NCBI GenBank assembly: GCA_001516055.1
Contig: LOEZ01000036.1
Coordinates: 1 to 50,787, forward strand
DNA: 50,787 bases
Source: Gracilibacter sp. BRH_c7a
GTDB lineage: Bacteria; Bacillota; Desulfitobacteriia; Desulfitobacteriales; Syntrophobotulaceae
Direction of reading: 5' to 3'
Below the pieces are notes generated by a model. That model ran no database searches. It saw only the letters and a program-made list of their open reading frames with translations, and had not been told where the DNA came from. Position numbers and translations under genes: made by a program. This document shows, one piece after another, positions 1 to 50,787 of this stretch. Within the stretch, counting starts at the first letter, position 1; each line of letters begins with the position of its first letter.

Positions 1-596
1 ACTCCCAAACTATATTTACGAGCAAAGAAGTAGTTTGTTATAAATAAGGCTGTTCCAACAATAATCCCCGGGACAATTCCCGCTATAAACAACTTCGTGA
101 TACTTGTACCGGACATAACTCCATACAAAATCATCGGGATACTTGGAGGTAGAATAATCGCCATTGTCGAGGCAACGGATACGATTGCTACAGCAAAGCC
201 TCCTGGGTAATTTTGTTTCTTCATTTGGGGTATCAAAATTCCACCCAGAGCTGCCGCGCCTGCAACAGCAGATCCTGAAATCTCAGCAAATATCATGGAA
301 GTAAGAACCGTTACCTGGGCTAATCCTCCGCGCATAAAACCAACCAGACTGGTTGCAAAATTTATGAGCCTTGCAGAGAGGTTACAAGCATCCATCAATT
401 CTCCAACCAACATAAATAGTGGAATGGCTAACAGAGGGAATTTATTTGCTCCGTCAAATAAAACGATAGGCATCATTTCCATAGGAGCATTTGAAATTAT
501 AAATAGAATAAATCCGACAACCCCTAAGGCAAAACCGATAGGCATCCCTAAAAGAACAAACACGATAAGTCCGACAAATAATATAGTTCCAATCAC
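1..596 (-). CDS. dctM: TRAP transporter large permease (DctM), partial
   Basis: Large membrane subunit of a tripartite ATP-independent periplasmic (TRAP) transporter, which imports an organic acid or similar solute using an ion gradient. About 198 N-terminal residues are visible; the rest lies beyond the left edge (the family is usually about 425-430 residues). Translation from a GTG at 596, preceded by AGGAG nine bases upstream, gives alternating hydrophobic helices and the typical DctM stretches GMPIGFALG, FPLLAIPLFMLVGELM, AEISGSAVAGAAALGGILIP and ILPPSIPMILYG. It follows dctQ after 30 bases in the order dctP-dctQ-dctM. The substrate cannot be read from sequence. Confidence 0.93.
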   Translation of the reverse strand, partial: MIGTILFVGLIVFVLLGMPIGFALGVVGFILFIISNAPMEMMPIVLFDGANKFPLLAIPLFMLVGELMDACNLSARLINFATSLVGFMRGGLAQVTVLTSMIFAEISGSAVAGAAALGGILIPQMKKQNYPGGFAVAIVSVASTMAIILPPSIPMILYGVMSGTSITKLFIAGIVPGIIVGTALFITNYFFARKYSLG

Positions 597-626
597 TTGT
601 TATCACTCCTTAAACGCCTTCTCATT

Positions 627-1139
627 TTAAATCAATCTCTCCTCGTCAACTTTTGTTTCAACTTTCTCTTGCCCCTTAAACGCCTTAATCGTATCGAATA
701 TCAATGCCAGTGCCATCAATGCTCCGCCTATCGGTATGATGGAGTAGAAAAATCCTTTGGAAAGAGGAAGGGAAACTGTCTCATTTCCGAAAGACCTCAT
801 CATCAAGAAATATCCATAATACGAAAGGTATAGCACAAAAATAGTCATAGCTGAATTGAAAATAGTAGTAACGGCAAGTCGCATAGGCCTGGGTAATTTA
901 TCATAGAGCGTTTCAAAACGAATGTGTTTTCCATTAAAAAGAGCATAGGCTGATCCAAGGAATGTAATCCAAACCAAAACAAATCCTGAAAACTCGAATG
1001 TCCACTGTGCTGCAGCATTTAATACATACCGGGTAAACACTCCCCAGCTAACACTAACAGTAACAGCTATTAAAAGAATAATGAGAGCCCATTTTAAAAA
1101 CTTCAGTATGGCCTGTTCCATTTTATCAAGAAATAGCAT
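627..1139 (-). CDS. dctQ: TRAP transporter small permease (DctQ)
   Basis: Small membrane subunit of the TRAP transporter; in this family it forms the permease with DctM. The 170-residue protein has four predicted membrane helices: residues about 12-35, 50-67, 90-110 and 128-150. The segment AAAQWTFEFSGFVLVWITFLG and the following GKHIRFETLYDKLP match the DctQ family pattern of an aromatic-rich second helix followed by a basic loop. Length is typical. AAGGAGG lies about ten bases before the ATG. It lies between dctP and dctM, after a 165-base gap that contains a perfect inverted repeat which may lower its expression relative to dctP. Confidence 0.93.
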   Translation of the reverse strand: MLFLDKMEQAILKFLKWALIILLIAVTVSVSWGVFTRYVLNAAAQWTFEFSGFVLVWITFLGSAYALFNGKHIRFETLYDKLPRPMRLAVTTIFNSAMTIFVLYLSYYGYFLMMRSFGNETVSLPLSKGFFYSIIPIGGALMALALIFDTIKAFKGQEKVETKVDEERLI

Positions 1140-1173
1140 TTCTCTTTTGCCTCCTTAACCTTTATAATTTGAC

Positions 1174-1237
1174 AACTCATGTCCCTCATATTCTAAAGAT
1201 ATTTAAGCAGCAATTGAAGAATAAAGGGACATGAGTT
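1174..1237 (-). promoter_or_regulatory. 13-bp perfect inverted repeat between dctP and dctQ
   Basis: The arms at 1174-1186 and 1225-1237 (AACTCATGTCCCT and its complement) pair perfectly over 13 bp with a 38-base loop. The repeat lies inside the dctP-dctQ gap on the transcribed strand. No U-run follows directly, so this looks more like an mRNA-stabilising or attenuating hairpin than a full terminator. TRAP operons commonly make far more binding protein than permease, and a hairpin here would fit that; the function is inferred. Confidence 0.6.
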
Positions 1238-1304
1238 TTTCATTAAGATCCTATTTATTACCCCGATGAGGCTTTTTTACTATTATGATAGATACTAAAT
1301 ATAC

Positions 1305-2348
1305 TTATGATGCAGCATTACATCTTTTTGCTTCTTCAACTACCATATCTACGAATGCAGGATCAATAGATTCTTTAAGAATTTCAATTACAGGTGCTAC
1401 TTCAGCTTGGAATGCGGCTGAGTCTGCGGTGTTAACTTCCATTCCTGCATCCTCGAATTTCTTGAGTAAAGTATCCCCTGCTTCTTCGCCATACTGACGT
1501 GACCATGTACCTGCATCAATAGCAGCTTGTTCTAAAAGATCTCTCTGATCTTGAGTCAATCCATCCCACCATACTTTACTTGCGGTTAGGTAACCTGGAG
1601 TATAGGTGTGGTTCGTAATGGATAGATATTTTTGAGCCTCATAGAATTTTCCGGCTTCGATTTGAACGTATGGATTTTCTTGTCCGTCAACGACTCCCTG
1701 TTGGAGAGCTGTAAATACTTCACTGAAGTCCATTGTTATTGGATTAGCACCAAATTGCTGGAAGGCTGCTACACGGAGCTTGCTTTGTGGGACGCGAAGT
1801 TTAATTCCATTTAAATCTGAAGGTACATTGATAGGACGAACATTATTGGTTATTTGACGGAAACCATTTTCCACGAACCCTATTCCGACAAGACCATTCT
1901 CTTCAAATAAAGGTTGTAATTCGTTTTTCCATACATCTCCTTCAGAGAACATCTGCACTGCGGCATGGTTCTTAAATAAGAATGGAATATCAAAAACTCC
2001 AAACTTAGGATCTACTTGCGCCATAGCTGTTGACGGAAGTGACATTTCAATTGCACCCGTCTGATGAGCATCAATAGCATCTAGATCTTTTGCTAACTGT
2101 CCATCTGCAAATAATTGAACTTCGATAGCTCCTTTGGAGCGCTCTTCAACAAGTTCTTTAAATTTAGCTCCACTTTCGTATAATGCTCCACCCTTACTGG
2201 ATGTACTGGAAAGTTTCAAAGTTAGTTTTTCTGCAGGTGCATCTTTAGCATCATCCTTAGGTGCAGCAGCAGGAGTAGTTCCACACCCAATCAGGGCGAT
2301 AGCGAGCACCATAACAAGTAGTACAGTAAAAATACGGTTTTTCTTCAT
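1305..2348 (-). CDS. dctP: TRAP transporter substrate-binding lipoprotein (DctP)
   Basis: Extracytoplasmic solute-binding protein that captures the substrate and delivers it to DctQM. The 347-residue precursor has a lipoprotein signal: basic MKKNR, a hydrophobic helix, and lipobox L19-I20-G21-C22, so it should be lipid-anchored outside the membrane. The DctP family pattern is clear: the segment FVENGFRQITN followed by GIKLRVPQ (the binding-site Arg region) and then TALQQGVVDGQENPY. Length is normal. It is the first gene of dctPQM and is preceded by a sigma-54-type promoter about 150 bases upstream. GAGGGGAGAA lies before the ATG. The ligand is not predictable; C4-dicarboxylates are only one option. 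Confidence 0.95.
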   Translation of the reverse strand: MKKNRIFTVLLVMVLAIALIGCGTTPAAAPKDDAKDAPAEKLTLKLSSTSSKGGALYESGAKFKELVEERSKGAIEVQLFADGQLAKDLDAIDAHQTGAIEMSLPSTAMAQVDPKFGVFDIPFLFKNHAAVQMFSEGDVWKNELQPLFEENGLVGIGFVENGFRQITNNVRPINVPSDLNGIKLRVPQSKLRVAAFQQFGANPITMDFSEVFTALQQGVVDGQENPYVQIEAGKFYEAQKYLSITNHTYTPGYLTASKVWWDGLTQDQRDLLEQAAIDAGTWSRQYGEEAGDTLLKKFEDAGMEVNTADSAAFQAEVAPVIEILKESIDPAFVDMVVEEAKRCNAAS

Positions 2349-2510
2349 TTAAAATTCTCCCCTCTCATTTTCGTAAAAAGTTTAATAGGTACGCTTTTAT
2401 TTTAACTTCCTCTTTTTCACCTCCATTAAATTTTTTGTATCAGAAAATAGAACTAATTTTTCGAGAGATTATTTTTTCTCCCAAAAAAATTCTCTTCTTG
2501 CATTAAGTAT

Positions 2511-2526
2511 TGCAATTTCCATGCCA
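2511..2526 (-). promoter_or_regulatory. sigma-54 (-24/-12) promoter of dctPQM
   Basis: On the minus strand the sequence reads TGGCAT-GGAAA-TTGCA, one base from the sigma-54 consensus TGGCAC-N5-TTGCA, with the GG and GC dinucleotides exactly 12 bases apart. It points at dctP, giving a 5' leader of about 150 bases. Sigma-54 promoters need an AAA+ enhancer-binding activator; none is in the window. The 2349-2903 gap holds no convincing gene; it contains this promoter, the palindrome at 2711-2727 and the terminator at 2862-2885. Confidence 0.75.
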
Positions 2527-2710
2527 ACTTTTGGACAAATCTGCAATTGAACATCTTGTGATTTTTTGCATTATTCTTACAACTTGGTTTCTTGCTTGTT
2601 TTTTAAAAAAATATAATTTAATTTTCAAAAAATATTGAATTGTACTATTAATCTCAATTGACATTTTTTCTTGTTTTGTATCTATACTGAAACGCTTATC
2701 TGTTCCCCGG

Positions 2711-2727
2711 ATGAAATGCTGTTTCAT
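2711..2727. promoter_or_regulatory. Palindrome, possible enhancer-binding site for the sigma-54 promoter
   Basis: ATGAAA-TGCTG-TTTCAT has perfect 6-bp arms and lies about 190 bases upstream of the -24/-12 element, a usual distance for an upstream activator site. A related half-site, TGAAACGC, lies about 30 bases closer to the promoter. The role is inferred from position and symmetry only. Confidence 0.4.
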
Positions 2728-2861
2728 GCTTGAAACTTCGGATTAACACTTTCTGGATTATACTCCCATAAATAAGCATAATTATTTGAACATTGATATT
2801 ATTCTGTTACTTTAAAAAAATTCGACATATAGGCTGTAAAATCCTGCTTTTATATAAAAGA

Positions 2862-2885
2862 TAGAGTGTCCTATCGGACACTCTA
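2862..2885 (-). terminator. Intrinsic terminator after the zinc alcohol dehydrogenase
   Basis: A perfect 10-bp stem (TAGAGTGTCC / GGACACTCTA) with a 4-base loop lies 18 bases past the stop of the dehydrogenase and is followed on the minus strand by CTTTTAT. It separates that gene from the downstream TRAP operon. Confidence 0.85.
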
Positions 2886-2903
2886 TTTACTATCGTTACT
2901 CCA

Positions 2904-3890
2904 TTAAGGACGAAGAATTACCTTAATTGCTGTATCATCCTTATCCACAAGATCAAAAGCTTCTTTAATATCAGCTAAAGGAAATTCATTGGTAATAAGT
3001 GTCTTTATATCAATCATCCCCATAATAACGGGTTTCAGTGAAGGAGGAGTCCACACATACCTCTCCCGCCAACTATGATGGACCAAGCAGGTATTGATAA
3101 ATTCTATCCCATCATCGTGCCAACGGCTAATATCCAGAGTTACCGGTTGAGTAATCCAGCTATACCATACGAACTTTCCATTATGTTTAATCATTTGGGT
3201 ACACATGTTGATAGATTCTTGACTTCCTGCTGCCTCAATCACAACATCTGCCCCTATACCTTTTGTTAATTCTAAAACCTTTTCTACAGCATTCTCTTTT
3301 TTTGCATTAATGACAACTGATGCCCCTAACTTCTTAGCCAACTGTAATTTCCCATCTAAAACATCAACTACAATAACTTGAGCGGCACCCTTTAACCTGG
3401 CAACTTGAGCAATGATTTGACCGGCGAAACCGCCGCCCATAACCACGACCTGATCTCCTACCTGTACTTGAGAGTTAAGCCCAGAATACATCGCACAGGC
3501 GATAGGTTCTCCGAGGCTGGCTATGTCCATATCTAAACCTTCAGGTACTGGCTGAAGTTCCCAGACTTTAGCCTTAAAATACTCTGCTAAGTTATTGTTC
3601 CACCCAAAAGCTATAACCTTATCCCCTACTTTATACTCTCTAACTTTGGAACCCACTTCTACAACAGTTCCACCACTTTCGTGCCCTAAATAAAAAGGAA
3701 ATTTGGGTTCTTGGCGGAACTCAGCGGTTTTCGGAGGTAGTTGACCACGATAAAAAGTTTTATCTGATCCGCATATACCGATAAGATGATTTTTTACTAT
3801 GACCTCATCATCACCGCACTCCAATTCCCTGTCCACTAAATAGATGTTGTATGCTGCTTCAAGTAAAGCTGCTTTCGTTTTTATGACCAT
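2904..3890 (-). CDS. Zinc-dependent alcohol dehydrogenase family protein
   Basis: Medium-chain dehydrogenase/reductase that probably oxidises an alcohol or polyol with NAD. Catalytic zinc ligands are visible: C40 in GICGSD, H70-E71 in LGHESGG, and E128 in GEPIACA. The Rossmann motif GGGFAG (152-157) is followed by VIVVD ending at D176, which favours NAD over NADP. The four-cysteine structural zinc loop is missing: the segment between about 90 and 110 reads KVIAFGWNNNLAEYF. At 328 residues it is slightly short for the family. AAAGGAG lies before the ATG. It is separated from dctPQM by a terminator and 555 bases, so shared metabolism with the TRAP substrate is possible but unproven. Confidence 0.88.
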   Translation of the reverse strand: MVIKTKAALLEAAYNIYLVDRELECGDDEVIVKNHLIGICGSDKTFYRGQLPPKTAEFRQEPKFPFYLGHESGGTVVEVGSKVREYKVGDKVIAFGWNNNLAEYFKAKVWELQPVPEGLDMDIASLGEPIACAMYSGLNSQVQVGDQVVVMGGGFAGQIIAQVARLKGAAQVIVVDVLDGKLQLAKKLGASVVINAKKENAVEKVLELTKGIGADVVIEAAGSQESINMCTQMIKHNGKFVWYSWITQPVTLDISRWHDDGIEFINTCLVHHSWRERYVWTPPSLKPVIMGMIDIKTLITNEFPLADIKEAFDLVDKDDTAIKVILRP

Positions 3891-4026
3891 AATTCCACTC
3901 CTTTTAATTATCCTTTCAGAATATTTAGATATATTTTGTTATTAGTATATTTCGTCCTCGATGTCTGATTCCCTTTTTTTAAACCGTCTTTTTTGAAATC
4001 ATCATTTTAAATTTATTCTTTATTTT

Positions 4027-4407
4027 CTAATCTTTACTAGGTTTGTCTATAGATATATTTTTCTCAATATCATCCATTTTTTGCCTTATTAGACCAAGCT
4101 CTTGGGTAAGGTTTTTAACCCGGTTTGACGTCCTAGACAATGAGATTGTTAAGCTAAAAGAGATCATCAATAATGAAATAATCCCCAAGAAATATATCGC
4201 ATTAACTGAAGCTTTAATCCCCATTATATCTGCAGTAAAATCAGCAATAGATGGAAAAATGGCTAATACCACAAACAAAATACTGATGGAAATCCATAAC
4301 AACGCATATTTTAGCTCTAAGCGATACCTCTTAACCAGATTTGTCAATATAATTAAACTCAATAATGAGAAAACTAAAAGAATAATCCTTAATTTAAGCT
4401 CCATCAT
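4027..4407 (-). CDS. DUF2304 membrane protein (glycosyltransferase partner)
   Basis: Small 126-residue membrane protein with three predicted helices (about 5-25, 34-54 and 68-90), then a charged coiled-coil tail (residues about 92-120). The pattern, including a Lys/Arg-rich loop before YALLWISISI, fits DUF2304, a family usually coupled to DPM1-like GT2 enzymes. Its start overlaps the GT2 stop by 14 bases, so the two are probably translationally coupled. A second GT2-DUF2304 pair with the same overlap lies at 28090-29179. A role as membrane partner of the glycosyltransferase is inferred. Confidence 0.8.
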   Translation of the reverse strand: MMELKLRIILLVFSLLSLIILTNLVKRYRLELKYALLWISISILFVVLAIFPSIADFTADIMGIKASVNAIYFLGIISLLMISFSLTISLSRTSNRVKNLTQELGLIRQKMDDIEKNISIDKPSKD

Positions 4408-5125
4408 CGTAATTCATCGTCCCTTTCCTATTTTCCGACTTTCTAAAGGCTTCAATCATAATGGCAGTAGATACTTTAACCATATAGTAAATCGACCTAT
4501 AATGATGAATAGAAGAGGAGCCTGCCAGTCTTTCCTTCATTGTGACAGGTATTTCCTGAATGATATACCCTTTCCGTTTAAGGTAAACAATCGATTCCGG
4601 TTCGGGATAATCCTTAGGATATGATAGTGCAAACTCCTTAATAATTCTTTTATTGCATGCCCGAAAACCTGAAGTCGGATCAGTAATCTTCTGTCCGGTA
4701 ATCCAATGTATCAAAGAATTAAAATATCTGCTCCCAATCCTCCGCATCACCGTCGATTGGAATCCAATTTTATTAATATAGCGAGAACCAATCACCAGAT
4801 CCGCTTTGCCCTCGATAAGGGGGGCAAGTATTCTAGTTAGATACTCAGGATCATGCTGCCCATCTCCGTCTACCTGAATGGCATAGTCAAAGTCGTTTTG
4901 AAATGCGTACAGATAACCGGTTTGAACCGCTCCGCCAATACCTAAATTCACAACTAGTTTTATGGCAATTGCTCCTACTTCCTTAGCCTTCTCGTAGGTA
5001 TTATCAGCTGATCCATCGTCTATAACAACAACTGTACTCTCTGGCAGAACTTGTTGTACGGATTGAATTACTTGTCCGATAGTATCAGCTTCATTATATG
5101 CGGGAATAATGATTGCAATTTTCAC
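4394..5125 (-). CDS. Family 2 glycosyltransferase, polyprenyl-phosphate sugar synthase type
   Basis: GT-A fold glycosyltransferase resembling dolichol-phosphate mannose synthase. It would transfer a sugar from a nucleotide sugar to a polyprenyl phosphate on the cytoplasmic face. Motifs visible in 243 residues: IIPAYNEADTI near the N-terminus, VVIDDGSADNT (nucleotide binding), QVDGDGQHDPEYL (metal-binding DxD), and VIGSRY plus DPTSGFRACNK in the acceptor region. No membrane anchor is obvious, which fits reliance on the overlapping DUF2304 protein. GTG start with GAGGAG upstream. The product could feed the GT-C-like enzymes at 16.4-20.4 kb, which typically use polyprenyl-linked donors (inference). 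Confidence 0.9.
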   Translation of the reverse strand: MKIAIIIPAYNEADTIGQVIQSVQQVLPESTVVVIDDGSADNTYEKAKEVGAIAIKLVVNLGIGGAVQTGYLYAFQNDFDYAIQVDGDGQHDPEYLTRILAPLIEGKADLVIGSRYINKIGFQSTVMRRIGSRYFNSLIHWITGQKITDPTSGFRACNKRIIKEFALSYPKDYPEPESIVYLKRKGYIIQEIPVTMKERLAGSSSIHHYRSIYYMVKVSTAIMIEAFRKSENRKGTMNYDDGA

Positions 5126-5154
5126 AAATCCATCTCCTCATAAAAAACATACTG

Positions 5155-6723
5155 TTATTGTAAATACTTGGTATTAGTATTTATAGGCATTAGTCTCTTA
5201 ATGGCCAGGTAGCTTAAGAGGTAGGCCCCAATACAAATAATGCTAATCAATGCTAAATAAGCGAACTTCAGTATCTCAGAACCATTCTCTACGCTGAACC
5301 ATAGATCTTTTACACCATAACTGGTGAAGAGTAAACCAATATTTGCTCCGAACAATGGAATCAAAGAATAAAGATACGGACGAATATCAGTAAGGTGTTT
5401 TCTCAATAGAAGATACAAGACTAGGGCATTAACAAACGTGCCTCCTGCTGCTGCATAACCAATGCCTACGGGGCCTAATGATTCAACCAAATACCAGACT
5501 AGGAAGAGATTGATGGACATGGAGAGAAATGCTGCTTTGAGAGGAATAGTTTTACTGCCTTTTAACATCGAGACTCTTATTAATAAGGCTGAAAAACCCT
5601 GCCAAACAATACAGAAAACATATCCGGAAAGGATTGTAGCCGTTATTTCTACCGAATGAGAATTAAACTCTCCTCTTTCAAAAAGGGTTTTAATAATGGG
5701 ATATCTTAATACATAAAGAATTATTGTTAACGGAGCAGTAAATAATGCCCCAACGAAAAGATACTTATATACACTATCTGAAAACGACTTCTTTTCTCCG
5801 GACAAGGCTTTTCTAGTAATCTCCGGGAAAGCCACTGTTGCTACAGCAGCTACAAAAACCCATATAGGGAATTGTACAAGCCTAAAAGCATAATTTAAGG
5901 CTGACAGCGTACCTGTATCTAGTCCTGTAGCCAGATATCTTTCAACAGTATATATAATTTGGGTTGAGCCTAATACCAGAACATAAGGCAGGAAGTTCTT
6001 CCAGATTGCGACTAGGTCAGCTTGAGATTCTTTCAATCTTTTGAAGTTAGGAATAATCCCAACTTTTTTAACCACAAAGTACCAGATGAAAGTGAATTGT
6101 CCAATAACAGCAAACCCTAAAAAAATACTAAGCCAGTATACTCCCTTGTCTAAAATAAGACTCTTCTGATATAAGAAAACTAAACCTAAAAAGAGTAGTG
6201 CATTGAAAACAACAGGACCTGCTGTGGAACTAACAAAACGGTTGTTAACCTGGAGCACAGCCATCCCAAGAGTGTTGAGAGGAAAAATGGTCAGAACCGG
6301 GATAAGGATAATCAGTAACTTTATTCCAAGTTCTTGCATTTCCAGACTTAAACCACTGCCCAGAGACGCGATAATTGTCGTTCGGTTAAAAAATAAGAGT
6401 GCTGTGATTACTACTCCAACTATGGCTGTATAAAGGACCGCTCCTGCTATTACCGCTTGAGGCTCTCTCTTATTTTTGTATAAAAACACTTCTGAAAGAA
6501 CAGGGATTACAGCCACTCCTAAAGCAACAGCCATTAGATTGTTCCCTAATGTATCCACAATAAAAAAGCTAAGAAGAAAAGTGTCTGCAATCGCAGATGT
6601 TCCAAGATAGGCTGCCATATAAACATCTTTGGCAAACGAGACAACAGCCAGCAGACAATTAACGGCAATTACCATGATTATATATTTGGATGAAGGTTTA
6701 TCTAGCAAATCCTGTATTTTCAT
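5155..6723 (-). CDS. MurJ/MviN-like lipid flippase
   Basis: Polytopic membrane protein of the MOP superfamily (MurJ/Wzx side), expected to flip a lipid-linked saccharide across the membrane. From the ATG at 6723 it has 522 residues and about 13-14 helices. N-terminal features such as YLGTSAIADTFLLSF and the following ALGVAVIPVLSEVF match MurJ-like proteins. The longest frame starts at a TTG (6789) inside the previous gene; I prefer 6723 because it leaves a 25-base gap and has a GGCGG site. Its position between polysaccharide deacetylase and GT2 genes suggests a dedicated exopolysaccharide flippase rather than the essential peptidoglycan one; not certain. Confidence 0.85.
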   Translation of the reverse strand: MKIQDLLDKPSSKYIIMVIAVNCLLAVVSFAKDVYMAAYLGTSAIADTFLLSFFIVDTLGNNLMAVALGVAVIPVLSEVFLYKNKREPQAVIAGAVLYTAIVGVVITALLFFNRTTIIASLGSGLSLEMQELGIKLLIILIPVLTIFPLNTLGMAVLQVNNRFVSSTAGPVVFNALLFLGLVFLYQKSLILDKGVYWLSIFLGFAVIGQFTFIWYFVVKKVGIIPNFKRLKESQADLVAIWKNFLPYVLVLGSTQIIYTVERYLATGLDTGTLSALNYAFRLVQFPIWVFVAAVATVAFPEITRKALSGEKKSFSDSVYKYLFVGALFTAPLTIILYVLRYPIIKTLFERGEFNSHSVEITATILSGYVFCIVWQGFSALLIRVSMLKGSKTIPLKAAFLSMSINLFLVWYLVESLGPVGIGYAAAGGTFVNALVLYLLLRKHLTDIRPYLYSLIPLFGANIGLLFTSYGVKDLWFSVENGSEILKFAYLALISIICIGAYLLSYLAIKRLMPINTNTKYLQ

Positions 6724-6748
6724 TTTTTCCGCCAAACTTATTTTCTTT

Positions 6749-7603
6749 TCAACTGAGCTCAAACACAGGGTATTCCTTTGTTTCCACAATCAGTTCTTTT
6801 AGGGGACAAAATTGGAAATTGTGCAAAAAATGCTTTATCTTTCCAAGATTATTTTTCAGATAAGCGTAATGGGTAATTTTAGTGAAAGTACTGACTTCCA
6901 GATGAGGTTGACCAGGATCAACCTCCCAGGGGTGAAAATAGGTAACTCCCGGGCGGGTTTTATTAACCGTCTGTAATAAATACTTCACTATAAAATACGG
7001 CAATACTCTAAAGTATAAACCTCCAGCAAAAGGAGTCCTAACCGGTCCTATCTCAAAGAGAGTAGGTGGAACCTCTAATATTCTCAAGGTTTTACCTTTT
7101 ACTTTAGGGTGGAAGAAGGCAAGTGGGGCATTGCTTATCCCTGAAAGATGTGTCTTAAACGGTTGGATACTTGAATCATAGAGAAATCCTTCTTCCTCTA
7201 AAACCTCTAAGGCCCATAGAGAGCTTTCCGTGATTGACCAAGTCGGTGCCCGAAAACACGTAATGTTTACTCCGGATATTTCCTCCAGTAACGTCTTGCT
7301 TCTGACAAGATCATCCCTAAATTCTTCTTTACTCATCTGCGTTATCATTTGGTGAGTATACCCATGGCTAGCCAGTTCATGTCCTTGTTGGACAATTCTG
7401 CGGACCAATTCAGGGTGACGGGCAGCCACACATCCTAACACAAAAAATGTAGCCTTAGCATCAACTTCTAACAGTAAATCTAAGATGAGATTAGTGCTAT
7501 ATTCTACCCTGTCCTCATACTTATCCCAAGTAACGTATGGAAAATTAAAATCCTGGGTCATATACCAGTCTTCTACATCGATGGTCAAGGCATTTTTCAT
7601 CAT
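6749..7603 (-). CDS. Polysaccharide deacetylase, DUF3473/XrtA-locus type
   Basis: NodB-fold carbohydrate esterase (CE4) that would remove N- or O-acetyl groups from a polysaccharide. The N-terminus NALTIDVEDWY carries the metal-binding Asp pair, with the His motif in SHGYTHQMI. The C-terminal part (FHPWEVDPGQP) is the DUF3473 region found in deacetylases of exosortase/EPS loci. 284 residues, no signal peptide visible, so it may act on lipid-linked intermediates in the cytoplasm or be exported by an unusual route. GGAG lies seven bases before the first ATG. A divergent paralogue is at 9456-10313. Confidence 0.9.
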   Translation of the reverse strand: MMKNALTIDVEDWYMTQDFNFPYVTWDKYEDRVEYSTNLILDLLLEVDAKATFFVLGCVAARHPELVRRIVQQGHELASHGYTHQMITQMSKEEFRDDLVRSKTLLEEISGVNITCFRAPTWSITESSLWALEVLEEEGFLYDSSIQPFKTHLSGISNAPLAFFHPKVKGKTLRILEVPPTLFEIGPVRTPFAGGLYFRVLPYFIVKYLLQTVNKTRPGVTYFHPWEVDPGQPHLEVSTFTKITHYAYLKNNLGKIKHFLHNFQFCPLKELIVETKEYPVFELS

Positions 7604-7633
7604 TCAACATCTCCGATTCCTATTCAATACATC

Positions 7634-8824
7634 TTACGTTCTTTTCAGGTACTTCCAATAGTATGGATTAAGCGCCAGTAAAGCCGGACAAATCCCGCAG
7701 GCCAAACTACCTCTAATATCTTCTTTGTCCCATTCCTCTGCCTCAGAAGGAAGTCCTCTTATAAAAGACATTACTTCTTCTCGGTTTTGTTTTTCTTCGC
7801 TGAGATACCTTAATATATCTCCAGGGATTAACCATCTGCATCTTACACCTTCTTCATAAGAAGGTGGGGTTTTGGAAGCCTGCCCCAGCACAGCTTGGGT
7901 ATATAAATAGGGAAAATCTACACCTGAACGAACTGCAAGCTCTAAACTTCCCCAAAATCTAGGATTGATTTCCATTAGCTTTGGAGTACCATCTGTCGGA
8001 TCTTCTTTCCATTCAACCATTGCAACTCCTCGCCATGATAATGCCGTAAGCAGTTTAATGCTTAAATCAACTAAGTGAGGTGCAAATATACTCTTTCTAT
8101 CCGTACTAGGTCCACCTGACACCGGATATTGTCTTATTCTTTCATGTCCAAAGTAAGCCACACAATCTCCATCTTGATCCATTAGAAGAGAGATACCAAT
8201 TCCCCGGCCTTTGGCACTGATTCTTTCCTGGATAATTAGGGGTCCATACTTCTCCCAATGAGAACGATAAGCCAGTTTGTCACCTGGCCTAGCATAAACG
8301 ATCCCAACCGAACCAGAACCTGTTCTAGGTTTTATCACAAACTCAGAACATCTAATTTCAGAGATTATTTTTTCTAGTTCATCCACGTTACTTGGCTCCC
8401 ATGTTTGTGGGACAGGCAAATCAAGATTTTTAGCAAGGGTAATCGTTGCCGCTTTATCTTCAGCTACTTCCAACGACTTATTAGTGGGAAGCAATACTTT
8501 CGCATATTTTACAACTTCATCGTAATTATGGACGACCCACATTAGCGTTGCATCCTCCATAGGAAACAAGACTGGTTTTGGGTTGCCATCATATTGGGTC
8601 AGGAGATCCATCAGCTTCTGCCCGAAGGCATCAGGATTATGCTCAGCAGTTGGAGCAAGTACGCGCTTACTGGTGTACTTGGACCAAAATCCGGTTGTGA
8701 ACAAAGAATCTCCCATGACACTTACTTCACAACCAGCTTTGCCTAAAGAACGTATAACACTAATACTCTTTCTCCATAGGCCGTCAGTTACAATTGTCTG
8801 AATAGGATTAGATTTTCTATTCAT
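7634..8824 (-). CDS. ATP-grasp domain protein (carboxylate-amine ligase-like)
   Basis: ATP-grasp enzyme, expected to activate a carboxylate as an acyl phosphate and join it to an amine or thiol; the substrate is unknown. In 396 residues: an N-terminal pre-ATP-grasp region (TDGLWRKSISVIRSLGKAG), ATP-binding VIKPRTGSGSVGIV, and the C-terminal metal site MEINPRFWGS followed by SGVDFPYLY. The start overlaps the HAD phosphatase stop by 4 bases (ATGA). A paralogue at 15236-16402 shares the same architecture. Enzymes of this type occur in polysaccharide loci, where they may attach amino acids to sugars (inference). Confidence 0.85.
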   Translation of the reverse strand: MNRKSNPIQTIVTDGLWRKSISVIRSLGKAGCEVSVMGDSLFTTGFWSKYTSKRVLAPTAEHNPDAFGQKLMDLLTQYDGNPKPVLFPMEDATLMWVVHNYDEVVKYAKVLLPTNKSLEVAEDKAATITLAKNLDLPVPQTWEPSNVDELEKIISEIRCSEFVIKPRTGSGSVGIVYARPGDKLAYRSHWEKYGPLIIQERISAKGRGIGISLLMDQDGDCVAYFGHERIRQYPVSGGPSTDRKSIFAPHLVDLSIKLLTALSWRGVAMVEWKEDPTDGTPKLMEINPRFWGSLELAVRSGVDFPYLYTQAVLGQASKTPPSYEEGVRCRWLIPGDILRYLSEEKQNREEVMSFIRGLPSEAEEWDKEDIRGSLACGICPALLALNPYYWKYLKRT

Positions 8825-9459
8825 AATTCGTTCCTTAAAAATAGTTTGCGAGAAATATAGTATCCTTGATCAGCATAATTAATAAGTTCCCGATCTCCCT
8901 TACTGTCGCCATAGGCATAAATATAGTAGCCGGAACGTTTGGGGTATAGCTGCTGAAGTCTATTTATTTTCTCTATTCCGTAACAGTTTTCTCCTTGGAA
9001 ATTACCCGTGAGTGACCCATTTGCTATTTCTGGTTTTGAACCAATCACTTCTTCAAAAGAATTTTCCTTAGCCCATGGATAAATCCACGACTCCAAGGAA
9101 GCACTCACAATGATTAGTATATGTCCCTTCTCTTTATGCCTTTTAATAAGCTCGCGAGTTTGTTCCCGCACCAAGAAATCTATTCTAGTCAAAGAATATG
9201 TCTGGCATAGGTCGATAAAATCTTCTTCTTTCATGCCTTTAAAAAAGCTTTTAAACATTTTACATTTAGGCACAGCATTATCTACTAAGCCTAATTTATA
9301 AAGAATGATAAGAGGAGTCAAGCTAAACATACGTATCAGAAAGCGCAACAAACCAAATTTCCAAATGATTAGATCATTGAAGGAGTCCCTTCTAGTTATG
9401 GTTCCATCAAAGTCAAAAACAGCTAGTTTGTGTGTGTTTTCAGAAATATGTTGACTCAT
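8821..9459 (-). CDS. HAD-IB family phosphatase
   Basis: Haloacid dehalogenase superfamily phosphatase of subfamily IB (SerB-like). Motif I FDFDGT (D16 and D18), motif II IVSAS, and motif IV YGDSKGDREL are all intact, so catalytic activity is expected. At 212 residues the size is normal. It is coupled on both sides by ATGA overlaps: with the deacetylase upstream and the ATP-grasp gene downstream. The substrate is probably a phosphorylated intermediate of the polymer pathway, but this is not shown by sequence. Confidence 0.87.
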   Translation of the reverse strand: MSQHISENTHKLAVFDFDGTITRRDSFNDLIIWKFGLLRFLIRMFSLTPLIILYKLGLVDNAVPKCKMFKSFFKGMKEEDFIDLCQTYSLTRIDFLVREQTRELIKRHKEKGHILIIVSASLESWIYPWAKENSFEEVIGSKPEIANGSLTGNFQGENCYGIEKINRLQQLYPKRSGYYIYAYGDSKGDRELINYADQGYYISRKLFLRNEL

Positions 9460-10313
9460 ATATTATTTCCTTTAAACGAACCATCAGAATTAAAATAAGC
9501 TTCAGATACAGATATAAAGTTAAATTTATTTGTTAGCTTATCTAATTTATTTGTGAGAGGTCTTCCAATTTTCCAATAGTGTACCAAGTCAGCTAACATG
9601 GATTGTTTGATTATTGGAAAGTCTTCACAAATTTCACGTGGATGAATATAAATGTTAAGTGGGATGTCCTTCTTATTAAGATTTGATACTAAGTATTTGT
9701 AAATAAAAAAAGGTATTAGTCTGAAATAAAACGCGCCGCTTAGTGGAATTCCTATATTAGAAAACAGTTTATAAGAAGTTAATGGAATTTCCCATAAATC
9801 TTCGAATACGTTCCAGGCAGTATACTTTGAGTTTTTACGCTTAGTTAATACCAGAAAAGAATTCGGATATATACTGCTGTCATATCTAAAACCATTCTCC
9901 TTAAGAACCGGGAAAAACCAACTTTCCCTATCTGTTATTGAACATGCCGGGGCACGAAAACCCATAATGTCAATATCTCTTGATTTTTTTAATATGTCTA
10001 AAGACTTTTGGACATCTATTTTAAATTCTTTACAACTCATTTTGGAGACAAATGTATGGCTATACCCATGACAAGCAATTTCGTGGCCGGCTCCGATTAG
10101 GTTATCAACAACATCTGGAAACCTCTCAGCAATATAGCCTAAAACAAAAAAAGTAGCTTTAATATTTCTTTCACGTAAAAAAGGCAGGATAAAATCAATA
10201 GCAGCGGGTACAACTGATGACAGGTTATCCCATTCTTTATAACTAAATTTATTCTGAAAAAATTCAGTATGATACCAATCTTCGATATCAATAGTTAAGG
10301 TATTTGTTGTCAT
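9456..10313 (-). CDS. Polysaccharide deacetylase, second copy
   Basis: CE4 NodB-fold deacetylase paralogous to the one at 6749-7603. NTLTIDIEDWY holds the metal-binding aspartates, and CHGYSHTFV the metal histidines. The C-terminal YIHPREI corresponds to FHPWEVD of its paralogue. 285 residues from the ATG at 10313, chosen because AAAGGAG lies seven bases upstream; a longer frame to 10334 lacks such a site. First gene of the minus-strand run 10313 to 4027, with a possible promoter at 10346-10374. AT-richer and Lys/Asn-richer than its paralogue. Two deacetylases may act at different positions or stages of the polymer. Confidence 0.88.
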   Translation of the reverse strand: MTTNTLTIDIEDWYHTEFFQNKFSYKEWDNLSSVVPAAIDFILPFLRERNIKATFFVLGYIAERFPDVVDNLIGAGHEIACHGYSHTFVSKMSCKEFKIDVQKSLDILKKSRDIDIMGFRAPACSITDRESWFFPVLKENGFRYDSSIYPNSFLVLTKRKNSKYTAWNVFEDLWEIPLTSYKLFSNIGIPLSGAFYFRLIPFFIYKYLVSNLNKKDIPLNIYIHPREICEDFPIIKQSMLADLVHYWKIGRPLTNKLDKLTNKFNFISVSEAYFNSDGSFKGNNI

Positions 10314-10345
10314 CAAGTACTCCTTTCTCACCAATAGTTAATTAC

Positions 10346-10374
10346 ATAATATAGTATTGTTATAAAGGGGACAA
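10346..10374 (-). promoter_or_regulatory. Possible sigma-A promoter of the deacetylase-to-DUF2304 operon
   Basis: On the minus strand TTGTCC (10374-10369), a 17-base spacer and TATTAT (10351-10346) form a reasonable vegetative promoter 33 bases upstream of the deacetylase ATG. It sits in the divergent gap shared with the plus-strand RiPP genes. Confidence 0.45.
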
Positions 10375-10498
10375 GACCAAATCCTAATAATAGAATCACA
10401 TATTCGCTTATTATGTAAATTTAAAGAAGGAAATTATTGACCCTTTGTCAAATAAATGAACAGATAATCGTAATATGATTTATAAGGAGAGGAAGTGT

Positions 10499-10792
10499 AT
10501 GACCATCCTTAACAATCACTCTCATCCAGTAAAAAAGAAAGATATTGTATATCAGTCTATGCCTCCTGACACAATTCTGTTGAATTTGGATAACGGATTC
10601 TATTATAGTACGAACGAGATAGGTGCTGAAGTATGGGATTGCTGTGATGGCAGACACTCTATAATAGATATTATTAAACACATTAGCAACCAATACAATG
10701 TTTCTGCTGATGAGATTAAAAATGATGTTCTTAGTTTTATTGTTGATATGAAGAAAGAGGGGCTCCTGCAAATCCAAAATGATGAAGTTTAA
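10499..10792 (+). CDS. PqqD-like RiPP recognition protein (lasso B1-type)
   Basis: Small winged-helix protein of the PqqD family. In RiPP systems this domain, the RiPP recognition element, binds the leader peptide and presents it to the modifying enzymes; in lasso pathways it is called B1. The 97 residues show the family pattern: a strand pair around TILLNLDNGFYYSTNEIGAEVWD, then IIDIIKHISNQYNVS and a final helix DVLSFIVDMKKEGLLQ. The ATG at 10499 has AAGGAGAGGAAG just upstream; a longer frame to 10475 has none. First gene of a four-gene plus-strand operon. The likely ligand is the leader encoded at 13255-13371. Confidence 0.88.
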   Translation: MTILNNHSHPVKKKDIVYQSMPPDTILLNLDNGFYYSTNEIGAEVWDCCDGRHSIIDIIKHISNQYNVSADEIKNDVLSFIVDMKKEGLLQIQNDEV

Positions 10793-11198
10793 TAGAAAAT
10801 TACCCAAATGTTTCTTTATTATTCGGGTGGTCTTCGTGACTATTTGGTTACAATATCTCCTAGCTTTCAAAAAAATTCTTCAATTATTAGCATATATAGA
10901 ATCTAAGCAGAAGAACATCTTTGTTGAACAAGAAGAAATCGAACAAATGGTAACCATCTTATACAGGATCGCTCGCTGGAAGTTTTTTTTAATTCGCAAC
11001 AACTGTCTTAAAAAAAACTTATTGTTATACTATTTTCTCGTCCAATATGGAGTAAAAAATATTAAGATCAATATAGGGATAAGCAAAGAGAACATGAAAC
11101 TGGCCGGTCATTGTTGGCTGACCATACAAGAATGCGTTTATTTGGAACCGGAAGAATCCGTTTCGAAGTACATCGTAATCTATTCTTCAGGAGTATAA
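10779..11198 (+). CDS. Lasso-type B2 leader peptidase (transglutaminase-like)
   Basis: Cysteine-protease-like protein matching lasso peptide biosynthesis B2. In that family it cleaves the leader from the precursor together with B1. The 139 residues have an N-terminal hydrophobic helix (about 11-28), then the catalytic region: C76 in RNNCLKKNLLLYYFLVQYG and H111 in AGHCWLTI. The third acidic residue of the triad is not obvious; E118 is a candidate. It overlaps the PqqD-like gene by 14 bases, the usual B1-B2 coupling. No lasso cyclase (asparagine-synthetase-like C protein) is nearby. Confidence 0.82.
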   Translation: MMKFNRKLPKCFFIIRVVFVTIWLQYLLAFKKILQLLAYIESKQKNIFVEQEEIEQMVTILYRIARWKFFLIRNNCLKKNLLLYYFLVQYGVKNIKINIGISKENMKLAGHCWLTIQECVYLEPEESVSKYIVIYSSGV

Positions 11199-11200
11199 GC

Positions 11201-12196
11201 ATGTTAATAGCGTCCGATAACTTTATATCTTTTAAAATTGGTCACGTGAATATATCTTTTTCAGTAGATAATGATGATTTACGTATAGCCATTCAGCAAT
11301 GGTTAAAAGATTTTCAAATATCAATTCCAGAAAAACCTCAGAAGATGATTAAGGTTAGGCTACACCATTTTGAGCCTAATCAGCCGCTTCCATATAATAT
11401 ACCTAATCAAGCTAAGCTTACCGATCAAAATAATGATGCTAAATATTATACCTACCGTAATTTATGGATTGTTGAGTTTGCTCAAGCGGGAATTATGATT
11501 ATTAACCGGTCCACTCTCAATGTTCTAGGGTTAGTCTATAGTGAAATCCTACTTGAATCAGTATGGGATTTTGATATTTTCATGCATCCATTGTATGAAC
11601 TCATGCGTCAATTAGGTTTATATACTCAGCATTCCGGTGCCGTCAGCTATGACGGATTTGGCCTTCTTCTTGCCGGGAAATCGGGGCAAGGCAAATCGAC
11701 TCTCTCTGTTGATTTGCTTGAGAAAGGATTCTCGTTTTTGTCGGATGACCGCTGTTTTCTATTAGATGACAGCGGAAGCACTGAAGTAATTGGGATTTAC
11801 GAGCCAGCCAAAGTATTTGCCTTTAATATAAAACATATCTCAAAACTCAATAGTATTGAGGGTCTTTCTTCTGATATCCACACGAAGAATCACTTGGATC
11901 TTCGTATCTACTATCCAGAGAAAATCCAACTAAAAACTCCGTTGAACGGTATTATTTTCCCCAGCTGGTCGCCTAGCGAAAAAAGCCGGTTAGAGACTTT
12001 ATCACCTGGAAAAGCTCTTATTGAACTTCTTCCGCTGACTATGGTTTGTTTTGATACTGCTACGAGTAAAACCCATTTTGAATTTTTAGGAGAAGTAGTG
12101 AGTAAAACTCCTTTAAGCAGATTAATACTCGGATATGACAGGGAAAATTGGCATTCATTGGTCTTGGAATTCATTTCTCATTCGTGGAGGCAATAA
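11201..12196 (+). CDS. HPr-kinase-like RiPP-associated kinase
   Basis: P-loop kinase related to HPr kinase/phosphorylase, as found in paeninodin-type lasso clusters (PadeK), where it phosphorylates a serine near the peptide C-terminus. In 331 residues: an N-terminal domain of about 130 residues, H144 in QHSGAV, Walker A GKSGQGKST (159-167), and the SDD motif at 181-183. The ATG at 11201 lies two bases after the B2 stop with AGGAG seven bases upstream; the longer frame from 11111 overlaps B2 without a site. The peptide encoded at 13255-13371 ends in Arg-Ser-His and has three serines in its predicted core. Confidence 0.85.
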   Translation: MLIASDNFISFKIGHVNISFSVDNDDLRIAIQQWLKDFQISIPEKPQKMIKVRLHHFEPNQPLPYNIPNQAKLTDQNNDAKYYTYRNLWIVEFAQAGIMIINRSTLNVLGLVYSEILLESVWDFDIFMHPLYELMRQLGLYTQHSGAVSYDGFGLLLAGKSGQGKSTLSVDLLEKGFSFLSDDRCFLLDDSGSTEVIGIYEPAKVFAFNIKHISKLNSIEGLSSDIHTKNHLDLRIYYPEKIQLKTPLNGIIFPSWSPSEKSRLETLSPGKALIELLPLTMVCFDTATSKTHFEFLGEVVSKTPLSRLILGYDRENWHSLVLEFISHSWRQ

Positions 12197-12198
12197 AA

Positions 12199-13215
12199 TT
12201 GGATGAACTAAGCCAGGAACCGCTACTTGAATACATACGTAACAATTGTCATGCTGAATACTCTTCTTTTACCATTGAAATTACGAACACCATCCGTGAA
12301 GTAGGTGTTCGTAACATGTTCATTCAGCAAAAACTAAAGGACCTTATCCAAAAATTTGAAGGTGAAAAGATATCAGTCGTAATACTTAAAGGATCCCATC
12401 TTATTCATGATATATACCCCTTTGGTATAAGACCACTTGAGGATATTGACTTGTTGCTACAAAGGAAAGATTTTATTCTAGCCGATCAGATTATCCGTGA
12501 TATGGGCTATTCTGATTGTTCTGTTGGTTTAGATATCTGGACCCACCTGCAATTTTCTAATAAAATAACGTATACTAACCATACAATGCCTTTCATTCCT
12601 ATCGATATCCATTTCTCTCTAGGGCCATATCCTTACCTTGGTAGACTTAATGGAGAGATGTTGTTTGAGAGCTATACTGAAAAGTTAGCAACCCCATCTG
12701 GAGAGTACAATGTGCTCCAGACAGAGATTCTTCTGATTCACTTATGCCTTCATCTATTTCAACATCATAATGAAAATTGGCAAAAATCAGGCTGTGATAT
12801 TATTGCTGTTATTCTAGATAAACATGATTCTATTAACTGGGATCGGTTCAACCATATTGTGAAGGAAAATAAGCTCAATCTTCCAGTAGTCTATAGCCTT
12901 AACAAAGCATCGGAACTAGCTCCTAAAAAAATAATTCCAACCTCAGTATTAAATGAGATTGGAAATAAAAAACTTGGCGAATATGAACAAATAATTTTCA
13001 ATTTAAGCAAAAGACATCTAAACACTATGGAAAAACACCTTCTTCAGTTCATCACAACTCCCAGTTTTACCTCGAAGTTACAATGCTTACTAAGAATTAT
13101 ATTTCCAAGGAGATCATTTCTTAACCTTCATTTTTCTGGCAGTTATGTAAAATATTTTTTTTCTATACTAAAAACTTTTATTTATTTTCTGAAAACAGTG
13201 TTCTCCCAACAATGA
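12199..13215 (+). CDS. Nucleotidyltransferase family protein (NTP_transf_5-like)
   Basis: Nucleotidyltransferase-fold protein of the kind found with B1/B2/kinase RiPP clusters. Motifs: KGS at 64-66, R78 in GIRPLEDIDLLL, and the metal-binding D82-x-D84. 338 residues from a TTG at 12199, chosen because GGAGG (12186-12190) is eight bases upstream and the codon follows the kinase stop by two bases. The longest frame (TTG at 12148) overlaps the kinase with no site. It may add a nucleotide to the phosphorylated or free peptide, or act on another small molecule. It ends 39 bases from the convergent precursor gene. Confidence 0.8.
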   Translation: MDELSQEPLLEYIRNNCHAEYSSFTIEITNTIREVGVRNMFIQQKLKDLIQKFEGEKISVVILKGSHLIHDIYPFGIRPLEDIDLLLQRKDFILADQIIRDMGYSDCSVGLDIWTHLQFSNKITYTNHTMPFIPIDIHFSLGPYPYLGRLNGEMLFESYTEKLATPSGEYNVLQTEILLIHLCLHLFQHHNENWQKSGCDIIAVILDKHDSINWDRFNHIVKENKLNLPVVYSLNKASELAPKKIIPTSVLNEIGNKKLGEYEQIIFNLSKRHLNTMEKHLLQFITTPSFTSKLQCLLRIIFPRRSFLNLHFSGSYVKYFFSILKTFIYFLKTVFSQQ

Positions 13216-13254
13216 GGCGTCAATAGCACAACAGCACAATAACTTCAGGCTAAA

Positions 13255-13371
13255 TCAGTGGCTTCTGCCGCCTCCTCCGCCGCCGCCAGTACTACTTAAC
13301 GTAATTTCTTTCAATTGTACATGCTTGGTTAATACAGGCTTCTCATAACCCTGTGTTTTTTTATTATCCAT
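13255..13371 (-). CDS. Glycine-rich RiPP precursor with lasso-type leader
   Basis: A 38-residue peptide, too short for most gene finders. The ATG is preceded by a near-perfect AGGAGG about six bases upstream. The leader has Y9-x-x-P12-x-L14 and T24, the exact spacing of the lasso leader consensus YxxPxLxxxGxxxxxT (the Gly position is V18). Cutting one residue after T24 leaves SSTGGGGGGGRSH: seven glycines, no Asp or Glu, hence no acceptor for a lasso isopeptide ring. The leader should be bound by the PqqD-like protein and cut by B2. It lies 61 bases downstream of the ABC exporter gene. It could be a degenerate relic, but the strong ribosome site and intact leader argue against that. Confidence 0.82.
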   Translation of the reverse strand: MDNKKTQGYEKPVLTKHVQLKEITLSSTGGGGGGGRSH

Positions 13372-13396
13372 ATTATCCCTCCTGACTTTTTATTAA

Positions 13397-13425
13397 ATAA
13401 TAACAAATATAGGCAAAATATACAA
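13397..13425 (-). promoter_or_regulatory. Possible dedicated promoter of the precursor peptide gene
   Basis: TTGTAT (13425-13420), a 17-base spacer and TATTAT (13402-13397) on the minus strand lie wholly inside the 61-base gap after the ABC exporter stop. The -10 ends 25 bases before the precursor ATG, giving a very short leader. A separate promoter would allow high precursor levels relative to the exporter. Confidence 0.4.
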
Positions 13426-13432
13426 CTATTTG

Positions 13433-15139
13433 CTACTTTTTGGAGCATCCTTTTACATGTTTTTCAATAATATATTCTTCATAACCATAAAATTGATTAA
13501 CAATTGCTTCATCGATATATAATACTTTGTTTGATAATTTAATACTCTCGATGCTGTGGGTTATAATCAACACAATTCTATCCTTAGCAAGTAATTTTAC
13601 CGACTTAAGTATTTGTTCTTCACTATCTCTATCAAGAGAAGTTGTTGCTTCATCCAATATTAATACATAGGGATTTTCCAGTAGTGCCCTGGCAATAGAT
13701 ATTCTTTTCTTCTGTCCAGCAGATAGCCTTATACCATCTTCACCGACAATCGTATCATAACCGTCTTCTAACTTTGCGATATATGAATCGACATTGGCAA
13801 ATTCACAAGCGATCCTCAATTGCTCCTCACTTACATCTTTTCTTCCCATCACAATATTGTCCTTGATAGAAGCATTAAATAAATAATCTGCCTGAGGAAC
13901 TATTGCAATACTTTTTCTAAGAGACTTCAGTTTGATTCTCTTTATATCTATCCCTTTAATATTAATCATACCTTCAGTCGGATCATAAAATCGCATAATC
14001 AGATTGGCCAGTGTTGTTTTCCCTTGTCCGCTCTTACCTACAATACCGACTATATCTCCTTGATCAAGTTTAAAATTCACTCCTTTTAACACAGGTTCTC
14101 TCTGGGGATATGAGAAAGACACATTCTCGAACTCAATGCTGGCCTTTATTAGATCTATATCTACCGCATCAGGTCTGTCTTGAATAATAAGGGACAGATC
14201 CATTACTTCAAATATCCTCTCTGCGGCCGGCAGTGACTTGTGAAACCCAACAACTATATCATAGGCACTGAAAAATAAGCTTACAATGTAATTAAGGTAA
14301 AACGATATGGCAATCAAAGTACCAATCGTCATTTCCCCTTTTATTACCGCTATACCACCTATACCCCAAATTATTAACAATCCTAAAATGTTAATAATCG
14401 TGGTTGATGATGATGCTACGGCATATTTCATACTTAGTTTTCTCTTCGCATCTTCTGTTGCCTGCATCGCGATATATGTTTGCTCTGTTCGTGGTTCAAA
14501 TACGGAGAAGGATTGGATTGCTTTAACCATCAGTAAATCTTCCTGTAGCCTCTCCATCAAGCCTTCTTTTTTTTCTTGCACTATTTTACTTAACATAAAA
14601 ATCTTATTTTTAAAAAGCAAATATAAGCCATAGAAAATAGGCAAGAAAACACAAGCCGCTACAATCATTTTCCAATTAATATAAATAACTATAAAAAAAA
14701 TGAATACTCCTACAAGGACGTTTTGAACAAAGTAAACGAATCGGTCGAGCAACAAGTTCTGCACAGCATCAACATCAGACGTAATTCGAGAGAGCATTCT
14801 GCCTCTGTGATTTTCCGAATAGAAGCTTTGGGGCAATTTTAACAGGTGCTTATATAAATCTATTCTAAGCTTTGTAAAAACACCTTTACGTATTTTTAAA
14901 GTAATGGATGTTTGAAGTAAATACAGCAATTCTTGTATTATCCTGGCTAATGCAAGAACAACCAGCATCTTGATCAAATAAGCTGTATTGCCTGTCATAA
15001 TTCCATTATCCACAATTTCTTTATAGAAAAAGGGGTTGATTACAGTAATAAGAGTTAAAAACAGCAAAGATAGAGATATTTTTAGGCCATCTTTATAATA
15101 CGGCCTCAATAAGCTGCGAAATCTTTTAATAATAAACAT
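13433..15139 (-). CDS. ABC exporter, fused permease-ATPase
   Basis: Type I ABC exporter half-transporter: six membrane helices in the first 310 residues, then an ATPase domain with Walker A GKSGQGKTT (about residue 370), signature LSAGQKKR, Walker B VLILDEATTSLD and switch ITHS. 568 residues from the ATG at 15139, chosen because AAGGGG lies eight bases upstream; an in-frame GTG at 15196 lacks a site. There is no N-terminal C39 peptidase domain, which fits leader removal by the separate B2 protein. With the precursor gene immediately downstream it is the likely peptide exporter (the D function of lasso clusters). Confidence 0.9.
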   Translation of the reverse strand: MFIIKRFRSLLRPYYKDGLKISLSLLFLTLITVINPFFYKEIVDNGIMTGNTAYLIKMLVVLALARIIQELLYLLQTSITLKIRKGVFTKLRIDLYKHLLKLPQSFYSENHRGRMLSRITSDVDAVQNLLLDRFVYFVQNVLVGVFIFFIVIYINWKMIVAACVFLPIFYGLYLLFKNKIFMLSKIVQEKKEGLMERLQEDLLMVKAIQSFSVFEPRTEQTYIAMQATEDAKRKLSMKYAVASSSTTIINILGLLIIWGIGGIAVIKGEMTIGTLIAISFYLNYIVSLFFSAYDIVVGFHKSLPAAERIFEVMDLSLIIQDRPDAVDIDLIKASIEFENVSFSYPQREPVLKGVNFKLDQGDIVGIVGKSGQGKTTLANLIMRFYDPTEGMINIKGIDIKRIKLKSLRKSIAIVPQADYLFNASIKDNIVMGRKDVSEEQLRIACEFANVDSYIAKLEDGYDTIVGEDGIRLSAGQKKRISIARALLENPYVLILDEATTSLDRDSEEQILKSVKLLAKDRIVLIITHSIESIKLSNKVLYIDEAIVNQFYGYEEYIIEKHVKGCSKK

Positions 15140-15235
15140 GAATCTTCCCCTTATCTTTTTACCAAGAAACCACACTATCACGGGTTTTCCCAGCACCTGA
15201 AAATGAAGCGGGTAAACCGTGCTATCTACTTTACG

Positions 15236-16402
15236 TTAGCGCCTTAATAAAAACTTCCACATTCTCTTATCAAATAGATAACGTAGACAAGCCGTAATAA
15301 AGCCCACTATGGGCATGGGATCGTCTTTCGATATTATGTCATCTCTTATGCCATCACTTTTGCCACTCCAAAAAGGAGGGTTCATATTCTTTCTGTCATT
15401 GTTAAATATATAATGGAGAATATCTCCGGGAAGAAGATTACGACACATGATTCCTGTTTGATACTGTTTGACAGGTTCAACATCACCATCTACAGCAATT
15501 TTATATAACAACCACGGAAAATCAACGCCCGCATTAATTCCCATCTGCAGCGAATTCCAAAATTTACAATTCAATTCGAGAAACTTAATTTCCCCCGTTT
15601 CTTTTTGAACCATAAACTCAAGGTCAGCTATCCCAAACCAATTTAGCCCTTTCATATATTCTATTGCCATCTCCAACATCTCCGGGTAAATTACACTTTC
15701 CTGAACTGTACTAGGCCCAGTCACTAAGGGATATTTCCTGACATGTTTTTGAATAAATGAAGCTCTTAATTCGCTTCTAGAATTATATAAAAGTACAACA
15801 TCATATACATCTCCTTCTCCCAGATGTTCTTGAATAATAGGATAAGGATATTGTTCATGTACCTCTTGATATATCTTTAAAATATCTTGTTTATTATATG
15901 CAGTTTGGATTCCCCGTCCACCGTTGCTTTTAACTGGCTTTACCATTAGTGGGTAAGTTAAATGTTCAGTTATTTTCTGTATATCATCTAATTCTTCTGG
16001 AAAAACAGTTTTGGGAATATTCACACCTACTGACATAGCATGCTTGTAAGCTTTTCCCTTATCCGAGGTAATTATATAGCTATCATATTCAGGAAGGGGT
16101 ATTAAACATATTTTTTCTAGTTCTTCCTTATGCTCCATTGCAACGGCTACTGTATCCTCATCCATCGGAAAGAAAACATCAATCCCATATTCTTTGATCT
16201 TGTCACTTACATATCTATAAAAATGTTCAGGGTCTTGGGACGCACTCGAACATACTAAAGAACCCGTACAATATTTGGAGAATGCAGCAGGTGAAAATCT
16301 GGTTTCCTCAACAACATAGGTTTCTATTCCTTTTGCACCCAAAGACCTAACAGTCGCCAGAGCTTTTCGAAGTTGGGCATTCGTTATTAATACTTTCGTT
16401 AT
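15236..16402 (-). CDS. ATP-grasp domain protein, apparent ATA start
   Basis: Second ATP-grasp ligase-like protein of the island, paralogous to 7634-8824. ATP-binding MVKPVKSNGGRGI is normal, but the C-terminal metal motif reads ELNCKFWNS where the paralogue has EINPRFWGS. Homology continues upstream of the first ordinary start (TTG at 16342) through VLITNAQLRKALATVRSLG, matching the paralogue's N-terminus. The only sensible start for this is ATA at 16402 behind AGAGGGGGAG, so I use it: 388 residues. A TTG start at 16342 gives 368 residues and truncates the first strand. It lies 18 bases after the GT-C-like gene and 96 before the ABC exporter; membership in the RiPP system or the polymer pathway is open. 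Confidence 0.8.
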   Translation of the reverse strand: MTKVLITNAQLRKALATVRSLGAKGIETYVVEETRFSPAAFSKYCTGSLVCSSASQDPEHFYRYVSDKIKEYGIDVFFPMDEDTVAVAMEHKEELEKICLIPLPEYDSYIITSDKGKAYKHAMSVGVNIPKTVFPEELDDIQKITEHLTYPLMVKPVKSNGGRGIQTAYNKQDILKIYQEVHEQYPYPIIQEHLGEGDVYDVVLLYNSRSELRASFIQKHVRKYPLVTGPSTVQESVIYPEMLEMAIEYMKGLNWFGIADLEFMVQKETGEIKFLELNCKFWNSLQMGINAGVDFPWLLYKIAVDGDVEPVKQYQTGIMCRNLLPGDILHYIFNNDRKNMNPPFWSGKSDGIRDDIISKDDPMPIVGFITACLRYLFDKRMWKFLLRR

Positions 16403-16420
16403 ACTCTCCCCCTCTGAGCC

Positions 16421-18370
16421 CTAATTATCTCGTATGTTCCATACCTTATCAAACTCTCTTTTCTTAGGTTGATTGATGTGATAAACCTTGATTTCTTCAT
16501 CTTCATAAAACACTTCAATGTTGTTATGCAGGCTGCTATAATCGTCCACCCACTGTTCCATTAGCAAATAGTACTCTTTGCGTTTATCTACTATTGGTTT
16601 TACGATTTCTAAGGGTGGTTCAAATACGACTTTTTCAATAAGGATAAATATATCTTCTGATTCAAGGACTTGGTTTGGATTATCTTTTCTAACAATTTTC
16701 TCAGCTTTAGGGATGTAATCATCAACTAACTCCCATAAATGCATGTGCCAGCCTTTACCTAGGCTAAGTGCATAGCCTTCCTCATTGGAAACCATCGTCC
16801 AGGTGGTAGGGCTGAACTCTGTAGCGATTCTTAAGTATTGGTTAACCATTGAATCATGCACCATTTTGTAGGGTGCGGAAGGCATCGGCTGATAGTAATA
16901 GGTAACTCCAATAAGAAGTGCTAAACAGAGGAATACCTCCAACGGCTTTATTCTGATGAAAATTGTAATAAACCCATGCCAACCAATTCCTAGCGCGAGA
17001 CAGGCAACTACTGACCATAAAAGGCCTATCCTGCCGATTAATAAAGTATTACCTGTTAACCACCCTAGATATATATATGACAGGAACGATATGATGGAAA
17101 TAAGTATTGCAAATAATAAAGGTTCCGGCCTCTGTTTCATCCATCTGGACAGGATTAACAATAAGGTCATTAATACTATTCCTACAGCAGCAGCATAATC
17201 CAAATATGTAAGCTTCTGAATATTTGATGCCATAACACTTGTTAGATAATTCAAAGATGAGGAGTGGTATCCTTTTCCCATCAATAAACCTATTATTAAA
17301 GGTATTCCTGATATCACTCCTGAGGTTATACTAGCAAGCGCAACACTCAGAATTGCTCTAAAGTTTTTTAGCGGACCAAAAATGAAATAGGATAATGCTA
17401 TTAAGACAACACCAAAACAAGCGAAAGCCCAGACCAAAGAATGAACAAGTCCCATCACTGCCAAGGCTATTCCTGTTGTCCAGAGGTAATACTTTTCCCT
17501 GGTATTAAAATAACGAATAGTAAAATGCCAGGCAAGAAAGACAAAAATTAAAGCGAACTCTTGGGAATTCGTTGCTGCCTGTCTCTCCCAGCCAAGGTAT
17601 AAGAAGGGTCCTAGAACTCCAAACACAAAAGCTGAAATAATTCCCGCGCTTTTCCTTCTGGTCAGCTGTTGAACGAAGAAGTAAAGTGCTATGGTGGTTA
17701 GCACACCGTTCAAGGGACCAATATATTTTACAACATAGATTGCATCTATGCCCGCAAACTTACGCAAGGTAGCATCATATATATGTAACCCCTGAGGGTA
17801 TATCCCGTCATGAAAAAGTATTCTCTCTGAAATATATTTCATCCAAGCGATAGCTACAGATGCGTCAGATAGTCCAGGTGCTGCATGCGATATCGGGTCA
17901 TAAAAACGCAAATAAGCAGCCCCAGAGATAACTGCAAATAATAGATAATTTGACGGAGATTTAAGAACCGCCAAAATAATTTTCCAACAAGTTTTTAATT
18001 TGTTCTTAACTATATTATTAGCCCAATTCAAAGGCGAGAATTTACCATCCAAGGTTTCATAAAAAAGCATTGTTAGTTTAGAGTAATTCTCTTTAAGCGA
18101 TTGCACTCGGTTACCCGCCGGCATGCGCCAGAACATGGTGGATATCGTAATAAATACAAATAAAGTAATTACCTCGTAAAGCTTAATTAGCACAAAGACA
18201 TAACCAATTACGATGATCAGAAAAACCATCTTGATATATCTGGAAAAGAAACGTTCTCCTGCTTCTCCATGTTCTTTGAACATAATAGTTGCCATAATGA
18301 AGAATAGAATCGCAAAGGATATTCCCAATCGAATCAGACTTTCATACTGATTGTAGATAGCCAATTTCAA
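16421..18370 (-). CDS. GT-C-like polytopic membrane glycosyltransferase, copy 1
   Basis: Large membrane protein of 649 residues: two N-terminal helices, a basic linker (to about 130), a core of roughly ten to eleven helices, and an extracytoplasmic C-terminal domain of about 130 residues. The first core loop has YLRFYDPISHAAPGLSDAS, an acidic-residue loop typical of GT-C enzymes that use polyprenyl-phosphate sugars outside the membrane. The family is not recognised precisely; the glycosyltransferase role is inferred from topology. TTG start with AGGGG upstream. It is a tandem paralogue of 18409-20391: the two share the RFYDP loop, the WERQAAT/WGRQAAT motif and the P-x-YKM segment. Confidence 0.68.
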   Translation of the reverse strand: MKLAIYNQYESLIRLGISFAILFFIMATIMFKEHGEAGERFFSRYIKMVFLIIVIGYVFVLIKLYEVITLFVFITISTMFWRMPAGNRVQSLKENYSKLTMLFYETLDGKFSPLNWANNIVKNKLKTCWKIILAVLKSPSNYLLFAVISGAAYLRFYDPISHAAPGLSDASVAIAWMKYISERILFHDGIYPQGLHIYDATLRKFAGIDAIYVVKYIGPLNGVLTTIALYFFVQQLTRRKSAGIISAFVFGVLGPFLYLGWERQAATNSQEFALIFVFLAWHFTIRYFNTREKYYLWTTGIALAVMGLVHSLVWAFACFGVVLIALSYFIFGPLKNFRAILSVALASITSGVISGIPLIIGLLMGKGYHSSSLNYLTSVMASNIQKLTYLDYAAAVGIVLMTLLLILSRWMKQRPEPLLFAILISIISFLSYIYLGWLTGNTLLIGRIGLLWSVVACLALGIGWHGFITIFIRIKPLEVFLCLALLIGVTYYYQPMPSAPYKMVHDSMVNQYLRIATEFSPTTWTMVSNEEGYALSLGKGWHMHLWELVDDYIPKAEKIVRKDNPNQVLESEDIFILIEKVVFEPPLEIVKPIVDKRKEYYLLMEQWVDDYSSLHNNIEVFYEDEEIKVYHINQPKKREFDKVWNIRDN

Positions 18371-18408
18371 CCTCTTCCCCTTTTAATCATTTTCATTGTT
18401 TCAAAAAC

Positions 18409-20391
18409 TTATGCTTTTAAAATATCTTCTGCGTTCTGATGAATATGATAAATTGTAAGTTCATCATCTTCATAATATATTTCAATGTTATCATGATATC
18501 TTTTAAACGTATCAATCCATTCTGCTAAAAGGGCATAATTCTTAACACGATTTCTGATTTCCTGTTTCTTATTCTCAAAATTTAAATCAACGCCAGTCTC
18601 TTGACTAATTGGGTCAAATACTTCCTTTTCTAAAAATATAAAGATATCTTCATTTTCAATTATTTGCTTGGTCCCATCCTCATTCACTTTGCTTATTATC
18701 TTCGTCTCCGGACTATATTCCATAAAATCCCATAAATGAGTATGCCACGCAACATGTAGTGAAAGCCAATATCCCTCTTCATTGGATATAAGCGTCCACG
18801 TTGTTGCAATATTTTCATCACTAATTTTCAAGTACTGGTTAATCATGTTGTCACTTATCATTTTATAAGGGACAGCAGGTACAGGAGGGTAAGTCATTAT
18901 TGCACCCACTAATAAGGCTACACAAAGCACGATTTCTATTTTTGGTCTAATTATGATACTTAAGATTCGTATAACGGCGTGGTAACCGAATCCGATTGCT
19001 AGACAGATAACAATGGCCCATAGAATACCACTCCTGCTGATAATAACCCCGTATCCTGTCCACGAGCCAAGATAAATATATATTACAAAAGAAAGGATAG
19101 AAAGAAGAATAATAAAAACTGTAGGCTCATTGCGTTCTTTCTTAAAAAGATTAAATACCAACAATAGCACCATTGCAGCAATTCCGAGAAGAACAGCTTC
19201 ATCTACATTCGTAAGGGCTGGAATCTCCGCTACGGCAGTTGATGTTAGGAATTCAGTGGTCGTACTATGAAATTCTTTACCTATAAGCAGTCCATATAGC
19301 ATTGGGATAACTGAAATAACCCCAGAGGCTATCCCTGCTATCATCAAATGAACATTGGCTTTCAGGTTTTTACGCGGACCAAATAAGAAATAGGTAAAAA
19401 TTATTAAGACAACGCCTAGGACCATCAAGGCATAAATAAATGAATGGCTTAGTCCGATTGTGGCAAAAGCAGCAGCTGCTGTCCAAAGGAACCTTTCTTC
19501 TTTAGATTCAAGATAGCGAATCGTGAAATACCAAGTTGGCGCAAGAAAGGCCAAGGCAAATTCCTGGGGAAGGGTAGCTGCCTGCCGCCCCCATTCCATT
19601 GGCAATAATGCCCCAAGCAGCCCATAGATAAATGCACCTACGATTCCCGCCGTCTTTCTCCCAGTTAATTTATAAAGAAACAAATAAATTCCCAATGAAG
19701 CTAAGACTCCATTCAGAGCTCCTGAATACTTAAAGATATAGAGGATATCATCTCCGGCAAACTTCCACCAAGTGGCAATCAAGATATGGTTTCCAAGAGG
19801 GTAAATCCCATCATGGAAAAGAATACTCGTAGTAATGTATTTTACCCACGCAATATTATTCGGCGCATCTGAATATCCAGGTGAAGCAGAAGTAAGTGGG
19901 TCGTAGAAACGCAGATAGGCAGAACCGCAGAGAACTGCGAATAATATCAATGTATATGGATTTTTTATAAAATCTTTTAACCATATCCTAAATTTCACTA
20001 GAACTTCCCGTATTTTGGAGCGGGCCACATCCATTGACCATGTCTCGCCATCAAAAGCCTGGAAGAAATATGCTAATAATGGTAGTTCATCCTTAGCCAG
20101 ATCCTTCTCCTGATTTATGACCTTGGCTTGCTTTGCTTTTTTTTCTCTATAACGGTTTAAAACAATAAGAGCAATTAGAACTAAGAAAATAGAGAAAGAT
20201 TCAAAAAGTTTGATGGCGGCTAGGATATATCCCATAACAATAATTAAAAAAACTATCTTGATATACCGCGAAAAAAAACCTTCTACCCCTCCGCCTTTCT
20301 CCCTGAAGATTATAACTGGCAATAGTAAAAATAGAATGGAAAAAGAAACTGCCAATCTTAGGATGTTTTCAGCTTGGTCAATTATCGGCAC
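18409..20391 (-). CDS. GT-C-like polytopic membrane glycosyltransferase, copy 2
   Basis: 660-residue paralogue of the adjacent downstream gene, with the same order: two N-terminal helices, linker, about eleven core helices and a C-terminal soluble domain. YLRFYDPLTSASPGYSDAP is the acidic loop after the first core helix. Conserved features shared with its neighbour include HDGIYPLGNH, the WGRQAATLPQEFALAF segment and VPYKMISDNMINQYLKI. It may glycosylate a protein or extend a lipid-linked chain outside the membrane; no exact family is claimed. GTG start, AAAGGAG ten bases upstream. Placed between the PelG-like exporter and copy 1 in one minus-strand operon. Confidence 0.68.
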   Translation of the reverse strand: MPIIDQAENILRLAVSFSILFLLLPVIIFREKGGGVEGFFSRYIKIVFLIIVMGYILAAIKLFESFSIFLVLIALIVLNRYREKKAKQAKVINQEKDLAKDELPLLAYFFQAFDGETWSMDVARSKIREVLVKFRIWLKDFIKNPYTLILFAVLCGSAYLRFYDPLTSASPGYSDAPNNIAWVKYITTSILFHDGIYPLGNHILIATWWKFAGDDILYIFKYSGALNGVLASLGIYLFLYKLTGRKTAGIVGAFIYGLLGALLPMEWGRQAATLPQEFALAFLAPTWYFTIRYLESKEERFLWTAAAAFATIGLSHSFIYALMVLGVVLIIFTYFLFGPRKNLKANVHLMIAGIASGVISVIPMLYGLLIGKEFHSTTTEFLTSTAVAEIPALTNVDEAVLLGIAAMVLLLVFNLFKKERNEPTVFIILLSILSFVIYIYLGSWTGYGVIISRSGILWAIVICLAIGFGYHAVIRILSIIIRPKIEIVLCVALLVGAIMTYPPVPAVPYKMISDNMINQYLKISDENIATTWTLISNEEGYWLSLHVAWHTHLWDFMEYSPETKIISKVNEDGTKQIIENEDIFIFLEKEVFDPISQETGVDLNFENKKQEIRNRVKNYALLAEWIDTFKRYHDNIEIYYEDDELTIYHIHQNAEDILKA

Positions 20392-20417
20392 TATAATCCA
20401 CTCCTTTATCTTTCATC

Positions 20418-22025
20418 CTACTGAGCGTTATATAAGTAATAATCAAGGTTAGAGAACACTTCTGATACTCTTTTAAAACTTAAAACAGCAAATACAATCG
20501 AACCTATTACCAAGCCGATAACAGCCCAATAATAATCAACCCATCGGCTAAGTACGAATCCAAGAATTGCATTTACTGCGGTAGCGACCATAATAGAATG
20601 TCCCGCCATTTGAGGCTGGGAAAAACTGAAAAGAATAAGACAATTTAAAAGCCCCAGTGAAATTATTGAGTATGAAAGGATTGCTAATATAAGAACAACA
20701 AGGGTTACTCTATTTCCTAATATTTCTAAATGAATAATATTATGATAATCAATATAACGAATAAATAGGAAAAGAATAATTCCATTTAGAATACCGAAAA
20801 GGCTTACAAAAATTGTCCACTTTCTGTGAAATTTCTTATAGATATTATTCATGGTAGGTATTTCATTCATTGAGAAATTCTTTTGGTCCACAAGTATCTT
20901 AATCATAATCTCGTTGACAATAACTTCAACAAAACCCATCGGTAAAATAAGGACCAGCAATGCAAAGTCCAGTCCAAGTTCATATTCTCCCCGGAACCAG
21001 ATGATATATGGCATGTAGGTTTCGTTAGTCGACCAAGCGATAATTCGGTCCAAATTCAAAAATAAAAAGTAAAAAAAGCCGTATTTAAAATATGGCATGG
21101 TGGAATAGAGCATTAATGAACGTCTCGGTAAAGAGGGAGCAATCCCTTTCTCCATCATTTTCTCTGTCTGATAGAAATAGTACCTGGAAATAAAAAAACC
21201 AGCTACAGATACAATACTAAGAGCAATGAGCTGAGAAATAATAATATCTATTTTTAATAAGATGAATAAGACAAAGACCAGTCCAATCCCTGCCGTTATG
21301 AGACCCGTAAAAACTATTTCTTTTCTTAACATGTACATGATAGTAACTGAGAGCCAAATAACCGTAAGGAAAAAGTAGTAAAGAATAATAATAGAGGCCA
21401 TTGACCAGGGAAATATCTTAAACAGCCAGTTAAATACATAGAAGCCAATCGTTACTGCAATAGCACAATAAAAACCTAAGCGAACAAAATAAAAGGCTGT
21501 CTTTCTTGCCATATATCCGAGATTCTGTCCGAGATACATAAACCCGCGTCTTGCTAAAGCCTGGGTGAATCCCCCCACAACCACAAAACTAAGGATTGTT
21601 CCAATAGATATACTAGTTGCCAAAGACACAGTAAGATTTTCATATGACCACAGGGAAAATCTTAGTGTCAACATAGAAATAACTGAAACTGCCATAGGTA
21701 GGGCAAAAATAGTTCCTCTGAGAAAACTTCTCATTGATTCCAGGAAATATTTTAATGTTGACATTTTTTCTGTCTTCACCATAGGAACTATATGTAATTC
21801 GTTTTTGATGAAATCCCAAAGTTCCTCGGCCAAAGAAAAAAGATCTTTATGCCCAAACCTGTCTCTTGCCATTTTGTCATTCCAGCCGATGGATTCTAAG
21901 GTAGCGGTAATTTCATATATATCATGGGGATTCTTCGTTCTTTCAAGAACTTGGGTACACAATTCCCTAAGTTCGGGCTTTTTGATAGATCTAGCACTTA
22001 GTTGCTGAATCGTCATGCTATTCAT
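20418..22025 (-). CDS. pelG: PelG-like exopolysaccharide exporter
   Basis: 535-residue polytopic protein resembling PelG, the inner-membrane exporter of Pel polysaccharide (MOP-related fold, about 12 helices). An unusual N-terminal soluble segment of roughly 95 residues (with YEITATLESIGWNDKMARDRFG) precedes the first helix, making it longer than Pseudomonas PelG (about 456). PelG-like segments include YFKYGFFYFLFLNLDRIIAWS and FRGEYELGLDFALLVLILP. Its start overlaps the DivIVA-like gene upstream by 8 bases. A PelF-like gene lies two genes upstream, supporting the assignment. Identification is by motif memory, without alignment. Confidence 0.72.
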   Translation of the reverse strand: MNSMTIQQLSARSIKKPELRELCTQVLERTKNPHDIYEITATLESIGWNDKMARDRFGHKDLFSLAEELWDFIKNELHIVPMVKTEKMSTLKYFLESMRSFLRGTIFALPMAVSVISMLTLRFSLWSYENLTVSLATSISIGTILSFVVVGGFTQALARRGFMYLGQNLGYMARKTAFYFVRLGFYCAIAVTIGFYVFNWLFKIFPWSMASIIILYYFFLTVIWLSVTIMYMLRKEIVFTGLITAGIGLVFVLFILLKIDIIISQLIALSIVSVAGFFISRYYFYQTEKMMEKGIAPSLPRRSLMLYSTMPYFKYGFFYFLFLNLDRIIAWSTNETYMPYIIWFRGEYELGLDFALLVLILPMGFVEVIVNEIMIKILVDQKNFSMNEIPTMNNIYKKFHRKWTIFVSLFGILNGIILFLFIRYIDYHNIIHLEILGNRVTLVVLILAILSYSIISLGLLNCLILFSFSQPQMAGHSIMVATAVNAILGFVLSRWVDYYWAVIGLVIGSIVFAVLSFKRVSEVFSNLDYYLYNAQ

Positions 22026-23136
22026 CCATTCCCTGAACTACCATATTAATAATTAATTCTGAAAGTTTACTTTCTCTTTGCGCTGCCTCTATTACATCCG
22101 CAGTGATTTCTTCATGTTTACTAATAATGAGGCCCCCAGAATTATCAGTCAAATCTTCCCCTGCTAATTTGCCAATTACATATTTATATCGAACTAGATC
22201 TATCTTTTCTTTAAGGTCATGATCTAGAACAGTTTCCTTATTCTCAGTAACTGAATTGCCCTCAGATTTTTGCCAGGTTGCTGCTATTTCTTTTTCTACA
22301 GAAAAATCCAAATTATGAAGATCATTTATATCGTCTTGATATTTTTCCTGGGTAGTTTCTGTATCTTTCGTTACTATATCTTTCGTCACTTTATCTTCCG
22401 GTACTTTATCTTCCGGTACTTTATCTTCCGGTACTTTATCTTCCGGTACTCTAAACTTTTCTGAAATAGTATCTTCAGGTTCTGTCTTTCCCCAGAAAGA
22501 AGTAAGCTCAAAAATCGGAGCAGGTTTTTCTTCATTTTTTGTTTGTTTCTGTCTGGCAGGACTTTCTTTCTTCTTATCCCATTCATCAAATAAAGGTGTA
22601 CCATCAGCAGCGATAGGTTTGGTCATTAACCTGATACTACTCTCTTCATTATCGTTTCCGGTGGAATCTTTATCCGAACTATTGCTATTCTTTCCGGTTG
22701 CTGAATGGCCAGTAGTAACTAGACTGAAATTAGAACTTTTTATTATTTTGTTAACATGTTCTAGTTCTTTTTTAATATTATCCTTGGTTTCTTGAATGCT
22801 TTCTTCGATGTTATTAATATCCTCTTTGAGTTTTTCTCTAATTGAAAGCTCTTCACTGAAAATATTATAAAAGTCTTCATCTTGATATCTCTTCAAATAC
22901 TCATATATTGCTTCTATCCGTTCTAAAGAGAGTTCGAGTAATTCAAGTTCTTTTACATTTTCAGACTTTGATGTAAGTTCTTCGATATCTTTCTTAAGCA
23001 AGTCATTTTCTTCTTCAATGTTTCTTAATTCAGTAATAAGTTTATTATAATCTGCTTCATACTGATTACTTATCTGATCAATGTATCTATCTACCTCTTG
23101 CTTGTTATATCCAAAAAATCTACTCACCCTAGGCAT
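22018..23136 (-). CDS. DivIVA-like coiled-coil protein with VPEDK repeats
   Basis: 372-residue cytoplasmic protein. Its N-terminus (FFGYNKQEVDRYIDQISNQY) matches the DivIVA/GpsB membrane-targeting domain, followed by a coiled coil to about residue 135. Then comes a charged, low-complexity linker with four perfect VPEDK pentads and two degenerate ones, and an acidic helical C-terminal region. DivIVA proteins sense negative membrane curvature and recruit partners to poles or septa. It is joined to the previous gene by a TAATG overlap and overlaps the PelG-like gene by 8 bases, so it probably works with that exporter. Placement of the export machinery at the septum or pole is inferred. Confidence 0.75.
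   Translation of the reverse strand: MPRVSRFFGYNKQEVDRYIDQISNQYEADYNKLITELRNIEEENDLLKKDIEELTSKSENVKELELLELSLERIEAIYEYLKRYQDEDFYNIFSEELSIREKLKEDINNIEESIQETKDNIKKELEHVNKIIKSSNFSLVTTGHSATGKNSNSSDKDSTGNDNEESSIRLMTKPIAADGTPLFDEWDKKKESPARQKQTKNEEKPAPIFELTSFWGKTEPEDTISEKFRVPEDKVPEDKVPEDKVPEDKVTKDIVTKDTETTQEKYQDDINDLHNLDFSVEKEIAATWQKSEGNSVTENKETVLDHDLKEKIDLVRYKYVIGKLAGEDLTDNSGGLIISKHEEITADVIEAAQRESKLSELIINMVVQGMDE
22358..22447. repeat. 15-bp tandem repeat in the DivIVA-like gene
   Basis: Four exact copies of ACTTTATCTTCCGGT (22388-22447) are preceded by two degenerate copies (22358-22387). They are in frame and encode VPEDK on the minus strand. The unit is a whole number of codons, so copy-number change would lengthen or shorten the linker without a frameshift. 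Confidence 0.92.
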
Positions 23137-23561
23137 TATATCTCATCTCCTTCCTCCAATATTGATTTGAAACTGTCTCTCACCCTGAGAATGTCTGATT
23201 TAACCTTATTCGAATAACCTTTATATTTTGATAATTCCTCTTGTCTTAATTTAACTTGATTTTCTAATTCTGCAATAGAATGATCCGTTTTTCGTTTCGT
23301 GATTAACTGTTGTTCTAAAATCTCAAGATATTTTTCGTACAGCTTATCCTTTATTTGTTCCTGCAGCTCTACCCTGTCACCAAATTCCTGCTTCAATTTA
23401 TTATATTCGTTTCGCAATAATTGTCTTTGATGAGTTTGAGCAAAAATCTCTTTTTTTAGTTCTTGTATTTTATTGTCATACATTTGATTAATTGTATTAA
23501 TCTCCTGTTGAATACTCTCAGCATCATAGCCCCTTATTGAGCGTTTAAAATTTTTTGGCAT
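23136..23561 (-). CDS. Short DivIVA-like coiled-coil protein
   Basis: 141-residue protein, almost entirely coiled coil. The N-terminus FKRSIRGYDAESIQQEINTI has the form of a DivIVA/GpsB domain (hydrophobic loop, G-Y-D/N-x-x-x-I/V). The rest, to about residue 125, is rich in Glu, Lys and Gln heptads. It follows the PelF-like gene after 28 bases with GAGGGATG before its ATG, and its stop overlaps the start of the larger DivIVA-like gene (TAATG). The pair may form hetero-oligomers. It is not the housekeeping DivIVA, which normally sits beside ftsZ/ylm genes. Confidence 0.68.
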   Translation of the reverse strand: MPKNFKRSIRGYDAESIQQEINTINQMYDNKIQELKKEIFAQTHQRQLLRNEYNKLKQEFGDRVELQEQIKDKLYEKYLEILEQQLITKRKTDHSIAELENQVKLRQEELSKYKGYSNKVKSDILRVRDSFKSILEEGDEI

Positions 23562-23589
23562 TTGTCATCCCTCGCTTTACCCTTTTAAA

Positions 23590-25335
23590 TTAAGCAATCT
23601 GGTCTTCAGCTAACTGGGTAATGAGTTTGGCTTTTTCCAGCTGCAGATTAGCTGCATCATTCTTTCCAAGCTCAGCGTAGGCACGGGCAATATCTGCATA
23701 TAAAACCGGAACGATTGGGGAATTCGGGACAGTTTTAATAGCTTGTTTGAATTGTTCAATCGCATCGGTCCAGAATCCTAGTTCAAGAAGTGTATAACCT
23801 TTCTCGGCAAGCAGTCTCTGCTGTTTAAGAAGCATAGTTGTACTCTGAACAGTCCTGAAAGATAATTTACGATAAGCCTTCATATATAACTCAACTGCAT
23901 TCTCAATCGTAAAGTAATCAAGTGCCCTTCTATGGGCATCCTCTCCCAAAGTATGTCTGAGTTCCGGGTCTTTGAGCAGAGTAAGGAGGGATCGGGCATA
24001 CTCATCATGTCTTCTAGGAGTAACAATTAGTCCACAATCTCCCAAAGCTTCAGCAACTCCTCCAACGTCGGTAGCTACTATAGCCTTGCCTGCCATCATT
24101 GCTTCTACAACAGAATACGGGAATGCTTCCGTAATACTGGAAAGTGCAACAACATCCGCCTGCTTTAATGCACTAGGCACATCGTCTGTATGCCCAGCAA
24201 AAACAAACGAATTCTCATCAAGACCGAGCTGATCTCGCATAGCGAGGCACTCTTTATAATACTCAGGAACGTTAACTATGCCATAAACGAAAAATTGCAC
24301 GTCAGGAATACTTTCTTTTACTATTGCTGCTGCTTTGATGAGCGTAATAAGATCTTTGACCGGGTCAATGCGTGCTACAGTGACAACTGTTGGGCGAGGA
24401 TTCGCAGCGTTTTTTACTGCGGGAGTAAAAATACTATTATCCACACCATTGTAAATGACATTTATCTTAGAGGATGGCACCCCAAATATTCTTTCCCATC
24501 TAGTATTATAATTACAGACCGGAGAAACAGTATCAGCCAAATTATAGTTCATCACTACAATAGAATGAACAAGCCTAATCAAAAAGGTTTTCAGATACGG
24601 TGAAAAATCAGAACGGCTAACAGATAAATACTGTTCTCGCAAATAAACGCCGTGTTCAGTCAACAAGTAAGGGGTTCCATGCTCAAACTTTGATAAAACG
24701 CAAGGTATGCCGCAAAATGCTGCGGCTGCCGAGTGCGCAACATTTATCTTAGGAAGAGGTGCATTAAGTATAGTAAAAAATCTATACAACCAACCTAAAC
24801 TCTGAGTTAAATCGAAAATACTAGGAACTGCAAAACCATTTTTTTCATTGGCCGTTATGTTATAAATATACCCTTTATATTCCTCCCATATGATATTAGA
24901 CTTAAAGCTCAGAGTATAATCATATTGTTGAAAATATTTGTACATATTGTGCAATGCATAAGCAAAACGCATAGCGTTTTTGTCTAAAGTCAATATCTCT
25001 TCAATAAATACCCTAAATAAGGGTAAAAACTCTGACTCAATAACCCTATCAGTCGTGATTTTTTTCGTTAGGTAAATATCGGAAAAAGGTTTCTGCAAAT
25101 TTTCCGCGGCATCCTCTATTCCCCATAATGGAACTTTGATTAAATCCGTACTTGAGGGTAACGAAAATTTTTGTGTCACATAAGGATTCATCATTACACT
25201 GTAAAGAACAAAATCAATATTTCTTAGACGCTTCACTAAAACATCACACCATGTGCTTACACCACCATGGTGAAATGGATATGTTCCCTCTGTTGTTAAC
25301 ATAACCCTTAGATTTTCGTTCCCAAACATCGTCAT
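23590..25335 (-). CDS. pelF: PelF-like GT4 glycosyltransferase with TPR tail
   Basis: Cytoplasmic GT-B glycosyltransferase that in Pel systems polymerises the chain from UDP-sugars. The N-terminal VMLTTEGTYPFHHGGVSTWC is the characteristic PelF opening. The C-terminal Rossmann domain shows TVARIDPVKDLITLIKA and the GT4 E-x7-E region AFPYSVVEAMMAGKAIVATDVGG. After about residue 490 an extra TPR-like tail follows (GYTLLELGFWTDAIEQFKQA and LYADIARAYAELGK), making 581 residues against about 500 in ordinary PelF. The start could also be the second ATG, two codons in (25329), which has better GGAG spacing. Followed by the DivIVA-like pair and the PelG-like exporter. Confidence 0.87.
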   Translation of the reverse strand: MTMFGNENLRVMLTTEGTYPFHHGGVSTWCDVLVKRLRNIDFVLYSVMMNPYVTQKFSLPSSTDLIKVPLWGIEDAAENLQKPFSDIYLTKKITTDRVIESEFLPLFRVFIEEILTLDKNAMRFAYALHNMYKYFQQYDYTLSFKSNIIWEEYKGYIYNITANEKNGFAVPSIFDLTQSLGWLYRFFTILNAPLPKINVAHSAAAAFCGIPCVLSKFEHGTPYLLTEHGVYLREQYLSVSRSDFSPYLKTFLIRLVHSIVVMNYNLADTVSPVCNYNTRWERIFGVPSSKINVIYNGVDNSIFTPAVKNAANPRPTVVTVARIDPVKDLITLIKAAAIVKESIPDVQFFVYGIVNVPEYYKECLAMRDQLGLDENSFVFAGHTDDVPSALKQADVVALSSITEAFPYSVVEAMMAGKAIVATDVGGVAEALGDCGLIVTPRRHDEYARSLLTLLKDPELRHTLGEDAHRRALDYFTIENAVELYMKAYRKLSFRTVQSTTMLLKQQRLLAEKGYTLLELGFWTDAIEQFKQAIKTVPNSPIVPVLYADIARAYAELGKNDAANLQLEKAKLITQLAEDQIA

Positions 25336-25374
25336 CGCTCCAATATCTCCAATATCCTAAATGCTTTGGCAGAT

Positions 25375-26142
25375 TCATGGCTGTTTTGCATATCCATTAG
25401 TTGCATTATATAGTAAGAAGTTATTCTTTACCGCCTGCTCATGCGCTTTATGATAGCGCAGGCTTTGTATTTTAATATCTTCCAATAACAAAAACACGGT
25501 TAGCCCAGAATTCATCTGTAAAGTCGAAAGATTACCCAACAACTTTTTAACTAATTCATCCTCCGACTCTAACGGTGGATTCTCCCAACATACTCCATCA
25601 ATCAAGGAAAATGTGGACCTAATCACCTCAATTATACCACAATTTTGGATAAAGATATGATCAGGATAGATTGTTCGGATTTTTTGAATAATCTCTTTTG
25701 CATTTTTTATCTGTACTTCTCTTTTATTAATAGGAAGTTGTTTGTCTTCCAAAAAACCGATTGTATCAATAAATAGACCGTCATAACACCTATATTCAAG
25801 TAATTCTGATGCCTTATTCATCAGTAAGCCTTGCCATTTGGCTGATGTCAAGTCAGCACAGAAATTTCCATACTCCTGGTTAAATACCCTCTCTCCATCA
25901 ACAGACAAAAAATCATCTTTCTCTAAAAATTTAAGAACATCACTCCAAGGAGGAATTTCTAAGAAGCTTAGATAGGCAAGAACTAGGGTGCCTGATTTTT
26001 GAATTCGTTTAATCTCACTATCATGATATCCTGCAGGTTCAATGATTGCGATGTCATATCCATTTAATTCCCATTTAGAACTCTCACCATAATATACCAC
26101 AAAATTTTCTGCTTGTTTAAATCTTTCTCTTCGATTATCCAC
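25375..26142 (-). CDS. GH114-like glycosidase without signal peptide
   Basis: TIM-barrel protein resembling GH114 (endo-alpha-1,4-polygalactosaminidase) and the related hydrolase domain of PelA. Family features: YDIAIIEPAGY near the N-terminus, LVLAYLSFLEIPPW, and the acidic site YDGLFIDTIGF around residue 120. 255 residues. No signal peptide or membrane helix is visible; the N-terminus is charged (MDNRRERFKQAE), so it is predicted to be cytoplasmic, odd for a polymer hydrolase. GTG start with GAAGGG seven bases upstream. It precedes the PelF-like gene by 39 bases. It may act on internal or lipid-linked intermediates. Confidence 0.75.
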   Translation of the reverse strand: MDNRRERFKQAENFVVYYGESSKWELNGYDIAIIEPAGYHDSEIKRIQKSGTLVLAYLSFLEIPPWSDVLKFLEKDDFLSVDGERVFNQEYGNFCADLTSAKWQGLLMNKASELLEYRCYDGLFIDTIGFLEDKQLPINKREVQIKNAKEIIQKIRTIYPDHIFIQNCGIIEVIRSTFSLIDGVCWENPPLESEDELVKKLLGNLSTLQMNSGLTVFLLLEDIKIQSLRYHKAHEQAVKNNFLLYNATNGYAKQP

Positions 26143-26168
26143 ACTGATTTTCCCTTCAATTACAGAAA

Positions 26169-28037
26169 CTACTTATCACTCCTTGACAGCATCTCTGTCT
26201 TTACAAAGCAGGAAGAACACTTACTACCGTGTGCTAAACAGTTAACTCCGTTAATTTCCCAGCAATTCTTGTCAATTTTACCATATGCTGGACATTCTTT
26301 AGAAATGTGTATTGGACAGCAATTAATCTCCCAACATGGTCCCATGGCTTTTCCTCTTTGTGCTTTAGATCGTTTTTTATTCAACCAGGATAGCAATGTT
26401 TTAACCAATCTAGGGTCAAGCTGAGTACCCGAAGCAGCAAGCAAATCACTGACCGCTCTTTCATAGGGTACAGGTTCTCTGTATTTTCTGCCCTGCAATT
26501 TGGCGTTAAACATATCGGCTACAGCAATGATGCGAGCACCTAGGGGTATTTGGTTTTGTTTCAAGTTGTCAGGATACCCATAACCATCCCATCGCTCATG
26601 GTGGTGCCTTATATATGAGACAACCTCTTCTTTGGAAGTTGTTGCTTCAATAATCGATGCACCGACAATCGAGTGCAGCTTCATCATTTCATATTCCAGT
26701 TGAGTATACTTCCCTTGTTTTAACAAAATATCATTTGATAATCCTAGCATTCCCACATCATGAAAATAAGCCGCCATTCTGATACTTTCCACTTCACTTT
26801 GAGGCAGCTTTAATTCCATAGCGATTGCCGTAGAATAGTTGGCTATAAGTTCAGAATGCCCCACAGTTGTTGGTTCGAGATTATCAGTTGAATCAACTAA
26901 TATTTGCAGCATATGAACATAGGAGTTAGATAATGATTTAAGTTTGGTTTGGTTTTCCCAAAGTTCACCAAGGCGCTTAGTCATCATTAATACAACGGAG
27001 ATTGAGTAATCCTCCACCCTTGGCAATCTGTAATATAAAAAAACTGCCATTCCCTGGATTCCTTGTGTCTGTACAAGCATAATTGCTTGTATACCAGATG
27101 CTACAAGATAGTAGGGTATGCTGTAGAACTCCTTACTATTTTGCTTAATAAACAGAAAGGATTTATCTCCCAACACTTCATACATATTTTCCAACGCTTC
27201 ATTATCGGTTATAAAATGCTGATCTACATTACTGCTTAATCCCGTATGGATGGGAACATTCCACTTACCCCTGTCCTTTATAGCAAAACAACATCCTCCG
27301 GCTTCAATTACCTGCGAACTAATCGCCATTATTTTACTGCTCAATGTTTCCATTTTAAAAGCAGATTTGCTTAGCTCAGTAATAGCATTTCCGGTAGTCG
27401 TTATTATTTCAACGTCATTATTTAATTTATCCATAGTTAGGTATATATCCAGAATATTATCGGCATTTTCGCTAAACACTTTTAACATTTGTTGCTGTTT
27501 GGGACTAATCTTGGTTATAGGCCCCATCCTAATCTGACCTTTCCCCCCGGATATTCCCATTCGCAAAAGAGGCACTTCCCCGTCTTTTATGAATTCTGGC
27601 TCGAGACTGTCTAACTGTTCGGAAAGTCCCAAGGGTGGATTATATTTTTCCTTTTCGTATGGTGTGAGTCCACTGTAACTGACTTCCACAATCCCAAGTT
27701 CAGAAGTCCTGTATTTTGTCGTACGTAAAACATAGCTCCCACTTTTATTATCCCAAAGATAAATAAAATAACCATCCGTGGCTACAATCGAGATAATAAT
27801 ATCTAAGATAGAATATAACTGTTTGGTTAAATCGCTTTGAACATCAATGGAGTTGAGTAACCTTTGAATAACTTGATTATTTTCATTATTTTTTTTTATC
27901 TTGTTTTTCTGTACAATAATTAGAATAAAAGCAGAAAATAACATGGCAACAAAAATAATATATAAAACAAGGTTAAGATTAATAAACTCCAAATCAATTT
28001 TCTGCACATAAATTCTTACTTCTGAGAGTACATTCAT
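26169..28037 (-). CDS. Membrane GAF/HD-GYP signalling protein with two-CW tail
   Basis: 622-residue regulator: an N-terminal membrane helix (about 22-45), two GAF-like regions (about 65-200 and 235-365), then an HD-GYP phosphodiesterase domain with FHDVG and the full signature HHERWDGYGYP followed by GARIIAVADMF. Such domains usually hydrolyse cyclic di-GMP. The C-terminus carries a cysteine-rich two-CW module: CWEINCC, then CPAYG, CWEINGVNC and CSSC. In Pel loci this position is often held by PelD, a membrane GAF protein that binds cyclic di-GMP; here a degrading enzyme takes the place. The ATG at 28037 has GGAAG upstream; a TTG at 28064 is the longest option. Confidence 0.85.
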   Translation of the reverse strand: MNVLSEVRIYVQKIDLEFINLNLVLYIIFVAMLFSAFILIIVQKNKIKKNNENNQVIQRLLNSIDVQSDLTKQLYSILDIIISIVATDGYFIYLWDNKSGSYVLRTTKYRTSELGIVEVSYSGLTPYEKEKYNPPLGLSEQLDSLEPEFIKDGEVPLLRMGISGGKGQIRMGPITKISPKQQQMLKVFSENADNILDIYLTMDKLNNDVEIITTTGNAITELSKSAFKMETLSSKIMAISSQVIEAGGCCFAIKDRGKWNVPIHTGLSSNVDQHFITDNEALENMYEVLGDKSFLFIKQNSKEFYSIPYYLVASGIQAIMLVQTQGIQGMAVFLYYRLPRVEDYSISVVLMMTKRLGELWENQTKLKSLSNSYVHMLQILVDSTDNLEPTTVGHSELIANYSTAIAMELKLPQSEVESIRMAAYFHDVGMLGLSNDILLKQGKYTQLEYEMMKLHSIVGASIIEATTSKEEVVSYIRHHHERWDGYGYPDNLKQNQIPLGARIIAVADMFNAKLQGRKYREPVPYERAVSDLLAASGTQLDPRLVKTLLSWLNKKRSKAQRGKAMGPCWEINCCPIHISKECPAYGKIDKNCWEINGVNCLAHGSKCSSCFVKTEMLSRSDK

Positions 28038-28089
28038 AAGCGCTTCCAAAACAATCCCACCCAATTTGTTATGCTGTAAGTATATTTAT

Positions 28090-28455
28090 TTAAGAAGATT
28101 CTTGATTAGTTTTATTCGAGGTTTCCCCCATACTTTTCATGATAGCAATGATTTGAGCCTGCTCTTTAATTTTGTCCTGTAAAATAGAAAGATGAATGGC
28201 TTGATAAAGCAAAAGCAGAAAGATAATTAAAGTAGATATCAAAAATAGTAACGTTGGTGGATATTCAACATTAACTAGCTTGGCAAACGTATCAATAGTA
28301 TAAGGAAAAGCAGATAAAATAATGACAAAAAAAGAACAAGCTATCCAAGGAAGTGATGTTCTTGCACTCATTTTACCATTAATCAAAAGTTTAAAGACTA
28401 AAATTCCAAAAATAATTCCTATCGCTAATAATATTATTCTAAGCATTAACATCAC
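28090..28455 (-). CDS. DUF2304 membrane protein, second copy
   Basis: 121-residue protein with three predicted helices (about 3-22, 34-52 and 66-90) and a short charged tail, like the protein at 4027-4407; both have a helix ending in a Trp-Ile core (LPWIACSFF here, ALLWISISI there). It overlaps the upstream GT2 gene by 17 bases, the same arrangement as the other pair. Expected to be the membrane partner of that glycosyltransferase. Confidence 0.78.
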   Translation of the reverse strand: MMLMLRIILLAIGIIFGILVFKLLINGKMSARTSLPWIACSFFVIILSAFPYTIDTFAKLVNVEYPPTLLFLISTLIIFLLLLYQAIHLSILQDKIKEQAQIIAIMKSMGETSNKTNQESS

Positions 28456-29179
28456 CCTTCTGCTTATTAACGTTAGTTTTATGTCTTAGTACTACTACCA
28501 TGATACTAACCAGCATTTTAAAGAAGTAATAAATTGTATTAAGTCCTAGATGCATACTCTTACCAGACATTCTTTCTCGGATATTCGCAGGTATCTCAAA
28601 GACGAGATGTCCTCGATTAAGCATATGGATTAATGTATCTGCGTCTGGAAAATCTTCAGGGAAGTTTCCCATTTTAGCATAATAAGAAAACACGACTTGA
28701 TTCAGTCCCTGCAAGCCCGATGTAGGGTCAGTAATGTTCTTGCCGGTGAAAATTTTAATTAACATGCGAAAGCATTGTATCGCAGCTCTTTTTATCATAC
28801 CAACTTTTGTGTTTCCCTTAATAAATCTCGAACCAATTACAATATCGTATGAGTTCGTTTCTAACTTTTCGATTATTTTAATAATATCTTCAGGATCATG
28901 CTGTCCATCAGCATCAAATTGAATTACATACTCATAGCCAGAGTCTACAGCATATTTAAAGCCTGTTTGAAGTGCTCCCCCATATCCAATATTATAGAGG
29001 TGATCTATTACATTAACTCCTTCCTTCTTGGCTACGGAAGAAGTCGCATCCTTGGAACCATCGTTTACGACTAATACATCACAATCTGGACAATATTTAA
29101 AAATCCCATGAAGAACGCTAGCAATATTGCCCTCTTCGTTTAAGGCAGGAATTATAATTAAAGATTTATTTTTTAACAA
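28439..29179 (-). CDS. Family 2 glycosyltransferase, polyprenyl-phosphate type, second copy
   Basis: 246-residue GT-A enzyme paralogous to 4394-5125. Motifs: IIPALNEEGNIASVL, VVNDGSKDAT, the metal site QFDADGQHDPEDI, VIGSRF and DPTSGLQGLN. The C-terminal NTIYYFFKMLVSIMVVVL may lie on the membrane. Probably makes a polyprenyl-phosphate sugar for the island. First gene of the minus-strand run that continues to the precursor peptide gene. A TTGACA lies at 29247-29242, but no good -10 follows. Confidence 0.88.
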   Translation of the reverse strand: MLKNKSLIIIPALNEEGNIASVLHGIFKYCPDCDVLVVNDGSKDATSSVAKKEGVNVIDHLYNIGYGGALQTGFKYAVDSGYEYVIQFDADGQHDPEDIIKIIEKLETNSYDIVIGSRFIKGNTKVGMIKRAAIQCFRMLIKIFTGKNITDPTSGLQGLNQVVFSYYAKMGNFPEDFPDADTLIHMLNRGHLVFEIPANIRERMSGKSMHLGLNTIYYFFKMLVSIMVVVLRHKTNVNKQKGDVNA

Positions 29180-29401
29180 TAGAATCCCTCATTTTAATGA
29201 TATTAGTAATTATTTTAATTAATTGCATATCCTATCTACATTGTCAATAAGAATCGATATAAAATAAGTTAATTTGAATAAATTCCACTAATAACCTCGA
29301 TTAAGAAAATTATTTAGCAAAATAAAAGGAACTTTGCTCTTCTTGTCAAATGATTTAAGTTCATAAGTACATAAATTAAATGAAGATAGGTGAAGGTTAT
29401 T

Positions 29402-30823
29402 ATGCTACAGAAAGTGATTAGAAATATCGTCCTTCTTTTTGTGATATTATTCCTCTCGGTACTCTTTTCTGACACACCTGTTTTTGGGGAAAGCGACTCT
29501 TACCCTAAACCATCCTTCACGTCAAAAGACTTAAGAATCAGCCCTTTTGCTTTCGTCTACGGTGATATTGCTAATTTAGATAATGTCGAGGATCCCTATT
29601 ACGCTATCGATAAACTCCAAGATTTGCCTTATATAGTCTGTGCTGAACCTGGTGAACTCTCTAAGGACTCTAAACTGGTTACTGATAAGCTCAAACCAAA
29701 CACGAAATTATTCGGTTACGTCAACCTCGGCCCGAATAATCCTGAAGATTCTCGACAAAATTGGCAAATTGCAAACTTAGATGCTGTGAAGGCAGAAATT
29801 GACAATATTGCAGAAAGTGAATGGTATGGTGTTTTTATTGATCAATTCGGTTATGATTTCCAAGAAACGAGAGACCGACAAAACGAAATCGTAGACTACG
29901 CCCATCAAAAAGCTTTACGCTGTTTTGTGAATGCTTGGTTCCCAGACGATGTTATGGGTTCAGGTATCCGCCCCCACAATAACCCCCAGGGTAAACCTAC
30001 TCATTTACAAGCAGGAGACTATTATTTAATAGAAAGCTTTTTGATGAGTGGATCATCTTACCGCGGAGACCTCTCCTATCTGGACAAATTCCTAAAAGTT
30101 AAAGCGTATCAGGATACCCTCGGCATCAACACCGTTGTCTTATCATATAAGCGAGATAATACCTCCTGGACAGATACCTCAGATGATATTACCCTCTCCT
30201 ATATTCTAGCCCAATGTCTTGGCTATGAAGGTTGGTGGTTTGGAGGACTGTACGGTAGTACTTATTTCAATCATTTAAATCCCCTCTATGATATTGGGAA
30301 AGTCTTGCAGCCTCTTCACCATATTTCTGAGACTCTTTACCGCACCGAAACAGAGTATTATACAATCGAATATTATGCAGACGAAGTTCCCCACATGATT
30401 GCGTTCCCAAAGCGACTTGAAGATCCCATAATTACCATTCGACATTCTATACCTGATGATTACATTGATACTAATTTATTTACCTTCGAAGAAGCTCTGG
30501 CTACCCAGAAAAGACTTAATGACTATGGTTTTACAGACGTCGATAAGAAGATATTAAAGGAAGATGGTATCTTCAGTAATTCTTCTAGAAGTGCCTTGAA
30601 TCAATTTATCCAGGCTAATTCTTTTGTTTACTACAGCACACAAGCCAAAGATACTCTGTCTGGAATTGAGGCCATAAATGTCCTGGGCGAAACAGGAGAA
30701 CTAAGTTTTATGAACAAAACAAAATTTTTCTTTGCTTCAAAATTTAAGGACCTAGAAGAAACAATAGACATAATGAAAGATAATCTCCGAAACAAAGCGC
30801 AAGAGTTCTTCTCTCTATTCTAA
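29402..30823 (+). CDS. Secreted GH114-like TIM-barrel protein
   Basis: 473-residue protein with an N-terminal signal peptide (IRNIVLLFVILFLSVLFSD, cleavage probably near VFG-ES), so exported. The body resembles GH114-type glycosidases: YGDIANLDN, LFGYVNLGPNN, and the acidic site YGVFIDQFGYDF around residue 160. It differs from the cytoplasmic GH114-like protein at 25375-26142 and has an extra C-terminal region of about 140 residues with no recognised domain. Transcribed divergently from the GT2 gene and followed by galE after 26 bases. The ATG at 29402 is used; a GTG at 29390 is also in frame. It may trim or release the polymer. Confidence 0.72.
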   Translation: MLQKVIRNIVLLFVILFLSVLFSDTPVFGESDSYPKPSFTSKDLRISPFAFVYGDIANLDNVEDPYYAIDKLQDLPYIVCAEPGELSKDSKLVTDKLKPNTKLFGYVNLGPNNPEDSRQNWQIANLDAVKAEIDNIAESEWYGVFIDQFGYDFQETRDRQNEIVDYAHQKALRCFVNAWFPDDVMGSGIRPHNNPQGKPTHLQAGDYYLIESFLMSGSSYRGDLSYLDKFLKVKAYQDTLGINTVVLSYKRDNTSWTDTSDDITLSYILAQCLGYEGWWFGGLYGSTYFNHLNPLYDIGKVLQPLHHISETLYRTETEYYTIEYYADEVPHMIAFPKRLEDPIITIRHSIPDDYIDTNLFTFEEALATQKRLNDYGFTDVDKKILKEDGIFSNSSRSALNQFIQANSFVYYSTQAKDTLSGIEAINVLGETGELSFMNKTKFFFASKFKDLEETIDIMKDNLRNKAQEFFSLF

Positions 30824-30849
30824 AAATCTACTCTTAGTTAGGAGGGCCT

Positions 30850-31845
30850 ATGGCTATATTAGTTACTGGTGGTGCAGGTTTCATTGGCAGTCATACCTGT
30901 GTTGAGCTTTTAAACGCAGGCTATGAGATTATTGTTGTCGATAACCTTATTAACTCCAAACCTGAAGTCATCCAAAAAATAAAACAAATCACCCAACGTG
31001 ACTTTAAATTTTATCAAGCCGATCTCTTGAATCGCTCAGAACTGGAAGCTATCTTTGAGTCAAATACAATCGATGCCGTCATTCATTTTGCTGGGCTTAA
31101 AGCTGTTGGCGAATCTGTGGAAATCCCGCTGCGTTATTATCATAATAATGTGAGCGGAACTATTATTCTCTGTGAAACCATGGCGCATTATAATGTTAAG
31201 AGAATGGTCTTCAGCTCCTCGGCAACCATATATGGCGACCCTCAAAGTGTTCCCATTAAAGAAGACTTTCCTCTATCTACCACCAATCCCTATGGCAGCA
31301 CCAAATTGATGATTGAAAATATTCTTCAAGACCTATATCTCTCAGACAAGGAATGGAGCATTTCCTTGTTGCGCTACTTTAATCCAATCGGTGCGCATAA
31401 AAGTGGGCTTATCGGTGAAGATCCCAAGGGCATACCTAATAACCTCATGCCCTACATTGTCCGAGTGGCTTCAGGTAAGCTAGAAACTCTAAGTATCTTT
31501 GGGAATGACTACCCGACTATAGATGGCACAGGTGTCCGAGATTATATCCATGTGGTTGATCTCAGCCTGGGACATCTTGATGCCTTAAAAAAAATAATGC
31601 TAACCAAGGGAATCAACTCTTACAACTTAGGAACTGGCAAAGGTTACAGCGTACTTGAGGTTATTAGGGCATTCGAAATTTCTACTGGACAAAAAGTGAA
31701 TTCTAAGATAACTCACCGCCGCCCTGGTGATATAGCTGAGTGCTATGCTGATCCCAGTAAGGCTAAAATAGAATTAGGCTGGACAGCCTCTCGAGACTTA
31801 TATGAGATGTGTCTGGATGCGTGGAAGTTTGCCAAACAACAATGA
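30850..31845 (+). CDS. galE: UDP-glucose 4-epimerase
   Basis: Short-chain dehydrogenase-fold epimerase that interconverts UDP-glucose and UDP-galactose, or the N-acetyl forms. NAD-binding GGAGFIGSHT, catalytic SSSATIYG and Y-x-x-x-K in YGSTKLM are intact, and the length (331) is normal. TTAGGAGGGCCT precedes the ATG. Co-transcribed with the secreted GH114-like gene. Pel and GH114 substrates contain galactosamine, so supplying UDP-GalNAc is a sensible role, by inference. It converges on the sortase gene with a 27-base gap. Confidence 0.95.
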   Translation: MAILVTGGAGFIGSHTCVELLNAGYEIIVVDNLINSKPEVIQKIKQITQRDFKFYQADLLNRSELEAIFESNTIDAVIHFAGLKAVGESVEIPLRYYHNNVSGTIILCETMAHYNVKRMVFSSSATIYGDPQSVPIKEDFPLSTTNPYGSTKLMIENILQDLYLSDKEWSISLLRYFNPIGAHKSGLIGEDPKGIPNNLMPYIVRVASGKLETLSIFGNDYPTIDGTGVRDYIHVVDLSLGHLDALKKIMLTKGINSYNLGTGKGYSVLEVIRAFEISTGQKVNSKITHRRPGDIAECYADPSKAKIELGWTASRDLYEMCLDAWKFAKQQ

Positions 31846-31872
31846 AGTTAGGGCTAAAGTATGATAAAACAA

Positions 31873-32292
31873 TTATTCCTCTACCTCAGCTATGACCAAG
31901 TATCTTTTTTCTATCCGTTCACAGAACTTGATAGGGTAACAAGTTATCAGAATTAATCTATGATAGTCTATTTGAGTGGTGATTATCTCGTTAATATTAT
32001 CGACTATCTTTATCTCGGTAACCTTATAAAAAAGTTCCTTCCCTAGGGTTTGGATAGATATCCCGTCATTTATCTTCAAATCCCCCAGGTTTTGAAAGAC
32101 AGTTTCCCTATGTCCGAGTATAATACAGCTTCCCATCTCTCCAGGCCACGATGATCGCTTATAATAACCGGCCCCTTGTTTTAAGTCTTCTATGTTTGTG
32201 CCATACACTATAGGTATACGATCATTCGTGCTATTAAGAACTAAGTTGCCGATAACCTTCCTATCATTAACTTCTTTGTTTCTTATACTCAT
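31873..32292 (-). CDS. Small sortase without membrane anchor
   Basis: Sortase-fold transpeptidase, closest in motif style to class D/E. The catalytic residues are present: H61 in ILGHRETVF, C118 in LITCYP and R130 in EKRYLVI. At 139 residues it consists of the catalytic barrel only; no N-terminal membrane helix or signal is present. The ATG at 32292 has AGGAAG upstream, and the region upstream reveals no plausible hydrophobic extension. It could be a truncated gene or a protein that is not exported. No gene with a sorting signal was seen nearby. Confidence 0.85.
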   Translation of the reverse strand: MSIRNKEVNDRKVIGNLVLNSTNDRIPIVYGTNIEDLKQGAGYYKRSSWPGEMGSCIILGHRETVFQNLGDLKINDGISIQTLGKELFYKVTEIKIVDNINEIITTQIDYHRLILITCYPIKFCERIEKRYLVIAEVEE

Positions 32293-32524
32293 TCTATCTT
32301 CCTGCCGTCTATCTTCGTTAATAATTATATGTATATATCACACGTACCAAAAATAGTTTCTTAAAATTTGGATAATCTTACTAAAATATATTATATCTAA
32401 AACCTACTCTGATGAATACTATTTATTGTGTTATTCGATACTAAGCACCATTTATATCTCATTCTGTCATTATACAAGTAGCTGCATAAAATATGTTAAA
32501 TATTTAGTTCGGAGGGCATTATTA

Positions 32525-33211
32525 ATGAAATTAAAGGAAGAAATCGTTTTTTTGGAAATACGCCAAATGATTTACGCCTTTTTAGGTTCTGCTTTTCTGA
32601 ATCCTCCTAACTCTTCTCAAATTCAAGGAATCTTAGAACAAAAACTTTTTGTTCAATTTCCATTAGAACTTGATCAAGCTGATTTTCTGAAGGGCCTAAA
32701 ACTACTTAGTCGCTGGACTATTACAAATGAAGATTCCCAGTTGGAAGATATTCTGAGCCAATTGCAACAAGATTACAGCAATCTATTCGTTGGTCCTGGG
32801 CACCTTTTAGCACCGCCATGGGAATCTGTCTATCTTACCGATGATAAGCTAACCTTTGGTTCTCCTACTTTGGAAGTCAGAGAGTTCTTCCGCAAACATG
32901 GCTTGGAGTATGAACGTATTAATAACGATCCAGATGACCATTTTGGCTTGGAAATGGAATTTATGTCTAAGCTAATCCAGATGGAACGACATCATCTTGA
33001 AAATCAAAATCTTGAAGATGCAATTCGGTTGTCCAATGAACATCTGTTTTTTCTTCAGGAACATGTTATGAAATGGGCTGATCGTTTTACTCAGAAAGTT
33101 GCGGAACATGCTGGCACAGATTACTTCCAAGGCTTAGCTCTGTTAACAAGAGGATACCTGACTTGGGACTATGAACTGCTTCAAAATAGAATCTCCTTAA
33201 GCAATAGTTGA
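32525..33211 (+). CDS. TorD/DmsD-type molybdoenzyme chaperone
   Basis: All-helical chaperone of the TorD family, which binds twin-arginine signal peptides and helps load the molybdenum cofactor into DMSO/TMAO reductase-type enzymes. Family marks are LFVGPGHLLAPPWESVY (the P-P-x-E-S-x-Y motif) and NDPDDHFGLEMEFMSKL. 228 residues from the ATG at 32525 with GGAGGG eight bases upstream; the frame is open further left to 32426 but without a site. No molybdoenzyme gene is in the window, so its client lies elsewhere. Confidence 0.87.
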   Translation: MKLKEEIVFLEIRQMIYAFLGSAFLNPPNSSQIQGILEQKLFVQFPLELDQADFLKGLKLLSRWTITNEDSQLEDILSQLQQDYSNLFVGPGHLLAPPWESVYLTDDKLTFGSPTLEVREFFRKHGLEYERINNDPDDHFGLEMEFMSKLIQMERHHLENQNLEDAIRLSNEHLFFLQEHVMKWADRFTQKVAEHAGTDYFQGLALLTRGYLTWDYELLQNRISLSNS

Positions 33212-33223
33212 TTAAACAGCAAA

Positions 33224-33254
33224 AAACCTTCAGAGATAATTTCTCTGAAGGTTT
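33224..33254. terminator. Bidirectional terminator between torD-like gene and tRNA genes
   Basis: A perfect 13-bp stem (AAACCTTCAGAGA and its complement) with a 5-base loop. On the minus strand it is followed by six T residues and ends the tRNA transcript; on the plus strand TTTGTGTTTTC follows, which could end the TorD-like transcript. Confidence 0.88.
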
Positions 33255-33264
33255 GTGTTTTCTT

Positions 33265-33339
<75 letters not shown>

Positions 33340-33421
33340 ACGAATCGAGGTATGACGTTCAATATTATGTCCGAACATCAGTATGCCTCTCTTATATCTA
33401 AATTATACATTAGAACATGAA

Positions 33422-33505
33422 TGGTGGGCAGGGATGGATTCGAACCACCGTACCTTTCGGAACAGATTTACAGTCTGCCGCCTTTAACCACTCGGCCACC
33501 TACCC
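33422..33505 (-). tRNA. tRNA-Tyr (GTA)
   Basis: 84 bases with encoded CCA and a long variable arm. The anticodon stem-loop GCAGA-CTGTAAA-TCTGT gives anticodon GTA. T-arm GGTTCGAATCC. Acceptor GGGTAGG pairs with CCTGCCC, with one T-G pair. Confidence 0.97.
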
Positions 33506-33514
33506 ATTTACTTT

Positions 33515-33590
33515 TGGAGCCGACGATGGGACTCGAACCCGCAACCTGCTGATTACAAATCAGCTGCTCTACCAATTGAGCTACGTCGGC
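33515..33590 (-). tRNA. tRNA-Thr (TGT)
   Basis: 76 bases with encoded CCA. Acceptor GCCGACG pairs with CGTCGGC; anticodon stem-loop CTGAT-TTGTAAT-CAG gives TGT. Nine bases separate it from tRNA-Tyr, so the three tRNAs are probably one transcript downstream of sigH. Confidence 0.97.
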
Positions 33591-33709
33591 ACCCGAACAC
33601 CAATGTATTGTAACAAAACTTTGTTGCTGTTGTCAATAATCTTCGACATAATATTTTATGGTATTTTTTGTATTGTGTGCTATTTCTTATACCATTATTA
33701 TGAGTACTT

Positions 33710-34363
33710 TTAACAACCTCTATGCTCGAGATATCTCTCCAGCTTTCTTTTTACTCTTTGGAGAGCATTGTCGATGGATTTTACATGTCTGCTCAAATCA
33801 ACTGCGATTTCCTGATATGATTTGCCTTCTAGGTAAGACATCAATACTTCCCATTCCAGAGAACTAAGAATTTCACCCATCTTCTCTTCGATATCGTCGA
33901 ATTCTTCTCTGCTGATTATCAGTTCTTCAGGATCAGTAATCTTATTACCTGATATTACGTCAAGCAAAGTCCTATCCGAATCTTCATCATAGATAGGTTT
34001 GTTAAGAGATACATAAGAATTAAGGGGAATATGCTTTTGTCGTGTAGCCGTCTTGATTGCTGTAATAATCTGTCGTGTTATACATAGCTCAGCAAATGCT
34101 CTAAATGATGACAGCTTGTCCCCTCTAAAGTCACGGATAGCTTTATAAAGACCAATCATCCCTTCTTGGATGATATCTTCCCTATCTGCACCTATTAAAA
34201 AATATGATCTAGCTTTAGCTCTAACGAAATTCTTGTATTTGTTAATCAAATACTCTTGGGCAGTCGCATCACCTTTTTTGGCTAGTTCCACCAACTCTTC
34301 ATCGACTACGGTTTCGTTTAGTTCATAATCATTTGGAATTTCTGGTTGCAAATTATACGTCAA
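33710..34363 (-). CDS. sigH: Sporulation sigma factor SigH (Spo0H)
   Basis: RNA polymerase sigma factor for the transition to stationary phase and early sporulation. Nearly every diagnostic stretch of Spo0H is present: NKYKNFVRAKARSYFLIGADREDIIQEGMIG (region 2), RQIITAIKTATRQKHIPLNS, and region 4 SYQEIAVDLSRHVKSIDNALQRVKRKLE. I use TTG at 34363 because GGGAGGG lies seven bases upstream; the ATG at 34369 almost touches that site, and the longer frame to 34462 has no support. This gives 217 residues, the same as Bacillus SigH within one residue. Follows rlmB after 113 bases, as in other Firmicutes. Confidence 0.96.
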   Translation of the reverse strand: MTYNLQPEIPNDYELNETVVDEELVELAKKGDATAQEYLINKYKNFVRAKARSYFLIGADREDIIQEGMIGLYKAIRDFRGDKLSSFRAFAELCITRQIITAIKTATRQKHIPLNSYVSLNKPIYDEDSDRTLLDVISGNKITDPEELIISREEFDDIEEKMGEILSSLEWEVLMSYLEGKSYQEIAVDLSRHVKSIDNALQRVKRKLERYLEHRGC

Positions 34364-34476
34364 GCGCATCCCTCCCGTAATCAATCGTATATAAAATGGC
34401 GAAGCCACCCTAATCGAGCCAATAACAAAGTAATTATAACTGAAAGCTATTAATAGCGTCAAGACGAAGATTGGCG

Positions 34477-35220
34477 TTATCTGTCGGAAAGGGCTTGATT
34501 TCTCTGCCTTCTCACTTCATACATGAAAATAGAGCCCGCAACACTGGCATTAAGAGAAGATATCCTTCCAACCATTGGCAGAGATACTATCTCATCACAA
34601 GTTTCTTTGATAAGTCTTCCTAAGCCTTTATCTTCGCCACCAATCACTACCACTCTTGGTCCGTTAAGATCAGCCTGGTAGATATCCTTCCCACCTGCTT
34701 CTGCGCCCGTAACCCAACAACCATGTTCTTTGAGAGTGTTTAGGGTTTGGACTAGATTGCTAACCCTAGCCACTGGTATGTACTCTATGGCACCCGCAGA
34801 GGTCCTTGCTACAGCGGGGGTTAGTCCTACACTGCGTCTCTTAGGGATTATCACCCCGTGTACCCCAGCAGCATCTGCTGTCCTTAAAAGTGCTCCCAGA
34901 TTATGTGGGTCCTCTATTTCATCTAGCACTAGGATGAAAGGTTCTTCACCTTTCTTACTGGCTATCTCCAAAATATCTTCGGGTTCCACATATTCTCTGC
35001 TGGCAATAAAAGCGATTATTCCTTGGTGCTTCTGACCAGCAGCATGTTTATCCAGAGCATTGTTTTCTACGAACTGAAAAGGAATTCCCTTTTCCTGCAG
35101 AAGATGAGTTATATCTGAGTTTCTACCTTTTTCATTCCTCAGCAAAACTTTATTAACTGGATTGCCAGATTTTATAAGTTCCATAACAGCGTTACGACCA
35201 TATACCAGACTATCATCCAC
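34477..35220 (-). CDS. rlmB: 23S rRNA (guanosine-2'-O-)-methyltransferase RlmB
   Basis: SPOUT-class (TrmH family) methyltransferase predicted to modify G2251 of 23S rRNA. The N-terminal substrate-binding domain begins VYGRNAVMELI; the knotted SAM site shows LDEIEDPHNLGALLRTADAAGV, ARTSAGAIEYIPV, VVIGGEDKGL and SLPMVGRISSLNASVAGSI. 247 residues, typical. GTG start with AGGTG upstream. Sits between thyX and sigH in the housekeeping operon. Confidence 0.95.
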   Translation of the reverse strand: MDDSLVYGRNAVMELIKSGNPVNKVLLRNEKGRNSDITHLLQEKGIPFQFVENNALDKHAAGQKHQGIIAFIASREYVEPEDILEIASKKGEEPFILVLDEIEDPHNLGALLRTADAAGVHGVIIPKRRSVGLTPAVARTSAGAIEYIPVARVSNLVQTLNTLKEHGCWVTGAEAGGKDIYQADLNGPRVVVIGGEDKGLGRLIKETCDEIVSLPMVGRISSLNASVAGSIFMYEVRRQRNQALSDR

Positions 35221-35239
35221 TTGATTTCACCTGCCAATG

Positions 35240-35908
35240 TTAAGTTAGACGCCCACAACTAAGCTCTCCCTCGGGACATACTCCCCGGGTGATGCATTGA
35301 GGGCCTGCTAGAGCAAAGATATTCGGTGCTATCTCTTTAACTAAATCTAACATCTTTTCTGCTAATTCTCTTATTTCCCACTGGGCTCTGGTACAAGTCC
35401 GAAGTTCAAAGAAGTTAAGCAACGAACGAGCATTAAAAGTAGCCATCAAAGATGTAGTACATGCATTCGGGAGAATGTACCTGGCATCCTCAGCAGGTAC
35501 CAGCTTCAGGAATTCATTATACTCTTCCTGTAATACTCCCATTAGTCTTTCAAATCTTGCTAGGGACTCTGGGTTCTTTCTGATTCGCCGAGGGATGATA
35601 TATTCAAAACCGGTTTCTTGGACATATCTTTGCGACCTTTGCGAATAGCTGGCTATGCGATGTCTCACGAGTTGATGTGACAAGGCACGTGACACTCCAT
35701 CTATAGAGAACTGGAAGCTTACGTGCTCAAAAGTTGAAAGATGTCCCATCTTCATAAGCTTAATAACTAGTTCCGCAGCTTTTTCAGGAGTAATGTTATC
35801 CATTAATTCTGGTACTGCATGGGCGGAATAACAAAGCCTAGCAGCAGCAGCAACTACTTTTTCCGGATCAGGTGTGTATTGTACCAAGGCAACTCTCAAG
35901 TCTCCCAC
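35240..35908 (-). CDS. thyX: FAD-dependent thymidylate synthase ThyX
   Basis: Flavin-dependent enzyme converting dUMP to dTMP using methylene-tetrahydrofolate and NADPH. The ThyX signature RHRIASYSQRSQR (RHRxxSxxxxSxR) is complete. 222 residues; C-terminal MATFNARSLLNFFELRTCTRAQWEI is also typical. No thyA is in the window. Starts at GTG 35908; a TTG three codons in is an alternative. It lies between mrnC and rlmB. Confidence 0.96.
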   Translation of the reverse strand: MGDLRVALVQYTPDPEKVVAAAARLCYSAHAVPELMDNITPEKAAELVIKLMKMGHLSTFEHVSFQFSIDGVSRALSHQLVRHRIASYSQRSQRYVQETGFEYIIPRRIRKNPESLARFERLMGVLQEEYNEFLKLVPAEDARYILPNACTTSLMATFNARSLLNFFELRTCTRAQWEIRELAEKMLDLVKEIAPNIFALAGPQCITRGVCPEGELSCGRLT

Positions 35909-35937
35909 TCCCTTATAGTCTTGTGATATCTCTATAT

Positions 35938-36408
35938 CTATTGTGTATCAACAGAATCTGTCTGTTCCATAATACTGTCTATCCTATTAAGGATTGTATT
36001 CATCCTTTGCTTCTTGTCAGTAAGGTACCAATAGCCCACTAAGGCTTCAAAAGCTGTAGCGTGTTTATAGGTAATTACATCAATATTACGGGGATGATGA
36101 GCCTTGGCATTTCGCCCTCTCATGACTACATCTTTCTCAGTCTCATCCAGTTCCTCAAGTAGATAACGCAGGATTCCTGCTTGGTTCTTGGCACGAACGT
36201 AGATGATAGCTCTCTTATGCATTTCTTCTACTTTAGCTATACCTTGTTCCAACAAATGCTTACGTACCCATAGCTCATAGACAGCATCTCCTAAATAAGC
36301 AAGAAGAAGGATATTGACTTCCTTCCAGCCTTTATTAATCTTTATCGGCCAGCTTTCAAGCAAACCGCTGCAATCCTCCGTCTTATCACTATGATCCAAA
36401 TGTTTCAC
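35938..36408 (-). CDS. mrnC: Mini-ribonuclease III (MrnC)
   Basis: Small RNase III-like enzyme lacking a dsRNA-binding domain; in Bacillus it matures 23S rRNA precursors. LLAYLGDAVYELWVRKHL and the later KHATAFEALVGYWYL are the metal-binding helices of the RNase III fold. 156 residues, slightly longer than usual because of a 20-residue N-terminal part. GTG start directly after cysS with only a weak GAAAGAA site, suggesting coupled translation. Confidence 0.93.
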   Translation of the reverse strand: MKHLDHSDKTEDCSGLLESWPIKINKGWKEVNILLLAYLGDAVYELWVRKHLLEQGIAKVEEMHKRAIIYVRAKNQAGILRYLLEELDETEKDVVMRGRNAKAHHPRNIDVITYKHATAFEALVGYWYLTDKKQRMNTILNRIDSIMEQTDSVDTQ

Positions 36409-36418
36409 TTCTTTCAGT

Positions 36419-37849
36419 TTATTTCAGATACCACCGTGCACCTTCAGGAGTATCTTCTACAACTATCCCTATCTCCTTCATCCGATCTCTGATAAGGTCA
36501 GCAGTAGCCCAATCCTTGTTCTTACGTGCCTTCATTCGGATTTCAAGAACCAGATCCATGACTTGTAGAAGTTTGCCTGAACCCCCTTGGGAATCTTCTT
36601 CTTCCTCTTCTAAGTCGAATCCCAGGACATCTCCGAGTTCTTTTAGGGTATTATATGCTTCGGTCAAAGAATAAGGCTGTCTCTTATCTTTGGCGAGATA
36701 GGTGTTTATCTCTTTGGCCAATTCAAATAAAGCTGCATAAGCCTGAGCAGAATTAAAGTCATCGTCCATAGCCTCTTCAAATGCTCTCCGAGCCTCTTTA
36801 GACGCTTGAAGTAATTCATCTTCAATTTGAGGCTCCTCATCGGGCAGGATCTTGCTTAAGGCTTCAGTAGCAAGACGAGCACTGTTTTTAAGCCTATCCA
36901 ACCCTTTAGAAGCCATGATTAGTTTCTCATCATCGAAGTCAAGCGGGCTACGGTAATGGGTACCCAGAAGATAGAATCTAATGACATCACCAGGAAATTT
37001 TTCTGTAACTTCTCTTACCAGAAAGAAATTCCCGAGAGATTTAGACATCTTTTCTTGGTTGATAGTAATGAAGGCATTGTGCATCCAGTACTTAGCGAAG
37101 ATTTCATTATCCAGGCATCCTTCAGATTGGGCGATTTCATTTTCATGATGGGGGAATATTAAATCTCCACCCCCTCCATGGATATCAAATCCAGGGCCCA
37201 AATACTTGAGGGCCATAGCTGAGCATTCAATATGCCAACCAGGTCGTCCCTCTCCCCAAGGACTCGTCCATGATGGCTCACCTTCTTTTGAATTCTTCCA
37301 TAACGCAAAGTCCATAGGATGTTTCTTTTTCTCGTCAACTTCTATCCTAGCACCGGCTTTCATGTCTTCAAGTGTTCTTCCTGAAAGCTTGCCATATCCT
37401 TCGTATTTATCCACAGCAAAATAGACATCCCCATTAATACTATAGGCTAGCCCTTTTTTCTCCAGTATCTCAATTATCTCAATCATCTCCGGAATATGCT
37501 CCGTAGCTTTGGGATGAACTGTAGCTGGAAGGATGTTCAGAGTCTGAGCATCTTTAAAGTATTCTCTAATATATTTCTCCGCTAATTCCTTAGGGCTATA
37601 ACCTTCTTCTACGGCCTTATTTATAATCTTATCGTCAACATCCGTGAAATTCTGGATATAGGTAACATCATATCCCTTATATATCAGGTATCTTCTAATC
37701 ATATCGAAAACTACCAACATCCGCGCGTTACCCAAGTGGAAATAGTTATAGGTTGTAGGGCCGCAGGCATATATGGAAGCTTTTCCTGATTCTCGTGGGA
37801 TGAACTCCTCTTTTCTACGAGTGAGGGAATTAAATAATCTAATAGCCAT
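36419..37849 (-). CDS. cysS: Cysteinyl-tRNA synthetase
   Basis: Class I aminoacyl-tRNA synthetase charging tRNA-Cys. HIGH-type motif [17 protein letters not shown], and zinc ligands including C29 (YACGPT) and [11 protein letters not shown] are visible. 476 residues from the ATG at 37849, which has GGAGG nine bases upstream. Follows gltX after 29 bases. cysE, often found between gltX and cysS, is absent here. Confidence 0.97.
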
Positions 37850-37878
37850 CAAATCTTCCTCCTAACTTTTCCTCCTGA

Positions 37879-39345
37879 CTATTCTAATCCCAAAAAACTA
37901 TAAGTTTTACTCAATCTACCACTTATATTATCCTTGCCTTGAAGAGCTATTATCTTGTCAAGATCCGGTCCATGCATCTGGCCAGTGAGAGCAATGCGAA
38001 TCGGCATAAAAACATCTTTACCCTTGAGACTGAGTTCCTTGGTGATCTCTTTCAGGATGACCTTAGCTGCAGGGGCATCCAAGGGAACTGTTGTCAGAAT
38101 CTTGCTCTGGAAGAGTTCCAATACGGCGGGTAACGTTTCTGCTTGAAGAATCGTTATCGCTTCTTGCTCCGGTTCTTCTAGGTCCGTTCCCCAGAAATAA
38201 CCAATATAATCCTTCACTTCACTAAGGTTATTGATCTTTTCCTTGACTGCTCCGATAAAACCAGCAATCCATGTCTTTTCTTCTTCAGAAATGCTCTCTT
38301 CCGGGAACATTCCTTTCTCTTTTAGGAACGGTAGCACCAATTCAACTAATTCCTCATCGGGAGTCTGTTTGATATAGTATGAGTTGATATGGTTCAGCTT
38401 ATGAAGGTCAAAGACAGCAGGGCTTTTAGATACTCGTTCCAAGGAAAAACCTTTAATCAATTCATCCATGCTGAAGAATTCCTGCTCCCCGGCAGGTGAC
38501 CAACCAAGCAAAGCTATGAAATTAACCACTGCTTGGGGAAGATAGCCTTTCTTAGCATAATCAAGGACTGCTGTGTCACCATCACGCTTACTCATCTTCC
38601 GTCCTTCAGTATTCAGAATAAGTGAGATATGGGCAAAACCGGGGACAGACATCCCCAGAGCTTCATAAATCAGTACTTGACGGGGAGTATTGGATAAATG
38701 TTCCTCACCACGTATTACATGAGTAATACCCATGAGGACATCATCTATGACGACTGCATAATTATAGGTGGGGATACCGTCTGATTTAACTATTATGTAA
38801 TCTCCGATACCATCACTTTCAAAAACGACTTTATCACGGACAGAATCATGAATAATAATCTGCTGATTATCCGGCACTCTAAACCTTACAACAGGTTTCC
38901 GACCTTCGTCTTCGAAAGCCTTACGCTGCTCTGCTGTTAGCTGGCGGCATCTTCCCAAATAACGAGGTGTTTCCCCTCGCTGAATAAGATCTTGTCTTTC
39001 CTGTTCCAACTCTTCCTCTGAACAGTAACAATGATAGGCCTTACCATTATCCATAAGTTTCTGGGTATACTCCTGATAGGTATTCAATCTTTCTGTCTGG
39101 CGATAAGGTCCGTTTTCTCCGCCGGCTTCGATACCTTCATTCCAGGATATACCCAACCACCGTAGAGCCTCCATAATCTCTTGTTCAGATTCTCTACTGG
39201 ATCTATCCAAGTCGGTATCTTCTATGCGCAAGATAAAGGTACCTTCTTCCCCTGCTGCAAACAAGTAATTAAACAATGCTGATCTGGCTCCACCTATATG
39301 TAACGGTCCCGTAGGACTGGGAGCGAATCTTACTTTGATAGCCAT
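37879..39345 (-). CDS. gltX: Glutamyl-tRNA synthetase
   Basis: Class I synthetase charging tRNA-Glu (and possibly tRNA-Gln, as in most Firmicutes). The HIGH region FAPSPTGPLHIGGARSALFN and KMSKRDG are intact; a zinc-type C-x-C cluster YHCYCSEEELE is present near residue 108. 488 residues, normal. ATG preceded by GAGGG. The gap upstream to ispDF contains a six-copy heptamer repeat. Confidence 0.97.
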   Translation of the reverse strand: MAIKVRFAPSPTGPLHIGGARSALFNYLFAAGEEGTFILRIEDTDLDRSSRESEQEIMEALRWLGISWNEGIEAGGENGPYRQTERLNTYQEYTQKLMDNGKAYHCYCSEEELEQERQDLIQRGETPRYLGRCRQLTAEQRKAFEDEGRKPVVRFRVPDNQQIIIHDSVRDKVVFESDGIGDYIIVKSDGIPTYNYAVVIDDVLMGITHVIRGEEHLSNTPRQVLIYEALGMSVPGFAHISLILNTEGRKMSKRDGDTAVLDYAKKGYLPQAVVNFIALLGWSPAGEQEFFSMDELIKGFSLERVSKSPAVFDLHKLNHINSYYIKQTPDEELVELVLPFLKEKGMFPEESISEEEKTWIAGFIGAVKEKINNLSEVKDYIGYFWGTDLEEPEQEAITILQAETLPAVLELFQSKILTTVPLDAPAAKVILKEITKELSLKGKDVFMPIRIALTGQMHGPDLDKIIALQGKDNISGRLSKTYSFLGLE

Positions 39346-39413
39346 AGATATACCCTCGTTTCCTTCAAATTAAATTTTAATGTATATTCGTGTTATATTT
39401 TATTGAATATTTA

Positions 39414-39455
39414 TATCAGTTATCAGTTATCAGTTATCAGTTATCAGTTATCAGT
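39414..39455. repeat. Heptamer tandem repeat TATCAGT x6
   Basis: Six uninterrupted copies of TATCAGT between the ispDF stop and the gltX start. On the transcribed strand the unit reads ACTGATA. The array is perfect and lies outside coding sequence; a simple slippage-prone repeat. Confidence 0.95.
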
Positions 39456-39469
39456 AGTATTATATCAGC

Positions 39470-40654
39470 TTAAGCAGGCAGGAGACAAACTATGGCTTGA
39501 GCACTTATCCCCTCTTCCCTGCCTTCAAATCCTAGCTGTTCTGTTGTAGTCGCTTTAATGGAGATACGTCCAAAATCAATATCTAATATTTCAGCTAGAT
39601 TTATTCTCATCTTTTCTATAAAGGGCGCAAATTTAGGTTTCTGAGCAATTATACTACTGTCTAAGTTCCCGATTACATACCCCTGTTCCTTGATTAGTTT
39701 ACCCACCTCGCCCAAGAGTTTAAGACTGGATATATCTTTATACCGAATGTCCGAATCCGGGAAATGTTGACCTATATCTCCGAGAGCACATGCTCCCAGC
39801 AAGGCATCGATGATAGCATGCACAAGTACATCAGCATCAGAATGGCCTTGAAGACCTTTGTTATGGGGGATTTGAATCCCTCCGACAATCAATTTGCGAC
39901 CCTCAATTAATGCATGTACATCATAACCTTGTCCTATCCTCATGCTCCCACCTCTACGTTTTCCCAAGATTATTTCCGCCAAAATCAAATCCTCCGGAGT
40001 AGTTATCTTAATGTTCTCGTATGAACCTTTGAATACTTTAACGTGATGACCGTGGGCTTCTAGAAGTGCGGCATCATCAGTAGCATAGAATCCCTCTTGG
40101 AGTGCATATGTGTGCGTTTTTTCCAAAAGGTCCCGTTCAAATATCTGTGGCGTCTGAACAGCACGCAGATATTCTCTCTCAGGAGTTTCCAACACCCAGT
40201 CCTGGTGGTCTATTTTCTTGATTGTATCTTTTAAAGGAACTGCCATTATCCCCGCGGTAAAGTCCTGTGCTTCTTCTAAGAAGCAGTTCAACTCTGCTAC
40301 GGTCAATAGAGGCCGAGCACCATCATGGACCACTATCTTATCGACTTCAGGGCTTAAAGCTTGAATTGCCTTGTAAACTGAATCCTGCCTCTCTGAGCCA
40401 CCTTCAGTCACTATTGTCTTCTTTCTAAGCTTAATCTTATCTAGGATGGATTTAATTGTTGGAATATCCTGAAAAGCAGCAGGGATAATGATTTCCCTGA
40501 TATATGGACATGCATCAAAGATCTTAAGGGTACAAACGAGAATAGGGGTCCCGGCAAGTTCAAGCAAAAGCTTGTTGCCTTGACCCCCCATTCTTTTACC
40601 TTGCCCAGCGGCAGGGATTATTGCTCCAATATTAGCCGAGTGCGTCAACTTCAT
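39470..40654 (-). CDS. ispDF: Bifunctional IspD/IspF enzyme of the MEP isoprenoid pathway
   Basis: Fusion of two MEP-pathway enzymes. The N-terminal half is IspD (cytidylyltransferase: [35 protein letters not shown]). The C-terminal half, from about residue 236, is IspF (cyclodiphosphate synthase: [43 protein letters not shown]). 394 residues from the ATG at 40654, chosen because GAGGAG lies seven bases upstream. Overlaps the YacL-like gene by 23 bases. The pathway supplies the polyprenyl phosphates also needed by the polysaccharide island. Confidence 0.96.
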
Positions 40655-41816
40655 GGGAAAACTCCTCTGAGGATTTTTCCAGTATTCCTTTAGGTTTGGC
40701 AAATATCATCCGTCCTGCTGCAGTTTGTAAAACTGTCGTAACCATTACAGTCGTGTGTTGGCCGATGTGTTTTCTTCCGCCATCAATAACAATCATGGTC
40801 CCATCGTCTAGATAGGCAACACCCTGACCGGATTCTTTGCCTTCTTTCATAACCTGAACATACATCTCTTCACCTGGAAGTACTACCGGTTTGATGGCGT
40901 TAGCCAGTTCATTAATATTGAGTACCTTGATTCCCTGGAGTTCTGCTACCTTGTTGAGGTTATAATCGTTGGTAAGAATGGGATCTTCCAGGATAAGAGC
41001 TAAACGAACCAATTTGCTGTCTACTTCGGCTATATCTTCAAAGTCTCCTTCATAGATTTCGACTCTGATATATCCTTCCTTGGCAATCTGGTTCAGAATA
41101 TCTAAACCTCTTCTGCCGCGGTTACGTTTAAGCAAATCTGAAGAATCTGCGATGTGACGAAGTTCCTCCAGTATGAAGTTGGGAACCAGCAGAATACCAT
41201 CGAGGAACCCGGTCTTCACGATATCCGCAATTCGACCATCAATTATAACGCTTGTATCCAAGATTTTATAACCGGAACTTAAGGTCTTGTTAATCCCTTT
41301 ACCATCTTTATTCTTCTCTTTGTCACCTTTATCCCCTTTATCACTTTTGTCACCCTTTAGCTTAGGGATGAAACTAAAAAGTCCCAAGATATCATCCTTA
41401 CGTTTAACACCTATTATCAAACCAACATATCCAAGAAAGACACTTAACACAACCGAAGTGGTTGGTCCAATAAAAGGAATATCGGAAAAGGAAGCACTGA
41501 ACAGCCTAGATATAAGCAAACCTGCTATAACCCCTAAAAATCCACCTATAAGATCATAAGTAGGTGTGCGCGTTAACTTGCTTTCCAGCCATTTGACCAG
41601 CCCCATAAAAAAACGCATACAGGCTGGTGCAATAAAGAAACCAAATATAGAGAATAAAATAAATGAAATAATATAAGTCCAAAATAAGCTAACATTTATC
41701 CCAAGTAATTCACTCAGGCGTCCGATATCAGCCACTCTAACCAATAAAGAATCCAAATAAACACCTGCTGCGCCAAACAACAGGGTGATGATGCCGCGTA
41801 CTAGATTGCGAATCAT
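40632..41816 (-). CDS. PIN/TRAM domain membrane protein (YacL family)
   Basis: 394-residue protein with about four N-terminal membrane helices, a PIN nuclease-like domain ([41 protein letters not shown]) and a C-terminal TRAM domain ([24 protein letters not shown]). This matches Bacillus YacL, which lies in the same operon region. Between membrane and PIN parts is a charged insertion of about 25 residues made of GDK/SDK repeats. ATG at 41816 with AGGAGG eight bases upstream. A TATAAT lies at 41941-41936 as a possible -10. Function of the family is poorly known. Confidence 0.93.
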
Positions 41817-42014
41817 CCATATCACCTCCTTTTTTCTATATTTTGGCTAAAAACAGCTCTCATTATACTCTGAGGTGAAAAAAATATCCGAATTTAAGAA
41901 TATTGTCTTTCCTCGTTACTAGATTATTATATCAGCTTGCTCACAACATATAAAGCAAACGACAAATTGTTTCACAATATATATTTTCCAGCCTCATTTC
42001 CTTTTTCTCCCAAA

Positions 42015-42044
42015 TTGACAATTGCTTGGCTAGCTGTCTATAAT
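42015..42044 (+). promoter_or_regulatory. Consensus sigma-A promoter
   Basis: Perfect TTGACA (42015-42020) and TATAAT (42039-42044) separated by 18 bases, ending 26 bases before the ATG of the small gene at 42071. The only feature-rich site in the 41817-42070 gap. Confidence 0.85.
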
Positions 42045-42070
42045 TGAATTGACGGAAAGGGGTGCGTACT

Positions 42071-42463
42071 ATGGTTCAATCCTTCGATGATTTTCAAAAG
42101 GTAGTTGACTCCATGCTAATTCAACACCAAAGTATCCTAGATATCATATCAAAGGGCCAGGAAGCTTCTGCTCGCGTAAATAGGTCGGTGACTAAATCTG
42201 TTACAAGTTGTGGTTGTTTAACCGTGGATGCTCAGAAAAATGAGATACCCGAAGATGCTACTCTCTCCGATTTAAAATATATCTTCCATAGCCATCTTAA
42301 AGGAACTCTTTGCCCAACTTGTCGTGATATAATTCAATCGGAATTGGGTAAACAACTTTTTTATATCGCTGCCTTAGCTAATACCCTGGGATTATCAATA
42401 GATGATATATTAAAAAGAGAAGAGGAAAACCTTAAAACACTAACTGTCTATAATCTGAGATAA
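42071..42463 (+). CDS. Small conserved-looking protein with two Cys pairs, MazG-like C-terminus
   Basis: 130-residue soluble protein I cannot assign firmly. Two cysteine pairs, C47-x-C49 and C81-x-x-C84 (LCPTC), could bind zinc. The C-terminal ELGKQLFYIAALANTLGLSIDDIL resembles the second half of a MazG-type nucleotide pyrophosphohydrolase helix bundle, but the acidic metal site is not evident. Single-gene transcription unit: consensus promoter upstream, AAGGGG before the ATG, hairpin terminator downstream. It runs opposite to the housekeeping operons on both sides. Confidence 0.75.
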   Translation: MVQSFDDFQKVVDSMLIQHQSILDIISKGQEASARVNRSVTKSVTSCGCLTVDAQKNEIPEDATLSDLKYIFHSHLKGTLCPTCRDIIQSELGKQLFYIAALANTLGLSIDDILKREEENLKTLTVYNLR

Positions 42464-42485
42464 TAAATATTAATAGTCTTAGTTT

Positions 42486-42508
42486 AAACTTGCCATATCG
42501 GCAGGTTT
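42486..42508 (+). terminator. Intrinsic terminator of the small gene
   Basis: AAACTTGCC and GGCAGGTTT form a 9-bp stem with one G-T pair and a 5-base loop, followed by TTTATTTTTCTC. Lies between the small plus-strand gene and the radA stop. Confidence 0.82.
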
Positions 42509-42518
42509 TTTATTTTTC

Positions 42519-43859
42519 TCAAAATACGAGTTCAAGCACATCCTCGATAGTTTTAACAGGGTGAATCCTACAATTTGCTGAAGTAATGCGGCTAGCATTA
42601 ACCTTGGGTACAATACATTCTACGAAGCCAAACTTTTCTGCCTCTCTGACCCTTTGTTCTATCTGAGACACTCCCCTAATCTCTCCTGTTAAACCCAATT
42701 CACCGATAAACGCCATCTTGCCGATGGGTTTATCTCTTAGTCCTGACATTAAGGCGACAATAACGGCTATATCGGCCGCCGGCTCACTAACATTTAACCC
42801 ACCGGCCACATTAATGAAGACATCTCTGGTGGAAAAGGAATATCCTGATCTTTTATCCAGAACGGCAAGAAGCATTAGGAGACGGTGATAATCTATACCA
42901 TTGACAGTCCTCCGCGGAGGAGAAAAAATAGATGATGTGACTAAGGATTGAATCTCTACCAGCAGAGGTCTAGTACCTTCCATTGTCGCGGCAATAGTTG
43001 AACCCGCAGCACTATGGTTAGCGTCACCCATGAAGACGGTTGAAGGGTTGGTAACCTCCTCTAGTCCATCTCCTCTCATCTCAAAAACACCAATCTCATT
43101 AGCAGGCCCGAAACGATTCTTAACAGCTCTTAATAAACGGAAGATATGGTGCTGGTCTCCTTCAAAGTATAAGACAGTATCCACCATATGCTCAAGGACC
43201 CTAGGTCCTGCTATGGCCCCGTCTTTAGTCACATGACCTATAAGGAAAATAGTAATATCATTTTCTTTGGCCAACTTTAAGAGGAGCCCGGTTCCCTCCC
43301 TTACCTGGCTGACACTTCCCGGAGCAGACTGTAAATCATCTAAGACCATGGTCTGGATAGAATCTATAAAAACTACTTTGTATCCTTTACTCATTACTTC
43401 AGATTGAACATTGCCTAGTGAGTTTTCGGTAAGAATATGTATCCGAGGAGAGGCTATATTCATCCTGTCCGCTCTTAGCTTGATCTGTCTGGCGGATTCT
43501 TCACCTGATACATAAAGGACGTCATTATTATTGGAAAATGATTCGGCCATCTGTAAGAATAGCGTGGACTTCCCTATGCCTGGTTCTCCGCTTAGGAGTA
43601 CCACACCTCCAACAACAGCACCACCCCCGAGAACTCTATTCAATTCCAGACTGCCGGTATCTAATCTCTGTCCCTCCACCGTCTGGACATTGTTCAGAGG
43701 AGTCGCTTGTACGACTCCTCTGACTTCTTTGGGCACAGACGGAAGAATGCGTTCTTCTACCAGTGAATTCCATTCCCCACAGCCCGGACATTTCCCTAAC
43801 CAGCGTGCACTTTCCTGTCCGCATTCTTGACAGAAAAATTTTGTCTTATTTTTGCCCAC
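42519..43859 (-). CDS. radA: DNA repair protein RadA
   Basis: RecA-like branch-migration ATPase. N-terminal zinc finger CQECG...CPGCG, Walker A GEPGIGKST, the RadA-specific KNRFGPANEIGVFEM motif, and a C-terminal Lon-like domain (YSFSTRDVFINVAGGL through IGELGLTGEIRGV). 446 residues, typical. GTG start with GGAGG. Last gene of the ctsR-mcsA-mcsB-clpC-radA operon; disA, which often follows, is absent. Confidence 0.97.
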   Translation of the reverse strand: MGKNKTKFFCQECGQESARWLGKCPGCGEWNSLVEERILPSVPKEVRGVVQATPLNNVQTVEGQRLDTGSLELNRVLGGGAVVGGVVLLSGEPGIGKSTLFLQMAESFSNNNDVLYVSGEESARQIKLRADRMNIASPRIHILTENSLGNVQSEVMSKGYKVVFIDSIQTMVLDDLQSAPGSVSQVREGTGLLLKLAKENDITIFLIGHVTKDGAIAGPRVLEHMVDTVLYFEGDQHHIFRLLRAVKNRFGPANEIGVFEMRGDGLEEVTNPSTVFMGDANHSAAGSTIAATMEGTRPLLVEIQSLVTSSIFSPPRRTVNGIDYHRLLMLLAVLDKRSGYSFSTRDVFINVAGGLNVSEPAADIAVIVALMSGLRDKPIGKMAFIGELGLTGEIRGVSQIEQRVREAEKFGFVECIVPKVNASRITSANCRIHPVKTIEDVLELVF

Positions 43860-43885
43860 CAGCTTTTCCTCCCTAGAAATCTTGT

Positions 43886-46369
43886 TTATTTCTTAGCTCT
43901 TTTTGAGGTTTTCTTAGCAGTTGCTTTTTCTTTTTTACTTAATACTATCTGCCCCTCTTTAGAACTTACACTAATCGAATCTCCCACTTGGAATATGCCT
44001 TCCAATATCTTTTCAGAGAGAGGATCTTCAATGAGTTTTTGGATAGCCCTTCTTAATGGGCGTGCTCCGTAGGTTGGGTCATTACCTTGGTCAGATAAAT
44101 GTTCTAAAGCCTTTCTATCCAGTGTAATCTCATATCCCTGTTCCTTCAAGCGTTTTCCGATATCAACTGTCAATATTTCCGTAATCTTGATTAGGTCTTC
44201 TTTATTAAGTTGATGAAATACTACCATTTCATCAACCCTATTGATAAATTCTGGTTTAAAAGTCTTTTTCAGCTCATCCATCACTCTGTTGCTCATAGAC
44301 TTGTGTTCGCTTTCTTCATCGCGGGCAGAAACAAACCCCAAAGCTTCTTTCTTCAAGTAAGAAGCACCCACATTAGAAGTCATGATAAGAACACAGTTCC
44401 GAAAATCAACTGCTCTACCCTTAGAATCTGTAAGCCTTCCATCCTCAAGAACCTGAAGCAGAATATGGAATACATCCGGGTGAGCCTTTTCTATCTCATC
44501 AAATAGAATTACACTATAAGGCTTCCGGCGAACTGCTTCAGTTAATTGGCCTCCTTCATCATGCCCTACATAGCCGGGAGGTGAGCCTACCATTCTGGAC
44601 ACAGCATGTTTTTCCATATATTCAGACATATCTACCCGGATAAGAGCACTTTCATCCCCAAAAAGAGCTTCAGCTAAGGTGCGTGCCAATTGAGTTTTTC
44701 CAACTCCCGTAGGACCAAGAAATATAAATGAGCCGATAGGACGTTTGGGATCCTTAAGCCCTGCTCTAGCTCTCCTTACCGAACGTGCTACTGCCGAAAC
44801 AGCTTCCTTCTGTCCTACAACTTTTTCATGGAGAATTTCTTCTAATTTCAAAAGGCGAGCACTTTCTTCTTCAGCCAGCTTATTCACAGGAATACCCGTC
44901 CAGCTTGATACAATATTGGCAATATCCTCCGGGTCGACAATTAAATTGTCTTTCTCTCTACTGGCTTCCCAGGTCTTCCTTATTTCATTTACTTTGTCGC
45001 GTGTCTGTTGTTCTTCATCCCTGATTTGAGCTGCTTTTTCAAATTCTTGTCTCTTGACAGCTGCTTCTTTTTCTTTCTTAAGATTATTCACCATCTCTTC
45101 CATATCCTTAAGATCCGGTGGGGTTGTAAAACTACGGAGACGCACACGGGATGCAGCTTCGTCGATTAAGTCAATAGCTTTATCAGGCAAGAACCTGTCG
45201 GCCACATATCTATCTGAAAGGCGAACAGCTGCCTCAATAGATTCATCAGTTATCTTTACTCTATGATGAGCTTCATAGGCATCTCTTAGGCCATGAAGAA
45301 TAGCTATCGCTTCCTCCGAAGTTGGTTCTCCAACTTTGATAGGTTGGAAACGTCTTTCTAAAGCAGGATCTCGTTCTATATGCTTCCTATATTCATCAAG
45401 GGTTGTTGCTCCGATACACTGCATCTCGCCTCTGGCAAGAGCTGGTTTGAGGATATTGGCCGCATCAATGGCTCCTTCAGCTGCTCCGGCACCGATAAGG
45501 GTATGCAGCTCATCTATAAAAACAATAACATTGCCAGCCTGATGAATTTCTTCCATTACTTTCTTCATTCTTTCCTCGAATTCACCACGGTACTTCGTAC
45601 CCGCTACCATCGAGGAGAGGTCTAAAGTAACTACCCGTTTATCTGCTAGTATTTCCGGCACTGAATTAGATACTATCCTTTGGGCAAGACCCTCGGCTAT
45701 AGCTGTCTTTCCTACTCCAGGTTCACCAATTAAAACTGGATTATTCTTGGTACGACGACTAAGAACTTGGATAACTCTCTCGATCTCATTAGCACGCCCC
45801 ACCACCGGGTCCAACTTCCCTTCCTCGGCCATAACCGTCAAGTCGCGTCCAAAATCATTAAGGGTAGGGGTATTACTCGGTAATCCAGCTTTGGTTGCAT
45901 TTGCAGCCGGACTACCAGGCATAGGAGTTCCCTCTGCCTCCCCACCCAGTAAAGTGATAACTTGTTCCCAGATTTTTTCGGGGCTCACCTTAAGGTCGGC
46001 AAGCACACGAGCAGCTATTCCTTCTCCTTCGATGATTAATCCCAGGAGAATGTGTTCTGTTCCTATATAACTGACTCCTTGACGCTGAGCCTCCTCTGTA
46101 GCCAATTGGATTACCTTCTTCACTCTGGGAGACAGCCCTACCTCTCCCGATACAGGTGGGTTAACTCCTGTTATATGGGTAATCTTAGCACGGATTTTAT
46201 CTGGTTCTAAACCTATCTGAGCTAACGCCTTAGCTGCAATACCTTCTCCCTCTTCAGTTAAAGCAAGCAGAAGATGCTCTGTTCCCATTATCTTATGGCC
46301 CATACGTTTCGTTATACTCTCAGCAAGTATGAAAACTCGTTCAGCTCTCTGCGTAAATCTTCCTGCCAT
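43886..46369 (-). CDS. clpC: ATP-dependent Clp protease ATPase ClpC
   Basis: HSP100 unfoldase that feeds ClpP. Two Clp_N repeats at the start, D1 Walker [14 protein letters not shown], a middle UVR region ([22 protein letters not shown]), D2 Walker [14 protein letters not shown], and a lysine-rich C-terminus. 827 residues from the ATG at 46369, with AAGGAAGG upstream; the frame open to 46414 adds an unlikely leader. Regulated by CtsR through the operon promoter at 48.55 kb. Confidence 0.97.
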
Positions 46370-46427
46370 AGGTATCCTTCCTTTCTTTTGACACATATTA
46401 TCTATGCTAGTCAATTTTTTTACTTAA

Positions 46428-47489
46428 TTAACAGGGACTAGTTTTGTCTTGATAAAACTGACGCAATAAGTTAGCCCTCTCCAAATTTACTAAATTTCCA
46501 TCCAAAAGTTTGTTTGTTTTTAATTGCAAACAACCCTGAAGGGAGTTAACTAATAGAGAAATAAATCCAGCATCTACTCGCGGTAGAATATCCATATCTA
46601 TTCCCAGCCTATCATCTGAGAGCAAACTAAATGTTTCTTCAGAAGTAAGAAGTCTCGCATTTTGCAAAATGCCCCGTGCTCTCCATACCCTATCTTCAGT
46701 ATTCAGAAGAACCTCTTGTCTGAGCATTTCTCTTGCATGTAATTCCCTCTCAGCAAGTTGAGAAGTCACTGCTTGCAAATGAGAAAGTGTATCATCCTCG
46801 CTTTTCCCTAGGGTAACCTGATTAGATATTTGAAAGATATTACCAAATGCTTTAGAACCTTCTCCATAGAGACCGCGAGCGACCAGGCCAAGTGACCCAA
46901 ATGCTCCAAGGACTCGTTGGATTTGGTTGGTAAGCACCAACGCTGGCAAATGAGTCATAACAGAAACTCTTAGTCCTGTTCCGACATTAGTAGGACACGA
47001 TGTTAGATAACCGAATTTCTCTTTATAAGCGATGTCCAATTTACTCTCTAAATAATCGTCTATATCACCAGCAAGACTTAAGGCTTCCTCCAGTTTATTA
47101 CCAGGCATTAAGACTTGAATCCTCAGATGATCTTCTTCATTTACCATAACTGATACTTTATGATTATTAGCCAAAGCAAGTCCTCTTGCTTGATTAGATT
47201 CTGCAAAATTTGGGCTTATAAGGTGTTTCTCTATTAATACCTTTTTATCTGTTACGGTCAGCTCATTTAAAGGAATGTATATTACCTTCTGGCCATCTAC
47301 ATCCAAATCTTTTAGGACGTTGGCAATACGCTTTTCAATTTTTTCTGCCATTTCAGTTCCCATGGCTTGTGGAAATGGGCAGTCAGCGAGGTTACGAGCA
47401 AGTCTTATCCTTGTGCTCAAGACGATTGGAATATCAGACTGCTCCTGCATCCAAAAACTATCCTTGGAAAGCAGTTCCCTGTAGTCCAT
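46428..47489 (-). CDS. mcsB: Protein arginine kinase McsB
   Basis: ATP:guanido phosphotransferase that phosphorylates arginines on proteins, marking them for ClpCP and inactivating CtsR. STRIRLARNLADCPFP and SCPTNVGTGLRVSVMTHLPAL carry the nucleotide and catalytic Cys regions. 353 residues from the ATG at 47489 (GGAGG upstream); a GTG three codons earlier overlaps that site. Overlaps mcsA by 32 bases. Confidence 0.96.
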   Translation of the reverse strand: MDYRELLSKDSFWMQEQSDIPIVLSTRIRLARNLADCPFPQAMGTEMAEKIEKRIANVLKDLDVDGQKVIYIPLNELTVTDKKVLIEKHLISPNFAESNQARGLALANNHKVSVMVNEEDHLRIQVLMPGNKLEEALSLAGDIDDYLESKLDIAYKEKFGYLTSCPTNVGTGLRVSVMTHLPALVLTNQIQRVLGAFGSLGLVARGLYGEGSKAFGNIFQISNQVTLGKSEDDTLSHLQAVTSQLAERELHAREMLRQEVLLNTEDRVWRARGILQNARLLTSEETFSLLSDDRLGIDMDILPRVDAGFISLLVNSLQGCLQLKTNKLLDGNLVNLERANLLRQFYQDKTSPC

Positions 47490-48009
47490 CGCTTTCACCT
47501 CCAGTATTGTTGTCCAGTTCTCTTATCCTATCTCTTATAATTGCAGCCTCTTCAAATTCTTCTTTATCTATCAACTCCTGGAGCTTACTCCTTAACTCCG
47601 TGATTATTTTCCTGTTTTTAATAGCAGCCCCACTCCTAGCGGGAACTTTACCTACATGGTTTACTCCGCCATGAATACGTCGTAACAGCAATTCCATCTG
47701 AGATTGAAACGTATCATAACACTTACTACAACCCATTCTTCCCGTCTGTTGGATCTGGGAAATAGTGCTCTCACACCCAGGGCATTTTTCTTGCTGATCT
47801 TCACTTATTGCTTGACCTGAGTTATCAACCGCTTGATGTCCGAATAGTGCTTGCAAAAAGTCAGAAAGCATACCTGGATAGAGAGTAAAGCCAAAACCCT
47901 GAACTTTCTGGGCACACTCTTGACAAAAATGCATCTGAGTAGCTTGCCCATTCACTATCTTTGTAAGATGTACAACAGACTCGCGCTGCATACAATTTTG
48001 ACAAATCAT
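47458..48009 (-). CDS. mcsA: McsA, zinc-finger activator of McsB
   Basis: Adaptor that stimulates McsB and senses metal or thiol stress. Zinc fingers: CQNC with CQEC near the N-terminus, and CPGC with CSKC in the middle. The C-terminus is a UVR motif (LQELIDKEEFEEAAIIRDRIREL). 183 residues from the ATG at 48009, preceded by GGGAGG. Four bases follow the ctsR stop. Confidence 0.95.
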   Translation of the reverse strand: MICQNCMQRESVVHLTKIVNGQATQMHFCQECAQKVQGFGFTLYPGMLSDFLQALFGHQAVDNSGQAISEDQQEKCPGCESTISQIQQTGRMGCSKCYDTFQSQMELLLRRIHGGVNHVGKVPARSGAAIKNRKIITELRSKLQELIDKEEFEEAAIIRDRIRELDNNTGGESDGLQGTAFQG

Positions 48010-48013
48010 TGTC

Positions 48014-48490
48014 TTACCTCCCATCTATATCATCTCGGCACATATTAGCCAGGATTTCTTTCATCATCCTTGCTCGGAGGATATTAGGAGCAGATGACAT
48101 TTCAGCTAATAGCTTGCTCGTAAAAATACTTTTAATAAGGATAGTCTCTCTCTTTGTAAATATTTCTTCTTCTTCCAATCTTGCCAAAAGATTATTAGCC
48201 CTTTCTTGAGATAATTCCTCTCCAATAAGCTCAGCCATCAGTCTCTGGAATTTCCCTTCAGGATCGAGACCAAGTCTAACTATGCGTAGATACCCACCCC
48301 CGCCTCTCCTGCTTTCCACTAGATATCCTCTCTCAGCACTGAATCTCGTAGTAAGAACATAGTTTATCTGGGAAGGAGCACAGGAGAAAAAATCGGCTAG
48401 AAAACCTCTCTGTAAAACAATATAACCTTCATCAGTCTGTTGTAATATCATCTTTAGATATTCTTCAATTCTATCCGCCAGGTTACTCAT
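48014..48490 (-). CDS. ctsR: Transcriptional repressor CtsR
   Basis: Class III heat-shock repressor. NLADRIEEYLKMIL and the winged-helix region SQINYVLTTRFSAERGYLVESRRGGGGYLRI (with the RGGGGY wing tetraglycine loop) are diagnostic. 158 residues from the ATG at 48490, AAGGG upstream. First gene of the operon and likely autoregulated through the direct repeats just upstream. Confidence 0.97.
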   Translation of the reverse strand: MSNLADRIEEYLKMILQQTDEGYIVLQRGFLADFFSCAPSQINYVLTTRFSAERGYLVESRRGGGGYLRIVRLGLDPEGKFQRLMAELIGEELSQERANNLLARLEEEEIFTKRETILIKSIFTSKLLAEMSSAPNILRARMMKEILANMCRDDIDGR

Positions 48491-48513
48491 GTATCTCAAC
48501 CCTTCAATTTGAT

Positions 48514-48557
48514 GTTGACTTTTGTTGACCTTATGACCTTTGCTGACCTTTATTATA
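48514..48557 (-). promoter_or_regulatory. CtsR operators and -10 of the ctsR operon
   Basis: On the minus strand a TATAAT (48557-48552) is followed immediately by GGTCAGCAAAGGTCA and GGTCAACAAAAGTCAA (48549-48514). These fit the CtsR heptad GGTCAAA-N3-GGTCAAA in two tandem boxes covering the start-site region. No good -35 was seen. Confidence 0.88.
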
Positions 48558-48611
48558 TTTTAACCTTTTTAGCCCATTTTGCATACTACCTTTTTAAATA
48601 AATTATAAAAA

Positions 48612-48638
48612 ATAAGAGCTTGATATATAAGCTCTTAT
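48612..48638 (-). terminator. Intrinsic terminator of the acidic tail-anchored gene
   Basis: Perfect 10-bp stem ATAAGAGCTT/AAGCTCTTAT with a 7-base loop, followed on the minus strand by TTTTTTATAATTT. Separates this gene from the ctsR operon. Confidence 0.88.
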
Positions 48639-48687
48639 GGAATAATAAGTTTTACTTATGGTTTTAGAAATAATAAATATAGTCTTC

Positions 48688-49314
48688 TCAGCGACTCAGA
48701 AAGTAATACCAAACACCAAAGGTTATAGTAGCTGTGGCAATCAGTAGTATAACGAGCTTCAGCCCGCCAAAAGGGGTTCCCTTATTCTCTATTTCCATGA
48801 TAAAATCATCATCATCGAAATGCTTATCTTCACTTGAAAAAGCATCTTTCTCCTCATATTTTACTTCAGAATCTTCCTCATACATTGCTAGTGCCTCTGC
48901 TTCTACTTCTGGAGCTTTTTCTATTTGATCCGACTCTTCCTCAGCAGCTGCGTGAGGAATCGTAGCCAACTCTTTCTCTTCCAGCAAATAATTCAAACTA
49001 ATTTGTCTATCTTTAACAAGTTCTTGGTCTGAATCAGGCTCCAGTTGATCTTTATGATTTTCTTCTCCTAAGAGTATAGCCCTAATCGAATCGCTTTCTT
49101 GCGATTGTTCCTGTCGTTCCTCCTGCCGTGGCTCAGGGTTCTTATTAAGACACGGTTCCCAGATTATGTCGTCAATACTTACATCTTCTTTTAACGCATT
49201 GCGCCTAAAGCCATCATCAGATAACTTAGTTTCAATGTCTTTCCAGTATAACCCTCCTTCAAGCAACTGCTTAAGTTCTACTGGGTTAAGCCAGATCTCC
49301 TTTTCATTTTTCAT
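48688..49314 (-). CDS. Acidic protein with single C-terminal membrane helix
   Basis: 208-residue protein of unknown family. The N-terminal 55 residues look folded (IWLNPVELKQLLEGGLYWKDIE and IDDIIWEPCL). Residues about 55-175 are disordered and very acidic, rich in Glu, Asp and Gln. The only membrane helix is at the end (LVILLIATATITFGVWYYFL), so the protein would be tail-anchored with its bulk in the cytoplasm. ATG preceded by a weak site. Single-gene unit ended by the hairpin at 48612-48638. Divergent from the Nudix gene across 236 bases without other recognisable features. Confidence 0.75.
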   Translation of the reverse strand: MKNEKEIWLNPVELKQLLEGGLYWKDIETKLSDDGFRRNALKEDVSIDDIIWEPCLNKNPEPRQEERQEQSQESDSIRAILLGEENHKDQLEPDSDQELVKDRQISLNYLLEEKELATIPHAAAEEESDQIEKAPEVEAEALAMYEEDSEVKYEEKDAFSSEDKHFDDDDFIMEIENKGTPFGGLKLVILLIATATITFGVWYYFLSR

Positions 49315-49550
49315 ATATCAAAACCCCCACAGGTATATAGTCACTGAAATTCAACATTTAACTATGTTCTACAAATAAAGGTTAAATCCTGTTAAAATAT
49401 ACGAATAAACACAAAAATAATCTTTCCATATATAGTGTAGTCTATACTCTTGATATGCAGACTTGATTAAACGAATGCGTTGGTAAATTTCACTTTGTCC
49501 TAAAAAGAGTATAGAATAGAAATATAACATTTTTGAAAGAAGGTACCTAA

Positions 49551-50150
49551 ATGGGTTATAACTGTGTTGAATTCAAATATTGTCCTGGCTGCTCTTTTGA
49601 GCTTGGATATAAAGAAATAGAAGGAAAACTACGCAAGTATTGTCCGCAATGCGATTATATTCATTGGGGAGAATGCTCTATAGGAGTAGGAGGGGTCATT
49701 CTTAAGGAAGGCAGAGGCCTCTTGGTACAAAGGGCTAATAATCCTGGAAAAGGACGCTGGACCATACCTGGAGGTTACGTCGAACAGGATGAGAAAATAG
49801 AAGATGCTATAGTTAGAGAGCTTAAGGAGGAAACAGGATTAATAACAGAAACAGTGGGCGTTCTAGCTGTCAGAGATCGTCCTCAAGACCTTCCGGGGGT
49901 AAAGCATGATATCTATATAGTATTTTTATTAAGATATGTGAGCGGGGAACTAAAGCCAGATTTGACAGAAGTGAGTCAGGCCGCTTTTTGTGCTCCAGAA
50001 GAGTGCCAGAACTTAAATATAGCCCCTTTGAGCCTTCATCTTATAAAAAAGGCTATAGAACAAACAAGTAATGGAAATCCGGCATCTGGTTTAATTCGCC
50101 AAGAAGACATACAGATGGTAGGTGCCCTCTCAGAATTATATTCTATATAA
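49551..50150 (+). CDS. Nudix hydrolase with N-terminal zinc ribbon
   Basis: Hydrolase of nucleoside diphosphate-linked compounds. A zinc ribbon (C11, C14, C31, C34) precedes the Nudix fold, whose box runs G75-x5-E81-x7-R89-E90-L-x-E93-E94-x-G96 and is complete. The zinc ribbon plus Nudix layout is that of NudC-like and ADP-ribose pyrophosphatase-like proteins; the substrate is not predictable. 199 residues, with a C-terminal extension of about 25 residues. GAAGG before the ATG. Terminator at 50211-50228. Confidence 0.9.
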   Translation: MGYNCVEFKYCPGCSFELGYKEIEGKLRKYCPQCDYIHWGECSIGVGGVILKEGRGLLVQRANNPGKGRWTIPGGYVEQDEKIEDAIVRELKEETGLITETVGVLAVRDRPQDLPGVKHDIYIVFLLRYVSGELKPDLTEVSQAAFCAPEECQNLNIAPLSLHLIKKAIEQTSNGNPASGLIRQEDIQMVGALSELYSI

Positions 50151-50210
50151 AAGGAAATAAAGGAGGAAGTAACGCGTTGGGCTTGCTTCCTTATTTTTAA
50201 CACTTATCTG

Positions 50211-50228
50211 CTCGGGAGGTTTCCCGAG
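50211..50228 (+). terminator. Intrinsic terminator after the Nudix gene
   Basis: CTCGGGA/TCCCGAG with a 4-base loop, followed by TTTTATTTTTTA. A weaker stem (AAGGA...TCCTT) lies just upstream around 50160-50192. Confidence 0.88.
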
Positions 50229-50289
50229 TTTTATTTTTTATCAACACTTCTTAAGGTCAAAATAAATCAGGTGACAATAACGCTCAACC

Positions 50290-50332
50290 AATGCAATATA
50301 TAGTTGACATAATGCAATATATATGTTACATT
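50290..50332 (+). promoter_or_regulatory. Promoter overlapped by 13-bp direct repeats
   Basis: TTGACA (50304-50309) and TACATT (50327-50332) with a 17-base spacer. Two copies of AATGCAATATATA (50290-50302 and 50311-50323) flank and enter it, with a 21-base period, two helical turns, as expected for an operator. Downstream is GGGAGTGAGAGAAC and a 47-codon TTG-started frame (50374-50517) that is probably not a real protein because it runs through the repeat array. Confidence 0.6.
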
Positions 50333-50390
50333 ACATCTAAGCTCATTTAACAAAAGGGAGTGAGAGAACTTAATTGAAAGGCGAGATGCC

Positions 50391-50512
50391 ATTTTGCAAA
50401 TTCAAACGCAGTATTCGTAATCGACAACTGAATATTTGTAAACGAAACGCAGTTTTTGTATCCGAAAAGCCTGTTTTGAAAACGAAGTGCAGCTTTTGTA
50501 ACCCACTTGCAG
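50391..50512. repeat. Degenerate ~20-bp direct repeats, IS-end-like
   Basis: Six consecutive units of 19-21 bp resembling TTTTGTAAACGAAACGCAG: 50391-50411, 50412-50431, 50432-50452, 50453-50473, 50474-50492 and 50493-50512. The period and the recurring GCAG and TTTGTAA blocks recall transposase-binding arrays at IS21-family ends; that link is from memory and uncertain. The remaining sequence to 50656 holds nothing I recognise. Confidence 0.55.
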
Positions 50513-50656
50513 TTTGATTTATTCGTTTTTCTATCGTATTATGATAAAAAAGGGCATGCCAAATGGAGATCGACTCCCTCTCGATTTTTTGTAATCGGAG
50601 AATCCACCCCTTATTTTACGGATGAGCATGGATTGTTGGCGGCACTGTTTTATAGT

Positions 50657-50787
50657 TTATCTTTTGAGAAGAGCAGGTTTTAACAGAATTTCACCGGCGG
50701 CTATCGGTGAACATCCAAGTTTCTGTAAAACATCTTCTCCGTGGTAAAAGCTGAACGTTTCGTAGGGGCTACGGTTGTTCAGCTTTT
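50657..50787 (-). CDS. C-terminal end of an IS30-like transposase, partial
   Basis: The last 42 codons of a frame that enters from the right edge on the minus strand: KLNNRSPYETFSFYHGEDV, then QKLGCSPIAAGEILLKPALL and a TAA stop. The pattern (N-N-R-S-P-Y-x-x-F, G-x-x-V-L-x-K-L-G, I-x-A-x-E-I-x-L-x-P-x-L-L-K) is the tail I associate with clostridial IS30-type transposases. Gene completeness cannot be judged here. An 11-bp inverted repeat (50746-50756 with 50777-50787) lies inside it. Confidence 0.6.
   Translation of the reverse strand, partial: KLNNRSPYETFSFYHGEDVLQKLGCSPIAAGEILLKPALLKR

Follow-up and report, generated by a model that had tools for sequence, protein, structure and literature searches.

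Results

The locus lies in a 50,787-bp stretch of Gracilibacter sp. BRH_c7a DNA (the window) that makes up one whole contig of a 4.1-Mb assembly (98 contigs, 95.8% complete). Genes for a B1/PqqD protein, a B2 protein, an HprK-like kinase and an NTP_transf_5 protein form one operon, and the genes for a 38-residue precursor and an ABC exporter face it:

10499..10792, plus strand: B1, a stand-alone PqqD-type RiPP recognition element (RRE; PF05402, 3e-19)
10782..11198, plus strand: B2, a lasso-type transglutaminase-like cysteine leader peptidase (PF13471, 3e-9)
11201..12196, plus strand: HprK-like peptide kinase (Hpr_kinase_C, 1e-7, slightly under the Pfam cut-off)
12199..13215, plus strand: NTP_transf_5 family nucleotidyltransferase-fold protein, PsmN/LppN-like (PF14907, 2.5e-27)
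13255..13371, minus strand: 38-aa precursor, MDNKKTQGYEKPVLTKHVQLKEITLSSTGGGGGGGRSH, with an AGGAGG ribosome-binding site
13433..15139, minus strand, as the precursor: MsbA-like ABC exporter (PF00664 membrane and PF00005 ATPase domains only)

Each of the B1, B2, kinase, nucleotidyltransferase (NTase) and exporter genes reported by the first-pass annotation is present and intact, and the exporter does lie opposite the enzymes. Across all six genes, reading frames and catalytic motifs are intact (motif table). B2 scores 41.2 bits against the NCBIfam model lasso_biosyn_B2 (cut-off 33) and retains Cys75 and His110; its sequence returned no match in the PDB. The kinase is predicted to adopt the HprK fold (Z 16; model pLDDT 88), and its H144-G159-G162-G164-K165-S166-D182-D183 motif is the one published for peptide kinases (PadeK/PsmK/BsfK/LppK). 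Identification as HPr-rel-A or SynChlorMet (ScmC/ScmD) was rejected, with NCBIfam matches far under cut-off. The NTase starts at a TTG codon preceded by GGAGG, conserves the KGS, DID and Asp motifs, and is modelled with a Pol-beta-type NTase fold at moderate quality (pLDDT 64). A Pfam domain search found no C39 peptidase domain in the exporter.

The precursor, for which no position had been given before, is predicted to comprise a leader, YEKPVLTKHVQLKEIT(L), and a core, SSTGGGGGGGRSH. Its YxxP leader occurs together with a B1 RRE and B2, as in lasso peptides, and carries a Thr at -2 in the inferred register. The leader Tyr is matched by an Asp in the window RRE, which a column comparison places at the position that holds the leader Tyr in LppB. 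The precursor is the sole ORF in the window with the leader motif. Given that 0.6 such ORFs are expected per shuffled window, the motif alone is weak evidence; the cassette and its precursor are clearly real in view of a syntenic copy in Paenibacillus darwinianus. There, the same six genes recur in the same order and orientation (locus L032) at 46-55% identity (B1, 49%; B2, 46%; kinase, 50%; NTase, 47%; exporter, 55%), which disproves the possibility, raised with the initial reading, that this gene set is absent from other genomes. The two precursors share YEKPVLTKHxxLKExTLSSTGGGG, and the tail is free. The earlier statement that the core has no acidic ring-closing residue holds for the window, where no Asp or Glu follows the leader Thr and none stands at core position 7, 8 or 9, where lasso peptides require one. 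It fails as a general rule, as the P. darwinianus core has an Asp at predicted position 8, where a lasso ring could close. The search for further window-type cassettes covered 83 genomes from the same class, 396 from Paenibacillaceae and 399 from Bacilli; among the matches listed, P. darwinianus was the single further case, and there was one weak match on a plasmid. Window-type cassettes are known from at least two genomes, one of them 75% complete.

Genes for deacetylase, ATP-grasp and membrane proteins, and one for a Wzx/MurJ-like protein, surround the window cassette; the two ATP-grasp genes are at 7634-8824 and 15236-16342. A graspetide-like, ring-forming role for these ATP-grasps was rejected because no ATP-grasp turned up next to the P. 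darwinianus copy and the window core contains no Asp, Glu or Lys.

As had been claimed, the window contains no asparagine-synthetase-like lasso cyclase (C), and the suspicion that one might be encoded outside it was not borne out in the rest of the assembly. PF00733 matched only AsnB, a 351-aa sugar-cluster protein, a LarE-type protein and GuaA across the whole assembly, and a lasso-C profile matched AsnB alone and thus no lasso cyclase; in genome G069, used as a control, this profile scored 917 bits over full length. It likewise found no cyclase in the P. darwinianus assembly, which is 75% complete. In principle, both cassettes could still belong to true lasso pathways in which a cyclase encoded elsewhere, or in an assembly gap, acts in trans. 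The completeness of the two assemblies, the 98 contigs of Gracilibacter and the Asp at position 8 of the P. darwinianus core leave some room for such an enzyme. However, the sensitive profile is negative in either genome, the window core has no ring-closing residue, PqqD is present in a single copy in each genome, and B2 and the kinase group with other cyclase-free clusters, all of which makes cyclisation in trans very unlikely.

In the kinase, B2, NTase and exporter trees, both cassettes fall outside the lasso branch and beside other cyclase-free clusters. Window-type kinases, B2s and NTases group with these clusters at supports of 95/80, 87/88 and 93/87, respectively, and the window-type exporters group with those of linear polyphosphorylated peptides (LPPs) at 92/94; supports are mostly 85-95 on long branches, and the RRE tree is poorly resolved. 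This placement bears on whether the locus is a paeninodin-type lasso cluster in decay, its C gene already gone. All four enzymes do occur in paeninodin-type clusters, and a cyclase-less lasso locus exists (L079; W-leader precursor, K-B1-B2-NT-ABC and no C in a single-contig genome). The proteins of L079, however, lie inside the lasso clade and those of the window outside it, and the Tyr and Thr spacing of the window leader is unlike that of W-type paeninodin leaders. Together with the intact motifs and the conservation of the C-less arrangement in a distant genome, this leads us to reject decay as highly improbable. The initial preference for a cyclase-free phosphopeptide pathway over a broken lasso cluster is supported, as the set recurs and no cyclase is found elsewhere in the assembly.

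Discussion

The B1, B2, kinase, NTase and exporter families of the window are those of paeninodin/pseudomycoidin-type lasso clusters (A, B1, B2, C, K, NTase, ABC), and the locus had been described as carrying the paeninodin accessory set. Unlike those clusters, the window has no C, its core has no acid and its proteins belong to other clades; its leader has Tyr with Thr at Tyr+15, whereas the paeninodin type has Trp with Thr at Trp+13. Cyclase-free clusters and LPP systems are the tree neighbors of its kinase, B2, NTase and exporter, so the cassette is not simply that accessory set.

The closest published system is that of the LPPs, encoded by lppAKBSDN (Popov et al., Nat Commun 2026, PMC13381572), and it is of nearly identical kind. 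The LPP system, whose product in B. subtilis is a linear peptide carrying phosphate, combines, like the window, an RRE, an HprK-like kinase, an NTP transferase, an MsbA-like exporter and a short Y-leader precursor, with no macrolactam cyclase. Both systems have an RRE Asp reading the Tyr, with Thr at Tyr+15 and Ser at Tyr+18, and the LPP kinase, NTase and exporter branch together with their window counterparts. The LPP leader motif is given in that report as YxxPxVLxHQxIxFETxxS; the window leader matches its Tyr, Pro, His, Thr and Ser spacing and lacks the Q, F and E of the motif (YEKPVLTKHVQLKEITLSS), ending in LKEIT where LPP leaders have IxFET. The systems also differ in the leader peptidase, which in the LPP report is the SipW-like signal peptidase LppS and in the window is replaced by a lasso B2. 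No ORF for a SipW-like signal peptidase lies beside the window cassette, and all TIGR02228 matches in the Gracilibacter genome are on other contigs. An apparent RRE-SpI fusion in two LPP loci (L075/L078), read from a 225-aa frame, was dismissed as a reading-frame artefact.

Two further systems resemble the window cassette. The Bsf cluster of Bradymonas sediminis, which makes a phosphorylated lasso peptide, has a Y leader, B1, B2, K, N and ABC genes and the complete kinase motif, but it encodes the cyclase BsfC and has Ile at -2 (PMC10368454). In this B1/B2 system BsfK phosphorylates core Ser3, aided by B1 (PMC10368454), so that phosphorylation falls near the core N terminus, as is predicted for the window. 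We also found Syntrophomonas-type clusters (B1-B2-K-DUF362-B12 radical SAM-NTase; L029, L030 and L071-L073), which are cyclase-free and B2-dependent, with Y leaders that have Thr at Tyr+15 and short cores that contain Ser/Thr. They form the sister branch of the window type in the kinase, B2 and NTase trees, but, unlike the window cassette, they encode several precursors as well as a cobalamin-binding radical SAM enzyme.

Taken from sequence, the cassette probably encodes a complete cyclase-free RiPP pathway to a linear phosphopeptide, LPP-like with a lasso B2 as the leader peptidase. Its product would most likely be straight, phosphorylated and glycine-rich, and perhaps sugar-tagged; the linear phosphorylated form is favored because all genes of the cassette are intact and a distant second bacterium has kept the set. 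Each chemical step, the cleavage site and the phosphosite are assigned by homology. B1 would bind the YEKPVL leader and present the precursor. The HprK-like kinase would place one or more phosphates on the conserved SST at the core start, most likely on Ser at Tyr+18 (LPP register) or Thr at Tyr+19 (Bsf register). B2 would cleave one residue past the leader Thr (EITL / SSTGGGGGGGRSH). A sugar or other group might next be built onto the phosphate by the NTase-fold protein, and the ABC transporter would export the linear peptide.

The NTase could instead transfer a nucleotide or build a nucleotide-sugar linkage, with a nucleotidylated peptide as end product, as the first-pass annotation had suggested. 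Its KGS, DID and Asp motifs and Pol-beta-type fold would suit this chemistry, and a review of PsmN still allows nucleotidylation followed by glycosylation (PMC9266682). However, PsmN, the one relative whose product has been assigned, is linked to hexosylation of phosphoserine (PMC9266682), and deletion of LppN caused no detectable change (PMC13381572). Nucleotidylation is thus without direct support, and we regard it as unlikely.

The peptide might also serve as a phosphate-linked tag or anchor for a surface polysaccharide whose synthesis the neighboring genes encode, with no free secreted product. The neighborhood of the window cassette, the reported position of LPP loci inside capsule loci (PMC13381572), and the glycosyltransferase genes adjoining Syntrophomonas-type loci and a cyanobacterial PqqD-NTase-kinase plasmid locus all point in this direction. 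The P. darwinianus cassette, however, lies next to a heterocycloanthracin-like locus and to genes of a two-component system, with no polysaccharide genes beside it, and we consider an anchor role unlikely.

Returning to the cyclase-free phosphopeptide pathway, its B2 is of particular interest. In lasso biosynthesis, the B2 step that removes the leader and the C step that closes the ring have been described as coupled (PMC10885120); a conserved B1 and B2 cassette with no cyclase would make the lasso front end a module that serves linear, phosphate-tagged peptides. Whether the B2-processed cyclase-free phosphopeptides, of window/P. darwinianus and Syntrophomonas types, form their own RiPP class linking lasso peptides and LPPs is close to an even call, to which we lend slightly less than half our confidence. 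In such a class the lasso leader peptidase would act with no lasso cyclase at all. The cassette is, in addition, a small system for studying the roles of the kinase and the puzzling NTase, a question carried over from work on pseudomycoidin and LPPs. It also yields a search rule, B1-B2-K-NT genes without C and a Y leader with Thr 15 residues on, and clusters that fit it may be among those that lasso-mining tools discard.

A cassette without a lasso cyclase

Every gene that the first-pass annotation had named for this cassette was found intact in the window, which is itself a whole 50,787-bp contig.

10499-10792, +, B1/PqqD
10782-11198, +, B2
11201-12196, +, kinase
12199-13215, +, nucleotidyltransferase (NTase)
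13255-13371, -, precursor of 38 aa, MDNKKTQGYEKPVLTKHVQLKEITLSSTGGGGGGGRSH, with a good ribosome-binding site
13433-15139, -, ABC exporter

The four plus-strand genes are tightly packed, the precursor lies 61 bp downstream of the exporter, and the two transcription units are convergent, with ~40 bp separating their stop codons. Two CarB-like ATP-grasp genes flank the cassette (7634-8824 and 15236-16342 (-)), and with this pair on both sides it appears as if inserted in a polysaccharide-type cluster. The GC content of most cassette genes is 33-37%, slightly below the contig's 38%. Elsewhere in the window, a 139-aa sortase-domain protein (31873-32292 (-)) is encoded near a UDP-glucose-4-epimerase-like gene.

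The lack of a lasso cyclase (C, asparagine-synthetase-like), first noted for the window, extends to the 4.1-Mb assembly it comes from (98 contigs, completeness 95.8%), where neither PF00733 nor a lasso-C profile found one. The four PF00733 matches are a 616-aa AsnB, a 351-aa sugar-cluster protein, a LarE-type protein and GuaA. The profile, built from eight lasso C proteins, reached 917 bits across its entire length in a control genome and gave only a partial AsnB match in this one. It is formally possible that an unlinked C sits in an assembly gap; no second lasso locus was found in the genome, as its sole PqqD is the cassette's B1.

A conserved six-gene unit

A kinase-alignment scan of genome contigs revealed, among the matches listed, a cassette in Paenibacillus darwinianus (L032), giving a window type of two genomes. 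In L032, the genes keep the window's order and orientation, B1, B2, kinase and NTase facing a precursor and an ABC exporter, with identities of 49% (B1), 46% (B2), 50% (kinase), 47% (NTase) and 55% (ABC). Its precursor, MDKEQQVKGTPAYEKPVLTKHARLKEVTLSSTGGGGDKRGGSGKKDGKGGNDNGDN, has YEKPVLTKH..LKE.TLSSTGGGG in common with the window precursor; the tails are unlike. Taken by itself, the leader motif carries no significance, with 0.6 random ORFs expected per window, and the precursor's significance comes instead from conservation. The neighbours also differ, being polysaccharide-type genes in the window and a heterocycloanthracin-like locus plus a two-component system in L032, and therefore the six genes form a unit that leaves out the flanking ATP-grasp genes. 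The heterocycloanthracin-like locus (L032 1-2276), directly upstream of the cassette, encodes a ThiF-like protein and a Cys/Gly-rich precursor.

In P. darwinianus (assembly 75% complete), PF00733 matched two AsnB-type proteins, whose MCG starts are intact, as well as MnmA-, GuaA- and QueC-type proteins. The core there has Asp at position 8, a sequence that may be compatible with a lasso ring.

Relationship to lasso and linear pathways

Lasso-type B2 occurs in 13 of 398 genomes drawn from the phylum. Strong B2 scores came from nine genomes, and in all eight of these loci that were opened, the 17 kb that were read included a C protein. No C was found near B2 in the window, in L029 and L030, or in L031. 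The last (5978-9011) has the order B2-B1-SPASM radical SAM-kinase and also encodes two ABC proteins and a precursor that contains Cys, MSKKIYVKPEIIEIGNLETVVLSGGRSSSRCRTWCR.

Extending the search brought in L071-L073, which together with L029 and L030 make up a cyclase-free Syntrophomonas type, arranged, where the locus is complete, as B1-B2-kinase-DUF362-B12 radical SAM-NTase. Each complete locus has two or three tiny precursors, in which a conserved Thr is followed by 6-14 residues that always include Ser or Thr, and C was not found in the four Syntrophomonas-type genomes searched. These clusters, all five of which adjoin glycosyltransferases, are possibly a RiPP family of their own.

Loci for linear polyphosphorylated peptides (LPP; PMC13381572) were identified by their leaders and a signal-peptidase-like neighbour of the RRE. 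In the kinase tree, the window type groups with the Syntrophomonas type (95/80), and these two with LPP split from lasso-cluster kinases (93/91). Cyclase-free B2s split from 16 lasso B2s (87/88), NTases of the window type join the Syntrophomonas type (93/87) and then LPP (93/91), and window-type exporters join those of LPP (92/94); the RRE tree is weakly resolved. The four protein trees agree, though no one branch is decisive. L079 (6158-11125), a W-leader paeninodin-type cluster with K-B1-B2-NT-ABC and a precursor, groups within the lasso clade despite missing C, which was not found in its single-contig genome; a lasso cluster that became cyclase-less recently would look like this.

Two further loci were observed. 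L022 (8049-14117) carries three PqqD-type RREs in ~6 kb, of which one belongs to a lasso cluster, another adjoins a radical SAM gene and the third accompanies LPP-like precursors. In the cyanobacterium Crinalium epipsammum, a mobilizable plasmid (L097, 5895-8558) has PqqD, NTase and HPr-kinase genes next to genes for a glycosyltransferase and a methyltransferase; none of the genes annotated in the portion examined is a cyclase.

Leader recognition, processing and product

Window B1 has Asp at the site of LppB D70, which holds the leader Tyr, whereas most paeninodin-type RREs (W leader) have Gln there. The window leader is Y-type, and therefore leader and RRE match. B2 retains its Cys and His, and because lasso B2s use Thr at -2 (PMC10885120), the cut is predicted at EITL | SST. 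The kinase has the complete published peptide-kinase motif and an HprK-like predicted structure (pLDDT 88, Z 16). In LPP, the Thr takes position -1 and phosphorylation falls on Ser3, 18 residues after Tyr (PMC13381572); in the phosphorylated lasso cluster Bsf, the modified core residue 3 lies 19 residues after Tyr (PMC10368454). Both phosphosites map to the conserved SST.

The NTase conserves KGS, DID and Asp in a predicted Pol-beta-type fold. The nucleotidylation proposed in the first-pass annotation is disfavoured, at low certainty: the pseudomycoidin homologue has been associated with the addition of one or two hexoses to phosphoserine, with nucleotidylation not fully excluded (PMC9266682), and deletion of the LPP homologue gave no detectable change (PMC13381572). 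By analogy with these homologues, a phospho- or glycosyl-phospho-peptide is tentatively favoured.

Cyclase-less loci as such were already visible, since RRE-Finder had noted ~8,000 lasso-like discrete RREs, only ~4,000 of which co-occur with peptidase and cyclase. LPP is a pathway of the same kind as the window cassette, but has a SipW-like signal peptidase where the window has the B2 cysteine peptidase, and the leader ends differ. Given that LPP is known and that no description of B2, kinase and NTase without C was found among the papers searched, this combination appears to be a new variant beside the known LPP pathway.

Follow-up and report, generated by a model that had tools for sequence, protein, structure and literature searches.

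The window, a stretch of 50,787 nucleotides of DNA from Gracilibacter sp. BRH_c7a, holds a 38-codon open reading frame in which a lasso-type leader precedes a glycine-rich core. This raises the question of what kind of peptide such a precursor yields. The answer we favour, and consider reasonably probable, is that it encodes a lasso-derived, cyclase-less RiPP, that is, a linear peptide with a lasso leader which would be phosphorylated and possibly further decorated.

The precursor gene and the enzymes beside it

The reading frame lies at 13255-13371 as originally predicted, and we add the strand, which had been left out: it is read on the minus strand, from 13371 to 13255, as MDNKKTQGYEKPVLTKHVQLKEITLSSTGGGGGGGRSH, and splits into leader and core as MDNKKTQGYEKPVLTKHVQLKEITL|SSTGGGGGGGRSH. 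A minus-strand run of genes ends with the precursor, on which a plus-strand operon, B1-B2-kinase-nucleotidyltransferase, converges. The features are as follows.

10499-10792, plus strand (the ORF opens at 10475): B1, a PqqD-like RiPP recognition element (RRE); PF05402, 69 bits
10779-11198, plus strand: B2, a transglutaminase-like leader peptidase with Cys76 and His111; NF033537, 41.2 bits (cut-off 33), and PF13471, 37.1 bits (cut-off 26)
11201-12196, plus strand: HprK-like peptide kinase; TIGR04355, 53 bits, below the cut-off of 200
12199-13215, plus strand: NTP_transf_5 nucleotidyltransferase, probable TTG start; PF14907, 96.5 bits
13255-13371, minus strand: precursor peptide gene, 38 codons plus stop, from the ORF reading and the Paenibacillus darwinianus ortholog
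13258-13296, minus strand: predicted core SSTGGGGGGGRSH, with a putative cleavage site and candidate phosphorylation sites S27 and T28
13267-13287, minus strand: seven-glycine run in mixed GGC/GGA codons
13297-13371, minus strand: leader MDNKKTQGYEKPVLTKHVQLKEITL, with Y9 at -17, P12 at -14, L14 at -12 and T24 at -2
13377-13383, minus strand: Shine-Dalgarno sequence AGGAGGG, 5 nt before the ATG
13433-15139, minus strand: MsbA-like ABC exporter, PF00664 and PF00005, directly upstream of the precursor
L044:5015-5185: precursor ortholog of P. darwinianus, pS 0.97 and pN 0.07 over 24 codons

Most of what had been said of the frame itself held. Counted from the predicted cut after L25, the four leader residues stand at the spacing reported for B1 recognition in lasso leaders (PMC10368454), and the ribosome-binding site described as a near-perfect AGGAGG is indeed AGGAGGG. 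The core has the seven glycines announced, along with three Ser and one Thr, and is devoid of Asp, Glu and Cys. The glycine codons read GGC GGC GGC GGA GGA GGC GGC, hence the run is not a pure microsatellite. When ORFs of 20-80 amino acids with the pattern Y..P.[LIVM].{8,10}T and a strong Shine-Dalgarno sequence were counted, dinucleotide shuffles of the window gave 0.01 per shuffled window, and the real window contains a single one. The leader is single-copy in the genome, with no second copy. The lasso leader model NF033521 (lasso_leader_L3) has a cut-off of 19, which the window leader, at 13.6 bits, misses and the P. darwinianus ortholog, at 23.7 bits, passes. The precursor strand showed neither a sigma-70-like promoter nor a terminator. 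At the level of sequence, two lasso features are present, namely a YxxPxL leader with Thr at -2 and a discrete B1 beside it, and a leader peptidase of the transglutaminase-like B2 type.

B1, B2 and the nucleotidyltransferase scored above the curated Pfam cut-offs. Against PDB structures, B1 matched PbaB1 (9x90, E 6e-9), LppB (9x8z, E 0.008) and also TbiB1 (5v1u). In its pocket, an Asn and an Asp occupy the places of LppB Asn33 and Asp70, which are the residues holding a Tyr-type leader (PMC13381572). The Asp70 equivalent was found in 13/13 Tyr-leader loci versus 1/11 Trp-leader loci, in a set of non-independent loci whose states were assigned by hand. Judged by these residues, the pocket of B1 is of a type that fits a Tyr leader. 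The catalytic Cys and His of B2 are invariant among its relatives; its structure model had no significant fold match, the weak ones being led by transglutaminase-like cysteine proteases. The kinase, whose start was set from an alignment with its P. darwinianus counterpart, carries H144, G159, G162, G164, K165, S166, D182 and D183 with exactly the spacing of the BsfK motif, shown to matter for BsfK (PMC10368454), and its AlphaFold model (pLDDT 85) adopts the PEPCK/HPr-kinase fold. The nucleotidyltransferase motifs LKGS...DID and IDIH are conserved. No C39 peptidase domain was recognised in the ABC exporter.

Conservation in Paenibacillus darwinianus

Searching species genomes for the kinase family led to locus L044, a syntenic cluster in P. 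darwinianus. Its precursor begins YEKPVLTKHARLKEVTLSSTGGGGDKRGGSG and reads in full MDKEQQVKGTPAYEKPVLTKHARLKEVTLSSTGGGGDKRGGSGKKDGKGGNDNGDN. Both clusters comprise the RRE/B1, the B2 peptidase, the HprK-like kinase, NTP_transf_5, the precursor and the MsbA-like exporter, in the same order: B1-B2-kinase-NTase forward, precursor-ABC reverse, the two convergent and the exporter in the same position. Identity between the two species was 49% for the kinase, 47% for the nucleotidyltransferase and 47% for B2. Conservation of the leader and glycine run beside B1/B2/kinase genes had been proposed as a check on the original prediction, and this is what we observed.

Over the 24 codons from Y9 to G32, the fourth glycine of the run, 14 codon changes were synonymous and 3 nonsynonymous (window versus P. 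darwinianus; pS and pN by Nei-Gojobori, Fisher p about 1e-12). Since nearly all synonymous sites had changed and few nonsynonymous ones had, the precursor peptide is under purifying selection. The conservation in P. darwinianus also confirms that the 38-codon ORF is a real, coding gene. A spurious ORF, which the small size might suggest, is hardly credible in view of this conservation and of the shuffling test.

The conserved unit consists of the leader and LSSTGGGG, beyond which the tail is free. As a consequence, the poly-glycine core that had been put forward stood only in part: the glycines at core positions 4-7 are kept, and instead of the remainder of the run P. darwinianus has DKRGG... 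There, core position 8 is an Asp instead of the Gly of the window, whose last three glycines are unconserved. Because of this Asp, we regard the run as partly lineage-specific, and poly-glycine itself is not the conserved trait. It is suggested that leader and core evolve separately, with the leader and SSTGGGG fixed and the tail free.

P. darwinianus provided the only close ortholog among about 1,200 genomes and one narrow-motif scan of 84,980 species genomes. No further one was found in the same order (searched by the nucleotidyltransferase), in a 398-genome sample of the phylum, in 295 genomes of the P. darwinianus family, in 398 genomes of its class, or in plasmids or viral contigs. The same-family kinase matches sit in paeninodin-type or LPP-type loci (see below), or in loci not resolved. 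Incidentally, a Cys/Gly-repeat ORF resembling, by eye, heterocycloanthracin/sonorensin precursors adjoins the P. darwinianus cluster (L044:1806-2276, minus strand).

No lasso cyclase was recognised in the window, and a possibility was that the cluster is a degenerate one, whose ancestor lost the cyclase and, in the window lineage, the Asp8 acceptor, the precursor being a still-expressed relic. The lasso-like character of the leader, B1, B2 and exporter speaks for this, as does the Asp8 kept in P. darwinianus (SSTGGGGD): it stands at the lasso acceptor position, so that recent ring loss, or a cyclase in trans, is conceivable. Yet, catalytic or binding motifs are kept in all four enzymes, purifying selection on the precursor is strong, and gene sets that combine a lasso leader with no recognised cyclase are found again in unrelated lineages. 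We consider such a decay unlikely.

Among the recurring sets, those of Syntrophomonas and of a Bacillota MAG combine B1, B2, kinase and nucleotidyltransferase with several short precursors, and no full-length Asn synthase was found genome-wide in these drafts. In Limnofasciculus baicalensis (L051:2950-5724), B1, a lasso-leader precursor, the kinase and the nucleotidyltransferase are present; the short contig showed no B2, and the 6.6 Mb draft genome no full-length Asn synthase. Neither did we find a lasso-type cyclase in any of these genomes, all of them drafts, for which such absences are provisional. No paper on cyclase-less B2 clusters was recognised in the literature searched; lasso clusters being defined by their cyclase, cyclase-less sets are easily missed. 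We also noticed that the Bacillota MAG and Syntrophomonas loci (L031/L047 and L030/L046, L045, L048) are polysaccharide-type loci with B1, B2, HprK and NTP_transf_5 and two to three very short lasso-leader ORFs of the form YxxPxxxxYxDLxxxTAG..., and that L030 and L031 carry, in addition, a cobalamin/radical-SAM-like gene and a DUF362-like gene, both named by eye. Another set, at a contig end, has B1, B2 and kinase (L037:398-2099) beside a precursor (L037:115-303, minus strand) that joins a Trp leader to a long tail, rich in Gly, Asn and His and ending in Cys-Ser, in a genome whose only full-length Asn synthase has the ordinary MCGIVG start.

Comparison with phosphorylated lasso peptides and their linear relatives

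The Bsf-type phosphorylated lasso peptides of Bradymonas (PMC10368454) share with the window B1, B2, kinase, nucleotidyltransferase and ABC exporter, the spacing of the kinase motif and a hydroxyl residue at core position 3. They differ in having a cyclase C and Gly as core residue 1, which is Ser in the window, and in their Asp8, absent in the window and present in P. darwinianus. In paeninodin and pseudomycoidin (reviewed in PMC9266682), a kinase likewise acts on the precursor, as does a nucleotidyltransferase in pseudomycoidin. These systems have a cyclase C, a phosphorylated C-terminal Ser and, in paeninodins, a Trp leader, whereas the window has a Tyr9 leader, a Tyr-type RRE with the Asn33/Asp70 pair and a C-terminal His. 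The paeninodin-type features, i.e., Trp leader, Trp-type RRE and C-terminal Ser, are all absent in the window.

The nearest known kind is that of the linear polyphosphorylated peptides (LPP; Popov et al. 2026, PMC13381572), made by an RRE, an HprK-like kinase, an NTP transferase and an MsbA-like exporter, with no cyclase. In LPP, a SipW-like peptidase (SpI) removes the leader and Ser3 is polyphosphorylated (PMC13381572). Very similar chemistry, on linear phosphorylated lasso relatives, was thus already published in 2026 and what we propose has a precedent. The likeness extends over the discrete RRE, kinase, NTP transferase, exporter and missing cyclase to the Tyr leader motif, the Ser at Tyr+18, the conserved N-terminal region with its variable tail, and the polysaccharide genes nearby. 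Set against the LPP consensus YxxPxVLxHQxIxFETxxS, the window matches at Y, P, H (+8), T (+15) and S (+18) and has Leu in place of I (+11); VL is offset by one, and Q and FE are mismatched.

Could the window then hold an SpI-less member of the LPP family proper, and not a separate lineage? The gene set is the same except for the peptidase, the Tyr leader, the His at Tyr+8, the Ser at Tyr+18 and the variable C-terminal tail are shared, and Gly/Asn-rich tails also occur in the LPP-type precursors at L117 and L119. However, both members, window and P. darwinianus, carry a lasso B2 where LPP have SpI, and the leader has no FET ahead of the cut. In the RRE tree, where LppB, PbaB1, TbiB1 and TfuB1 were entered as fragments, the B1 of the window and that of P. 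darwinianus paired with each other (100/99), and LppB grouped elsewhere, with two Paenibacillaceae RREs from LPP-type loci that likewise have Gly/Asn-rich tails; for these short domains, a common clade had a p-AU of 0.165, meaning that the separation is not significant. No SpI or SipW-like peptidase was found in the cluster, TIGR02228 matches lying only on other contigs of the genome. All things considered, membership in the LPP family proper seems quite improbable. We class the cluster neither with the lasso peptides, of which two defining features were not found (a cyclase and, in the window, the acceptor residue), nor with the LPP, whose peptidase was not found in it.

Two side observations concern LPP. 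The strongest SipW-like match in the window genome (L128, G000:C66:11331-11720) contains an in-frame TGA. LPP-like sets with kinase, LppB-clade RRE, ABC exporter, Gly/Asn-rich precursor and nucleotidyltransferase lie beside paeninodin-type lasso clusters at L117:10641-13825 and L119/L124, and no SpI was recognised in the stretches read there. Gly-rich cores recur among LPP-type loci.

Ring closure, proposed product and polysaccharide surroundings

A true lasso, or another macrocycle, might still arise if the closing enzyme were encoded at another locus, or if the ATP-grasp protein at 15236-16342, whose gene adjoins the exporter, closed the ring. The genome does contain one full-length Asn synthase, but it matches TIGR01536 with 522 bits and starts MCGIVG, with the N-terminal Cys of an ordinary AsnB. 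Both full-length Asn synthases of P. darwinianus also have this Cys (MCGF.. and MCGI..), as opposed to the lasso cyclases used for comparison, which start MSAIAG, MAGIAG or MGAILG. The full-length Asn synthases of both genomes therefore look like ordinary AsnB, and no lasso-type macrolactam cyclase was found genome-wide in either, an absence that is provisional for draft assemblies. These searches, which returned AsnB-type enzymes only, argue against a cyclase in trans. As for the ATP-grasp protein, none was seen among the ORFs adjoining the P. darwinianus cluster. Moreover, at core positions 7-9, where lasso peptides have their acceptor Asp or Glu, the window has Gly, and its core contains no Asp, Glu, Lys or Cys at all. 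A macrocycle is thus very unlikely.

We therefore return to the linear peptide. B1 would bind the leader through Y9xxPxL14, the HprK-like kinase would phosphorylate S27 and/or T28, and the NTP_transf_5 enzyme may decorate the phosphate with a nucleotide- or hexose-type group. B2 would then cleave after L25, as the Thr -2 rule suggests, and the ABC exporter, to go by its gene position, would release the modified linear SSTGGGGGGGRSH. Ring closure is not expected, given that searches for a macrolactam cyclase found none and that Asp and Glu are missing from the core. The end product is probably a linear modified peptide; the phosphorylation, decoration, cleavage and export steps are modelled on homologs. 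BsfK targets the hydroxyl at Tyr+19 (BsfA S3, PMC10368454) and LppK the Ser at Tyr+18 (LppA S3, PMC13381572). In the window, S27 is Tyr+18 and T28 is Tyr+19, which coincide with these proven sites and are retained in the P. darwinianus ortholog. This strengthened the earlier proposal that Ser and Thr serve as handles for the kinase and nucleotidyltransferase. In pseudomycoidin, the nucleotidyltransferase adds hexoses to phosphorylated Ser (PMC9266682), and deletion of LppN was without effect in a foreign host (PMC13381572). The 13-residue core would be a very simple substrate for studying the role of NTP_transf_5. B1, B2, kinase and nucleotidyltransferase are suggested to form a module working without ring closure.

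The minus-strand run that the precursor ends (13255-28455) is likely a Pel-type exopolysaccharide locus. It holds a PelF glycosyltransferase (23590-25335; NF038011, 144 bits, cut-off 100), a protein with an HD domain, and membrane proteins that match no Pfam family. A polysaccharide-related role for the peptide is only a possibility, because the P. darwinianus stretch examined showed no recognisable genes of this kind. One might go further and speculate, with considerable doubt, that the cluster represents a second, separately evolved route from lasso to linear phosphorylated RiPP, in which B2 was kept and only the cyclase dropped, and that the modified N-terminal Ser-Ser-Thr of this Gly-rich-tailed peptide may attach to, or act with, the polysaccharide of the PelF locus whose end it occupies. 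Other flanking genes encode an XrtA-type polysaccharide deacetylase, a second deacetylase and two ATP-grasp proteins. Finally, the long run with PelF also includes a possibly PelG-like protein (20418-22025), which has no family match.
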